Shown here in pieces: positions 1-64,000 of a stretch of 64,000 nt of DNA. Source of the stretch: Globodera rostochiensis (Eukaryota; Nematoda; Chromadorea; Rhabditida; Heteroderidae); the NCBI GenBank assembly GCA_018350325.1, contig JAEVLN010000007.1, forward strand, positions 4,252,200 through 4,316,199, in the 5' to 3' direction. Positions within the stretch are counted from its first letter, which is position 1. Each line of letters starts with the position of its first letter. Made by a program: the position numbers and the translations under genes. Below the pieces are notes generated by a model that had not been told where the DNA came from, made no database searches, and worked only from the letters and a program-made list of their open reading frames with translations.

Positions 1-1577
1 CAAGCTACGGCGAAGTTTAATAAACCGTTATTTACTCCCTTTTAAACTGTATCATATTACAACTTTAAAACGTCAACGGTCGGAATCTAAGCAATGAAAA
101 AATCTTTTGAACTACGTAACTTGGTATTACCAATTTTTGGCTATAAATCAGCGCAAAATGCTGTAATGAAAACGTTCAATACACCATTAGAAAGGAAATA
201 TTATGCTCTACAAAATGACGACAAAAACGCGTTAATCGACACAGGCTAAGCGTAGATATTCTACTTTAAACAGCTATTTCCCATTTTTGATAATTAGACA
301 TACAAAAAATTGGTACAATTCAGTCACAATGAGCTCCAATTTTAAAGTTTTGTACCCATTATGGTTTCAAAGGGCATAAATAAAAATGGAGCCTCAACAT
401 ACAGATTGAAGAATAATTTTTTATTTTTTTTAGAAACTATACTATCTTCAAGTAAATTTGTATTTTAGCCGATGCAGGACTCATAAGAATAATTAAAAGT
501 GCAATTCCAATGCATATACATTGATTTTTTAGAATCTTCAAAGAATAATAGAGGCAAATTGTAAATCAGATAGCTTGGTGTCGCGTCAAGCTACGGCGAA
601 GTTTAATAAACCGTTATTTACTCCCTTTTAAACTGTATCATATTACAACTTTAAAACGTCAACGGTCGGAATCTAAGCAATGAAAAAATCTTTTGAACTA
701 CGTAACTTGGTATTACCAATTTTTGGCTATAAATCAGCGCAAAATGCTGTAATGAAAACGTTCAATACACCATTAGAAAGGAAATATTATGCTCTACAAA
801 ATGACGACAAAAACGCGTTAATCGACACAGGCTAAGCGTAGATATTCTACTTTAAACAGCTGTTTCCCATTTTTGATAATTAGACATATAAAAAATTGGT
901 ACAATTCAGTCACAATGAGCTCCAATTTTAAAGTTTTGTTCCCATTATGGTTTCAAAGGGCATAAATAAAAATGGAGCCTCAACATACAGATTGAAGAAT
1001 AATTTTTTATTTTTTTTAGAAACTATACTATCTTCAAGTAAATTTGTATTTTAGCCGATGCAGGACTCATAAGAATAATTAAAAGTGCAATTCCAATGCA
1101 TATACATTGATTTTTTAGAATCTTCAAAGAATAATAGAGGCAAATTGTAAATCAGATAGCTTGGTGTCGCGCCAAGCTACGGCGAAGTTTAATAAACCGT
1201 TATTTACTCCCTTTTAAACTGTATCATATTACAACTTTAAAACGTCAACGGTCGGAATCTAAGCAATGAAAAAATCTTTTGAACTACGTAACTTGGTATT
1301 ACCAATTTTTGGCTATAAATCAGCGCAAAATGCTGTAATGAAAACGTTCAATACACCATTAGAAAGGAAATATTATGCTCTACAAAATGACGACAAAAAC
1401 GCGTTAATCGACACAGGCTAAGCGTAGATATTCTACTTTAAACAGCTGTTTCCCATTTTTGATAATTAGACATATAAAAAATTGGTACAATTCAGTCACA
1501 ATGAGCTCCAATTTTAAAGTTTTGTTCCCATTATGGTTTCAAAGGGCATAAATAAAAATGGAGCCTCAACATACAGA
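1..1577. repeat. 586-bp tandem repeat, 2.7 units
   Basis: Units begin with CAAGCTACGGCGAAG at 1, 587 and 1173, and the third is cut at 1577 where the satellite array starts. The copies are almost identical, so the amplification is recent. At each unit junction TAGCTTG and CAAGCTA form a 7-bp inverted repeat around a 9-nt loop. The first base of the window coincides with a unit start, so the array probably continues to the left. Confidence 0.95.
94..249 (+). other. 51-codon ORF repeated in each 586-bp unit
   Basis: An ATG at 94 opens a 51-codon frame ending in TAA at 249. The same frame is intact at 680-835 and 1266-1421. The peptide begins MKKSFELRNLVLP and is not recognised. Because the three units are nearly identical, an intact frame is weak evidence for coding. 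It could be an exon fragment of a gene caught in the repeat, or chance. Confidence 0.2.
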
Positions 1578-3376
1578 TTACTAATTATAAGGAAATTCTG
1601 TTTTGAAGCTCCGGGGGATTTCTATAATCTTGGAGATGTGTGGTTCGATTTGTCTGAAAATTTGCACGAAAATAAAGTTCCAGGGGTACTACAGTTCGTG
1701 GGTTTTTTTTCCTAAAATTTTTGTCCGGGAAGGGTCGAACGGTCGAACCGCGCTGAAATCTGCGCCTCTTTTTGTCTACCACCTTGCAGTTGGAGGTGCA
1801 TAAGTGGTTTAAAGCATGCTTTGGGTGGGTTGGGTTTGGAAAAAGAGCACAACTAGACAAAATTTGCGTTCGAATGGTATAACATGTGTCCGGGTAGGTA
1901 TAACTTGTGATAGAGTTATGCTGCGGACAAAATGTCGAAAAATCGGACTTTTTTTTGGGACGTTTGGGAGAAATTCACAAAAACGATGGGGTTTGCTCGG
2001 ATCGGTTCGGGGGTGGTTAATCATAAGTTGGGGTGGTGTTAAGCTACTAAAAATGTTTCTTTACTTGGTCTGTAAAAGTTCGACTTGAGGTCGAAATTGG
2101 GTGTTGAAAATGGAAAAATTTATTTTTTTTTGCGCCAACTTTTCTGGTCAAAATTTTTGGGTTGAGTTTCAGGCTGATTTTGTGGGAGGAGGTGCGCCAG
2201 AGTTTGGGCTTCAAAATGGTATATCACCTGCCCGATTTGTTTCGGGTTGGAGGTCGAAATGGGGGTCTAACAAATTTATGCCTATATTTGGCTGGGGTCA
2301 AAAATGGAAAAGTTCAAATTTGGCCATAGGGGGTAATTGAGAAGTTGTTTAGACTCAGCTCGATGAGCTGAGTCGAACAAAAAAAAGTTTGACCGTTTCT
2401 GATCAAAACTGATCAAGTTACGGTATGATCAATTTTGATCAAAAATATAAAAAATTAAATTTTGAAATTTTAAATTTTTTAAAATAAATTTTATATAATA
2501 AAATTCAGCCTAAAAAGTTGAGTCAAAGAAAAAAAAGCTTTACTTTTTCTGATCAAAACCGATCAAGTTATGGAATTTTCAATTTCAAGCAAAAATTTAA
2601 AAAATTAAATTTTGTAATTTTAAATTTTTTAAAATAAATTTTATATAATAAAATTCAGCTTAAAAAGTTGAGTCAAACAAAAAAAAACTTGACTTTTTCT
2701 GATCAAAACTGATCAAGTTATGGAATTTTCAATTTCAAGCAAAAATTTAAAAAATTAAATTTTAAAATTTTAAATTTTTTTAAATCATTTTTATATAATA
2801 AAATTCACCTTAAAAAACTGAACTAAACAAAAAAAAGTTTGACTTTTTCTGATCAAAACTGATCGAAATATGGAAAGATCAATGATGAAGAGAAATAGTG
2901 TGGAAAAGTGAGAGAAAAAGGTAGAGATACGAGCGTAAGGAGAGAGAGAGAACGTTACTGCTGGTGCAACCCCCCAGTAGTGCACCCCATAGAATAATTG
3001 TTTTTGTGTAATGTTAAAGCGAGAGCAATTATTAAAAACTAAAATAAAAATAAATTGGAGAAAATTAACGTAAATTAATCAAATAAAGTAAAATCAAATT
3101 GAAATAAAGCAAAAATCGCCAAAAAAGGCTTGCGCAGCCCATTAAAAAGGCTTGCCCGCCCAGAAAGGGCTTGCCCAGCCAAGAGCTGAAGGCTCATAAT
3201 TAATCATTTAAATGAAAGCTAAATTGAAATAAAATGAAAAGACAAAAGCGAAGCCGTCCTTAAAAAATAAAAAAATGAAAAAAAGAAAAACCCTAGAAAC
3301 AGTAGCCAAGAGCAAAGCCCCCCTATATTTTTCAATCAATTACCCCACATGCTTTAGCCCCCCCGCAGGCGTCTAG
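1578..3376 (+). repeat. Satellite unit 1 (Helitron-derived unit, first of the array)
   Basis: The unit starts with ACTAATTATAAGG directly after the TT of the interrupted 586-bp repeat and ends GCAGGCGTCTAG. Its parts in order are: a conserved 5' block (about 1580-2340), a perfect hairpin (2352-2374), several subrepeats of about 150 bp rich in TGATCA, a GAGAGAGAGAGAACG block with CACCCCATAGAA (about 2890-2990), a block of GGCTTGCCC motifs (about 3120-3180), and the 3' end from CCCTAGAAACAG to CTAG. Three extra subrepeats make it longer than most. Confidence 0.85.
2352..2374. repeat. Perfect unit hairpin, 10-bp stem and GAT loop
   Basis: GACTCAGCTC, GAT, GAGCTGAGTC form a perfect stem. The equivalent hairpin occurs once per unit, for example near 4150, 5629, 6925, 11160, 14105 and 61712. 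In unit 2 the stem reads CAGCTT/AAGCTG, so both sides changed together. It is followed by GAACAAAAAAAAGTTTG and a run of TGATCA sites. Its role is unknown. Confidence 0.9.
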
Positions 3377-4849
3377 TTACTAATTATAAGGAAATTCTAT
3401 TTTGAAGCTCCGGGGGAAAAGATATACCGGGATTCTCTGTGGTTCAATTTGGCTGAAAATTTGCACGAAAATAAAGTTCCGAGGTTTTGACAAACGTATG
3501 GTTTTTTTTTTCCTCTAACTTGCTCGACAAGGGTCGAAAAGTCTAACCGCGCTGAAATCTGCGCCTCTTTTTGCCTACCATGTTGCAGTTGGAGGGGCAA
3601 AAGTGGTTTAAAGCTGGGTCTGGGAGGGTTGGGTTTGGAGAAAGAGCACAACTAGACAAAATTTGCCTTCGAATGGTATATCATATGTGGGGGTCAGTCT
3701 AACCGGGTTCGACTTCTGCGTGGAACAAAAAGTCGAAAAATGGCACTTTTTTTTGCCTGTTTTGGGAGAAATTCACAAAAACGATGGGGTTTGATCGGAT
3801 CGGGTGGGGGTTAGTTAATTATAAGTTGGGGTGGTGTTGGCCTACAAAAAATGTTTCTTGACCGGGTCTGTAAAGTTCGACTTGGGGTCGAAATTGGGTG
3901 TTGAAAATGGAAAAATTTATTTTTTTTTGCGCCAACTTTTCTGGTGAAAATTTTTTGGTTGACTTTCGGCTTGATTTTGTGGGAGGAGGTGCCCCTATGT
4001 CTGAGCTTCAAAATGATATATCACTTGCCCGGCTTGGTTCGGGTTGAGAGGCGATATGGGGGGTCTAACCAATTTATGCATATATTTGGCTGGGGTCAAA
4101 AAGTGAAAAGTTCGAATTTTAACTTAGGGGGTAATTGAGATGATATTTAGACTCAGCTTGATAAGCTGAGTCTAACAAAAAAAAGTTTGACCAGTTCTGA
4201 TCAAAACTGATCAAGTTACGAGAAGATCAATTTTGAGCAAAAATTTAAAAAATTAAATTTTGAAATTTAAATTTTTTTAAAATAATTTTTATATAATTAA
4301 ATTCTTCTTAAAAAACTGAGTTAAACAAAAAAAAGTTTGACCATTTCTGATCAGAATTGATCGAGATATAGGCAGATCAAGGAGGTAGAGAAATAGTGTG
4401 GAAAAGGGAGAGAAAGTGGTAGAGATACGAGCGTAAGGAGAGAGAGAGAACCTTTCTGCTGGTGTAACCCTCCAGTGGTGCACCCCATAGAACAATTGTT
4501 GTAGTGAAAAGTTAAGCGGAGATGATATTAATTTAATTTAACTAAAAATAAATAAATTGAAAGAAAAAAATAAATTAAAAAAAGGCAATTTTAATTTTAA
4601 AAAATTTCAAATACAAAGGCTTGCCCGTCCTTGGTAAAACCCTTGTAAGGATCAAAAAGGCTTGCCCGATCTCTAGAAAGCCTGGCCAACCCCGAAGAGG
4701 GGGCTTGCCCGGTCCGAGAAGGCTCTTAATTTAATCAAATCAAATAAATTAAAAAAGTATAAAATAAATTTTTTTGAAAAACCCTAGGAACAGCTCAAAA
4801 GCAAAGCCCCCCTATACCCTAATCGGTCCCACCGTCCACAGGCGTCTAG
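3377..4849 (+). repeat. Satellite unit 2
   Basis: This full unit ends CCACAGGCGTCTAG. Its first 280 bp are nearly identical to the unit that starts at 19050, upstream of the Helitron gene. Its hairpin carries a compensatory change relative to unit 1. A GGCTTGCCC block lies at about 4615-4720. Confidence 0.85.
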
Positions 4850-6147
4850 TTACTACTATAAGGAAATTCTCTTTTAGGTCGGCGCGGGGAATCTCTATAA
4901 TCTTGGAGATGTGTGGTTCGATTTGTCTGAAAATTTGCACAAAAATAAAGTTCCGAGGTTTTTACAAAGTTACGTTTTTAAAATTTTCAATTTCGACCTA
5001 CTAAGGGTCGAAAAGTCGAACCGCGCTGAAATCTGCGCCTCTTTTTGCCTACCATGTTGCAGTTGGAGGGGCATAAGTGGTTTAAAGCAGGGTTTGGGAG
5101 GGTTGGGTTTGGAGAAAGAGCACAACTAGACAAAATTTGCGTTCGAATGGTATATGTTAGGTGGGGGTCGGTCTAACCGTGTTCGACTTGTGCGTTCCAC
5201 AAAAAGTCGAAAAATCGGACTTTTTTTTGGCACTTTTGGGAGAAATTCACAAAAACGATGGGGTTTGCTCGGATCGGCTTGGGGTTGGTTAATTATAAGT
5301 TGGGATGGTGTTAAGCTACAAAAAATATCATTTGACCGTGTTTGTAAGAGTTCGACTTGAGGTCGAACTGGGTCGTCAAACTTGGAAAAAAATTTTTTTT
5401 TTTGCGCCAACTTTTATGGTGAAAATTTTTTGGTTGAGCTTGGGGCTGCTTTTGTGGTAGGAGATGCGCTAAGGTGTGGGCTTCAAAACGATACATGATT
5501 TGCCCGGTTTGGTTCGGGTTAGAGGTCGATATGGGGGGTCTAACCAATTTACACATAAATTTGCTTGGGGTCAAAAAATGAAAAGTTCGAATTTTGCCTC
5601 AGGCAGTTAATTTATACATATTTAGACTCAGCTCGATGAGTTGAGTCGAACAAAAAAAAGTCTGACCATTTCTGATCAAAACTGATCAAGTTACGGTATT
5701 TACAATTTTGACCAAAAATTCAAAAAAATAAATTTTGAAATTTTAAATATTTTGAAATAAATTTTATATAATAAAATTCAGCTTAAAAATCTGTGCTAAA
5801 CAAAAAAAAGTTTGACCATTTCTGATCAAAACTGATCGAGATATGATTTAATGCTTTTGAACAATTATAGCGACGAAATAGTGTGTAAAAGGAAGAGAAT
5901 TCGTAGAGACACGAGCGTAAGTAGAGAGAGAACCTTACTGGGGTGTAACCCCCCAGTAGTTTACACCCCATAGCACATTTGTTTTTGTGAAATTTTAAGG
6001 AAGAACAAAAATTAATCATAATTAATTGAAAAATAAATTGAAATTAAAAAAAATGGAAAACACTAGAAACAGCTCAAAAGCGAAGCCCTCCTATATTTTA
6101 ATCAAGATCAATCACCCACATGCTTTAGCCGCCCCGCAGGCGTCTAG
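4850..6147 (+). repeat. Satellite unit 3, short form
   Basis: At 1.3 kb this unit lacks the GGCTTGCCC block: the region after the CACCCCATAGCA block runs straight to CACTAGAAACAG and then GCAGGCGTCTAG. It starts TTACTACTATAAGG. Confidence 0.85.
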
Positions 6148-7780
6148 TTACTACTATAAGGAAATTGTGTTTTAGATCGCCGCGGGAAATCATTGATGTC
6201 GGAGATGTGTGGTTCGATTTGTCTGAAAATTTGCATTGTAGTAAAGTTCCAGGGGTAGCAAAAAAGTATGTTGAAAGAATTTTCGAATTTTGCCTAACAA
6301 GGGTCGAACGGTCTAACCGCCCAAAAAGAAGAGCCCCTTTTTGCCTACCATGTTGCAGTTGGAGGGGCAAAAGTGGTTTAAACCATGCTTTTGGTGTGTT
6401 GGGTTTGGAGAAAGGGCACAACTAGACAAAATTTGCGTTCGAATGGTATAACATGTGTCCGGGTAGGTATAACTTGTGATAGACTTTTGCGTGTCACAAA
6501 AAGTCGAAAAATGGCACTTTTTTTTGACTGTTTTGGGAGAAATTCACAAAAACGATGGGGTTTGCTCGGATCGGTTGGGGGTTGGTTAACTATAAGTTGG
6601 GGTGGTATTAAGCTACAAAAAATGTTTCTAGACCGGGGCTGTAAAAGTTCGACTTGAGGTCGAAATTGGGTGTTGAAAATGAAAAAAATTATTTTTTTCT
6701 GCGCCAACTTTTCTGGTGAAATTTTTTTGGTTAAGCTTGGGGCTGATTTTGTGGGAGGAGGTGCGCCAGAGTTTGGGCTTCAAAATGACGTATCACTTGC
6801 CCGGTTTGGTTCGGGTTGGGGGTCGAAATGGGGGGTCTAACCAATTTATGCATATATTTGGGTGGGGTCAAAAATGGAAAAGTTCGAATTTTGCCTTAGG
6901 GGATAATTGAGATGTTATTTGGACTCAGCTCATCGAGCTGAGTCGAATAAAAAAAAGTTTGACCATTTCTGATCAAAACTGATCAAGTTACGGTATTTTA
7001 AATTTGGATCAAAAATTAAAAAAAAAAATTTTGAAATTTTAAATTTTTTGAAATAATTTTTATATAAATAAATTTAGCACAAAAAATTGAGCTAAACAAA
7101 AAAAAGTTTGTCCAGTTCTGATCAAAACTGAACAAGTTATGGAATTTTCAATTTTAAGCAAAAATAAAAAATTAAATTTTGAAATTTTAAATTTTTTAAT
7201 ATAAATTTTATATAATTAAATTCAGCATAAAAACACTGAGTTAAACAAAAAAAAGTTTGACCATTTCTGATCAAAATTGATCGAGATATGGAAAGATCAA
7301 GGATGAAGAGAAATAGTGTTGAAAAGTGAGAGAAAGTGGTAGAGATACGAGCGTAATGAGAGAGAGAGAACCTTACTGCTGGTGTAACCCCCCAGTAGTG
7401 CACCCCATAGAACAATTGTTGTAGTGAAAAGTTAAGCGGAGATGATATTTTTAATTTAAATAAAATAAATAAATTGAAGAAAAAAATAAATTAAAAAAAA
7501 GGCCAATTTTAATTTTAAAAAATTTCAAATACAAAGGCTTGCCCGTCCTTGGTAAAACCCTTGGTAACGATCAAAAAGGCTTGCCCGATCTCTAAAAAGC
7601 CTGGCCAACCCCGAAGAGGGGGCTTGCCCGGTCCGAGAAGGCTCTTAATTTAATCAAATTAAATAAATTGAAAAAATGCAATTTAAAGTTTTTTAAATAA
7701 AAACCCTAGGAACAGTAGCCACAGGCAAAGCCCCCCCCCCCCCTATATCCTAATCAGTCCCACCGTCCACAGGCGTCTAG
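6148..7780 (+). repeat. Satellite unit 4
   Basis: This unit of 1.63 kb has two complete hairpin/TGATCA subrepeats (about 6920-7260). Its G+C block at 7530-7650 closely matches unit 2. The 3' end has a run of about 13 C before TATATCC and ends ACAGGCGTCTAG. Confidence 0.85.
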
Positions 7781-9077
7781 TTACTAATTATAAGGAAATT
7801 CTGTTTAAAGATCCGGGGGAATTCTATAATCTTGGAGATGTGTGGTTCGATTTGGCTGAAAATTTGCATGATAGTAAAGTTCCAGGGTTTTTACAATTGT
7901 ATGGTTTTTTTTTTCCCCTAACTTGCTCGACAAGGGTAGAAAAGTCGAACCGCGCTGAAATCTGCGCCCCTTTTTGCCTACCATGTTGCAGTTGGAGGGG
8001 CATAAGTGGTTTAAAGCGTGTTTGTAGAGCTTTGGGTTTGGAGAAAGGGCACAACTAGACAAAATTTGCGTTCGAATGGTATATGTTGTGTCCGGGTAGG
8101 TCTAACGGCCTAAGAGTTATTCGAGTGACAAAATGTCGAAAAATCGGACTTTTTTTTGCCTGTTTTGGGAGAAATTCACAAAAACGATGGGGTTTGCTCG
8201 GATCGATGGAGGGTTGGTTAATTATAAGCTGGGATGGTGTTAAGCTACAAAAAATGTCATTTGGTGCGGTCTGTAAAAGTTCGACTCGAGGTCGAAATGG
8301 GGCGTCAAAGTTGAAAAAAATAATTTTTTTTTGCGCCAACTTTTTTGGTGAAAATTTTTGGGTTGAGCTTTGGGCTGATTTTGTGGTAGGGCATGCCCCA
8401 ATGTCTGAGCTTCAAAATGATATATCAAGAGCCCGTTTTGGTTCGGGCTGAAGGTCAAAATGGGGGGTCTAACCAAATTAGCCATTTTTTTGCGTGGGGT
8501 GAAAATGTGAAAAGTTCAAATTTGGCCATAGGGGGTAATTGAAATGTTATTTAGACTCAACTCGATGAGCTGAGTCGAACAAAAAAAAGTTTGACCGTTT
8601 CTGATCAAAACTGATCAAGTTACGGTATGATCAATTTTGATCAAAAATATAAAAAATTAAATTTTGAAATTTTAAATAATTTGAAATAAATTTTATATAA
8701 TAAAATTCAGCTTAAAAATCTGTGCTAAACAAAAAAAAGTTTGACTATTTCTGATCAAAACTGATCGAGATATGATTTAATGCTTTTGAACAATTATAGC
8801 GACGAAATAGTGTGTAAAAAGAAGAAATTGGTAGAGATACGAGCGTAAGTAGAGAGAGAACCTTACTGATGGTGTAACCCCCCAGTAGTTTACACCCCAT
8901 AGCACATTTGTTTTTGTGAAATTTTAAGGAAGAACAAAAAATTAATCATGATTAATTGAAAAATAAATTGAAATAAAAAAAAATGGAAAACACTAGGAAC
9001 AGCTCAAAAGCGAAGCCCCCCTATACTTCAATCAAGATCAATCACCCACATGCTTTAGCCGCCCCGCAGGCGTCTAG
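7781..9077 (+). repeat. Satellite unit 5, short form
   Basis: This unit of 1.30 kb lacks the G+C block. It is almost identical over its whole length to unit 6, differing by scattered substitutions and small indels, so the pair comes from a recent tandem duplication. Confidence 0.88.
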
Positions 9078-10384
9078 TTCTAAATTATAAGGAAATTCTG
9101 TTTTAAAGGTCCGGGGGAATTCTATAATCTTGGAGATGTGTGGTTCGATTTGGCTGAAAATTTGCATGATAGTAAAGTTCCAGGGTTTTTACAATTGTAT
9201 GGTTTTTTTTTTCCTCTAACTTGCTCGGCAAGGGTCGAAAAGTCGAACCGCGCTGAAATCTGCGCCCCTTTTTGCCTACCATGTTGCAGTTGGAGGGGCA
9301 TAAGTGGTTTAAAGCGTGTTTGTAGAGCTTTGGGTTTGGAGAAAGGGCACAACTAGACAAAATTTGCGTTCGAATGGTATATGTTGTGTCCGGGTAGGTC
9401 TAACGGCCTAAGAGTTATTCGAGTGACAAAATGTCGAAAAATCGGACTTTTTTTTGCCTGTTTTGGGAGAAATTCACAAAAACGATGGGGTTTGCTCGGA
9501 TCGATGGAGGGTTGGTTAATTATAAGCTGGGATGGTGTTAAGCTACAAAAAATGTCATTTGGTGCGGTCTGTAAAAGTTCGACTCGAGGTCGAAATGGGG
9601 CGTCAAAGTTGAAAAAAATAATTTTTTTTTGCGCCAACTTTTTTGGTGAAAATTTTTGGGTTGAGCTTTGGGCTGATTTTGTGGTAGGGCATGCCCCAAT
9701 GTCTGAGCTTCAAAATGATATATCAAGAGCCCGTTTTGGTTCGGGCTGAAGGTCAAAATGGGGGGTCTAACCAAATTAGCCATTTTTTTTGCGTGGGGTG
9801 AAAATGTGAAAAGTTCAAATTTGGCCATAGGGGGTAATTGAAATGTTATTTAGACTCAACTCGATGAGCTGAGTCGAACAAAAAAAAGTTTGACCGTTTC
9901 TGATCAAAACTGATCAAGTTACGGTATGATCAATTTTGATCAAAAATATAAAAAATTAAATTTTGAAATTTTGAAATTTTAAATAATTTGAAATAAATTT
10001 TATATAATAAAATTCAGCTTAAAAATCTATGCTAAACAAAAAAAAGTTTGACTATTTCTGATCAAAACTGATCGAGATATGATTTAATGCTTTTGAACAA
10101 TTATAGCGACGAAATAGTGTGTAAAAAGAAGAAATTGGTAGAGATACGAGCGTAAGTAGAGAGAGAACCTTACTGATGGTGTAACCCCCCAATAGTTACA
10201 CCCCATATAACATTTGTTTTTGTGAAATTTTAAGGAAGAACAAAATTAATCATAATTAAATGAAAAATAAATTGAAATGAAATAAAAAAATGAAAAACCC
10301 TAGGAACAGCTCAAAAGCGAAGCCCCCCTATACTTCAATCAAGATCAATCACCCACATGCTTTAGCCGCCCCTGCGGCGTCTAG
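9078..10384 (+). repeat. Satellite unit 6, near copy of unit 5
   Basis: It has the same structure and nearly the same sequence as unit 5, with a small insertion in the A/T stretch near 9970. The 3' end reads GCCGCCCCTGCGGCGTCTAG, where GCCGC and GCGGC can form a small hairpin just before the terminal CTAG. Confidence 0.88.
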
Positions 10385-11882
10385 TTCATATTATAGGGAA
10401 ATTCTCTTTTAGGTGCCGGGGGAAATGAACTACACTTTTTTTTGTGTGGTTCGATTTGGCTGAAAATTTGCACAAAAATAAAGTTCCAGGGTTTTTACAA
10501 AGTTACGTTTTTGAAATTTTCAAATTCGACCTACTAAGGGTCGAACGGTCTAACCGCGCAAAAAGAAGAGCCCCTTTTTGGGTACCACGCTGCAGTTGGA
10601 GGGGCAAAAGTGGTTTAAAGCATGCTTTGCGCGCTTTGGCTTTGGAGAAAGGGCACAACTAGACAAAATTTGCGTTCGAATGGTATATCATTTGTGGGGG
10701 TAGGTCTAAACTGTGATAGACTTATGCTGGCGACAAAAAGTCGAAAAAGTGCACTTTTTTTTGGCTGTTTTGGGAGAAATTCACAAAAACGATGGGGTTT
10801 GCTCGGATCGGGTCGGGGTTGGTTAATTATAAGTTGGGGACATAATTAGCTACAAAAAAAGTTTCTTGGTCGGGTATGCAAGAGTTCGACTTGGGGTCGA
10901 AATCGGTTGTCAAATTTGGAAAAAATTATTTTTTTTTGCGCCAAGTTTTATGCTGAAAATTTTTGGGTTGATTATCAGTCTGATTTTGTGGTAGGAGGTG
11001 CGCCTGGGTTTGGGCTTCAAAATGATATATAATTTGCCCGGATTGGTTCGGGTTGGGGGTCGATATGGGGGGTCTAACCAATTTACGCGCATATTTGCCT
11101 GGAGTCAAAAAATGAAAAGTTCGAATTTTGTTTCAGGCAGTTAATTTATATATATTTAGACTCAGCTCGATGAGCTGAGTCGAACAAAAAAAAGTTTGAT
11201 CAGTTCTGATCAAAACTGATCAAGTTATGGAATTTTTAATTTTAAGCAAAAATTAAAAAATTAAATTTTGTAATTTTAAATTTTTTAAAATAAATTAAAT
11301 AGAATAAAATTCAGCTTAAAAAACTGAGCTAAACAAAAAAAAGTTTGACCATTTCTGATCTAAACTGATTGAGATATGATTTAATGCTTTTGAACAATTA
11401 TAGCGACGAAATAGTGTGCAAAAGGGAGAGAAAGTGGTAGAGATAAGAGCGTAAGGAGAGAGAGAGAACCTTACTGCTGGTGTAACCCCCCCAGTAGTGC
11501 ACCCCATAGAACAGTTGTAGTAGTGAAAAGTTAAGTTGAGAGGAAATTACTGTAAATTAGATAAAAATAAAATAATGAAAGAAAAAGAATAAAATTTAAA
11601 AAATGCAATTTTAATTTAAAAAAATTTCAAACACAAGGGCTTGCCCGTCCTTGGGAAAAACATTGGTCCGCATCAAAAATGGCTTGCCCAGCCTCACAAA
11701 GGCTTGCCCAACCTCAGAGAGGGCTTGCCCGCCCAGAAACGGGTTCATAATTTAAACAAATTAAATAAATAAAAATAAATAAATCACGCTGAATTATTAA
11801 ATAAAATGAAAACCCCTAGGAACAGTAGCCACAGGCAAAGCCCCCCTATAACCAAATGCTTTAGCCGCCCGCAGGCGTCTAG
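10385..11882 (+). repeat. Satellite unit 7, same subtype as the units in the inverted arms
   Basis: The 5' block (about 10385-10850) is nearly identical to the units inside both inverted-repeat arms (about 46,433 down to 45,940 on the minus strand, and 52,433-52,760 on the plus strand). This links the left array to the palindromic region. It has a G+C block at 11635-11745. Confidence 0.85.
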
Positions 11883-13329
11883 TTACTAATTATAAGGAAA
11901 TTCTGTTTTGAAAGGATGCGGAAATGGATATTCAGGGATTCCCTGTGGTTCGATTTGTCTGAAAATTTGCATGGTGATAAAGTTCCGAGGTTTTAACAAT
12001 GGAATGGTTTTTTTTCCACCAATTTCGACCTACTAAGGGTCGAAAAGTCTAACGCCCCAAAAAGAAGAGCCTCTTTTTGGGTACCATGTTGCAGTTGGAG
12101 GGGCATAAGTGGTTTAAAGCATGCTTTTGGTGGGTTGGGTTTGGAGAAAGAGCACAACTAGACAAAATTTGCGTTCGAATGGTATATGTTGGGTGGGGAT
12201 TGGTCTAACCGTGTTCGACTTTTGCGTGGAACAAAAAGTCGAAAAATGGCACTTTTTTTTGACTGTTTTGGGAGAAATTCACAAAAACGATGGGGTTTGC
12301 TCGGAGCGGGTCGGGGTTGGTTAATCATAACTTGGGGAGGTATTAAGCTACAAAAAATATCTTTTGGGTGGGTATGTAAAAGTTCGACTTGAGGTCGGAA
12401 TTGGGTGTTGAAAATGGAAAAATTTATTTTTTTTTGCGCCAACTTTTATGGTGAAAATTTTTTGTTTGAGCTTTGGTCTGATTTTGTGGTAGGGCAAGCG
12501 CCAAGGTGTGGGCTTCAAAATGGTATATCAATTGTCCGGATTGGTTAGGGTTGAGGGTCGATATGGGGGGTCTAACCATTTTACACATAAATTTGCTTGG
12601 GGTCAAAAATGAATAAGTTCGAATTTTACCTTAGGAGGTAACTGAGACATCAATTAGACTCAGCTCGATGAGCTGAGTCGAACAAAAAAAAGTTTAACCG
12701 TTTCTGATCAAAACTGATCAAGTTACGGTATGATCAATTTTGATCAAAAAATTAAAAAATTAAATTTTGAAATTTTAAATTTTTTAAAATAAATTTTATA
12801 TAATTAAATTCAGCTTTAAAAACTGAATTAAACAAAAAAAAGTTTGTTTAGTTCTGATCAGAATTGATCGAGATATGAGTAGATCAAGGAGAAAGAGAAA
12901 TAGTGTGGAAATGTGAGAGAAAAAGGTAGAGATACGAGCGTAAGGAGAGAGAGAGAAGGTTACTGATGGTGCAACCCCCCAGTAGTGTACCCCATAGAAC
13001 ATTTGTGTTCAAGAAATATTAAGTCAAGAGAAAATTAATTGAATTTTTATAAAATAAAATAAAAAAAAAATTAAATAAATCGTAAAGGGCTTGCCCACCC
13101 CTTGAAAGGGCTTGCTCAGCCACATAAAAAGGCTTTCCCGCCCCAGAAAAGGCTTGCCCGCCCCAGAAAAGGCTTGGCCGCCCCAGAAAAGGCTTGCCCG
13201 CCCAAGAACTGGCTTAAAAAAATCAAATTAAATAAAATAAAAAAAATTTTTTTTTTTTTGAAAAACCCTAGGAACAGCTATCTTAACACTTCAATACCAA
13301 TTCCGGTTCCACCGTCCACAGGCGTCTAG
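11883..13329 (+). repeat. Satellite unit 8, with expanded GGCTTGCCC block
   Basis: The G+C block at 13086-13215 contains six successive copies of a motif of about 21 bp built on AAAAGGCTTGCCCGCCCCAG. This is an intermediate between the two or three copies of ordinary units and the long 21-bp arrays at 17782, 38931 and 41497. Confidence 0.85.
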
Positions 13330-14820
13330 TTACTAATTATAAGGAAATTCTCTTTTAGGTGTCGGGGGAAATGAACTAGGCTTTTTTTTGTGTGGTTCGA
13401 TTTGTCTGAAAATTTGCACAAAAATAAAGTAACAGGGGTAGCACAAAAGTACGTTGAAAGAATTTTCGACTTTTGCCTAACAAGGGTCGAACGGTCTAAC
13501 CGCCCAAAAAGAAGAGCCCCTTTTTGGGTACCATGTTGCAGTCGGGGGGGCATAAGTGGTTTAAAGCATGCTTTTGGCGGGTTGGGTTTGGAGAAAGAGC
13601 ACAACTAGACAAAATTTGGGTTCGAATGGTATAACATGTGTCCGGGTATGTATAACCTGTGATAGAGTTATGCGTTACACAAACTCTTGAAAAATCGGAC
13701 TTTTTTTTGTGACTTTTGGGAGAAATTCACAAAAACGATGGGGTTTGCTCGAATCGGGTTGGGGTTGGTTAATTATAAGTTGGGAAGTTGTTAAGCTACA
13801 AAAAATGTTTCTTGACCGGGTCTGTAAAAGTTCGACTTGAGGTCGAAATTGGGTGTTGAAAATGGAAAAAATAATTTTTTTTTGCGCCAACTTTTATGGT
13901 GAAAATTTTTTGGTTGAGCTTTGGGCTGATTTTGTGGGAGGAGGTGCCCCAATGTCTGAGCTTCAAAATGATATATCACTTGCCCGTTTTGGTTCGGGTT
14001 GAGGGTCGATATGGGGGGTCTAACCAATTTATACATGAATTTGGCTGGGGCCAAAAATGGAAAAGTTCGAATTTGGCCTTAGGGGGTAATTGAAAAGTCA
14101 TTTAGACTCAGCTCGATGAGCTGAGTCGAACAAAAAAAAGTTTGGTCGGTTCTGATCAAAACTGATCAAGTTATGGAATTTTCAATTTTAAGCAAAAATT
14201 TAAAAAATTAAATTTTGAAATTTTAATTTTTTTAAAATAAATTTTATATAATTAAATTCAGCATAAAAAACTGAACTAAACAAAAAAAAATTCGTTCAAT
14301 TCTGACCAGAATTGATCGAGTTATGGCCAGATCAAAGATGAAGAGAAATAGTGTGGAAAAGTGAGAGAAAGTGGTAGAGATACGCTCGTAAGGAGAGAGA
14401 GAGACTCTTACTGCTGGTGAAACCCCCCAGTAATGCACCCCATAGAACAATTGCTGTAGTGAAAAGTTAAGTGGAGAGGAAATTAATTTAATTTAAATAA
14501 AAATATATAATTTGAAAGAGAAAAAATAAATTTAAAAAATTGCAATTTTAATTTAAAAAAATTTCAAACACAAGGGCTTGCCCGTCCTTGGGAAAAACAT
14601 TGGTCCGCATCAAAAATGGCTTGCCCAGCCTCACAAAGGCTTGCCCAACCTCAGAGAGGGCTTGCCCGCCCAGAAACGGGTTCATAATTTAAACAAATAA
14701 ATAAATTTAAAAAATAAATCACGCTGAATTATTAAATAAAATGAAAACCCCTAGGAACAGTAGCCACAGGCAAAGCCCCCCTATAACCCAAATGCTTTAG
14801 CCCCCCCCGCAGGCGTCTAG
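13330..14820 (+). repeat. Satellite unit 9
   Basis: This 1.49-kb full unit has its hairpin at about 14105 and a G+C block at 14570-14675 that nearly matches unit 7. It ends in a C run and CGCAGGCGTCTAG. Confidence 0.85.
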
Positions 14821-16304
14821 TTACAAATTATAAGGAAATTCTCTTTTAGATCACCGGGGGAAATCATTGATCTCGGAGATGTGTGGTTCGATTTGGCTGA
14901 AAATTTGCATGGTAGTAAAATTCCAGGGTTTTTACAATTCTCGGGTTTTTTTACCCACAATTTCGACCTAGCAAGGGCCGAAAAGTCGAACCGCCCAAAA
15001 AGATGCGCCCCTTTTTGCCTACCATGTTGCAGTTGGAGGGGCATAAGTGGATTAAAGCAGGGTCTGAGAGGGTTGGGTTTGGAGAAAGAGCACAACTAGA
15101 CAAAATTTGCGTTTGAATGGTATATCATATGTGGGGGTAGGTCGAACTTGTGATAGACTTATGCTGCGGACAAAATGTCGAAAAATCGGACTTTTTTTTG
15201 GCTGTTTTGGGAGAAATTCAAAAAAACGATGGGGTTTGCTCGGATCGCTTCGGGGTTGGTTAATTATAAGTTGGGGTGGAATTAAGCTACAAAAAATGTT
15301 TCTTGACCGGGTCTGTAAAAGTTCGACTTGAGGTCGAAATTGGGTGTTAAAAATGGAAAAAATTATTTTTTTTTGTGCCAACTTTTATGGTGAAAATTTT
15401 TTGGTTGAGCTTTGGTCTGATTTTGTGGGAGGAGGTGCGCCAAGGTGTGTGCTTCAAAATGACATATCACTTGCCCGTTTTGGTTCGGGTTAGGGGTCGA
15501 TTTGGGGGGTCTAACCATTTTATGCATATATTTGGCTGGGGTCAAAAATGGAAAAGTTCGAATTTTGCCTTAGGGGGTAAATGAGACATTATTTAGACTC
15601 AGCTTGATGAGCTGAGTCTAACAAAAAAAAGTTTTTTCGTTTCTGACCAAAACTGATCAAGTTACAGTATGATCAATTTTGGACAAAAATTTAAAAAATT
15701 AAATTTTGAAATTTTAAAATTTTAAGATAATTTTTATAATTAAATTCAGCATAAAAAGCTGAGCTAAACAAAAAAAAGTTTGATCAGTTCTGATCAAAAC
15801 TGATCGAGATATGGACAGATCAAAGATGAAAAGAAATAATGTGGAAAAGTGAGAGAAAGTGGTAGAGATAAGAGCGTAAGGAGAGAGAGAGAACCTTACA
15901 GCTGGTGTAACCCCCCAGTAATGCACCCCATAGAATAATTGTTGTAGTGAAAAGTTAAATGGAGAGGAAATTAATTTAATTTAAATAAAAATAAATAATT
16001 AGAAAGAGAAAAAATAAATTTAAAAAATTTCAATTTTAATTTTAAAAAATTTCAAAGACAAGGGCTTGCCCATCCAATAAAAAGGCTCGCCCGCCCCAAA
16101 AAGGGCTTGCCCAGCCCAATAAAAAGGCTTGCCCGCCCCAGAAATGGCTCATAATTAAATTAAATAAAAAAATTAAAAATTAAATTAAATTGAAAAAGAA
16201 TAAAAAACTTTTTTTGAAAAACCCTAGGAACAGTTGCCAAAAGCAAAGCCCCCCTATTTTTTAATCAATTACCCCCCACAGTCCAACCGTCCACAGGCGT
16301 CTAG
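14821..16304 (+). repeat. Satellite unit 10
   Basis: This 1.48-kb full unit has its hairpin at about 15599 with TTGATGAG (one G-T wobble). The G+C block is at 16060-16145. It ends CCACAGGCGTCTAG. Confidence 0.85.
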
Positions 16305-18460
16305 TTTACTAATTATAAGGAAATTGTGTTTTGAATGGATGGGGGAAATCATTGATCTTTTTTTTGTGCTGTCAGATTTGTCTGAAAATTTGCACAAAAA
16401 TAAAGTAACTGGGGTAGCACAAACCAATGTTGAAAGAATTTTCAATTTCGACCTACTAAGGGTCGAACGGTCTAACCGCCCAAAAAGATGAGCCCCTTTT
16501 TGGGTACCATGTTGCAGTTGGAGGGTCCAAAGTGGTTTAAAGCAGGGTCTGGGACGGTTGGGTTTGGATAAAGAGCACAACTAGACAAAATTTGGCTTCG
16601 AATGGTATATGATATGTGGGGAGAGGTCTAACTTGTGATAGACTTTTGCGTGTCACAAAAAGTCGAAAAAGTGCACTTTTTTTTGGCACTTTTGGGAGAA
16701 ATTCATAAAAACGATGGGGTTTGCTCGGATCGGCTTGGGGTTGGTTAATTATAAGTTGGGGTCATAATAAGCTACAAAAAATGTTTCTTGACCGGGTCTG
16801 TAAAAGTTCGACATGGGGTCGAAATGGGTTGTCAAAGTTGGAAAAATTTATTTTTTTTTGCGCCAACTTTTATGGTGAAAATTTTTTGGTTGAGCTTTGG
16901 GCTGATTTTGTGGTAGGAGGTGCGCCAAGGTGTGGGCTTCAAAATGGTATATCACTTGCCCGTTTTGGTTCAGGTTAGGAGTCGATATGGGGGGTCTAAC
17001 CATTTTACACATAAATTTGCTTGGGGTCAAAAAATGAAAAGTTCGAATTTTGCCTCAGGCAGTTAATTTATATATTTTTAGACTCAGCTTGATGAGCTGA
17101 GTCGAAAAAAAAAGTTGCTTGGTTCTGATCAAAACTGATCAAGTTATGGAATTTTCAATTCTGGACAAAAATTTAAAAAATTAAATTTTGAAATTTTAAA
17201 TTTTTTTAAATAATTTAAATATAATTAAATTCAGCATAAAAAGCTGAGCCAAACAAAAAAAAGTTTGTTCAGTTCTGATCAAACTGATCAAGTTGCGGTA
17301 TGATCAATTTTGAGCAAAAATTTAAAAAATTAAATTTTTAAATTTTAAATTTTTTAAAATAAATTTTATATAATTAAATTCAGCTTAAAAAGCTGAGTTA
17401 AACAAAAAAAAAGATTGATTGGTTTGATCAAAACTGATCAAGATATAGGCAGATCAAGGGGGAAGAGAAATAGTGTGGAAAAAGGAGAGAATGTGGTAGA
17501 GATACGAGCGTAAGGAGAGAGAGAGAACTTTACTGCTGGTGAAATCCCCCAGTAATGCACCCCATAGAACAATTGTGTTGGCGAAAAGTAAAGTGGAGAA
17601 GAAATTAATTTAATTTAATTAAATAATAAATAAATTCAAAATGAAAAATTAAATTAAAAAAATACAATTTTAGGTTAAAAAAATTTCAAATAGTAGAGAA
17701 GTGTTAAATGGAGAGAACTTAATCAAAATTAAATAAAACAAACTTCAATTGCAAAAGCAATAAATTAAAAGTCTCGCGAAAGGACTTGCCCGGCCTCGGT
17801 GATGGCTTGCCCGGCCCCGGTGCAGGCTTGCCCGGCCCCGTGGATAGCTTGCCCGGCCCCGGTGATGACTTGCCCGGCCCCGATGATGGCTTGCCCGGCC
17901 CCGGGGATGGCTTGCCCGGCCCCGGTGATGGCTTGCCCGGCCCCGGTGCTGGCTTGCCCGGCCCCGTGGATAGCTTGCCCGGCCCCGGTGATGACTTGCC
18001 CGGCCCCGATGATGGCTTGCCCGGCCCCGGTGACGGCTTGCCCGGCCCCGGGGATGGCTTGCCCGGCCCCGGTGATGGCTTGCCCGGCCCCGGGGATGGC
18101 TTGCGCGGCCCCGGAGACGGCTTGCACGGCCATGAACTAACTCATCATTAAATTAAAATATAAAAAATATTAAAATAAAAATAAATTAAATAAAAAAAAG
18201 AAAAAAAGTAAAAAACCAATCGGAAAGGGCTCTTCCAGACCCATAAAAAGGCTTTCCAGCCCCAGGAAGGGCTTGCCCAGCCCAATAAAAAAGCTTGCTC
18301 TCCTCAGTAAGGGCTTGGCCGGCCAAGAGCAGAAGACTCATAATTAAAAGAAATAAATAAAAAATAAAATAAATTCAAATAGGAAAAATGTCTAACCAAG
18401 GAACATTAGCCAAAGGCAAAGCCCCCCTATTTTTTTGGTTCCACCGTCCACATGGCGTCT
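16305..18460 (+). repeat. Satellite unit 11, with a long 21-bp G+C array
   Basis: The unit is extended to about 2.16 kb by a 21-bp array (17782-18135). Its end reads CATGGCGTCT followed by ATTTATATAATTC. The usual CTAG is replaced by a deletion junction into the middle of the next unit. The same junction occurs at 39426 and 41998, so it was duplicated after it formed. Confidence 0.8.
17782..18135. repeat. 21-bp G+C-rich minisatellite, about 16 copies
   Basis: The unit is CTTGCCCGGCCCCGGTGATGG with variants at the GTGATGG positions. Because 21 is a multiple of 3, several frames are open on both strands and encode artificial Gly/Pro or Ala/Gly peptides. These are not genes. The motif is the GGCTTGCCC block of ordinary units amplified in place. 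Confidence 0.92.
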
Positions 18461-19049
18461 ATTTATATAATTCAATTCAGCTTAAAAAGGTGAACTAAAC
18501 AAAAAAAAGTTTTGTTCGTTTCTGATCACAACTGATCAAGTTAGAGTCGGATCAATTTTGAAGACGAAATAGTGTGGAAAGTGAGAGATGTGGTTGGCGA
18601 TACGAGGGTAACGAGAGAATAACCTTAACTTTCGTTTTTTAGAAGTAGTATACACCCCATTGAACAGCTGTGTTGGGCAAATGTTAAGGGTAGAATAATT
18701 TTAATAAAATGAATAATAAATTAACAATTTAAAAGAAGTTTAAAAACGTTGCAAAGGTTTGCCCGTCCACCGGGAAGACTTGCTTGGCTTCTTGAAGTGT
18801 ATGTCTGACCCGGGAATGGCTTAACCGGCCCCGGAAAGGGCACGCCCGATCGCGGAGACGGCTTGCCCGGCCATGAAACCCCAGAGAGGGCTTGCCCGCC
18901 CAGGAACGGGCTCATAATTTAATAAAATTAAATGAAACAATTAAATAACCTAAATACTAATTTTAAAAAAAAAGAAAAGCCCTAGGAACAGTTCAACAAC
19001 AACTTATATCAATTAACCCCTATGGCTTTAGCCCCCCGCAGGCGTCTAG
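18461..19049 (+). repeat. Satellite unit 12, 5'-deleted
   Basis: Only the 3' part of a unit is present: a subrepeat, the TACACCCCATTGAA block, a diverged G+C block (18755-18905) and a normal end GCAGGCGTCTAG. Equivalent truncated units lie at 39427 and 41999. Confidence 0.8.
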
Positions 19050-20620
19050 TTACTAATTATAAGGAAATTCTATTTTGAAGCTCCGGGGGAAAAGATATAC
19101 CGGGATTCTCTGTGGTTCAATTTGGCTGAAAATTTGCACGAAAATAAAGTTCCGAGGTTTTGACAAACGTATGGTTTTTTTTTTCCTCTAACTTGCTCGA
19201 CAAGGGTCGAAAAGTCTAACCGCGCTGAAATCTGCGCCTCTTTTTGCCTACCATGTTGCAGTTGGAGGGGCAAAAGTGGTTTAAAGCATGCTTTGGGTGG
19301 GTTGGGTTTGGAGAAAGAGCACAACTAGACAAAATTTGCGTTCGATTGGTATAACTTTTGTGGGGGTAGGTCTAACCGTTTTCGACTTCTGAATGGAACA
19401 AAAAGTCGAAAAATCGCACTTTTTTTTGGCACTTTTGGGAGAAATTCACAAAAACGATGGGGTTTGCTCGGATCGGGTGGGGGTTAGTTAATTATAAGTT
19501 GGGGTGGTGTTAAGCTACAAAAAATGTCTTTTGGGCGGGTCTGTAAAAGTTCGACTTGAGGTCGAAATTGGGTGTTGAAAATGGAAAAATTTATTTTTTT
19601 TTGCGCCGTGATCCATGGTGAAAATTTTTTGGTTGAAGAAAGAGCTGATTTTGTGGGAGGAGGTGCGTCAGAGTCTGAGCTTCAAAATGGTATATCACTT
19701 GCCCGGGTTGATTCAGGTTAAAAGTCGAATTGGGGGGTCTAACCAATTTATACCCATATTTGCCTGGGGTCAAAAATGAAAAAGTTCGAATTTTGCCTTA
19801 GGGGGTAATTGAAAAGTTAATTAGACTCAGCTTGATGAGCTGAGTCGAACAAAAAAAAGTTTGACCAGTTCTGAACAAAACTGATCAAGTTAGGGTCTGA
19901 TCATTTTTGAGAAAAAATTTAAAAAATTAAATTTTGAAATTTTAAATTTTTTAAAATAAATTTAATATAATAAAATTCTGCTTAAAAAGCTGAGCTAAAC
20001 AAAAAAAAGTTTGTTGGGTTTTGATCAAAAATGATCAAGTTACAGTATGATCAATTTTGAGCAAAAATTCAAAAAGTTAAATTTTGAAATTTTAAATTTT
20101 TTAAAATATATTTTATATAATTAAAATCAGCTTTAAAAACTGAGCTAAACAAAAAAAAATTTGTTGAGTTCTGATCAAAATTGATCGAGATACAGAATTA
20201 TCATTTTGGAACAAAAATTTAAAAAATTTAATTTTGAATTTTAATTTTTTTAACATAAATTTAATATAATAAAATTAAGATTAAAAAACTGAGTTGAACA
20301 AAAAATGATCAAACCTGATCAGGTTACGGTATGATCAATTTTGAGCAAGAATTAAAAAAATTAAATTTTGAAATTATATAATAAAATTCAGTTTGAAAGC
20401 TGAGCTAACAAAAAAACGAAAAAACGTTTGTCCGCTTCTGATCAGTTTTGACCAAGTTACAACATGTTCAATTTTTATGCTAAAATAATAAGGTAAAATT
20501 TTAATTCTTAATTTGTTCAAAATTTATATAAAAATTCAACATAAAATTGAAACAAAAAAAACTTTGCACACTTGAGATCAGAAGTGAGCATTCCGCTTAA
20601 GTGGCAGCTTTCGAATTGGT
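19050..20620 (+). repeat. Satellite unit 13; probable 5' end of the long Helitron
   Basis: A normal 5' block is followed by a hairpin and at least five hairpin/TGATCA subrepeats that become increasingly diverged to about 20600. The unit then runs into A+T-rich DNA. It lacks the GAGAGAGA, CACCCCATAG and GGCTTGCCC blocks and has no CTAG end. The next CTAG end in this orientation is at 35817, after the Helitron gene. I infer that this block is the left end of the autonomous element. Confidence 0.65.
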
Positions 20621-21545
20621 TGGGAATGTGTAAAAATTATTAAAAATGAAAATCAAAGGTCGATTTTTTAGCACTGTTTTTCAAGCTGAACTACGCGAGC
20701 TCTAAATCGTTTTATAGAGTTTAAAATCACAACTTTCATTCGCAGATGATTCAAATATGTATAAATTATTTTTTTAGACATTATGAAAGTAGATCAAAGA
20801 CCAATTTGCATGAATGTTAGTTTAGTTTTTCTTAATTGGTTTATAAAGGCTAAAATCACAAAGTTCAATGCATTTCCCGAACTATTCGGCCATTACGAGC
20901 TCCAAAATTTTCTGAATAAACTAAAGCTTTTTCTGCAGTCTGTAAAAATATAAAATAAAACGCGCATTTGAATATTTTTAATTTCCTTACATTTATAAAG
21001 ACATTTCTTTTCATTTACAAATTCAAAATACTTCTGAAGCCTTTTTTTATCAGAAAATACATTTTAGGTCATAATAAATTATTTCAAAAAAATTCCCCTC
21101 TTTATGGACTAATGCTGAAGTATTTTTGTCTGCACAATCCATTAAACATTCGAATATATTTGTACATATATTAAAGAATTTCCTGAATATGAAGGATTTT
21201 TTTGCGCACAATAATCAATTAAGTGTTCTAATACCCAAATAGCATTGAAAAATTTACAGAATAATTCTGAAGTCTTTTCTGGTCAGAAAATTCATTTGAT
21301 TTTCAAATAAATGGTGCCTACCTTTTAAGCATTTCGGGCAATAATAAATGTAATACTAATAATAATCACAAATTCATGACTTTCTTTTGTAACTCCTGGC
21401 ATTCCATAGTATTAAATGATAATATTTATAATTAGCTTTAGACCTGTAAAAATATAAAATAAATAAACTAATCAGTTAAAATTTAATACATTTTTTATAA
21501 TTAACTAATTATTTCACATTTAAAATTCAAACAAATATTGTAATG
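20621..21545. other. A+T-rich spacer, no gene recognised
   Basis: This is low-complexity A+T-rich sequence with only short chance frames, the longest 68 codons at 20968-21174 and without recognisable features. It lies between the decaying subrepeats of unit 13 and the G-tract. Confidence 0.6.
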
Positions 21546-21551
21546 TATTAA

Positions 21552-21681
21552 AGGAGCTTGCTGACAGCCGGGGAGGCGGATCATTGAATCGATTACGAGT
21601 ATTTTTTGATGGGGGAGGGTGGGGGGGGGGGGGGGAGGTGGAGGGGGTGAATGAATGGCCAATTGATTACCCATTCATTCA
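21552..21681. other. G-tract flanked by hairpin (module A)
   Basis: TTGCTGACAGCCG (near 21555) is followed by an almost pure G run (21611-21647, with a core of at least 15 G) and by the perfect 11-bp inverted repeat TGAATGAATGG/CCATTCATTCA (21648-21658 and 21671-21681). The G run could form a quadruplex on the plus strand. The same order of elements recurs at 55404-55593. Confidence 0.75.
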
Positions 21682-21844
21682 TCAAAAAGGTGCACTTTGT
21701 TAATATGGCAACACTTTGCGGTTGTCATATTGATAAAGACGACCTCCGACACTGCAGCAGGCTAAAAAAAGTTTGACAAAAAATTGGTATAAAAAATCGT
21801 TAATGCTTAAATAGTGCCTTTTTTAAGTGTATAAACCTAATTGA

Positions 21845-24286
21845 AATTATGGTCCTTTTTGGGGTTCAATTAAACCTATTTTTTAGTTCAATCGAATCTT
21901 TTGGATTAAAATTATGAACCATTTTGGGCTAAAATGAATAATTTTAAATACAGAAAATGAAATCTTTTGGATTATTCTGAACCATTTTGGGCTAAATGAA
22001 CCTATTTTTTAAATACAGAAATAAATCTTTTGGATTATTCTGAACCATTTTGGGCTAAATGAACCTATTTTTTAAATACAGAAATAAATCTTTTGGATGA
22101 TTCTGAACCATTTTGGGCTAAATGAACCTATTTTTTAAATACAGAAATAAATCTTTTGGATTATTCTGAACCATTTTGGGCTAAATGCACCTATTTTTTA
22201 AATACAGAAATAAATCTTTTGGATTATTCTGAACCATTTTGGGCTAAATGAACCTATTTTTTAAATACAGAAATAAATCTTTTGGATTATTCTGAACCAT
22301 TTTGGGCTAAATGAACCTATTTTTTAAATACAGAAATAAATCTTTTGGATTATTCTGACCATTTTGGGCTAAATGAACCTATTTTTTAAATACAGAAATA
22401 AATCTTTTGGATTATTCTGAACCATTTTGGGCTAAATGAACCTATTTTTTAAATACAGAAATAAATCTTTTGGATTATTCTGAACCATTTTGGGCTAAAT
22501 GAACCTATTTTTTAAATACAGAAATAAATCTTTTGGATTATTCTGAACCATTTTGGGCTAAATGAACCTATTTTTCAGAAATAAATCTTTTGGATGATTC
22601 TGAACCATTTTCAGGCTAAATGCACCTATTTTTTAAATACAGAAATAAATCTTTTGGATTATTCTGAACCATTTTGGGCTAAATGAACCTATTTTTCAGA
22701 AATAAATCTTTTGGATGATTCTGAACCATTTTGGGCTAAATGAACCTATTTTTTAAATACAGAAATAAATCTTTTGGATTATTCTGAACCATTTTGGGCT
22801 AAATGAACCTATTTTTCAGAAATAAATCTTTTGGATGATTCTGAACCATTTTGGGCAAAATGAACCTATTTTTTAAATACAGAAATAAATCTTTTGGATG
22901 ATTCTGAACCATTTTCGGCTAAATGCACCTATTTTTTAAATACAGAAATAAATCTTTTGGATTATTCTGAACCATTTTGGGCTAAATGAACCTATTTTTT
23001 AAATACAGAAATAAATCTTTTGGATTATTCTGAACCATTTTGGGCTAAATGAACCTATTTTTTAAATACAGAAATAAATCTTTTGGATTATTCTGACCAT
23101 TTTGGGCTAAATGAACCTATTTTTTAAATACAGAAATAAATCTTTTGGATTATTCTGAACCATTTTGGGCTAAATGAACCTATTTTTTAAATACAGAAAT
23201 AAATCTTTTGGATTATTCTGAACCATTTTGGGCTAAATGAACCTATTTTTTAAATACAGAAATAAATCTTTTGGATTATTCTGAACCATTTTGGGCTAAA
23301 TGAACCTATTTTTCAGAAATAAATCTTTTGGATGATTCTGAACCATTTTCAGGCTAAATGCACCTATTTTTTAAATACAGAAATAAATCTTTTGGATTAT
23401 TCTGAACCATTTTGGGCTAAATGAACCTATTTTTTAAATACAGAAATAAATCTTTTGGATTATTCTGAACCATTTTGGGCTAAATGAACCTATTTTTTAA
23501 ATACAGAAATAAATCTTTTGGATTATTCTGAACCATTTTGGGCTAAATGCACCTATTTTTAAATACAGAAATAAATCTTTTGGATTATTCTGAACCATTT
23601 TGGGCTAAATGCACCTATTTTTTAAATACAGAAATAAATCTTTTGGATTATTCTGAACCATTTTGGGCTAAATGAACCTATTTTTTAAATACAGAAATAA
23701 ATCTTTTGGATTATTCTGAACCATTTTGGGCTAAATGAACCTATTTTTTAAATACAGAAATAAATCTTTTGGATTATTCTGAACCATTTTGGGCTAAATG
23801 AACCTATTTTTTAAATACAGAAATAAATCTTTTGGATTATTCTGAACCATTTTGGGCTAAATGCACCTATTTTTTAAATACAGAAATAAATCTTTTGGAT
23901 GCTTCTGAACCATTTTGGGCTAAATGAACCTATTTTTCGGAAATAAATCTTTTGGATGATTCTGAACCATTTTCGGCTAAATGCACCTATTTTTTAAATA
24001 CAGAAATAAATCTTTTGGATTATTCTGAACCATTTTGGGCTAAATGAACCTATTTTTTAAATACAGAAATAAATCTTTTGGATTATTCTGAACCATTTTG
24101 GGCTAAATGAACCTATTTTTTAAATACAGAAATAAATCTTTTGGATTATTCTGAACCATTTTGGGCTAAATGAACCTATTTTTTAAATACAGAAATAAAT
24201 CTTTTGGATTATTATGAACCATTTTGGGCTAAATGCACCTATTTTTTAAATACAGAAATAAATCTTTTGGATTATTCTGAACCATT
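21845..24286. repeat. 63-bp minisatellite, about 39 copies
   Basis: A 63-bp unit containing AATCTTTTGGATTATTCTG, AACCATTTTGGGCTAAATG and AACCTATTTTTTAAATACAG repeats head to tail. A shorter variant lacking TAAATACAG recurs at 22570, 22690, 22810, 23310 and 23935. A block of units is itself repeated, which points to unequal exchange. The first two or three units are degenerate. Confidence 0.95.
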
Positions 24287-24595
24287 TTTTTCCCCGTATG
24301 TACATCGGGGGTTGGCTTTTTGCTATTTTTCTACCAGTTTCAACGCCAATTTTGAGATTTTTTTTCACATGCAATAAATTCGAATTTTGAATTTATCATG
24401 CCAAAATCTTTAGAAAAAATGAAATGAGTGCTTGATTAAGACTTTTACACTTCAAAATAGTTTCCCCGTATGTACATCGGGTTTGGAATCTTTTTGCATT
24501 TTTTCTAACAGTTTAAACGCCAATTTTGCGATTTTTCGACATTAAATTCGAATTTTGAATTTTTCATGCCAAAATCTTTATAGTTTTGGGAAATG
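24287..24595. repeat. Two tandem copies of a segment of about 175 bp
   Basis: Each copy begins CCCCGTATGTACATCGGG and continues through CGCCAATTTTG and TCATGCCAAAATCTTTA. The second copy starts near 24463. The opening motif is a near-palindrome. Confidence 0.8.
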
Positions 24596-24599
24596 ATCA

Positions 24600-25020
24600 A
24601 GCATTTCTGGGTACAAAAAGATTGAGTTTTGGATTGTGGTTTATCAGGAATTTCTGAGCCTATAAAAATTGAGTTTTTAATTGATCAATCATTTCTGGCC
24701 CATTAAAATTGAGTTTTTTGGTTTATCAAGAATTTCTGTGCCTATAAAATTTGAGTTTTTTGGTTTGATCAATCATTTCTGGGCCCATAAAAATTGAGTT
24801 TTTTGGTTTATCAAGAATTTCTGTGCCTATGATATTGAGTTTTTGGATTGAGCAGCCATTTGTTGGCAGATAAAAATTGAGTTTTGAAAATGATCAAGAA
24901 TTTCTGGATACAAGAAAATTGAGTTTTGGATTGTGGTCAAGAATTTCTCCTATAAAAATTGAGTTTTTAGATTAATCAAAAATTTTTGGGCCTATAAAAA
25001 TTGAGTTTTTGGATTGAAAT
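24600..25020. repeat. Degenerate short repeats with AAAATTGAGTTTT
   Basis: About nine irregular copies of a 40-60 bp segment carry CCTATAAAAATTGAGTTTTTGG and GATCAAGAATTTCTGG variants. I see no coding potential. Confidence 0.75.
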
Positions 25021-25278
25021 TCGCTTTATATACTTAATTTAACAAAGGCACTATTTAACTACGTATTTTTTATAATTAATTTTTAACCCAATTTTTTGGA
25101 AAACTTTTTTTCGCTTGCTGCAGTGATGGAGGCCGGATTGTATATGACAAAATAAAGTGTCATATATTGTATAAAGTGCACTTTGATCAGAAATAAAACA
25201 CATTTATTTCAATTCTTTTGCTTCCAATTTACAGATTACTTCGAAATCTTTCATTTATCTCCTTTCCTCTATTGTTCA

Positions 25279-27094
25279 ATGCCGCGATTACTATATTGTT
25301 CGCCTGAACGTCTACCCGCGTCTCCAACGGGAATCCCGGTCATGGCGCAAAACATTGACCTGTCAATCTTTGACAAACCGATCAATGTCCGTGTTCATAT
25401 ATAATTATATAATCAAAACAAATTATTTTTTAAAAGAATATTATTTTGACATTTATAAAAATTTCAATATTTTAATAATTTTTTCATCCCCCTTCATTTT
25501 ACCTTAAAGGGTCGCGTTTGGCGCGTTGACTGCGCACGTCGAGACCTTCTGCTAGCCCGCATTCAAACGGAAGGCAATGCGGTTGGGCATGTGTCGCTTC
25601 TTAGGAACATGGTCGACGAGCTGCAGGAGTGTGCCAGATTGGCGCGCGTTGCCAAATGTCAGAAGCCAATCAAAGTGCCAGCCTGGGACTCTTCATGTCG
25701 CGACGGATGGCAGGGAGTGGAGCTTTCGAAAGAAACCTTCAGCAGCAAATGGGGCAATAAGTCAAAATGGGATCCCAACTCCTTGTAATATTTCTTTTTT
25801 TTCGCATTCCCCATTTTTGTTCATTTTAAGCGACAATGCTTGGTTCACGCCGACACCTTTTGCGACGCGAAAATCTTGTGGGTGGGCAAAATGGGTCTCC
25901 TGCACAGGCCCTGTATCGAGCTGGATTCTTCGCACTGGACCAGTCGGCTTGGCTCCTGTTTGTTTTTTTTCAGTAGCCGCTCAATAAATTACATTAACCC
26001 AAACCATCCCCTTATTTTTCTTTAAAGGTCAAGCAGAACAAGCAGATGCCTTTGCCTCGGAGCACAAAAGTGACGAACCGCATAACTCCTTCCAAGCACT
26101 CCGGCCCGTGGATGACTGTCGTCAAGGGGAAGGTGCATCTGTACATTTAACCTTTTTGTTTTATTTTAACCTTTCTATTTGAGCCTGTGCCGCAGCCATC
26201 TTGTACAGCTCCACAGCCAGTGAAATATCCGCTCGGCTATGCTCCAGTTAAAGTGCACATAAGCAATCATTTTAAATTCAACCCAATTTTTACAGCAAAC
26301 AAACAAGTTACGGGGCGGCGGCGTATCACGTGACCGTGCGAAACGCGAGGCCAAAAAAGCTCAGGTGCAACAAAAGCGCTCGGGTCCGTCTACTGTTAAC
26401 TCTTACACTCTGTTTGTCCTTCACTTTCTTTTATACAGTAGACGCAACCAACTTGGCTCACTCCCCATCTCTGAGTTCCAGCGGGCAAAAGGTTGGACGA
26501 CGCACTGTCCACTGCAGGCACGCAGGCTCAACGGGAGGCCGGCCAAAACATTGTCCGTTCTTCAGTGGTTGAACATGCTCTTACAATTTATTTAAGCTGC
26601 AGCGTCTCCCTCTTCACTGCCAATTTCCTTCGTTTCTCCTGCAGCACCTCCAAGTGGTGAATGTGTAGTGCAACATGCTTCTGTTTCAAGCCCAGCCGCG
26701 TCTATAGAAACAACTATTTCTACGGGAACACCGCGTGCGCGCTCCGCACTGAGCGGCCGTTTTGAAAAAAGTTCTAAACTTTTTTTATTCCAATAATTAT
26801 TTGCACCTTATAGCTTTCCCTCGAATCCATTATGATGCGGATGGCCTATCTGTCGCTCCTTGTACACCCGCAGAACGCTCTATTCTCGCGGATGAGGAAG
26901 AAAACATCTTGATGCCTCCGCCAATTTGCCGTCCAACACGACAGCGCAAGCCTCCACGGCGTTATTCGTCGTCTTCATTGGAACGTTGGCCCGACGTTCC
27001 GATAACCTGCCAGTGCAAGAACAACACGCACACCGGGTTCTGCGCCTCGCAGTCTGCCAATCATACGCCAAGATACTATAACTGTCTTGTGCCG
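25279..27094 (+). other. N-terminal region of the Helitron protein (exons 1-9)
   Basis: Nine small exons encode about 432 residues with no domain I recognise. Lys/Arg-rich stretches (RAKREAKKAQVQQKR in exon 6; RPTRQRKPPRRY in exon 9) suggest DNA binding or nuclear import. Exon 7 contains a possible metal-binding C-x-H...H-C cluster, and exon 9 contains CQCKNNTHTGFC. The reading frame and splice phases are consistent throughout, but there is no homologue in the window to confirm them. The region could contain small errors at the exon 1/2 junction. Confidence 0.55.
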
Positions 27095-30000
27095 GTAAAA
27101 GATTGTCTTCAATTTCTAGGATATTATTCATTCCTATTATAGTTTGGAGACAAGCACCTCTATCGCTGCCCCCATTGTGATGCTCTGCTACTGAAGAGTG
27201 AAGCGTCAGGTCAATCCGCTTTTTCAAAATGCTGCGCGAAAGGGCAAGTCAAAATGGACCGGCAATTCTACGAACTACAGCGTCCTTTTCTTCGCCCTGC
27301 GCAACGCCAACAAAAGGATGAGGAAGAGTTCAACCAACTTGATGACAACACAAAGCAGCTGGATTTACTACTAAACGACCTGATCATGGGGCGCCATGCG
27401 CTTTCCAAAAAATTCATCAAGTGCGTTGATCGCTACAACCACGAAATGGCCTATGGGACTGCAACAACGGAACAAAAACCCGTTCAAGGCGGCTATCAAC
27501 CTGTGAAAATGAACGGCATGGTCACCTACCGGCTGAGCGGCATCAACCCTCCGAGAAATGCCGATGGTTCGACGCGCGATGAACTTTGCGGTCAAGTGTG
27601 GACTTTGAACCCAGACGACGCCATTGAACTTCGAAAGCGGCGTAACATGGATGCTAACCTCAAATTGGATGTTCGTCTTTTTTGCTCATCTTTCATAATG
27701 TATTCCTCCTTTTTTGAAGGAAGAGCTTTTGGGACTGCTCCACCAATTGTTGGCACATCAGCAGATTGGTCATCCGCTTTCTGGGCTCTACTTCCATCTT
27801 AAACGCGTTTATGAAGAGGCAAAAGAACAGCAAGCGCAAGGCCAAGGCCCTTCCGTAGATACCATGCGCATCCGGCTTCTGACCCGTGGCGAAGTGATGC
27901 GGCAAAATCTCCCTGAAGTCAACAACATTCACCCGCATCAACTTCAACTACCCGAATCGGTTGATCAACTGGCTCAGGTAGAAAACGCAACTTTTTTTTA
28001 TTTTCTACCTGCCTTTTCCAGCTTTTCTTTGTTGACGGCGATGATGGCCTACCACCAGAGGCGGAAAAGGGCGTGATGCTGAAGACAAAAAGTGGAGCAC
28101 TGACTGTTCTTCCATGGTGGGACAACTGGATCGACGGAGCCATTTGCCCATTGCTGTTCCCGTGTGGAGGAAGCGTATGGAAACCATCAATTCCATTGGA
28201 GAAGCTGGACTCAACCCTTACACACATGCAACAACAGACTCAGCAACAACCTGAACAGCAACAAGCCATTGGTGAAGAAGACGTTGCCTGGCTGTCCAAC
28301 CCTTATGAAGGCGAAGAAGAAGACATTCTGGCAGAACCCGATGATAATGGCGAAGGCGAGCAACTTCTTCTTGAAGCCGAGCCAAAGAAGGTCCACCACG
28401 TTTCGAGGAGCCAAGCAGCTCGGTACATGATGCAAATCCGGGCTCCACCACGCAACGCTGGTGCTGCGCGACGTAACCAATGGCACGACCCGCACTGGCT
28501 TTGGTGGGCGCGACGACTGGCCGAGTTCTTTGTCTGTCTGCTCAACAACCGCATTGACCGGGACAAATTCGCCAACATCAAAAAGAACCAGCCGGAGCAG
28601 CGGTCAATCCTTCCCACCCACTTGGTCAAGCACTTTGAGCGCGAAGCCCGCAAACAACTTGGTCATCACTTCCTTTTCTTTTTCTTTTTATTGCTGTTTT
28701 TATAGATCCTCAAGGCCAGCCATTAGGAGAGCGTGCGCAGCTTGGCCGCATTTTTCTTGCCCCAAGGACATTGCGCGGCTCTCGAGCGTACTATCAGCTG
28801 CAGTTCGCCGACGCAATGGCCATCTGCCGTCAACTTGGAGCTCCGCACTTGCTCATCACGTTCACCATGAACAGTGCTGCAGCAGAATTTGACACCATGC
28901 TGTGGGAAGGACAACACTGGTACAACCGCCCAGACATCTCCGACAGGCTCTTCATTGACAAATCAAAGGAGTTTTTGAAGGACATTGTTCAGCGGCAAGT
29001 GATGGGCCCCGTCAAGGCATGGTTCTACAGTGTCGAGCATCAAGAAAGGTGAGCAACTTTTTCGTATTTCACTCTTTTTGTCATTCCTTCTCTTTTGCAG
29101 AGGTCTTCCGCACATACACCTGTGCCTCATCTTAGACTTTGCGCGAATGCAGATAAGCGTGGAAGACTACATCGACGAGTACATCAGCGCTGAAATCCCC
29201 GATCTGCCTCGCGCCGACGACAACAGCCATGCGGCCAAACTTCAACGTTTGTTTCACCGCTTCATCCTAGGCAACATGTACCACACCTGTTCACCCCGGT
29301 ATTGTCTCGTCGATGGCAAATGCACGAAGCATTTCCCGGTGAGTTATTTTTCATAAGCACACTAATTCATAGAAGCGTGTTTACATAGACTAAAACACAA
29401 AAATATGTACTAAGGCTACTTTATGGACTAAAACATTAAAAAGTTTCAAAATACGAATTATAAAATAGAAACATAGTGCTAAAACTTGACTGTTATAAAT
29501 AAAACCAATTTTTTTTCTTCTTTTTTCTTTTATAGCGCCCCTTCGCCGAACAAACTGTGATCGACGACCGAATTGTTGGTGTACAGTACAGACGACGTCC
29601 GCCTGCTCAGTCCGAGACCGAACGACATCAGAACCCGGAGCGCTATTCCAGTGCTGTGAGCGACAAGGACAACCGTTTCGTCGTCCCTCACAACCGGTTC
29701 CTGGCACTAAAGTATCGCTCGCAGTGAGTCATCTTTTCATGTTACCTGTTTTATTAAATTAATAAATTCGCCTCCCCCCTCTTATAGCATCAATGTCGAG
29801 TGGGTCCAGGGCGATGCCTGCATCAAATACGTACTCAAGTACGTGATGAAAGGCTGCCAGCTGGCCTTTGTGCAAATTGTCAACGACACTGCGATGACTA
29901 CTGCAGGAAATGTTGTCGTCAACTACGACGAATTCCGCCAGATCCGCATGGCCCGCTATCAAACACCGAACGAAGCTGTGCTAAGCATCTGGGGGAACAA

Positions 30001-33000
30001 AATCGTCCGCAAATCCCATCAGGTGGATATAGTTTTTTCTCATAACTTTAATGCAAATAATTCTTTTAATTGACAATTTACTGTTAAATACCAAAATACA
30101 TCAGGTCGAACACCAACGATTCCATCTGCCGGACCAAAATCGCATTGTAGTACTTGTCGGGCGAGAAGAAGAGCGAGCGGAGGAGGAAAGAGCGCGCATT
30201 GAGGCTGAACAAGACCAACCAAGTCCGCTGACAGCATACTTCGCGCTGAACATCGCCATTGGCCTTGAGCTTGCACAACAACATACCTTTCTGACCATCT
30301 GTAACGACTACTGCTACGACCGACGAGCAAACCAGTGGAAAAAACGTGCCCAGCAACGCAAAAATCACTTGGCAATGCTGGAGGCGGCTTCTGCTGGAAA
30401 CCCTGAACATCAAGTTAGAAAGCAAAGTGCCTTGTCTTCCCTTTCTTACCTTAATGTCTTAGGCGCTGCGAATGCTGTTGTTGCACGTCCGTGGTCCAAC
30501 CGGATGGGGCGATTTGTATGCTGGACATACAACCTTCGTTGAAGCAGCAAAAGCAATGGGCCTACTTGAGGATTCTTCAATTTGGGTCAACACCATCTTG
30601 GAGGCCCTTTCTGGACTGCCAACCTTTCGCCGGCGCCTTAATTGGACGGCTGTGCTCTTCGCTAACTCCGCCATTTTGGATGCTTCTTCCGTCCTCGACC
30701 GAGTCCTTCTGGATTCAAGGCGCCTGCTAACTCCACGTGCGATGCTTCAACATGACCTTGATGCAGCTCGACAGTACGCTCTGTTTCGCATGGAATTGGT
30801 CTTCCGTCTCCATGGTGTTGTTCCTGGCAACTTCAACAGCTGCTGCGAACGCTTGGGCCTTCCGGCCCCTGTGGGCTTTGTTATGCCAACCGAAGACATC
30901 ATTGAGGTCTTTACCATAAATTTCCTTCCCAAATCTTTGCAACTTATTTTTGAAGGCCGAGTTCAATGCTGGTGACTATGGCAACCGGATGTGGGCTCAG
31001 CTCATGGAAGGGGACGATGACCAGAACGACTATGCATCAGATGGACAGATGACAACAGCACAGTACGCAGCCAAAGATGCGGAGTTCAGCCCTCAGCTGA
31101 ATGACAAGCAACGCAACTTCCTTGACGCTGTTTGTGCATCCGTTCTTCGGCGGCGGCACGAGATGTTGGAGCCACCACAACAGTTGTTCATGCTGACCGG
31201 AGATGGTGGAACGGGCAAGACTTTTGTCTACAATGTCAGTTTTTATTTCATTGTTTTCTTTTACCCAAACAAATTGTTCCCTATGCCAGGCGCTGATTGC
31301 GAGGCTGAAGTCGAAAATGGCCTGTCGACTTTCTGCGACTGCATCAACGGGCATTGCCGCGGAACTTCTTTTCGAAGGCGCAACGCTGCATTCAAAGCTG
31401 CGTATTCCAATCAATATGGACGACGACACCATGCCAATGCTCGACTACGAAAGCGACCCTGCCAAACTACTCCGCGCACTTGAGCTCCTCATCATTGACG
31501 AAATCAGCATTGCCGACAAAAATGTCATCATCTACGTCGACAAACTGCTACGGTCAATTGATGTGCCTAACCACGACAAGCACTTTGGTGGAAAGGTGGG
31601 CAGCTGCTAATTCTTAACTTTGTTCATTGCTACTTTTTTGTAAGATCGTCGTTTTTGGCGGAGACTGGAAGCAGCTGCTACCAGTTGCAGAAAGGTCTGG
31701 CGCGGTCGGCTTGGACAACGTCAACATGGCTTACTGGATGTCGGTCAAAACAACGGCATGGTTCACCAACGCACTGATCAACATCCACCGTTTGACCGTC
31801 AACATGCGAGTTGCCGGCAACCAAGCAGACTACAAGCGCACGCTCAAGATCTGGGGCACTGGAGTAACTGTTCGAACAGCCGCAACAGACGACAGACGCC
31901 GGCCCTATGTTCAACTATGCCCCTCCCTTTGCCTTAGCTCTGAGGATGCCTTGATTGAGTTTGTGTTCGGCGACGCGCTCAAGGATCCTTTGGCCAACAT
32001 TGAGCAGCTTCGTGGCGCCGCCATCCTCTGTCCTCTGAACAAGGACACCTTCAAGCTGAACTCGGAGCTCATGGTTAGGATGACTTTTTTTTATTATTTC
32101 CCAAAAGATCCCATCCTCTCAATCAGGCGCGCATCTCCAATGCCGTGCCAAATTCTGCACAATTGTCGGACCGAATCTACACTTCCGTCGATACTGTTGA
32201 CCCCGACAGCCCATGCGACGTGTTGGCACTGAATGTGGCGGAGCGGTACATCGAAAACATCTACGGCAAAACACCGCCAGGAATGCCTGAACACAGTCTG
32301 CAGCTCAAGATCGGCGCTGTGATGATGGTCATCAAAAACATCAGCGTCGCTCAAGGCCTCTGCAATGGCACCCGCGTGCAGATTATCGCCCTCGGAGACA
32401 ACATCATCACTTGCCGCTACATCCAGGGGCCCCGAGCCGGCACAGAGTTCAAGATGTACCGTCATCGCTTCCGCTTTGGTGGCGAAAGGGAGGCAACACG
32501 CCACGGCGCTGTGAAGTGGACTCGCTTGCAGTTTCCTCTTCGCCCAGGCTTTGTGATCACAACACACAAAGCGCAGGGTAACTTTATTATGTAGTGTTCG
32601 GCTTATCAACTTTTAGGGTTTTGCCCAAATCAGACCAACATTTTGAGACTAAAAAAGCTGAAAAACATTATTCGAAAGGCATGTTAAGCCGGGGCAAATT
32701 TCAAAATCAAAAAAGATCAAAACTTAAGAGCCTACGTTTTACTTTTTTTCAACTTATCAAAAGGGAAAAAATCAAAAAACGCCTAAGTTTTGGTTCAAAG
32801 TTTTGCAGGTCCAACTTTTGGGTCTCTAAATTATCTTTTTAATACTCAAGAGTAAATTCCTTCTTAAAGGCCAAACTCTTGCACGCGTCGGTGTCCATCT
32901 CTCATCCTCGCAGTGCTTTGCCCATGGCCAATTCTACGTGGCCATGTCTCGCGTCCGATCCAGTGACGACATCCGCGTTTTGACCAGCGCGCGCAGCTCT

Positions 33001-35240
33001 AACTATGTTCAGAACTGGGTCGTTCAAGCAGTTGTGGACAAGGAGGACATTGAGGAGGCCCGTCAATATGCAGGCCCTGTAATGAACAAATTTTTTTTGC
33101 CAATTATCTCTTATTTTTTTCCAGACTGTGGTCATGCCTACTCCATCTGGCGCCAGTGCTTTGCTCGCTCCTCACCCACCTCCATCAGAGCCAACAAACA
33201 ACGAGCAGTCGGATGACTCGAGCGATGACGACAATGATGCCCAACGACCGCAACAACACCGTGGTCGGTGCCAAGTTGCATCACCGACTCTACCTTCGGG
33301 GCAGCAGCTTTTTCCTGATCAACAGCCAACTACGTCCGTAGTCCTTCCTCCGCCAGTACAACAACTCAGCCGCCGAATACACATAGACCGTGGACTCTAC
33401 TTCGAAGATGTGTTGGGAGATGGCGACTGTTTTTACCGGTAAAAATGGTCTTATCCTAAGCACTGCTTCATTTTTGTTTTAGCGCCATTGTTCGACATCT
33501 CTTTGGTTACGACAACGGCGAAGCGGAGCTGAACGAATGTGACGCGATGGCGCAGGAAGCTGCTCAAAGGAGCTTGAGACGCGCAGTGGCAAGATCCATA
33601 CAACAGCACTACCACTTTGCGCCCGCAGAAGAACGTCAACGAATGCACTATGCCGTCTTTCCCGTGGAGTGCTTGCCAGCAGATGATCCGGACTATCAGC
33701 TGCGACAACTTTTCGAGCGCGCTGGCATCGACAACATCTCCACCTATGCTCAAAGGATTTTTTATCCGGCGGCCAACGACCCAGCCGCCTGGGCAAATGC
33801 CAACTTCGAAGGGCTGTACGCTGCTGACTTCCTTGGCCGCAACATCTACGTGCTCGACGACGTCGCGGATGCCAACGGTCGCCATCAACAACGGGACCTG
33901 TACATTCTGATGCCAGGCTTCCAGCAATATGTAAGGATTCACTCGCCATCCTTCAATCTTTTTGCATTATTAAGCGCATTGAACGCCTGACGCACAACGA
34001 CTTCCTGGCCATCATGCGGACTCCACGTTTTGTGCGACGCGGAGAAATGCAAGTGGTGCAGCAGCAAAATGGGCCGATCGAAGTGAGAAATCCCATCATC
34101 ATTTGCCGTCGGCAGAACCACTTCGAGGCTGTACACACGGTAAATTTTTTTTATTTATCAAAGAGTTTTCTCTTTACTGTTTTTGTTCTTACAGTCCTAC
34201 CGCCGTCAGCGCACCTCCACCGGCTTCGACCGGCTCAGCGCTGTTCCTGCTTATCAGTGGTCGGCAACAGAAGACACGCATCATTTCAGCCCGCCCACGA
34301 GTGCACCACAACAACTGTCCCCTCTGCTCAGAATCGAAGTCGCAAGACAACAGCAATCGCCAGAATATCAGCGAGGTTCTCCAAGTGTGGGCAGAATGAG
34401 CGAGGAGCGAGCTAGCGGTCAGATGAGCATGCTTGCTGACGACATGGAAAACGTAACATAAAAAATCTTCGGTACTTCTAAAAAACTATTTGATTTTTAA
34501 GCTGATGTCGCCTGAGAAGAAAAGAGGTCGTCCTTCAAATACCAGCCCTCTTCGCATGACTGCATTTGAACGCCAACAACGGGAAAAAGCTGACAAAAAA
34601 CAGCGCTGGAGCGAGATGATTGCAGCAGAGGGAAGGAGGCTGCTTCAACAAGCAGATGAGGCCCAACAATGTGAACGGGACCGACAAACAGCTGAACACC
34701 AGCAGTTGGAAGCAGAGCAGCGCCGGGAAAAGCTTCAACAGCGACACGGGCGCATCACACAGTTGTGGGAGCCGCAGACTCGTGCTTCCCCGGCCCCAAC
34801 GTCCTTCTCTGGTAGATTAAAACTAATTTTAATATTTTTGAACCTGCCTCCCATTCACTTGCAGCACCAAACGCTTTCACCGCGCGACCTTCTCCACCGC
34901 CATCGCCTGCTCCAAAGGGCAAAGGTCCTTTGGTCCAACGCCTTCTTTATCAATGCTCTTTATAGGTCAAGTCTCAGCAATGGACTCGGTTCAAGAGCAG
35001 AGCTTGGATGAGTTCGAGACTGCCACTGCTGGCCTTTCACGCGCCCAGTTGAAGCGCCTGCCGTACACTGTCGCAGGCAAACCATCAGGCGACTGCTGCA
35101 TTTGTAAGCTGGAGATTCGCGCCAACAACGCAATAACAACGCTGCCCTGTGGTCACAACAACTTCCACACGTCATGCTTGAAGAAGTGGCTGAAAACGAG
35201 CGCCACCTGCCCGAACTGCAGAGCCGAAATAAATCTTTAA
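25279..35240 (+). CDS. Helitron Rep/helicase with C-terminal OTU protease and RING-H2 domains
   Basis: This would be the replicative transposase of a Helitron, acting on DNA in the nucleus. My exons: 25279-25386, 25510-25784, 25831-25957, 26028-26132, 26196-26252, 26296-26383, 26439-26567, 26645-26770, 26814-27094, 27143-27670, 27720-27977, 28022-28661, 28706-29048, 29101-29338, 29536-29723, 29788-30022, 30105-30413, 30463-30906, 30956-31234, 31290-31595, 31645-32073, 32127-32577, 32870-33078, 33125-33438, 33483-33930, 33975-34139, 34195-34452, 34502-34811, 34865-34924, 34966-35240. All junctions are GT...AG and all phases agree, giving about 2660 residues. In order: basic N-terminus, CxxC...CC zinc motif (about residues 441-463), Helitron N-domain, HUH (about 1026), two tyrosines (about 1178 and 1182), Walker A (about 1575), Walker B (about 1652), OTU (about 2150-2360), coiled coil, RING (2613-2654). 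The first exons and the start codon are the least certain (an upstream in-frame ATG lies at 25183). It could be a possibly active autonomous copy. Confidence 0.85.
27143..29048 (+). other. Helitron zinc motif and N-terminal domain (exons 10-13)
   Basis: Exon 10 opens with the Helitron-type zinc motif: YRCPHCDALL, then FSKCCAKGQV, four cysteines spaced as in known Helitron proteins. Exon 13 has LGRIFLAPRTLRGSRAYY and DAMAICRQLGAPHLLITFT, matching the conserved block before the Rep domain of the Helitron_like_N family. Exon 12 carries a Gln-rich and acidic insert of about 100 residues (about 28225-28400) that I would not expect in the family core. It is probably a flexible linker. Confidence 0.85.
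29101..30022 (+). other. Rep nuclease core: HUH motif and two catalytic tyrosines (exons 14-16)
   Basis: Exon 14 begins RGLPHIHLCLIL, whose HIH is the HUH metal-binding motif of rolling-circle nucleases. Exon 16 contains INVEWVQGDACIKYVLKYVM. The two tyrosines, four residues apart, match the paired catalytic tyrosines of Helitron Rep. KHFPRPFAEQT and FVVPHNRFLALKY are further family blocks. All catalytic residues are present, so the domain is predicted to be competent. The 197-nt intron at 29339-29535 is longer than its neighbours. Confidence 0.88.
30105..33078 (+). other. PIF1-family helicase domain (exons 17-23)
   Basis: Superfamily 1B helicase motifs appear in order: GDGGTGKTF (Walker A, exon 19), ELLIIDEIS (Walker B, exon 20), VFGGDWKQLLPV (motif III, exon 21), IHRLTVNMR and GAAILCPLNKDTFKLN (exon 21), VAQGLCNGTRVQI and VITTHKAQG (exon 22), then QTLARVGVHL and FYVAMSRV (exon 23). 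The Helitron-specific block ALRMLLLHVRGPTGW with AKAMGLLED precedes it in exon 18. All ATPase residues are intact. It would unwind the strand released by the Rep domain. Confidence 0.9.
33125..34139 (+). other. OTU-type cysteine protease domain (exons 24-26)
   Basis: DVLGDGDCFYR, spliced to AIVRHLFGY, is the classic OTU nucleophile block: DGxC with a catalytic Cys at about residue 2153. About 200 residues later IICRRQNHFEAVHT supplies the catalytic His. Before it lies an acidic Ser/Asp linker and a Pro-rich stretch. OTU domains mostly remove ubiquitin; such domains are known in some Helentron/Helitron2 proteins. It is joined in frame to the helicase by a phase-0 intron at 33079-33124. The second copy at 49725 preserves the domain completely. 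Confidence 0.85.
34195..34924 (+). other. Linker with charged coiled coil (exons 27-29)
   Basis: Exon 27 is Gln/Ser/Arg-rich and disordered-looking. Exon 28 begins LMSPEKKRGRPSN, an AT-hook-like KRGRP, followed by about 75 residues rich in Glu, Gln, Lys and Arg with heptad-like spacing, typical of a coiled coil. Exon 29 is a Pro/Ala/Lys-rich 20-residue exon. The region may dimerise the RING or bind DNA. Confidence 0.7.
34966..35240 (+). other. C-terminal RING-H2 finger (exon 30)
   Basis: The protein ends with CCIC, LPCGH, FHTSCLKKWL and CPNCRAEINL. The eight ligands are Cx2C, Cx1H, x3H, x2C, x10C and x2C, a complete RING-H2 pattern with the W-L pair usual in E3 ubiquitin ligases. The stop codon is the TAA at 35238-35240. 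The 41-nt intron before it (34925-34965) is the shortest in the gene. It has the same length in the second copy, which supports the splice choice. Confidence 0.88.
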
Positions 35241-35566
35241 GGACGCGTCACTGATGTAGGAATTTAATGTTAGGAGAAAAAAGCATGTTGTATGGAAATA
35301 ATATGTATGTTTGTCTTATGCGATTATATTTGTCACCCCCCCCCCATTTGTTTGATCGTGTTTCTAATCTTTCCATTTTATTTTTATTTCGTCTATTTCA
35401 TCATTCTAACCACTTTTGTTCTTTTATTACTATATTTTTTAATTTCTACTTATTCTTCTTCACATTTCCCTGTACATTTATATTTATTTGCATAATATAA
35501 CCTTTATTCATATACATTGGTTATTCTTTAAACAAGTTTGTCATTCTCAATATTTTGCCCGATGAT
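35241..35566 (+). other. 3' untranslated and spacer region
   Basis: T-rich sequence without ORFs of interest follows the stop codon. It contains a C8-9 run near 35335 and CATAATATAACCTTTATTC near 35492. It is conserved in the second copy (51849-52175), with far more change in homopolymers than in the exons. No single poly(A) signal can be chosen with confidence. Confidence 0.6.
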
Positions 35567-35673
35567 CCTGTGTTTTTGCCCCAAAGCACAGGGGAGGGTT
35601 GCCTCGCAAAAAAAGAGACGACCTTCACGCGGTGCGAGGCGTTAGTACTTATTCAGCTGCAACGCTGAATAAG
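35567..35673 (+). repeat. Triple hairpin at the Helitron 3' side
   Basis: Three consecutive inverted repeats occur: CCTGTG/CACAGG (35567-35592), GCCTCGCA/TGCGAGGC (35601-35640) and CTTATTCAGC/GCTGAATAAG with loop TGCAAC (35648-35673). All three are kept in the second copy at about 52180-52286. A hairpin near the 3' end is a Helitron hallmark that halts rolling-circle transfer. The last is the strongest, with a perfect 10-bp stem. Confidence 0.88.
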
Positions 35674-35817
35674 GAAGCCAACAGTCTCTCATAAAAAATT
35701 TAAAAAATTTTCAAAAATTTTTTTTTTGAAAAAACATTTTTTTGTAACCCGAACACCCTAATCACCTAGAAACAGCCAAAGCAATGCAAGGCGCAGCCGT
35801 CCGCTGCAGGCGTCTAG
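35674..35817 (+). repeat. Helitron 3' terminus, shared with satellite units
   Basis: After the hairpins comes A/T sequence, then CACCTAGAAACAGCC and GCAGCCGTCCGCTGC (a 5-bp stem) ending AGGCGTCTAG, followed by TT and the next unit's 5' block. The last 70 bp or so correspond to CCCTAGGAACAG...GGCGTCTAG of the satellite units. CTAG followed by T fits the CTRR-T terminus of Helitrons. The exact terminus is inferred. Confidence 0.65.
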
Positions 35818-37459
35818 TTCTACTTATAGGGAAATTCTGTTTGGGGTGCCGGGGGAAAAAGATATACCGGGATTCCCTGAGGTTCGATTTGTCTGAAAAT
35901 TTGCACCAGCATAAAGTAACAGGGGTAGCACAAAAGTATGTTGTCCGAATTTTCAATTTCGACCTACTAAGGGTCGAACGGTCTAACCGCCCAAAAAGAA
36001 GCGCCCCTTTTTGCCTACCATGTGGCAGTTGGAGGGGCATAAGTGGTTTAAAGCATGCTTTTGGCGGCTTGGGTTTGGAGAAAGAGCACAACTAGACAAA
36101 ATTTGCGTTCGAATGGTATATCATGTGTGGGGGTAGGTCTAACCATCTTCGAAATCTGCTCTGCACAAAATGTCGAAAAATCCCACTTTTTTTGACTGTT
36201 TTGGGAGAAATTCACAAAAACGATGGGGTTTGCTCGAATCGGGTCGGGGTTGGTTAATTATAAGTTAAGGGCATAATAAGCTACAAAAAATGTTTTTTGA
36301 CCGGGTCTGTAAAAGTTAGACATGAGGTCGAAATGGGTCGTCAAAGTTGAAAAAATTTATTTTTTTTTGCGCCAACTTTTATGCTGAAAATTTTTGGGTT
36401 GAGTATCAGGCTGATTTTGTGGTAGGGCATGCGCCAATGTGTGGGCTTCAAAATGATGTATCACTTGCCCGGTTTGGTTCGGGTTGGGGGTCGATATGGG
36501 GGGTCTAACCAATTTATGCCCATATTTGGCTGGAGTCAAAAAATGAAAAGTTCGAATTTTGTTTCAGGCAGTTAATTTATATATATTTAGACTCAACTCG
36601 ATGAGCTGAGTCGAATAAAAAAAAGTTTGACCACTTCTGATCAAAACTGATCAAGTTACGGTATTTTCAATTTTGGACAAAAATTTAAAAAATTAAATTT
36701 TGAAATTTTAATTTTTTTAAAATAAATTTTATATAATTAAATTCTTCTTAAAAAACTGAATTAAACAAAAAAAAGTTTGACCACTTCTGATCAAAACTGA
36801 TCAAGTTATGGAATTTTCAATTTTAAGCAAAAATTTAAAAAATTAAATTTTGAAATTTTAAATTTTTAAATATAAATTTTATATAATTAAATTCAGCATA
36901 AAAAACTGAGTTAAACAAAAAAAAGTTTGACCATTTCTGATCAAAATTGATCGAGATATGGAAAGATCAAGGAGGAAGAGAGATAGTGTGGAAAAGTGAT
37001 AGAAAGGGGTAGAGATACGAGCGTAAGAAGAGAGAGAGAACGTTTCTGCTGGTGCAACCCCCCAGTAGTGCACCCCATAGAACAATTGTTGTAGTGAAAA
37101 GTTATGTGGAGTAGAAATTTATCAAATTCAAATTTTTAAAAAAAATTGGAGGAAATTGACGTAAATTAATTAAATAAAGTAAAAACAAATTGAAATAAAG
37201 CAAAAATTAAAAAATCGTTCAAAAAGGCTTGTCCGACCTCTAAAAAGGCTTGCCTACCCCCCATAAAAAGGCTTGCCCGCCCCAGAAAGGGCTTGCCCAG
37301 CCAAGAGCAGAAGGCTCATAATTAAATTAATAAAGAAAAAATACAATCAAATTAATTGAAAAAGAAACAAACAAATTTTTTTGAAAACCCCTAGGAACAG
37401 TAGCCACAGGCAAAGCCCCCCTATAACCCAAATGCTTTAGCCGCCCCGCAGGCGTCTAG
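35818..37459 (+). repeat. Satellite unit 14
   Basis: This 1.64-kb full unit directly follows the Helitron end. It starts TTCTACTTATAGGG, has its hairpin at about 36590 and two subrepeats, and a G+C block at 37225-37315. It ends GCAGGCGTCTAG. Confidence 0.85.
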
Positions 37460-39426
37460 TTACTAATTATAAGGAAATTGTGTTTTGAATGGATGGGGGA
37501 AATCATTGATCTTTTTTTTGTGCTGTCCGATTTGTCTGAAAATTTGCACAAAAATAAAGTAACTGGCGTAGCACAAACCAATGTTGAAAGAATTTTCAAT
37601 TTCGACCTAGCAAGGGTCGAACGGTCTAACCGCCCAAAAAGATGAGCCCCTTTTTGCCTACCATGTTGGGGTTGGAGGGTCAAAAGTGGTTTAAAGCAGG
37701 ATCTGGGAGGGTTGGGTTTGGAGAAAGAGCACAACTAGACAAAATTTGCGTTCGAATGGTATATCATATGTGGGGGTAAGTCGAACTTGTGATAGACTTT
37801 TGCGTGTCACAAAAAGTCGAAAAAGTACACTTTTTTTAGTCTGTTTTGGGAGAAATTCATAAAAACGATGGGGTTTGCTCGGATCGGCTTGGGGTTGGTT
37901 AATCATAAGTTGGGGTCATAATAAGCTACAAAAAATGTTTCTTGAACGGGTCTGTAAAAGTTCGACATGTGGTAGAAATGGGTCGTCAAAGTTGGAAAAT
38001 TTATTTTTTTTTTGCGCCAAGTTACATGCTGAAAATTTTTAGGTTGAGCTTTGGGCTGATTTTGTGGTAGGGCATGCCCCAATGTCTGAGCTTCAAAATG
38101 AGATATGACTTGCCCGGTTTGGTTCGGGTTGGGGGTCGAAATGGGGGGTCTAACCAATTTATGCCTATATTTGGCTGGGGTCAAAAATGGAAAAGTTCGA
38201 ATTTCGCCTTAGGCAGTTAATTTATATATTTTTAGACTCAGCTCGATGAGCTGAGTCGAACAAAAAAATGTTTGCTTGGTTCTGATCAAAACTGATCAAG
38301 TTATGGAATTTTCAATTTTGGACAAAAATTTAAAAAATTAAATTTTGAAATTTTAAATTTTTTTAAATAATTTAAATATAATTAAATTCAGCATAAAAAG
38401 CTGAGCCAAACTAAAAAAAGTTTGTTCAGTTTTGATCAAAACTGATCAAGTTGCGGTAAGATCAATTTTGAGCAAAAATTTAAAAAATTAAATTGTAAAT
38501 TTTTTAAAATAAATTTTATAATTAAATTCAGCTTGAAAAGCTGAGTTAAACAAAAAAAAAGATTGATTGGTTTGATCAAAACTGATCGAGATATAGGCAG
38601 ATCAAGGGGGAAGAGAAATAGTGTGGAAAAAGGAGAGAAAGTGGTAGAGATACGAGCGTAAGGAGAGAGAGAGAACTTTACTGCTGGTGAAATCCCCCAG
38701 TAATGCACCCCATAGAACAATTGTGTTGGCGAAAAGTAAAGTGGAGAGGAAATTAATTTAATTTAATTAAATAATAAATAAATTCAAAATGAAAAATTAA
38801 ATTAAAAAAATACAATTTTAGGTTAAAAAATTTCAAATAGTAGAGACGTGTTAAATGGAGAGAACTTAACCAAAATTAAATAAAACAAACTTCAATTGAA
38901 AAAAGCAATAAATTAAAAGTCTCGCGAAAGGACTTGCCCGGCCTCGGTGATGGCTTGCCCGGCCCCGGTGCTGGCTTGCCCGGCCCCGGTGCTGGCTTGC
39001 CCGGCCCCGGGGATGGCTTGCCCGGCCCCGGTGATGGCTTGCCCGGCCCCGGGGATGGCTTGCGCCGCCCCGGAGACGGACTGCCCGGCCATGAACTAAC
39101 TCATCATTAAATTAAAATATAAAAAATATTAAAATAAAAATAAATTAAATAAAAAAAAGAAAAAAAGTAAAAAACCAATCGGAAAGGGCTCTTCCAGACC
39201 CATAAAAAGGCTTTCCAGCCCCAGAAAGGGCTTGCCCAGCCCAATAAAAAAGCTTGCTCTCCTAAGTAAGGGCTTGGCCGGCCAAGAGCAGAAGACTCAT
39301 AATTAAAAGAAATAAATAAAAAATAAAAAAAAATAAATTCAAATAGGAAAAATGTCTAACCAAGGAACATTAGCCAAAGGCAAAGCCCCCCTATATTTTT
39401 TGGTTCCACCGTCCACATGGCGTCTA
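37460..39426 (+). repeat. Satellite unit 15, with 21-bp array
   Basis: The unit is closely related to unit 11 along its length, including the GGATGGGGGAAATCATTG start and the same deleted CATGGCGTCTA end. Its 21-bp array (38931-39095) has only about 7 copies. The two are copies of one segment with different array lengths. Confidence 0.82.
38931..39095. repeat. 21-bp G+C minisatellite, about 7 copies
   Basis: It has the same CTTGCCCGGCCCCGGTG motif as at 17782, but contracted. The flanking sequences match those of the longer array. Confidence 0.9.
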
Positions 39427-40018
39427 TTTATATAATTCAATTCAGCTTAAAAAGGTGAACTAAACAAAAAAAAAAGTTTTGTTCGTTTCTGATCAAAACT
39501 GATCAAGTTAGGGTCGGATCAATTTTGAAGACGAAATAGTGTGGAAAGTGAGAGATGTGGTTGGCGATACGAGGGTAACGAGAGAAATAACCTTAACTTT
39601 CGTTTTTTAGAAGTAGTATACACCCCATTGAACAGCTCTGTTGGGCAAATGTTAAGGGTAGAGAAATTTTAATAAAATGAATAATAAATTAACAATTTAA
39701 AAGAAGTTTAAAAACGTTGCAAAGGTTTGCCCGTCCACCGGGAAGTCTTGCTTGGCTTCTTGAAGTGTATGTCTGACCCGGGAATGGCTTAACCGGCCCC
39801 GGAAAGGGCACGCCCGATCGCGGAGACGGCTTTCCCGGCCATGAAACCCCAGAGAGGGCTTGCCCGCCCAGGAACGAGCTCATAATTTAATAAAATTAAA
39901 TGAAAAAAATTAAATAACCTAAATACTAATTTTTAAAAAAAAGAAAAGCCCTAGGAACAGTTCAACAACAACTTATATCAATTAACCCCTATGGCTTTAG
40001 CCCCCCGCAGGCGTCTAG
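39427..40018 (+). repeat. Satellite unit 16, 5'-deleted
   Basis: This is the same truncated form as unit 12, with nearly identical sequence (subrepeat, TACACCCCATTG block, diverged G+C block, normal CTAG end). Confidence 0.82.
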
Positions 40019-41998
40019 TTACAAATTATAAGGAAATTGTGTTTTAGATCACCGGGGAAATTCTATAATCTTGGAGATGTGTGGTTCGATTTGGCTGAAA
40101 ATTTGCATGGTAGTAAAGTTCCAGGGGTAGCAAAAAAGTATGTTGTCAGAATTTTCAATTTCGACCTACTAAGGGTCGAAAAGTCTAACCGCCCAAAAAG
40201 ATGCGCCTCTTTTTGCCTACCATGTTGCAGTTGGAGGGGCAGAAGTGGTTTAAAGCAGGGTCTGGGAGGGTTGGGTTTGGATAAAGAGCACAACTAGACA
40301 AAATTTGCGTTCGAATGGTATATAATATGTGGGGGTAAATCGAACTTGTGATAGACTTATGCTTGCGACAAAAAGTCGAAAAATCGCACTTTTTTTTGAC
40401 TGTTTTGGGAGAAATTCATAAAAACGATGGGGTTTGCTCGGATCGGGTCGGGGTTGGTTAATTATAAGTTGGGGTTGTATTAAGCTACAAAAAATGTTTC
40501 TTGAGCGGGTCTGTAAGAGTTCGACATGGGGTCGAAGTGGGCCTTCAAACTTGAAAAATTTTATTTTTTTTTGCGCCAACTTTTTTGGTGAAAAATTTTG
40601 GGTTGAGCTTTGGGCTGATTTTGTGGTAGGGCATGCCCCAATGTCTGAGCTTCAAAATGGTATATCACTTGCCCGGTTTAGTTCGGGCTGAAGGTCGAAA
40701 TTGGGGGTCTAACCTATTTATGCATATATTTGGCTGGGGTGAAAAAGTGAAAAGTTCGAATTTTGTTTCAGGCAGATAAATTATATATATTTAGAATCAG
40801 CTCGATGAGCTGAGTCGAACAAAAAAAAGTTTGACTTTTTCTGATCAAAACTGATCAAGTTACTGTATGATCAATTTTGATCAAAATTTTAAAAAAATTA
40901 AATTTTGAAATTTTAATTTTTTTGAAAAAAATTATATATAATTAAATTCAGATTTAAAAACTGAATTAAACAAAAAAAAGTTTGTTTAGTTCTGATCAAA
41001 ATTGATCGAGATACGGTCTGATCAATATTGAGCAAAAATTTAAAAAATTAAATTTTGAAATTTTAAATTTTTCAAAATAATTTATTTATAATTCAATGCA
41101 GCTTAAAAAGCTGAGCTAAACAAAAAAAATTTGGCTTGATCTGATCAAAATTGATCGAGCTATGGGCAGATCAATGATGAAGAGAAATAGTGTGCAAAAG
41201 TGAGAGAAAGTGATAGAGATACGAGCGTAAGGAGTGAGAGAGAACCTTACTGCTGGTGCAACCCCCAGTAGTGCACCCCATAGAACAATTGTAGTAGTGG
41301 AGAGTTAAGCGGAGAAGAAATAAATTAAATTTAATTAAAAAGTAAATAATTCGAAAGAAAAAGAATAAAATATAAAAAATGGAATTTTAGTTTAAAAAAT
41401 TTCAAAGAGGAGTAGAGACGTGTTAAATGGAGAGAACTTAACCAAAATTAAATAAAACAAACTTATTGAAAAAAGCAATAAATTAAAATCGCGAAAGGAC
41501 TTGCCCGGCCTCGGTGATGGCTTGCCCGGCCCCGGTGCTGGCTTGCCCGGCCCCGGTGCTGGCTTGCCCGGCCCCGGGGATGGCTTGCCCGGCCCCGGTG
41601 ATGGCTTGCCCGGCCCCGGGGATGGCGTGCGCCGCCCCGGAGACGGACTGCCCGGCCATGAACTAACTCATCATTAAATTAAAATATAAAAAATATTAAA
41701 ATAAAAATAAATTAAATAAAAAAAAGAAAAAAAGTAAAAAACCAATCGGAAAGGGCTCTTCCAGACCCATAAAAAGGCTTTCCAGCCCCAGAAAGGGCTT
41801 GCCCAGCCCCCCAATAAAAAAGTGCTCTCCTAAGTAAGGGCTTGGCCGGCCAAGAGCAGAAGACTCATAATTAAAAGAAAAATAAAAAATAAAAAAAATA
41901 AATTCAAATAGGAAAAATGTCTAACCAAGGAATAGCCAAAGGCAAAGCCCCCCTATATTTTTTGGTTCCACCGTCCACATGGCGTCTATTTATATAAT
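40019..41998 (+). repeat. Satellite unit 17, with 21-bp array
   Basis: Its 5' block differs from unit 15, but from about 41405 on it matches unit 15 almost base for base, including a contracted 21-bp array at 41497-41660 and the deleted CATGGCGTCTA end. Confidence 0.82.
41497..41660. repeat. 21-bp G+C minisatellite, about 7 copies
   Basis: It is a near copy of the array at 38931, carried by the tandem duplication. Confidence 0.9.
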
Positions 41999-42579
41999 TC
42001 AATTCAGCTTAAAAAGGTGAACTAAACAAAAAAAAAGTTTTGTTCGTTTCTGATCAAAACTGATCAAGTTAGGGTCGGATCAATTTTGAAGACGAAATAG
42101 TGTGGAAAGTGAGAGATGTGGTTGGCGATACGAGGGTAACGAGAGAAATAACCTTAACTTTCGTTTTTTAGAAGTAGTATACACCCCATTGAACAGCTCT
42201 GTTGGGCAAATGTTAAGGGTAGAGAAATTTTAATAAAATGAATAATATATTAACAATTTAAAAGAAGTTTAAAAACGTTGCAAAGGTTTGCCCGTCCACC
42301 GGGAAGTCTTGCTTGGCTTCTTGAAGTGTATGTCTGACCCGGGAATGGCTTAACCGGCCCCGGAAAGGGCACGCCCGATCGCGGAGACGGCTTTCCCGGC
42401 CATGAAACCCCAGAGAGGGCTTGCCCGCCCAGGAACGAGCTCATAATTTAATAAAATTAAATGAAAAAAATTAAATAACCTAAATACTAATTTTTAAAAA
42501 AAAGAAAAGCCCTAGGAACAGTTCAACAACAACTTATATCAATTAACCCCTATGGCTTTAGCCCCCCTGCGGCGTCTAG
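41999..42579 (+). repeat. Satellite unit 18, 5'-deleted
   Basis: It is a near-identical copy of unit 16, about 2.56 kb downstream. It ends CCTGCGGCGTCTAG. Confidence 0.82.
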
Positions 42580-44091
42580 TTACTAATTATAAGGAAATTC
42601 TGTTTTGAAGCTCCGGGGGATTTCTATAATCTTGGAGATGTGTGGTTCGATTTGGCTGAAAATTTGCTCGAAAATAAAGTTCCGAGGGTACTACAATCGC
42701 CCGGTTTTTTTGTCCCGTTTTTTGTCCGGGAAGGGTCGAACGGTCTAACCGCCCAAAAAGATGCGCCCCTTTTTGCCTACCATGTTGCAGTCGGGAGGGC
42801 ATAAGTGGTTTAAAGCATGCTTTTGGGGGGTTGGGTTTGGAGAAAGAGCACAACTAGACAAAATTTGCGTTTGAATGGTATATGTTGGGTGGGGGTCGGT
42901 CTAACCGTGTTCGACTTGTGCGTGCCACAAAAAGTCGAAAAATGGCACTTTTTTTTGGCTGTTTTGGGAGAAATTCACAAAAACGATGGGGTTTGCTCGG
43001 ATCGGTTGGGGGATGGTTAATTATAAGTTGGGGACATAATGAGCTACAAAAAATGTCATTTGGTCGGGTCTGTAAGAGTTCGACTTGGGGTCGAAATTGG
43101 GTGTTGAAAATGGAAAAATTTATTTTTTTTTGCGTCATCTTTTATGGTGAAAATTTTTTGGTTGAGCTTTGGCCTGATTTTGTGGGAGGAGGTGCCCCAA
43201 TGTCTGAGCTACAAAATGATATAACACTTGCCCGTTTTGGTTCGGGTTAGGGGTCGATATGGGGGGTCTAACCAATTTATGCATGTATTTGGCTGGCGTC
43301 AAAAAACGAAAAGTTCGAATTTTGCCTTAGGGTGTATTTGAGATGATATTTAGACTCAGCTTGATGAGCTGAGTCTAACAAAAAAAAGTTTTTTCGTTTC
43401 TGACCAAAACTGATCAAGTTACGGTCTGATCAATTTTGAGCAAAAATTCAAAAAATTAAATTTTGAAATTTTAAAGTTTTTTAAATAATTTATATATAAT
43501 TAAATTCAGCATAAAAAACTGAGCTAAACAAAAAAAAATTCGTTCAATTCTGATCAGTACTGATCGAGATATGGGCAGGTCAAGGAGAAAGAGAAATAGT
43601 GAGCAAAAGGAGAGACAAAGGTGGAGATACAAGAGTAATGAGAGAGAGAGAACCTTACTGCTGGTGTAACCCCCCCAGGAATGCACCCCATAGAACAGTT
43701 GTTAAAGTGAAAAATTAAGTGGAGGAAATTAATTTAATTTCGATAGATAGATAAATTGTAAGAAAAAATGAAATAATAAAAAAATGAAATTTTATTTTAA
43801 AAAGTTTCAAACGCTACCAGAAAGGCTTACCCTAGCCAAAAAAGGCTTGCCCAGCCCCCGGAAAGGCTTGGCCAGCAACAGAAAGTGACAATTTTAATCA
43901 AAAATTCAAAAAATTAAATTTTGAAATTTAAAATTTTCAAAAATAATTTTTATATAAATAAAATTGAGCATAAAAAACTAAGCTAAAGAAAAAAAAGAAT
44001 GTAAAGTTTTGGTCAAAACTGATCGAGATATGGAAAGATCAAGGAGGAAGTGAAATAGTGTGGAAAAGTGAGAGAGTGGTAGAGATCGAGC
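42580..44091 (+). repeat. Satellite unit 19, cut at its 3' side
   Basis: A normal 5' block is followed by two subrepeat groups and a short G+C block (43810-43885). It stops at GAGATCGAG, where the left inverted arm begins. From about 42660 it matches the unit at 59100-60510, which continues intact past this point, so the break at 44091 is precise. Confidence 0.82.
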
Positions 44092-46433
44092 TGAGCTAAA
44101 TAGCTTCTAAAAATTACTAAAATTTGGGGCATAAGTTGACCAAAAAATTTGTTATTCATATGATATCATTTTTTTGCACTTTCTTAAAAGAAAAACATAA
44201 ATTCATATTTATAGCTAATATTTTTGAAGTTAAATTTATTAAAAATTTGGGGTTTAGTAGTGCATCAATTAAAAAAAAAACTATTATGGCTTTTAAACAC
44301 ACACGAACACCTATGAATTTATTAAATAGTCTTGAGACTGAAATGCCTATTAATTTATAAAAAATTAGCAGTGCATTGCAAGCGCCTGGTAAACTTTACA
44401 GTCTTTAAAACGTGCATGTTCAAAAAAAATTCAAGGCTTTAAAAAGCCAAGTAGCATGTTTTAAACAGAATGGCATTGCAATAGACAAAAGATTTTATTC
44501 GAGGATATCGACAAATCATGAATAAATGTAGACGTACTAATACATTTAAAAACCTATATTATAATTAATTCTTTTATAAAAATCAAATTGAAATTAAATT
44601 TTTCAAAAAAAAGAATTCGAAGAAGGGGGCTATTTGTCTCAAAATTGATCAGCCCATATTTCAGACAGTTCTGATCAGAAAGGAAGATTCATTTTTAAGT
44701 AACATTATGCCAAAACATAAAAATTGTTAAGCGGTGTTTAGAAATTTTTAAAATAGCATAACAAATCAACAAAAAAGTCTACAAAGCTCCTTAAAATCCA
44801 CAAAAAACTAATTTGTAACTAATTATTAGGGCCACAAATTATATGGACAAAAAATATGGATAAAAAATTGTCCAAATATGGGCAAAATTGCAAAATATGG
44901 ATGAAATATGGATAAAATTTTTTTTCAAATATAGCAAAAAATAGGCAAGAGTTTCCTAATTGAAGTAATAAGAGAAATAAAAATTTTTATATTTAAATTA
45001 AAGGCATTTCAGAAAAATTTTTTGAAATAAGCAGAATTTTAAAACTTTCATTTTTTGGTGGCAAAATTTTTAGCCGCGAAAAAGGCAATTTTTAGAGGTG
45101 ACTTCTTTGCATATAAAAAGTCTTAGGTGTGTATTTTCCGTGTTTATTGCATTTTTTGTTAAGGAATTTTTGAAAAATGGCGAAATATGGATAAAAATCG
45201 CAAATATGGAAATATATGGAAAATATGGATTATAAAATGGGCTCTAGAAGCTCCAACCAAAGCTAAAAACATCATTTATGGCAATTATACGCTGTTCCGA
45301 GTGCGCAGTAAAAATATGGATTTCCATATAATTTGTGGCCCTACTAATTATCAATATAAATAAATAAACACTTTATGAAATAATATGAGAAAAATCAGAA
45401 ATTAATTTTTTGGTAAAAATTGATAGCCTATATCTCGAGCAGTGTTGGTCAAAATTAAACAAACTTTTTTTTTTGTTGAGTTCAGCTTTTTAAGCTGAAT
45501 TTAATTAAATAAAATTTATTTTAAAAAAATAAAAATTTCAAAATTTAATATTTTAAATTTTTGCTTAAAATTGAACATACCGTAACCTGATCAGTTTTAA
45601 TCAAAACTCAACAAACTTTTTTTTGTTCGACTCAGCTCATCGAGCTGAGTCTAAACATATACACAATTACCCCCTAAGGCAAAATTCGAACTTTTCATTT
45701 TTTGACCCCAGCCAAATATATGCATAAATTGGTTAGACCCCCCATACCGACCCCCATCCCAAACCAAAACGGGCAATTGATATACCATTTTGAAGCTTAT
45801 TTCTTAGCGCACCTCCTACCACAAAATCAAGCCAAAGCTCAACCCAAAAATTTTCACCATAAAAGTTGGCGCAAAAAAAATTAATTTTTCCCAACTTTGA
45901 CAAGCCAGTTCGACCCCAAGTCGAACTCTTGCATACCCGACCAAGAAACTTTTTTTGTAGCTAATTATGTCCCCAACTTATAATTAACCAACCCCGACCC
46001 GATCCGAGCAAACCCCATCGTTTTTGTGAATTTCTCCCAAAACAGCCAAAAAAAAGTGCACTTTTTCGACTTTTTGTCGCCAGCATAAGTCTATCACAGT
46101 TTAGACCTACCCCCACAAATGATATACCATTCGAACGCAAATTTTGTCTAGTTGTGCCCTTTCTCCAAAGCCAAAGCGCGCAAAGCATGCTTTAAACCAC
46201 TTTTGCCCCTCCAACTGCAGCGTGGTACCCAAAAAGGGGCTCTTCTTTTTGCGCGGTTAGACCGTTCGACCCTTAGTAGGTCGAATTTGAAAATTTCAAA
46301 AACGTAACTTTGTAAAAAGCCTGGAACTTTATTTTTGTGCAAATTTTCAGCCAAATCGAACCACACAAAAAAAAGTGTAGTTCATTTCCCCCGGCACCTG
46401 AAAGAGAATTTCCCTATAGTATGAACTAGACGC
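44092..46433. repeat. Left arm of a large inverted repeat
   Basis: Its reverse complement matches 52424-54760. It consists of about 1.35 kb of non-satellite A+T-rich DNA with a 517-bp hAT-like element, then a minus-strand satellite unit (about 45470-46433). Non-satellite parts are nearly identical. The satellite part shows more differences, such as GTGCAC versus TCGCAC near the centre, suggesting gene conversion with other units. Confidence 0.9.
44827..45343. mobile_element. Non-autonomous hAT-like element, copy 1
   Basis: The inverted ends TAGGGCCACAAATTATATGG and CCATATAATTTGTGGCCCTA are perfect over 20 bp. The flanks are the 8-bp duplication CTAATTAT (44819-44826 and 45344-45351). An 8-bp duplication and TAGGG ends are typical of the hAT superfamily. 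The 517-bp interior has no transposase but repeats ATATGGATAAA, possible transposase-binding sites. Confidence 0.88.
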
Positions 46434-48054
46434 CGCAGGGGGGGCTAAAGCATGGAGGTTATAGGGGGGCTTTGCCTGTGGCTACTGTTCCTAGGGTTTT
46501 TCATTTAAAAAGTTAAAATTGCATTTTTTCAATTAATTTAATTTGATTAAATTGAGAGCCTTCTCGGACCGGGCAAGCCCCCTCTTCGGGGTTGGCCAGG
46601 CTTTTTAGAGATCGGGCAAGCCTTTTTGATCCTTACCAAGGGTTTTACCAAGGACGGGCAAGCCTTTGTATTTGAAATTTTTAAAAATTAAAATTGCCCT
46701 TTTTTTAATTTATTTTTTTCTTTCAATTTATTTATTTTTATTTAAATTAAATTAATATCATCTCCGCTTAACTTTTCACTACAACAATTGTTCTATGGGG
46801 TGCACTACTGGAGGGTAACACCAGCAGAAAGGTTCTCTCTCTCTCCTTACGCTCGTATCTCTACCACTTTCTCTCCCTTTTGCACACTATTTCTCTTCCT
46901 CCTTGATCTTTTCATATCTCGATCAGCTTTAATCAGAACTTTACAGTCTTTTTTTTTGTTTAGCTCAGATTTTTAAGCTAAATTTAATTATATATAATTT
47001 ATTTAAAAAATTTAAAATTTCAAAATTTAATTTTTTAAATTTTTGCTCAAAATTGAAAATACCGTAACTTGATCAGTTTTGATCATAAACGGTTAAACTT
47101 TTTTTTCCTTAGCTTAGGTTTTTATGCTCAATTTTATTAAATAAAAACTATTTTAAAAAATTTAAAATTCAAAATTTAATTTTTTAAATTTTTGCTCATA
47201 ATTGATCAGACCGTAACTTGATCAGTTTTGATCAGAACTGGTCAAACTTTTTTTTGTTCGACTCAACTCATCATTCTGAGCTAATTATATATAAATTAAC
47301 CGCCTAAGGCCAAATTCGAACTTTTCCATTTTTGACCCCAGTCAAATTCATGTATAAATTGGTTAGACCCCCTATATCGACCTCCAACCCGAACCAAAAC
47401 GGGCAAATGATATATCAATTTGAAGCTTATTTTTCAGCGCACCTCCTCCCACAAAATCAGCCCAAAGCTCAACCAAAAAATTTTCACTATAAAAGTTGGC
47501 GCAAAAAAAAATAAAATTTTCCATTTTCAACACCCAATTTCGACCTCAAGTTGAACTCTTACAGACCCGGTCAAGAAACATTTTTTGTAGCTTAATACCA
47601 CCCCAACTTATAATTAACCACCCCCAACCCGATCCGAGCAAACTCCATCGTTTTTGTGAATTTCTCCCAAAACAGCCAAAAAAAAGTGCCATTTTTCGAC
47701 TTTTTGTGGCACGCACAAGTCGAACACGGTTAGACCGACCCGCACGCAACTTATACCATTCGAACGCAAATTTTGTCTAGTTGTGCTCTTTCTCCAAACC
47801 CAACCCTCCCAGACCCTGCTTTAAACCACTTTTGCCCCTCCAACTGCAACATGGTAGGCAAAAAAGGGCTGCGATTTGAGGGGCGTTCGACTTTTCGACC
47901 CTTAGTAGGTCGAAATTGAAAATTTCATAAACGTAACTTTGTTGAAACCTCGGAACTTTATTTTTGTGCAAATTTTCAGACAAATCGAACCACACAAAAA
48001 AAAGCCTAGTTCATTTCCCCCGACACCTAAAAGAGAATTTCCCTATAGTATGAA
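46426..48054 (-). repeat. Satellite unit on the minus strand (between the arms)
   Basis: Read on the minus strand it starts TTCATACTATAGGG at 48054 and ends GCGGCGTCTAG at 46426. It contains hairpins, subrepeats, the CACCCCATAGAA block (about 46800) and a G+C block (46560-46665) matching units 2 and 4. Confidence 0.85.
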
Positions 48055-49171
48055 CTAGACGCCGCAGGGGGGCTAAAGCATTTGGGTTATAGGGGGGCTT
48101 TGCCTGTGGCTACTGTTCCTAGGGGTTTTCATTTTATTTAATAATTCAGCGTGATTTATTTATTTGTATTTATTTAATTTGTTTAAATTATGAACCCGTT
48201 TCTGGGCGGGCAAGCCCTCTCTGAGGTTGGGCAAGCCTTTGTGAGGCTGGGCAAGCCATTTTTGATGCGGACCAATGTTTTTCCCAAGGACGGGCAAGCC
48301 CTTGTGTTTGAAATTTTTTTAAATTAAAATTGCATTTTTTAAATTTTATTCTTTTTCTTTCATTATTTTATTTTTATCTAATTTACAGTAATTTCCTCTC
48401 AACTTAACTTTTCACTACTACAACTGTTCTATGGGGTGCACTACTGGGGGGGGTTACACCAGCAGTAAGGTTCTCTCTCTCTCCTTACGCTCTTATCTCT
48501 ACCACTTTCTCTCCCTTTTGCACACTATTTCGTCGCTATAATTGTTCAAAAGCATTAAATCATATCTCAATCAGTTTAGATCAGAAATGGTCAAACTTTT
48601 TTTTGTTTAGCTCAGTTTTTTAAGCTGAATTTTATTCTATTTAATTTATTTTAAAAAATTTAAAATTACAAAATTTAATTTTTTAATTTTTGCTTAAAAT
48701 TGAAAATTCCATAACTTTATCAGTTTTGATCAGAACTGATCAAACTTTTTTTTGTTCGACTCAGCTCATCGAGCTGAGTCTAAATATATATAAATTAACT
48801 GCCTGAAACAAAATTCGAACTTTTCATTTTTTGACTCCAGGCAAATATGGGCATAAATTGGTTAGACCCCCCATATCGACCCCCAACCCGAACCAATCCG
48901 GGCAAATTATATATCATTTTGAAGCCCAAACCCAGGCGCACCTCCTACCACAAAATCAGACTGATAATCAACCCAAAAATTTTCAGCATAAAACTTGGCG
49001 CAAAAAAAAATAATTTTTTCCAACTTTGACAACCGATTTCGACCACAAGTCGAACTTTTACATACACCGTCAAGAAACATTTTTTGTAGGCCAATACCAG
49101 CCCAACTTATAATTAACCAACCCCAACCCGATCCGAGCAAACCCCATCGTTTTTGTGAATTTCTCCCAAAA
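48055..49171 (-). repeat. Satellite unit on the minus strand, 5'-truncated
   Basis: It carries the 3' part and middle of a unit related to unit 7 and stops in the 5' block at TTCTCCCAAAA (49171), where plus-strand Helitron 3' sequence begins. An inversion or fusion breakpoint lies here, with AACAG as possible microhomology. Confidence 0.82.
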
Positions 49172-49311
49172 AACAGTCTCTCTCACCAAAAATTTTAAAA
49201 ATTAAAAAAAAAAAAAAATTTTTGAAAAACATTTGTTTGCAACCCGAACACCCGAATCACCTAGGAACAGCCTTCCACACTAAAGCAAAGCCGTCCGCTG
49301 CAGGCGTCTAG
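49172..49311 (+). repeat. Isolated Helitron 3' tail
   Basis: This matches 52293-52432 (offset 3121 bp): AACAGTCTCTCTCACC through GCAGGCGTCTAG. It is the end of a Helitron copy whose body is missing, removed at the breakpoint at 49171. Confidence 0.82.
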
Positions 49312-49724
49312 TTCATACTATAGGGAAATTCTCTTTCAGGTGCCGGGGGAAATGAACTACACTTTTTTTTGTGTGGTTCGATTTGTCTGAAAATTTGCAC
49401 AAAAATAAAGTTCCAAGGTTTTTACAAAGTTACGTTTTTAAAGTTTTCAATTTCGACCTACTAAGGGTCGAAAAGTCGAACCGCGCTGAAATCTGCGCCT
49501 CTTTTTGCCTACCATGTTGGAGTTGGAGGGGCATAAGTGGTTTAAAGCAGGGTTTGGGAGGGTTGGGTTTGGAGAAAGAGCACAACTAGACAAAATTTGC
49601 GTTCGAATGGTATATGATGCGTGGTGATCGGTCTAACCGTGTTCGACTTGTGCGTTCCACAAAAAGTCGAAAAATGGCACTTTTTTTTGAGCTTTTTTTT
49701 GCACATTACCTTTCTTTATCCCAG

Positions 49725-51848
49725 ACTGCGGCCCTTCAGCCTCTTCCACCCGGGCCCAGTTCTTTGCTCGCTCCTCGCCCAACTCCAACTGAACCACATA
49801 ACAACGAAGACCCATCTGACTCAAGCGATGACGACGATGATGACCAACGCCCGCAACGACACCGGGGGCGCTGCCAAGTTGCAACTCCGTCTTTACCTTC
49901 GGGACAGCAGATCTTTTCTGCTCAACAGCCGACTACGTCCGTTGTCCTTCCACCGCCAGTACAGCAACTCAGCCGCCGAATACACATAGACCGTGGGCTC
50001 TACTTCGAAGATGTGCTGGGAGATGGCGACTGTTTTTACCGGTAAAAATGGTCTTATCCTAGCACTGCTTCATTTGTGTTTTAGCGCCATTGTTCGCCAT
50101 CTCTTTGGCTACGACAACGGCGAAGCGGAGCTGAGCGAATGTGACGCGATGGCGCAGGAAGCTGCTCAACGAAGCTTAAGACGTGCAGTGGCAAGATCCA
50201 TACAACAGCGCTACAACTTTGCGCCCGAAGAAGAGCGTCAACGAATGCATTATGCGGTCTTTCCGGTGGAGGGCTTGCCAGCAGATGACCCGGATTATCA
50301 GCTGCGCCAACTTTTCGCGCGCGCTGGCATTGAAAACATCCCCAGCTATGCTCAACGGATTTTTTATCCGGCGGCCAACGACCCAGCCGCTTGGGCAAAT
50401 GCCAACTTCGAAGGCTTGTATGCTGCAGACGTCCTTGGCCGCAACATCTATGTGCTCGACGACGTCGCGGATGCCAACGGTCGCCATCAACAACGGGACC
50501 TGTACATTCTGATGCCAGGCTTCCAACAATATGTAGTTTTTGAAACAATCCATAACCCTTGCTCTCCTTTTTGTTAAGCGCATCGAACGTCTGACGCATA
50601 ACGACTTCCTAGCGATCCAGCGGACTCCACGCTTTGTGCGACGCGGAGAAATGCAAGTGGTGCATCAGCAAAATGGGCCAATCGAAGTCCAAAATCCCAT
50701 TATCATACGGCGGAGGCAGAACCATTTCGATGCTGTACACACGGTAAAAATTCTTCTTATTTATCAAAGGGTTTTCTTTTTACTTTTTTTGTTCTTACAG
50801 TCCTACCGCCGTCAGCGCACCTCCACCGGTTTCGACCGGCTCAGCGCCGTTCCTGCTTATCAGTGGTCGGCAAGTGAAGACGCGCACCATCTCAGCCCGT
50901 CCACGAGTGTTGTACAACAATTTTCGCCTCTGCTCAGAGTCGAAGTGGCGAGACAACAACAATCGCCAGAACATCAGCGAATGTCTCCGAGTGTGCTTGG
51001 AATGAGCGGTGAGCGCGCTAGCGGTCAGATGAGCCTACTTGCCGAAGACATGGAAAATGTCATTTTAAAAACATCTTCGCTTCTTCAAAAAACTGTTTGC
51101 TTTTTAAGCTTATGTCGCCTGAGAAGAAAAGAGTCCGCCCTTCAAAGGCCAGTCCTCTTCGCGCGCCTGCTTTTGAACGCCAACAACGGGAGAAGGCTGA
51201 GAAAAAACAGCGATGGAGTGACATGATGGCAGCAGAGGGGAGGAGGCAACTTCAGCAGGCAGAGGAGGCCCAACAATGCGAACGCGAACGACAAGCAGTT
51301 GAACACCAGCAGCTGGAAGTAGAGGAGCGCCTACAAAAGCTTCACCAGCGACGCGAGCACATCACGCAGTTGTGGGAGCCGCAGTTACGTGCATCTCCGG
51401 CCCCAACCTCCTTTTCTGGTATTTTTCATAACTCTGTTAACATTTTTTCACCTTGCCCCACTCACACTTTAGCACCAAACGCTTTCACCGTGCGCCCTTC
51501 TCCACCGTCATCGTCTGCTCCAAAGGGCAAAGGTCCTTTCGGCCAACGCCTTCTTTATCAATGTTCTTTATAGACCAAGGCGCAGCGATTGACTCTGTTC
51601 AAGAGCAGAGCTTGGATGACTTCGAGTCTGCTACTGCTGGCCTTTCGCGCGCACAGCTGAAGCGCCTGCCGTACACGGTTGCAGGCAAACCATCGGGTGA
51701 CTGCTGCATTTGTACGCTGGAGATCCGCGCCAACAACGCAATAACAACGCTGCCCTGTGGCCACAACAACTTCCACACGTCCTGCTTGAAGAAGTGGTTG
51801 AAGACGAGCGCCACCTGCCCCAACTGCCGAGCTGAAATTAATCTTTAA
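49725..51848 (+). pseudogene. Partial Helitron gene: OTU, coiled coil and RING exons only
   Basis: Exons 49725-50041, 50085-50532, 50579-50743, 50801-51058, 51109-51418, 51473-51532 and 51574-51848 correspond one to one with exons 24-30 of the full gene. All splice sites are kept, and there is no stop or frameshift. The OTU Cys (GDGDCFYR), the OTU His (RRQNHFDAVHT) and all eight RING ligands are present. In the last 33 codons the two copies differ at about eight sites, all synonymous. There is no recognised start. A frame from ATG 49614 runs through the retained satellite into the OTU exon, so a product is conceivable, but I call it a gene fragment. Confidence 0.8.
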
Positions 51849-52179
51849 GGACGCGTCACTGATGTAGGAATTTAATGTTAGGAGAAAAATGCATGCTGTA
51901 TGGAAATAATATGTATGTTTGTCTTTCTTATTCGATTATATTTGTCACCCCCCCCCCATTTGTTTGATGGTGTTTCTAATCTTTCCATTTTAACTTTATT
52001 TTGTCTATTTTATCATTCTAACCACTTTTGTTCTTTTATTACTATATTTTTTAATTTCTACTTATTCTTCTTCACATTTCCCTGTACATTTATATTTATT
52101 TGCATAATATAAACCTTTATTCATATACATCGGATATTCTTTAAACAAGTTTTGTCATTCTCAATATTTTACCCGATGA

Positions 52180-52286
52180 TCCTGTGTTTTTGCCCCAAAG
52201 CACAGGGGAGGGTTGCCTCGCAAAAGAGAGACGACCTTCACGCGGTGCGAGGCGTTAGTACTTATTCAGCTGCAACGCTGAATAAG
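52180..52286 (+). repeat. Triple hairpin of the second Helitron copy
   Basis: The same three inverted repeats as at 35567-35673 occur here: CCTGTG/CACAGG, GCCTCGCA/TGCGAGGC and CTTATTCAGC/GCTGAATAAG. The stems are unchanged, while the loop of the second is two bases shorter in its A run. Confidence 0.85.
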
Positions 52287-52423
52287 GAAGCCAACAGTCT
52301 CTCTCACCAAAAATTTTAAAAATTAAAAAAAAAAAAAAATTTTTGAAAAACATTTGTTTGCAACCCGAACACCCGAATCACCTAGGAACAGCCTTCCACA
52401 CTAAAGCAAAGCCGTCCGCTGCA

Positions 52424-54760
52424 GGCGTCTAGTTCATACTATAGGGAAATTCTCTTTCAGGTGCCGGGGGAAATGAACTACACTTTTTTTTGTGTGGTTC
52501 GATTTGGCTGAAAATTTGCACAAAAATAAAGTTCCAGGCTTTTTACAAAGTTACGTTTTTGAAATTTTCAAATTCGACCTACTAAGGGTCGAACGGTCTA
52601 ACCGCGCAAAAAGAAGAGCCCCTTTTTGGGTACCACGCTGCAGTTGGAGGGGCAAAAGTGGTTTAAAGCATGCTTTGCGCGCTTTGGCTTTGGAGAAAGG
52701 GCACAACTAGACAAAATTTGCGTTCGAATGGTATATCATTTGTGGGGGTAGGTCTAAACTGTGATAGACTTATGCTTGCGACAAAAAGTCGAAAAATCGC
52801 ACTTTTTTTTGACTGTTTTGGGAGAAATTCATAAAAACGATGGGGTTTGCTCGGATCGGGTCGGGGTTGGTTAATTATAAGTTGGGATGGTGTTAAGCTA
52901 CAAAAAATGTTTCTTGACTGGGTATGTAAAAGTTCGACTTGAGGTCGAACTGGCTTGTCAAAGTTGGAAAATTTTATTTTTTTTTGCGCCAACTTTTATG
53001 GTGAAAATTTTTGGGTTGAGCTTTGGGCTGATTTTGTGGGAGGAGGTGCGCTAAGGTATGAGCTTCAAAATGATATATGAATTGGCCGGTTTGGTTCGGG
53101 TTAGGGGTCGATATGGGGGGTCTAACCAATTTATGCATATATTTGGCTGGGGTGAAAAAGTGAAAAGTTCGAATTTTGCCTTAGGGGGTAATTGTGTATA
53201 TTTTTAGACTCAGCTCGATGAGCTGAGTCGAACAAAAAAAAGTTTGTTGAGTTCTGATAAAAACTGATCAAGTTACGGTATGATCAATTTTGAGCAAAAA
53301 TTTAAAAAATTAAATTTTGAAATTTTAATTTTTTTAAAATAAATTATATATAATTAAATTCAGCTGAAAAAGCTGAGCTAAACAAAAAAAAAGTTTGTAA
53401 TTTTGACCAACACTGCTCGAGATATAGGCTATCAATTTTTACCAAAAAAATTTCTGATTTTTCTCATATTATTTCATAAAGTGTTTATTTATTTATATTG
53501 ATAATTAGTAGGGCCACAAATTATATGGAAATCCATATTTTTACTGCGCACTCGGAACAGCGTATAATTGCCATAAATGATGTTTTTAGCTTTGGTTGGA
53601 GCTTCTAGAGCCCATTTTATAATCCATATTTTCCATATATTTCCATATTTGCGATTTTTATCCATATTTCGCCATTTTTCAAAAATTCCTTAACAAAAAA
53701 TGCAATAAACACGGAAAATACACACCTAAGACTTTTTATATGCAAAGAAGTCACCTCTAAAAATTGCCTTTTTCGCGGCTAAAAATTTTGCCACCAAAAA
53801 ATGAAAGTTTTAAAATTCTGCTTATTTCAAAAAATTTTTCTGAAATGCCTTTAATTTAAATATAAAAATTTTTATTTCTCTTATTACTTCAATTAGGAAA
53901 CTCTTGCCTATTTTTTGCTATATTTGAAAAAAAATTTTATCCATATTTCATCCATATTTTGCAATTTTGCCCATATTTGGACAATTTTTTATCCATATTT
54001 TTTGTCCATATAATTTGTGGCCCTAATAATTAGTTACAAATTAGTTTTTTGTGGATTTTAAGGAGCTTTGTAGACTTTTTTGTTGATTTGTTATGCTATT
54101 TTAAAAATTTCTAAACACCGCTTAACAATTTTTATGTTTTGGCATAATGTTACTTAAAAATGAATCTTCCTTTCTGATCAGAACTGTCTGAAATATGGGC
54201 TGATCAATTTTGAGACAAATAGCCCCCTTCTTCGAATTCTTTTTTTTGAAAAATTTAATTTCAATTTGATTTTTATAAAAGAATTAATTATAATATAGGT
54301 TTTTAAATGTATTAGTACGTCTACATTTATTCATGATTTGTCGATATCCTCGAATAAAATCTTTTGTCTATTGCAATGCCATTCTGTTTAAAACATGCTA
54401 CTTGGCTTTTTAAAGCCTTGAATTTTTTTTGAACATGCACGTTTTAAAGACTGTAAAGTTTACCAGGCGCTTGCAATGCACTGCTAATTTTTTATAAATT
54501 AATAGGCATTTCAGTCTCAAGACTATTTAATAAATTCATAGGTGTTCGTGTGTGTTTAAAAGCCATAATAGTTTTTTTTTTAATTGATGCACTACTAAAC
54601 CCCAAATTTTTAATAAATTTAACTTCAAAAATATTAGCTATAAATATGAATTTATGTTTTTCTTTTAAGAAAGTGCAAAAAAATGATATCATATGAATAA
54701 CAAATTTTTTGGTCAACTTATGCCCCAAATTTTAGTAATTTTTAGAAGCTATTTAGCTCA
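52424..54760. repeat. Right arm of the large inverted repeat
   Basis: It is the partner of 44092-46433. A plus-strand satellite 5' block (52433 to about 53395) is followed by non-satellite DNA with the hAT-like element. Beyond 54760 diverged subrepeats continue, whereas the left arm breaks into an unrelated unit. The right arm is therefore the likely original and the left the inverted copy. Confidence 0.9.
53509..54025. mobile_element. Non-autonomous hAT-like element, copy 2
   Basis: It is the same 517-bp element in opposite orientation, with target duplications ATAATTAG at 53501-53508 and 54026-54033. These are the reverse complement of those of copy 1, so one insertion was duplicated with the arm rather than two separate insertions. 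Confidence 0.88.
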
Positions 54761-55395
54761 TTTTTAGAAATTCATTTGGACTTTTTAGGCAACTAAAAGC
54801 CTAGCTTTTTGATTTTTAGCAAAATTTGAATCCCAGCGTTAATAAGAACATTCAGCATAAAAGCTGAGATACACAAAGAAAAATAGGCGCGCTTTGATCA
54901 GAAATGATCAAGTTACGGTTGCTTAATTTTGTAGAAAAATTTAAAAAATAAATTGGAAATGATATTGTATTAATATAATTTATCAGCTTAAAAAACTGAT
55001 TTAAACAAATAATTAGCCCGATCTGATCAGAAATGATCAATTGCGTTATGATTATTTTTGAATAAGAATTGGAATTAAATTTCAATTCATAATTGTATTA
55101 AATAATTTATATAATTATCATTAGAAGCAGCTTATAAGCTGGTTTAAACAAAAAAAATTAGCCCAATAAGATCAGAAAATGGTTGCCAAGTTGTGGTGTT
55201 GATCATAAAGCGCAAATTGTTTAAAGATTTATTCATAATTAATAAACAAATTAATTTTATATAAATATTTTTATATATTTTAAGACAAATACATTTATAA
55301 TACATTAAACAGTAAATTTATTAAATTTTATAGCCAAATATCTAACCCTTATATTATAAACAAATACATAAATAAGCAAGTTTGCAAGTAAAAAG
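54761..55395. other. A+T-rich spacer with decayed subrepeats
   Basis: 54850-55200 contains three diverged hairpin/GATCA subrepeats (AAGCTGAGATACAC, GATCAGAAATGATCAAG). The rest is A+T-rich with no gene seen. This parallels 20280-21545 upstream of the Helitron gene. Confidence 0.6.
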
Positions 55396-55403
55396 AATGC
55401 GCT

Positions 55404-55593
55404 CCAGCGATTTAAACAGATCGCTGGGGCGGGGGGGGGGGGGGGGTGGAGGGGGGGGGGGGGGGAGGAATGTCACTGGCTATTGATTGCCAATTGCTGG
55501 CAGCCGTTTTCCGTTGAACACGGCTGTCAGCAATTCATTCTTCTTAAAAGTCGCACTTGCAGTGCACACCGATCCGTCGGTGTGCACTGTAAG
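55404..55593. other. G-tract with three strong hairpins (module B)
   Basis: In order: the perfect 8-bp inverted repeat CCAGCGAT/ATCGCTGG (55404-55427), a G-rich tract (55425-55467), a 16-bp stem with one G-U pair (55492-55507 with 55520-55535, containing GCTGACAGCCG in reverse), and a 17-bp stem around TCCG (55556-55593, core CAGTGCACACCGA). I see no coding frame. It corresponds in layout to module A at 21552-21681. Confidence 0.8.
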
Positions 55594-55689
55594 ACGGGCT
55601 TCTTCGGCAGCGGCACAGTTACAAATATGGTTTGTTTGAATTTTTGGGTCGGATTAGTCGATTTTTAAAGGACGGGGCCCCTTTTGGTA

Positions 55690-58600
55690 AAAATTTATAG
55701 AAAAAATTTTTTTAGAATTTCTTAAAATTTGTTTTTAAGTGGGCATTGCTTAAGAATTTTTCAAAAAAAATAAAATTAAGAATTCAAATAACTTTTTTGA
55801 ATCAGTTACAATTTTTAAAATAATATACTTTTTTTTATATTTCAAACCAATCTTTTCAAAATTATTTAGCCTTTCTAAAGGGCTTTAACAATTATAAACA
55901 TTAATAAAAGTTTTTCAATTTTTTATTGGTTTCTTAAACAGGTTGCCTTTAGAAATTCTAACTTTTTTTTACGCCATTTAAAAGGCTTTGGATTTATTGG
56001 CTTCTTAAACATTTGACTATGCTCAGAAATGCACTTATTTTTCACGCCAGTTTAAAGCCTTTGAATTTTTTTTATTGGGTTTTGTTATATTTAAATATTC
56101 ATTAAAAATTTTCTTCCGGGTTTTTGAATACTTTTACAAATTCTTCATTTTTTTACGCCATTTTAATGCTTTGGCTTTTTTTTTTGCTTTCAAACGGGTT
56201 TATAAATCACCTTCGATTTTCTTACGGGTTTTGAAAGGCTTAAATATTTTTAGCAAATTCTTAAAAATCCTTAGTATTTTTAAAGGGCTTAAACTATTTA
56301 CAAATTCTTCTTAATTTCCCGCCCGCCATTTAAAGGCTTTGGGTTTTATTTGGTTCTTAAACAGGTTGACTTTAGAATTCTAACTTTTTTTTACGCCATT
56401 TAAAGGCTTTGCATTTTTTATTGGCTTCTTAAACAAGTTGACTTTAGAAATTCTAACTTTTTTTACGCCATTTAAAAGGCTTTGGATTTTTTATTGGCTT
56501 CTTAAACAAGTTGACTTTAGTAATTCTAACTTTTTTTACGCCATTTAAAAGGCTTTGGATTTTTTATTGGCTTCTTAAACAAGTTGACTTTAGTAATTCT
56601 AACTTTTTTTACGCCATTTAAAAGGCTTTGGATTTTTTATTGGCTTCTTAAACAAGTTGACTTTAGAAATTCTAACTTTTTTTACGCCATTTAAAAGGCT
56701 TTGGATTTTTTATTGGCTTCTTAAACAAGTTGACTTTAGTAATTCTAACTTTTTTTTACGTCATTTAAAAGGCTTTGGATTTTATTGGCTTAAACTTTTG
56801 ACTAATGTTCAGAAATGCACTATTTTTCACGCCAGTTTAAAGCCTTTGAATTTTTTTTATTGGGTTTTGATATATTTAAATATTCATTAAAAATTTTCTT
56901 CCGGGTTTTTGAATACTTTTACAAATTCTTCATTTTTTTTTACGCCATTTAATGCTTTGGCTTTTTTTTTTGCTTTCAAACGGGTTTATAAATCACCTTC
57001 GATTTTCTTACGGGTTTTGAAAGGCTTAAATATTTTTAGCAAATTCTTAAAAATCCTTAGTATTTTTAAAGGGCTTAAACTATTTACAAATTCTTCTTAC
57101 TTTCCCGCCCGCCATTTAAAGGCTTGACTTTAGAATTCTAACTTTTTTGCTTTTTCAAATGGGTTTATAAATCACCTTCGATTTTCTTACGGGTTTTGAA
57201 AGGCTTAAATATTTTAGCAAATTCTTAAAAATCCTTAGTATTTTTAAAGGGCTTAAACTATTTACAAATTCTTCTTAATTTCCCGCCCGCCATTTAAAGG
57301 CTTTGGGTTTTATTTGGTTCTTAAACAGGTTGACTTTAGAATTCTAACTTTTTTTTACGCCATTTAAAGGCTTTGCATTTTGTATTGGCTTCTTAAACAA
57401 GTTGACTTTAGTAATTCTAACTTTTTTTTACGTCATTTAAAAGGCTTTGGATTTTATTTGCTTAAACTTTTGACTAATGTTCAGAAATGCACTATTTTTC
57501 ACGCCAGTTTAAAGCCTTTGAATTTTTTTTATTGGGTTTTGATATATTTAAATATTCATTAAAAATTTTCTTCCGGGTTTTTGAATACTTTTACAAATTC
57601 TTCATTTTTTTTACGCCATTTAATGCTTTGGCTTTTTTTTTTGCTTTTTCAAACGGGTTTATAAATCACCTTCGATTTTCTTACGGGTTTTGAAAGGCTT
57701 AAATATTTTTAGCAAATTCTTAAAAATCCTTAGTATTTTTAAAGGGCTTAAACTATTTACAAATTCTTCTTACTTTCCCGCCCGCCATTTAAAGGCTTTG
57801 GGTTTTATTTGGTTCTTAAACAGGTTGACTTTAGAATTCTAACTTTTTTTTACGCCATTTAAAGGCTTTGCATTTTTTATTGGCTTCTTAAACAAGTTGA
57901 CTTTAGAAATTCTAACTTTTTTTACGCCATTTAAAAGGCTTTGGATTTTTTATTGGCTTCTTAAACAAGTTGACTTTAGTAATTCTAACTTTTTTTTACG
58001 TCATTTAAAAGGCTTTGGATTTTATTGGCTTAAACTTTTGACTAATGTTCAGAAATGCACTATTTTTCACGCCAGTTTAAAGCCTTTGAATTTTTTTTAT
58101 TGGGTTTTGATATATTTAAATATTCATTAAAAATTTTCTTCCGGCTTTTTGAATACTTTTACAAATTCTTCATTTTTTTTTACGCCATTTAATGCTTTGG
58201 CTTTTTTTTTTGCTTTCAAACGGGTTTATAAATCACCTTCGATTTTCTTACGGGTTTTGAAAGGCTTAAATATTTTTAGCAAATTCTTAAAAATCCTTAG
58301 TATTTTTAAAGGGCTTAAACTATTTACAAATTCTTCTTAATTTCCCGCCCGCCATTTAAAGGCTTTGGGTTTTATTTGGTTCTTAAACAGGTTGACTTTA
58401 GAATTCTAACTTTTTTGCTTTTCAAATGGGTTTATAAATCACCTTCGATTTTCTTACGGGTTTTGAAAGGCTTAAATATTTTTAGCAAATTCTTAAAAAT
58501 CCTTAGTATTTTTAAAGGGCTTAAACTCTTTACAAATTCTTCTTACTTTCCCGCCCGCCATTTAAAGGCTTTGGGTTTTATTGGCTTCTTAAACAGGTTG

Positions 58601-59095
58601 CCTTTAGAAATTCTAACTTTTTTTACGCCATTTAAAAGGCTTTGGATTTTATTGGCTTTCTTAAACATTTGACTATGCTCAGAAATGCACTTATTTTTCA
58701 CGCCGGTTTTGGCCTTTGAATTTTTTTTATTGGGTTTTGATATATTTAAATATTCATTAAAAATTTTCTTCCGGATTTTTGAATACTTTTACAAATTCTT
58801 CATATTTTTTTACGCCATTTAATGCTTTGGCTTTTTTTTTTGCTTTTTCAAACGGGTTTATAAATCACCTTCGATTTTCTTACGATTTTGAAAGGCTTAA
58901 ATATTTTTAGCAAATTCTTAAAAATCCTTAGTATTTTTAAAGGGCTTAAACTATTTACAAATTCTTCTTACTTTACCGCCCGCCATTTAAAGGCTTTGGG
59001 TTTTATTTATTTCTTAAACAGGTTGACTTTAGAATTCTAACTTTTTTGCTTTTTCAAATGGGTTTATAAATCACCTTCGATTTTCTTACGGGCTG
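55690..59095. repeat. 73-bp repeat array with higher-order structure
   Basis: The basic unit of 73 bp carries TTGACTTTAG, TTCTAAC, ACGCCATTTAAAAGGC and TTATTGGCTTCTTAAAC (clear at 56435-56727). Larger blocks repeat about 1240 bp apart (56657 with 57897; 56909 with 58149). Open frames encoding Phe-rich peptides recur with the blocks and are not genes. The array stops abruptly in satellite sequence. Confidence 0.9.
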
Positions 59096-59099
59096 GGGG

Positions 59100-60936
59100 G
59101 TAAAGTTCCGAGGTTTTTACAATCGCAAGGTTTTTTTTTGTCAATTTCGACCTAGAAAGGGTCGAACGGTCTAACCGCCCAAAAAGAAGAGCCTCTTTTT
59201 GCCTACCATGTTGCAGTCGGGAGGGCATAAGTGGTTTAAAGCATGCTTTTGGGGGATTGGGTTTGGAGAAAGAGCACAACTAGACAAAATTTGCGTTTGA
59301 ATGGTATATGTTGGGTGGGGGTCGGTCTAACCGTGTTCGACTTGTGCGTGCCACAAAAAGTCGAAAAATGGCACTTTTTTTTGGCTGTTTTGGGAGAAAT
59401 TCACAAAAACGATGGGGTTTGCTCGGATCGGTTCGGGGTTGGTTAATTATAAGTTGGGGACATAATGAGCTACAAAAAATGTCATTTGCTCGGGTATGTA
59501 AGAGTTCGACTTGGGGTCGAAATTGGTTGTTGAAAATGGAAAAATTTATTTTTTTTTGCGCCAACTTTTATGGTGAAAATTTTTTGGTTGAGCTTTGGGC
59601 TGATTTTGTGGGAGGAGGTGCCCCAATGTCTGAGCTTCAAAATGATATATCACTTGCCCGGTTTGGTTCGGGTTGGGGGTCGAAATGGGGGGTCTAACCA
59701 ATTTATGCATATATTTGGCTGGGGTCAAAAATGGAAAAGTTCGAATTTGGCCTTAGGGGGTAATTGAAAAGTTATTTAGACTCAGCTTGATGAGCTGAGT
59801 CTAACAAAAAAAAGTTTTTTCGTTTCTGATCAAAACTGATCAAGTTACGGTAGAATCAATTTTGGACAAAAATTTTAAAAAATTAAATTTTGAAATTTTA
59901 AATTTTTTGAAATAATTTATATATAATTAAATTCAGCATAAAAAACTGAACTCAACAAAAAAAAATTCGTTCAATTCTGATCAGTACTGATCGAGATATG
60001 GGCAGGTCAAGGAGAAAGAGAAATAGTGAGCAAAAGGAGAGACAAAGGTGGAGATACAAGAGTAATGAGAGAGAGAGAACCTTACTGCTGGTGTAACCCC
60101 CCCAGGAATGCACCCCATAGAACAGTTGTTAAAGTGAAAAATTAAGTGGAGGAAATTAATTTAATTTCGATAGATAGATAAATTGTAAGAAAAAATGAAA
60201 TAATAAAAAAATGAAATTTTATTTTAAAAAGTTTCAAACGCTACCAGAAAGGCTTACCCTAGCCAAAAAAGGCTTGCCCAGCCCCCGGAAAGGCTTGGCC
60301 AGCAACAGAAAGTGACAATTTTAATCAAAAATTCAAAAAATTAAATTTTAAAATTTAAAATTTTCAAAAATAATTTTTATATAAATAAAATTGAGCATAA
60401 AAAACTAAGCTAAAGAAAAAAAAGAATGTAAAGTTTTGGTCAAAACTGATCGAGATATGGAAAGATCAGGGAGGAAGTGAAATAGTGTGGAAAAGTGAGA
60501 GAGTGGTAGAGATCGAGCGTAAGGAGAGAGAGAGAACCTTACTGCTGGTGAAACCACCCAGTAGTGCACCCCATAGAACAATTGCTGTAGTAAAAATTAA
60601 GTGGAGTTGGGGTGTATTTTTTAAATAAATAAAAATTTGAAAGAGAAAAATAAATAAAAAAAATTGCAATTTTAATTTAAAAAAATTTCAAACACAAGGG
60701 CTTGCCCGTCCTTGGGAAAAACATTGGTCAGCATCAAAAAGTCTTTCCCGGCCTCACAAAGGCTTGCCCAACCTCAGAGAGGGCTTGCCCGCCCAAGAAC
60801 GGGTTCATAATTTAAACAAATTAAATAAATAAAAAAAAGAAATCAAATAAATTAAATTAAAAAAAGGAAAAACCCTAGGAACAGCTATCTTAACACTTCA
60901 ATACCAATTCCGGTTCCACCGTCCACAGGCGTCTAG
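59100..60936 (+). repeat. Satellite unit, cut at its 5' side
   Basis: It starts inside the 5' block at TAAAGTTCCGAGG, where the 73-bp array ends. Up to about 60512 it matches unit 19 (42660-44091), then continues through GAGCGTAAGG, the CACCCCATAGAA block and a G+C block to ACAGGCGTCTAG. Confidence 0.85.
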
Positions 60937-62432
60937 TTCTAATTATAAGGAAATTCTGTTTTAGATCAACGGGGAAATTCTATAATTTTGGAGATGTGTG
61001 GTTCGATTGGGCTGAAAATTTGCACCAGTATAAAGTAACAGGGGTAGCAAAAAAGTATGTTGAAAGAATTTTCGAATTTTGCCTAACAAGGGTCGAAAAG
61101 TCTAACGGCCCTCAAATCGCAGCCCTTTTTTTCCTACCATGTTGCAGTTGGAGGGGCAAAAGTGGTTTAAAGCATGCTTTTGGTGGGTTGGGTTTGGAGA
61201 AAGAGCACAACTAGACAAAATTTGCGTTCGAATGATATATCTTTTGTGGGGGTAAGTCGAACTTGTGATAGACTTATGCTTGCGACAAAAAGTCGAAAAA
61301 TTGGACTTTTTTTTAGCTGTTTTGGGAGAAATTCATAAAAACGATGGGGTTTGCTCGGATCGGGTGGAGGTTGGTTAATTATAAGTTGGGGTGGTATTGG
61401 CGTACAAAAAATGTTTCTTGACGGTGTATGTAAAAGTTCGACTTGTGGTCGAAATCGGTTGTCAAAGTTGGAAAAAATTATTTTTTTTTGCGCCAAGTTT
61501 TATGCTGAAAATTTTTGGGTTGAGTATCAGTCTGATTTTGTGGTAGGAGGTGCGCCTGGGTTTGGGCTTCAAAATGATATATAATTTGCCCGGATTGGTT
61601 CGGGTTGGGGGTCGAAATGGGGGGTCTAACCAATTTATGCATATATTTGGCTGGGGTCAAAAATGGAAAAGTTCGAATTTGGCCTTAGGGGGTAATTGAA
61701 AAGTTATTTAGACTCAGCTTGATGAGCTGAGTCTAACAAAAAAAAGTTTTTTCGTTTCTGATCAAAAATGATCAAGTTATGGTATTTTCAATTTTAAGCA
61801 AAAATTTAAAAAATTAAATTTTGAAATTTTAATTTTTTTAAAATAATTTTTATATAATAAATTGAGCATAAAAAACTAAGCTAAAGAAAAAAAGTTTGAA
61901 CATTTCTGATCAGAACTGATCCAGATATAGGCAGATCAAGGAGGAGGAGAAATAGTGTGGAAAAGTGAGAGAAAGTGGTAGAGATACGAGGGTAAGGAGA
62001 GAGAGAGAGAATTTGCTGCTGGTGTAACCCCCCAGTAGTGCACCCCATAGAACAATTGTAGTAATGAAAAGTTAAGTGGAGTGGAAAGTTATTTAATTTA
62101 AATAAAAATAAATTATTTGGAAGAGAAAAAATAAATAAAAAAAATTGCAATTTTAATTTTAAAAAATTTCACACACACGGGCTTGCCCTCCTTGGGAAAA
62201 ACCTTTTATCAGCATCAACAAAGGCTCGCCCGCCCCGGAGGGGGCTTGTCCTGCCCAATAAAAAGGCTTGCCCGCCCCAGAAATGGCTCATAATTAAATT
62301 AAATAAAAAAATAAAAATTAAATTAAATTGAAAAAGAATAAAAAAAACTTTTTTTGAAAGACCCTAGAAACAGTACCCAAAGGCAAAGCCACCCTATAAC
62401 CTCCATGCTTTAGCCCCCCCTGCGGCGTCTAG
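60937..62432 (+). repeat. Last satellite unit, with clean 3' edge
   Basis: This full unit of 1.5 kb has its hairpin at about 61712 and a G+C block at about 62180-62285. It ends CCTGCGGCGTCTAG, and the 133-bp array begins at once with TTCCTAAAC. The edge of the array is thus exactly the unit terminus. Confidence 0.87.
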
Positions 62433-64000
62433 TTCCTAAACTACTATTTTCAGCTAGTTTCGGGTAAAAGAGATTGGCCAAAATGGAATAATTTATTGTT
62501 TGCAAAAAAAGTCTTGGGTGAAAGAACCATTTGGCGGAACCTAAAACCACCCTTCTAAATGATAATTCCTAAACTACTATTTTCAGCTAGTTTCGGGTAA
62601 AAGAGATTGGCCAAAATGGAATAATTTATTGTTTGCAAAAAAAGTCTTGGGTGAAAGAACCATTTGGCGGAAACCACCCTTCTAAATGATAATTCCTAAA
62701 CTACTATTTTCAGCTAGTTTCGGGTAAAAGAGATTGGCCAAAATGGAATAATTTATTGTTTGCAAAAAAAGTCTTGGGTGAAAGAACCATTTGGCGGAAC
62801 CTAAAACCTCCCTTCTAAATCTTAATTCCTAAACTACTATTTTCAGCTAGTTTCGGGTAAAAGAGATTGGCCAAAATGGAATAATTTATTGTTTGCAAAA
62901 AAAGTCTTGGGTGAAAGAACCATTTGGCGGAACCTAAAACCACCCTTCTAAATGATAATTCCTAAACTAAGAACTATTTGGCGGAACCTAAAACCACCCT
63001 TCTAAATGATAATTCCTAAACTACTATTTTCAGCTAGTTTCGGGTAAAAGAGATTGGCCAAAATGGAATAATTTATTGTTTGCAAAAAAAGTCTTGGGTG
63101 AAAGAACCATTTGGCGGAAACCACCCTTCTAAATGATAATTCCTAAACTACTATTTTCAGCTAGTTTCGGGTAAAAGAGATTGGCCAAAATGGAATAATT
63201 TATTGTTTGCAAAAAAAGTCTTGGGTGAAAGAACCATTTGGCGGAACCTAAAACCTCCCTTCTAAATCTTAATTCCTAAACTACTATTTTCAGCTAGTTT
63301 CGGGTAAAAGAGATTGGCCAAAATGGAATAATTTATTGTTTGCAAAAAAAGTCTTGGGTGAAAGAACCATTTGGCGGAACCTAAAACCACCCTTCTAAAT
63401 GATAATTCCTAAACTACTATTTTCAGCTAGTTTCGGGTAAAAGAGATTGGCCAAAATGGAATAATTTATTGTTTGCAAAAAAAGTCTTGGGTGAAAGAAC
63501 CATTTGGCGGAACCTAAAACCTCCCTTCTAAATCTTAATTCCTAAACTACTATTTTCAGCTAGTTTCGGGTAAAAGAGATTGGCCAAAATGGAATAATTT
63601 ATTGTTTGCAAAAAAAGTCTTGGGTGAAAGAACCATTTGGCGGAACCTAAAACCTCCCTTAGAACCATTTGGCGGAACCTAAAACCTCCCTTCTAAATGT
63701 TAATTCCTAAACTACTATTTTCAGCTAGTTTCGGGTAAAAGAGATTGGCCAAAATGGAATAATTTATTGTTTGCAAAAAAAGTCTTGGGTGAAAGAACCA
63801 TTTGGCGGAACCTAAAACCTCCCTTCTAAATCTTAATTCCTAAACTACTATTTTCAGCTAGTTTCGGGTAAAAGAGATTGGCCAAAATGGAATAATTTAT
63901 TGTTTGCAAAAAAAGTCTTGGGAGAAAGAACCATTTGGCGGAACCTAAAACCTCCCTTCTAAATCTTAATTCCTAAACTACTATTTTCAGCTAGTTTCGG
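62433..64000. repeat. 133-bp tandem repeat, about 12 copies
   Basis: The unit starts TTCCTAAACTACTATTTTC and ends GGCGGAACCTAAAACC(A/T)CCCTTCTAAAT. Variants lack CCTAA, and two partial units occur at 62960 and 63660. Types with CCACCC and CCTCCC alternate in blocks. The array runs out of the window. Confidence 0.95.

Follow-up and report, generated by a model that had tools for sequence, protein, structure and literature searches.

A Globodera rostochiensis Helitron gene encoding a predicted OTU and RING-H2 pair, a candidate A20-like ubiquitin editor

The analysed window, a stretch of 64,000 nucleotides from Globodera rostochiensis, carries an intact-looking Helitron gene on the forward strand, whose predicted single product comprises a Rep domain, a PIF1 helicase, an OTU domain and a C-terminal RING-H2 domain. 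The terminal OTU and RING-H2 pair is predicted to function as a ubiquitin editor similar to A20, a reading to which we give even odds (a probability of roughly 0.5). Judged from its domain content, one protein would then both attach and remove ubiquitin.

A splice model built by script is comprised of 32 exons and encodes 2559 aa, and the model that the database gives for this locus (P0001, UniRef A0A914H8H6), which matches the window letter for letter, has 27 exons and encodes 2581 aa. From 27143 onwards these independent models agree in the boundaries of all 21 exons, and the exons upstream of 27143 (residues 1-331 of the script model) form the uncertain part. The gene had been described in an earlier note as an intact Helitron gene of 30 exons, which is right in kind, since both models agree from 27143 on; the counts are 32 and 27. 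The same 21 exons are intact in a second genomic copy, and the window model and the joined exons of copy A (12-32) and copy E2 (26-32) are all free of internal stops. The features of the gene and its surroundings are:

25279..35240, + strand: whole gene (script model 32 exons; database model from 25609)
27143..28486, + strand: region upstream of Rep, first exon block common to both gene models
28487..29122, + strand: Helitron_like_N (Rep), residues 749-928 (Pfam)
29111-29128, + strand: HUH motif HIHLCL, just behind or overlapping the Rep domain (motif scan)
29828..29851, + strand: paired tyrosines YVLKYVMK, which we take to be the nuclease tyrosines (motif scan)
31094..31830, + strand: PIF1 helicase, residues 1439-1649 (Pfam)
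31199-31222, + strand: Walker A of PIF1 (motif scan)
31485-31508, + strand: Walker B of PIF1 (motif scan)
32277..32393, + strand: Pif1_2B, residues 1781-1819 (Pfam)
33359..34212, + strand: OTU domain, residues 2029-2265 (predicted fold, alignment, motif scan)
33419-33483, + strand: OTU Cys box (DGDCF), split by an intron (motif scan)
34116-34133, + strand: OTU His box (NHF) (motif scan)
34517..34537, + strand: KKRGRPS in the OTU-RING linker, presumably an AT-hook-like motif (motif scan)
34924..35237, + strand: C-terminal region with RING-H2, residues 2469-2559 (Pfam, alignment, motif scan)
within 35094-35219, + strand: RING zinc ligands (motif scan)
35601-35640 and 35648-35673, + strand: two inverted repeats 3' of the stop codon, a possible 3' end structure (repeat search)
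35806..36810, + strand: repeat unit next to the gene, with 23 occurrences in the window (repeat comparison)
49725..51848, + strand: copy E2, OTU-RING only (exons 26-32), intact (sequence comparison, joined exons)

Pfam searches of the joined protein matched Helitron_like_N (PF14214, E 1.5e-31), PIF1 (PF05970, E 7.8e-39) and Pif1_2B (PF21530, E 1.5e-14), and the motifs listed above characterize the protein as a Helitron Rep-helicase, with a predicted two-tyrosine HUH nuclease and a PIF1 helicase behind Rep. The AP endonuclease PF03372 is absent among the 17 Pfam families matched up to E 0.1, and the ten relatives that carry it show a similarity of only 5.6e-20 to 4.1e-15, versus 1e-147 to 1e-100 for many relatives that do not. 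The element is therefore not a Helentron, the class (Helitron2/Helentron) named in the earlier note as having OTU domains in some of its proteins.

The OTU domain scores below the Pfam cut-off of 23.3 bits, both in the whole protein (residues 2048-2098, E 0.037, 15.0 bits) and when the OTU piece is searched alone (E 6.6e-4, 20.6 bits); among its relatives, P0016 (26.6 bits) and P0017 (26.9 bits) pass, and P0022 (20.4) and P0018 (18.1) fail. Its identification as an OTU fold comes from structure prediction, with a model of middling confidence: OTU proteases are the top 11 Foldseek matches and account for 50/50 of the matches listed by VIA-align, with A20 structures among those met in the comparison. 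Residues C22, N222, H223 and F224 of the OTU piece, in the catalytic Cys and His boxes, are invariant in 13/13 aligned OTU pieces, so that the domain is a predicted cysteine protease with its catalytic residues present and, putatively, a deubiquitinase.

The C-terminal domain matches zf-RING_2 (PF13639, residues 2511-2554, E 1.6e-12) and possesses eight zinc ligands in C3H2C3 order and RING spacing (residues 2512-2553). RING domains contact their E2 through a hydrophobic residue before ligand 2, a Trp in the KWLK loop and an Arg after the last ligand; in an alignment with RNF38, the window RING has I, W and R at the matching places, and it is thus a predicted ubiquitin ligase domain. At three loci of the G. 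rostochiensis genome the last exon retains its splice sites, its reading frame and its stop codon. Profile searches with the four domains, as proposed in the earlier note, thus matched Helitron_like_N, PIF1 and RING and left OTU under its cut-off, supported by its predicted fold. Its claim that all four domains retain their key residues without a frameshift was borne out by the HIH motif, the paired tyrosines, Walker A and B, the OTU boxes, the eight zinc ligands and the open joined frame.

Comparison between the copies reveals purifying selection on OTU (dN/dS 0.10) and RING (0.09) similar to that on the helicase (PIF1 0.11), with Rep at 0.04, the RING core between 0.02 and 0.13, and linkers at 0.3-0.4. 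Since dS drops from 1.57 to 0.29 over the length of the gene, the copies are mosaics, and the histories of the domains are therefore partly separate. Intron identity between copies is 0.64 without gaps, 0.56 with gaps when one intron of 44/487 bases is left out, and 0.43 when the gaps of that intron are counted.

The domain order Rep-PIF1-OTU-RING, for which a search of related genomes had been suggested, is found in Globodera copies of two species, the sister species included. Twelve long Globodera matches were compared: the RING is complete in six, the gene model breaks inside it at an identical point in four (P0005, P0007, P0009 and P0011), and it is absent from two (P0010 and P0012), so that the broken or absent RING in 6/12 reflects either gene-model error or real splicing. 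A second lineage, Heterodera, displays the order Rep-PIF1-Macro-OTU-RING; by sequence, the RING is thus not special to the window locus. Five Heterodera proteins (P0016, P0017, P0022, P0023 and P0028), database entries for which we found no paper, group with the window protein in the cyst-nematode clade of the Rep-helicase tree and carry, by Pfam, PIF1 and RING in 5/5 and Rep in 4/5. They differ from it by a Macro domain with a degenerate motif between helicase and OTU, and by a RING that is not at the very end. This tree is a quick one under a simple model, with 43 rows including the query (42 of 104 other proteins picked by hand, none dropped later) and a long-branch warning for P0027 with P0031 and P0038 with P0040. 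Identity between the Globodera RINGs and those of Heterodera is 37-39%, too little to decide on one origin, and the Heterodera RING has a Ser in the E2-contact loop in place of the window's Trp.

Relatives that carry a Macro domain have lost its ADP-ribose motif in 5/5 proteins with RING and retain it intact in 6/7 without; P0024, which has neither RING nor Macro motif, speaks against a simple swap. These counts amount to few events, because the Macro proteins P0018, P0019, P0020 and P0026 are close kin. No Macro remnant was found at E up to 1 when the window protein and P0001-P0012 were searched by BLAST with three Macro domains.

In the proposed mechanism, Rep and helicase would play their usual Helitron part by nicking and unwinding the element. 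The RING would recruit a host E2 and attach ubiquitin to a factor of the host that is bound at the element, such as a protein involved in silencing or repair. The OTU would clear the transposase of ubiquitin, also of the tags set by its own RING, and the transposase, so protected, would outlive its target. Related elements have an ADP-ribose (Macro) module ahead of the OTU, and where RING is present the Macro motif is lost or the domain absent; Macro and RING may therefore be alternative handlers of one host response.

Two other roles for the pair, both unlikely and about equally so, deserve to be weighed against ubiquitin editing. The OTU could be mainly a polyprotein-processing protease, which, by cutting the Rep-helicase protein inside a variable linker, would free an OTU-RING piece acting apart from the transposase. 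Polyprotein processing is often a second task of viral deubiquitinases, according to the accessible part of PMC9741609. The fast linkers beside the OTU (dN/dS 0.39 and 0.31), flanked by conserved blocks, fit such cutting, and a separate piece is consistent with copy E2, which has an in-frame ATG upstream, and with five shorter G. pallida proteins holding the C-terminal part; however, the short proteins may come from copies that are truncated or from incomplete models, and P0109 and P0110 begin behind the catalytic Cys.

ADP-ribose signalling occurs at broken DNA, and the Macro domains of relatives would fit the other role, in which the OTU (and the RING) would help to resolve transposition by acting on the host's DNA-repair proteins, instead of influencing silencing or the stability of the transposase. 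A repair role was put forward by the Ginger authors for OTU and Ulp1 of other transposons (PMC2836005, accessible part).

Less probable still is a domesticated former Helitron whose OTU-RING now serves the nematode. The strong conservation would suit it, as would the low copy number (at least four genomic OTU matches, and at least three close RING matches among at least 11), which fits a dying family as well; against it, the copies sit among repeat arrays, several are truncated, several divergent ones occur in each of both Globodera species, and the nuclease and helicase residues are retained. Concerning the element itself, no clear Helitron terminal motif and no clean element end were found when the hairpins 3' of the stop codon and the repeat-unit starts were compared with canonical Helitron ends; the 3' flank was likened by eye to the tails of three G. 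pallida models. The copies are located close to the end of contig C67 and close to the beginning of contig C7. A location near chromosome ends was dropped, as no TTAGGC array occurs in the last 5.4 kb of C67 or the first 10 kb of C7, and the places among the matches listed for TTAGGC (318 forward and 1279 reverse genome-wide) do not locate telomeres.

That the OTU and the RING ride along as passengers, being captured stretches of genes with no function for the element, is disfavoured and very improbable: fragment capture is known for Helitrons (PMC6431247, accessible part), but both domains are as constrained as PIF1, and their order is kept in two Globodera species and, with Macro, in Heterodera. 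Equally improbable is a RING that merely extends the gene model behind a transcript ending after the OTU, as the broken and absent Globodera RINGs might suggest, given the conserved last exon and the constrained RING core.

The ubiquitin-editor reading can tentatively be widened to cyst-nematode Helitrons at large, which may carry an exchangeable host-response kit around a constant OTU: an intact Macro in some lineages and a RING in others (found twice, where the Macro motif is dead or the domain missing). In this scheme the window gene would represent the variant with a ligase. Its transposase would both set and remove ubiquitin marks, and may be the first A20-like ubiquitin editor to be recognized in a DNA transposon. 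With the predicted pair the element could adjust how stable proteins are in its host, and the Macro/RING pattern, if it holds, links transposon survival to ubiquitin and ADP-ribose responses. Both domains are of a size suited to ordinary biochemistry.

In the immune regulator A20/TNFAIP3, a single chain combines an OTU deubiquitinase with a zinc-binding ligase module behind it. Its zinc fingers are of the A20 type instead of RING-H2, and it serves the host instead of being a transposase; by analogy, the window protein would work like A20 and is not a member of its family. RAG1, which derives from the Transib transposase, likewise bears a RING, but it is a DDE recombinase with the RING at its N-terminus and no deubiquitinase.

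OTU domains in Helentron/Helitron proteins are already known (PMC4067079, PMC9741609, PMC6431247), and these share with the window protein the Rep-helicase of a rolling-circle transposon and an OTU-like cysteine protease. The described carriers are chiefly Helentrons with an AP endonuclease, and the accessible parts of these papers mention no RING for them, whereas the window protein lacks the endonuclease and has a RING-H2 after the OTU. In accordance with the earlier note, which knew of no RING-H2 fused behind a Helitron OTU, we found no such report, nor one of any RING or Macro in a Helitron, in the accessible open-licence literature; the word OTU does not occur in the accessible parts of two Globodera Helitron papers (PMC11118728, PMC6367775). 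The zebrafish Helitron VTD is also a Helitron-encoded deubiquitinase, with cleavage of K48 and K63 chains demonstrated, but it belongs to the herpes tegument type protease class, and no ligase domain is mentioned in the accessible part of PMC9741609. Burro giant retrotransposons carry ubiquitin-related motifs (RING-type and MATH) in a mobile element, although as LTR retrotransposons they have unrelated enzymes (PMC6431247, accessible part). Ginger1 resembles the window gene in its C-terminal OTU or Ulp1, never both, and thereby also in module exchange, but has a DDE transposase, with no RING mentioned in the accessible part of PMC2836005. Transposon deubiquitinases have been suggested, in the accessible parts of the respective papers, to protect transposition proteins (PMC9741609) or to activate repair (PMC2836005); with its own putative ligase under equal constraint, the window protein makes this question testable in one protein: whether the pair counteract one another on the transposase or work on a host factor.

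The Helitron gene of the window (contig C67, 4252200-4316199 of the 92.6-Mb assembly) is real, intact and constrained. Our splice script resolved 32 exons encoding 2559 residues; the database protein P0001 (UniRef A0A914H8H6, Globodera rostochiensis), which matches the window DNA letter for letter, is modelled with a start at 25609 and 27 exons, and the two models agree in all 21 exons from 27143 to the gene end. Residues 1-331 of the splice-script model are uncertain, and the downstream results do not depend on them. The loci considered here are:

Window 25279-35240, plus strand: Helitron gene with Rep, PIF1, OTU and RING-H2
C7:14709-25220 (14.7-25.2 kb), minus strand: copy A, a second genomic copy
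Window 49725-51848: copy E2, a second OTU-RING, without Rep and helicase
Window 44092-46441 and 52416-54760: 2.35-kb inverted repeat, 97.4% identical, flanking copy E2
Window 35806-36810: approximately 1-kb repeat unit, with 22 more places including 3365-4369, 6136-7141, 37448-38452 and 52421-53425
Window 21895-24288 and 24637-25017: 63-bp tandem array (38.5 copies) and 42-bp array, directly upstream of the gene

The earlier note had described an apparently intact gene joining Rep, PIF1, OTU and RING-H2. Helitron_like_N, PIF1, Pif1_2B and RING-H2 gave strong Pfam matches, whereas OTU gave a weak one below the cut-off (E 0.037); a motif scan found those expected for nicking and unwinding, for the catalytic site of the OTU and for the binding of zinc. 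The OTU-RING interval contains the motif KKRGRPS, which we take to be AT-hook-like, and a long charged stretch, likely a coiled coil as judged by eye. OTU in Helitrons is already known; for RING or Macro (the ADP-ribose module, PF01661) in a Helitron we found no report in a search confined to open-licence papers, an absence that is not proof.

The claim of intactness is upheld by copy A: none of the 21 exons is lost, their lengths differ by multiples of three, GT donors and AG acceptors are kept at 20 of 20 sites each, and joined exons 12-32 have a single stop, the last codon. Identity is 0.84 in exons and 0.64 in introns, the intron value with gaps excluded. Because dS drops along the gene (1.57 ahead of Rep, 0.29 within OTU, 0.36-0.41 behind it), the copies are mosaics whose 3' parts, on sequence comparison, seem to have been exchanged among copies; constraint was therefore judged by dN/dS and not by identity. 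Such constraint is evidence on the lineage and says nothing on the activity of the window copy.

dN/dS between the window gene and copy A (Nei-Gojobori; bootstrap range in brackets)
Before Rep: 0.079 (dS near saturation)
Rep: 0.044
Middle region: 0.104
PIF1: 0.108 (0.080-0.143)
Linker before OTU: 0.388 (0.209-0.719)
OTU: 0.104 (0.050-0.184)
OTU-RING linker: 0.307 (0.206-0.478)
RING: 0.094 (0.025-0.191)

Copy E2 has seven exons, all intact, and an upstream open frame with an in-frame ATG that runs into repeat-derived DNA; from its sequence it is possibly a free-standing OTU-RING gene. The inverted repeat around it is a recent rearrangement. The genome search returned at least four OTU matches, one of which (contig C12) contains stops, and at least 11 RING matches, three of them close (93-100%); three further partial copies lie within C7:1-60000. 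The 1-kb unit, followed by 150-bp tandem repeats, occurs at 23 window places; the window gene continues into it, as do copies A and E2, and a resemblance to window 35.6-36.1 kb is seen in the tails of three G. pallida models. The unit may belong to the element as its 3' part, or else be a non-autonomous partner. For the 42-bp array, some stretches have matches in the DNA that precedes another C7 copy.

Searching the OTU-RING part of the whole window protein against 5.8 billion sequences yielded 12 long proteins, two from G. rostochiensis and ten from G. pallida. The OTU Cys box is present in ten (absent from P0011 and P0012). The RING is complete in six (P0001-P0004, P0006, P0008), missing from P0010 and P0012, and ends midway after the same NFHT in P0005, P0007, P0009 and P0011, which reflects either a common prediction error or an alternative splice halving the RING. 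The window coding sequence carries GT where these four G. pallida models leave the RING. Queried as a short protein, the OTU-RING part matched five G. pallida proteins, all with a complete RING.

The proposed domain order recurs in G. pallida. In Heterodera, Macro stands before OTU: P0016, P0017 and P0022 read Rep, PIF1, Macro, OTU, RING, and P0018 (H. trifolii) the same without RING. Among 105 Rep-helicase relatives (27 Globodera/Heterodera, 78 others; precomputed Pfam), PF13639 RING occurs in 11 and Macro in 12, all within the 27, which group together in a quick tree (support 100) and form two clades there, an OTU-RING clade from Globodera and a Macro clade. Macro was not found in the OTU-RING clade proteins examined (Pfam on the window protein; sequence search). 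Within the Macro clade, the five Heterodera proteins with RING branch together (support 100), next to P0024. The VNAAN...GGGV motif is missing from all five Macro proteins with RING and intact in six of seven without (P0018-P0021, P0025, P0026), P0024 having neither; this pattern is about two events, not a statistic. P0025 (G. rostochiensis) runs from Rep, Pif1_2B and Macro into weak MATH and BTB matches, which are close to the cut-off or fall short of it and are ubiquitin-ligase adaptor parts, and has an OTU-like stretch detected by motif; it is a true fusion or merged gene models. Cyst-nematode Helitrons may be a family with exchangeable modules.

OTU proteases strip ubiquitin and RING-H2 domains carry E2 to a substrate; in the window protein, the OTU would protect the transposase and the RING would mark a host factor. 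The best alignment of the window RING is with RNF38; the window RING retains the E2-contact residues, of which the Trp is missing from the Heterodera RING. A20 likewise holds both opposed kinds of ubiquitin activity in one chain, which in the window protein are predicted from domains. For Ginger, a role in repair is suggested by its authors (PMC2836005). Zebrafish Helitrons encode a deubiquitinase whose authors suggest a role in stopping degradation of transposition-required proteins, OTU domains of transposons being untested at that time (PMC9741609). The zebrafish enzyme is active and belongs to another protease class, whereas that of the window protein is a predicted OTU.
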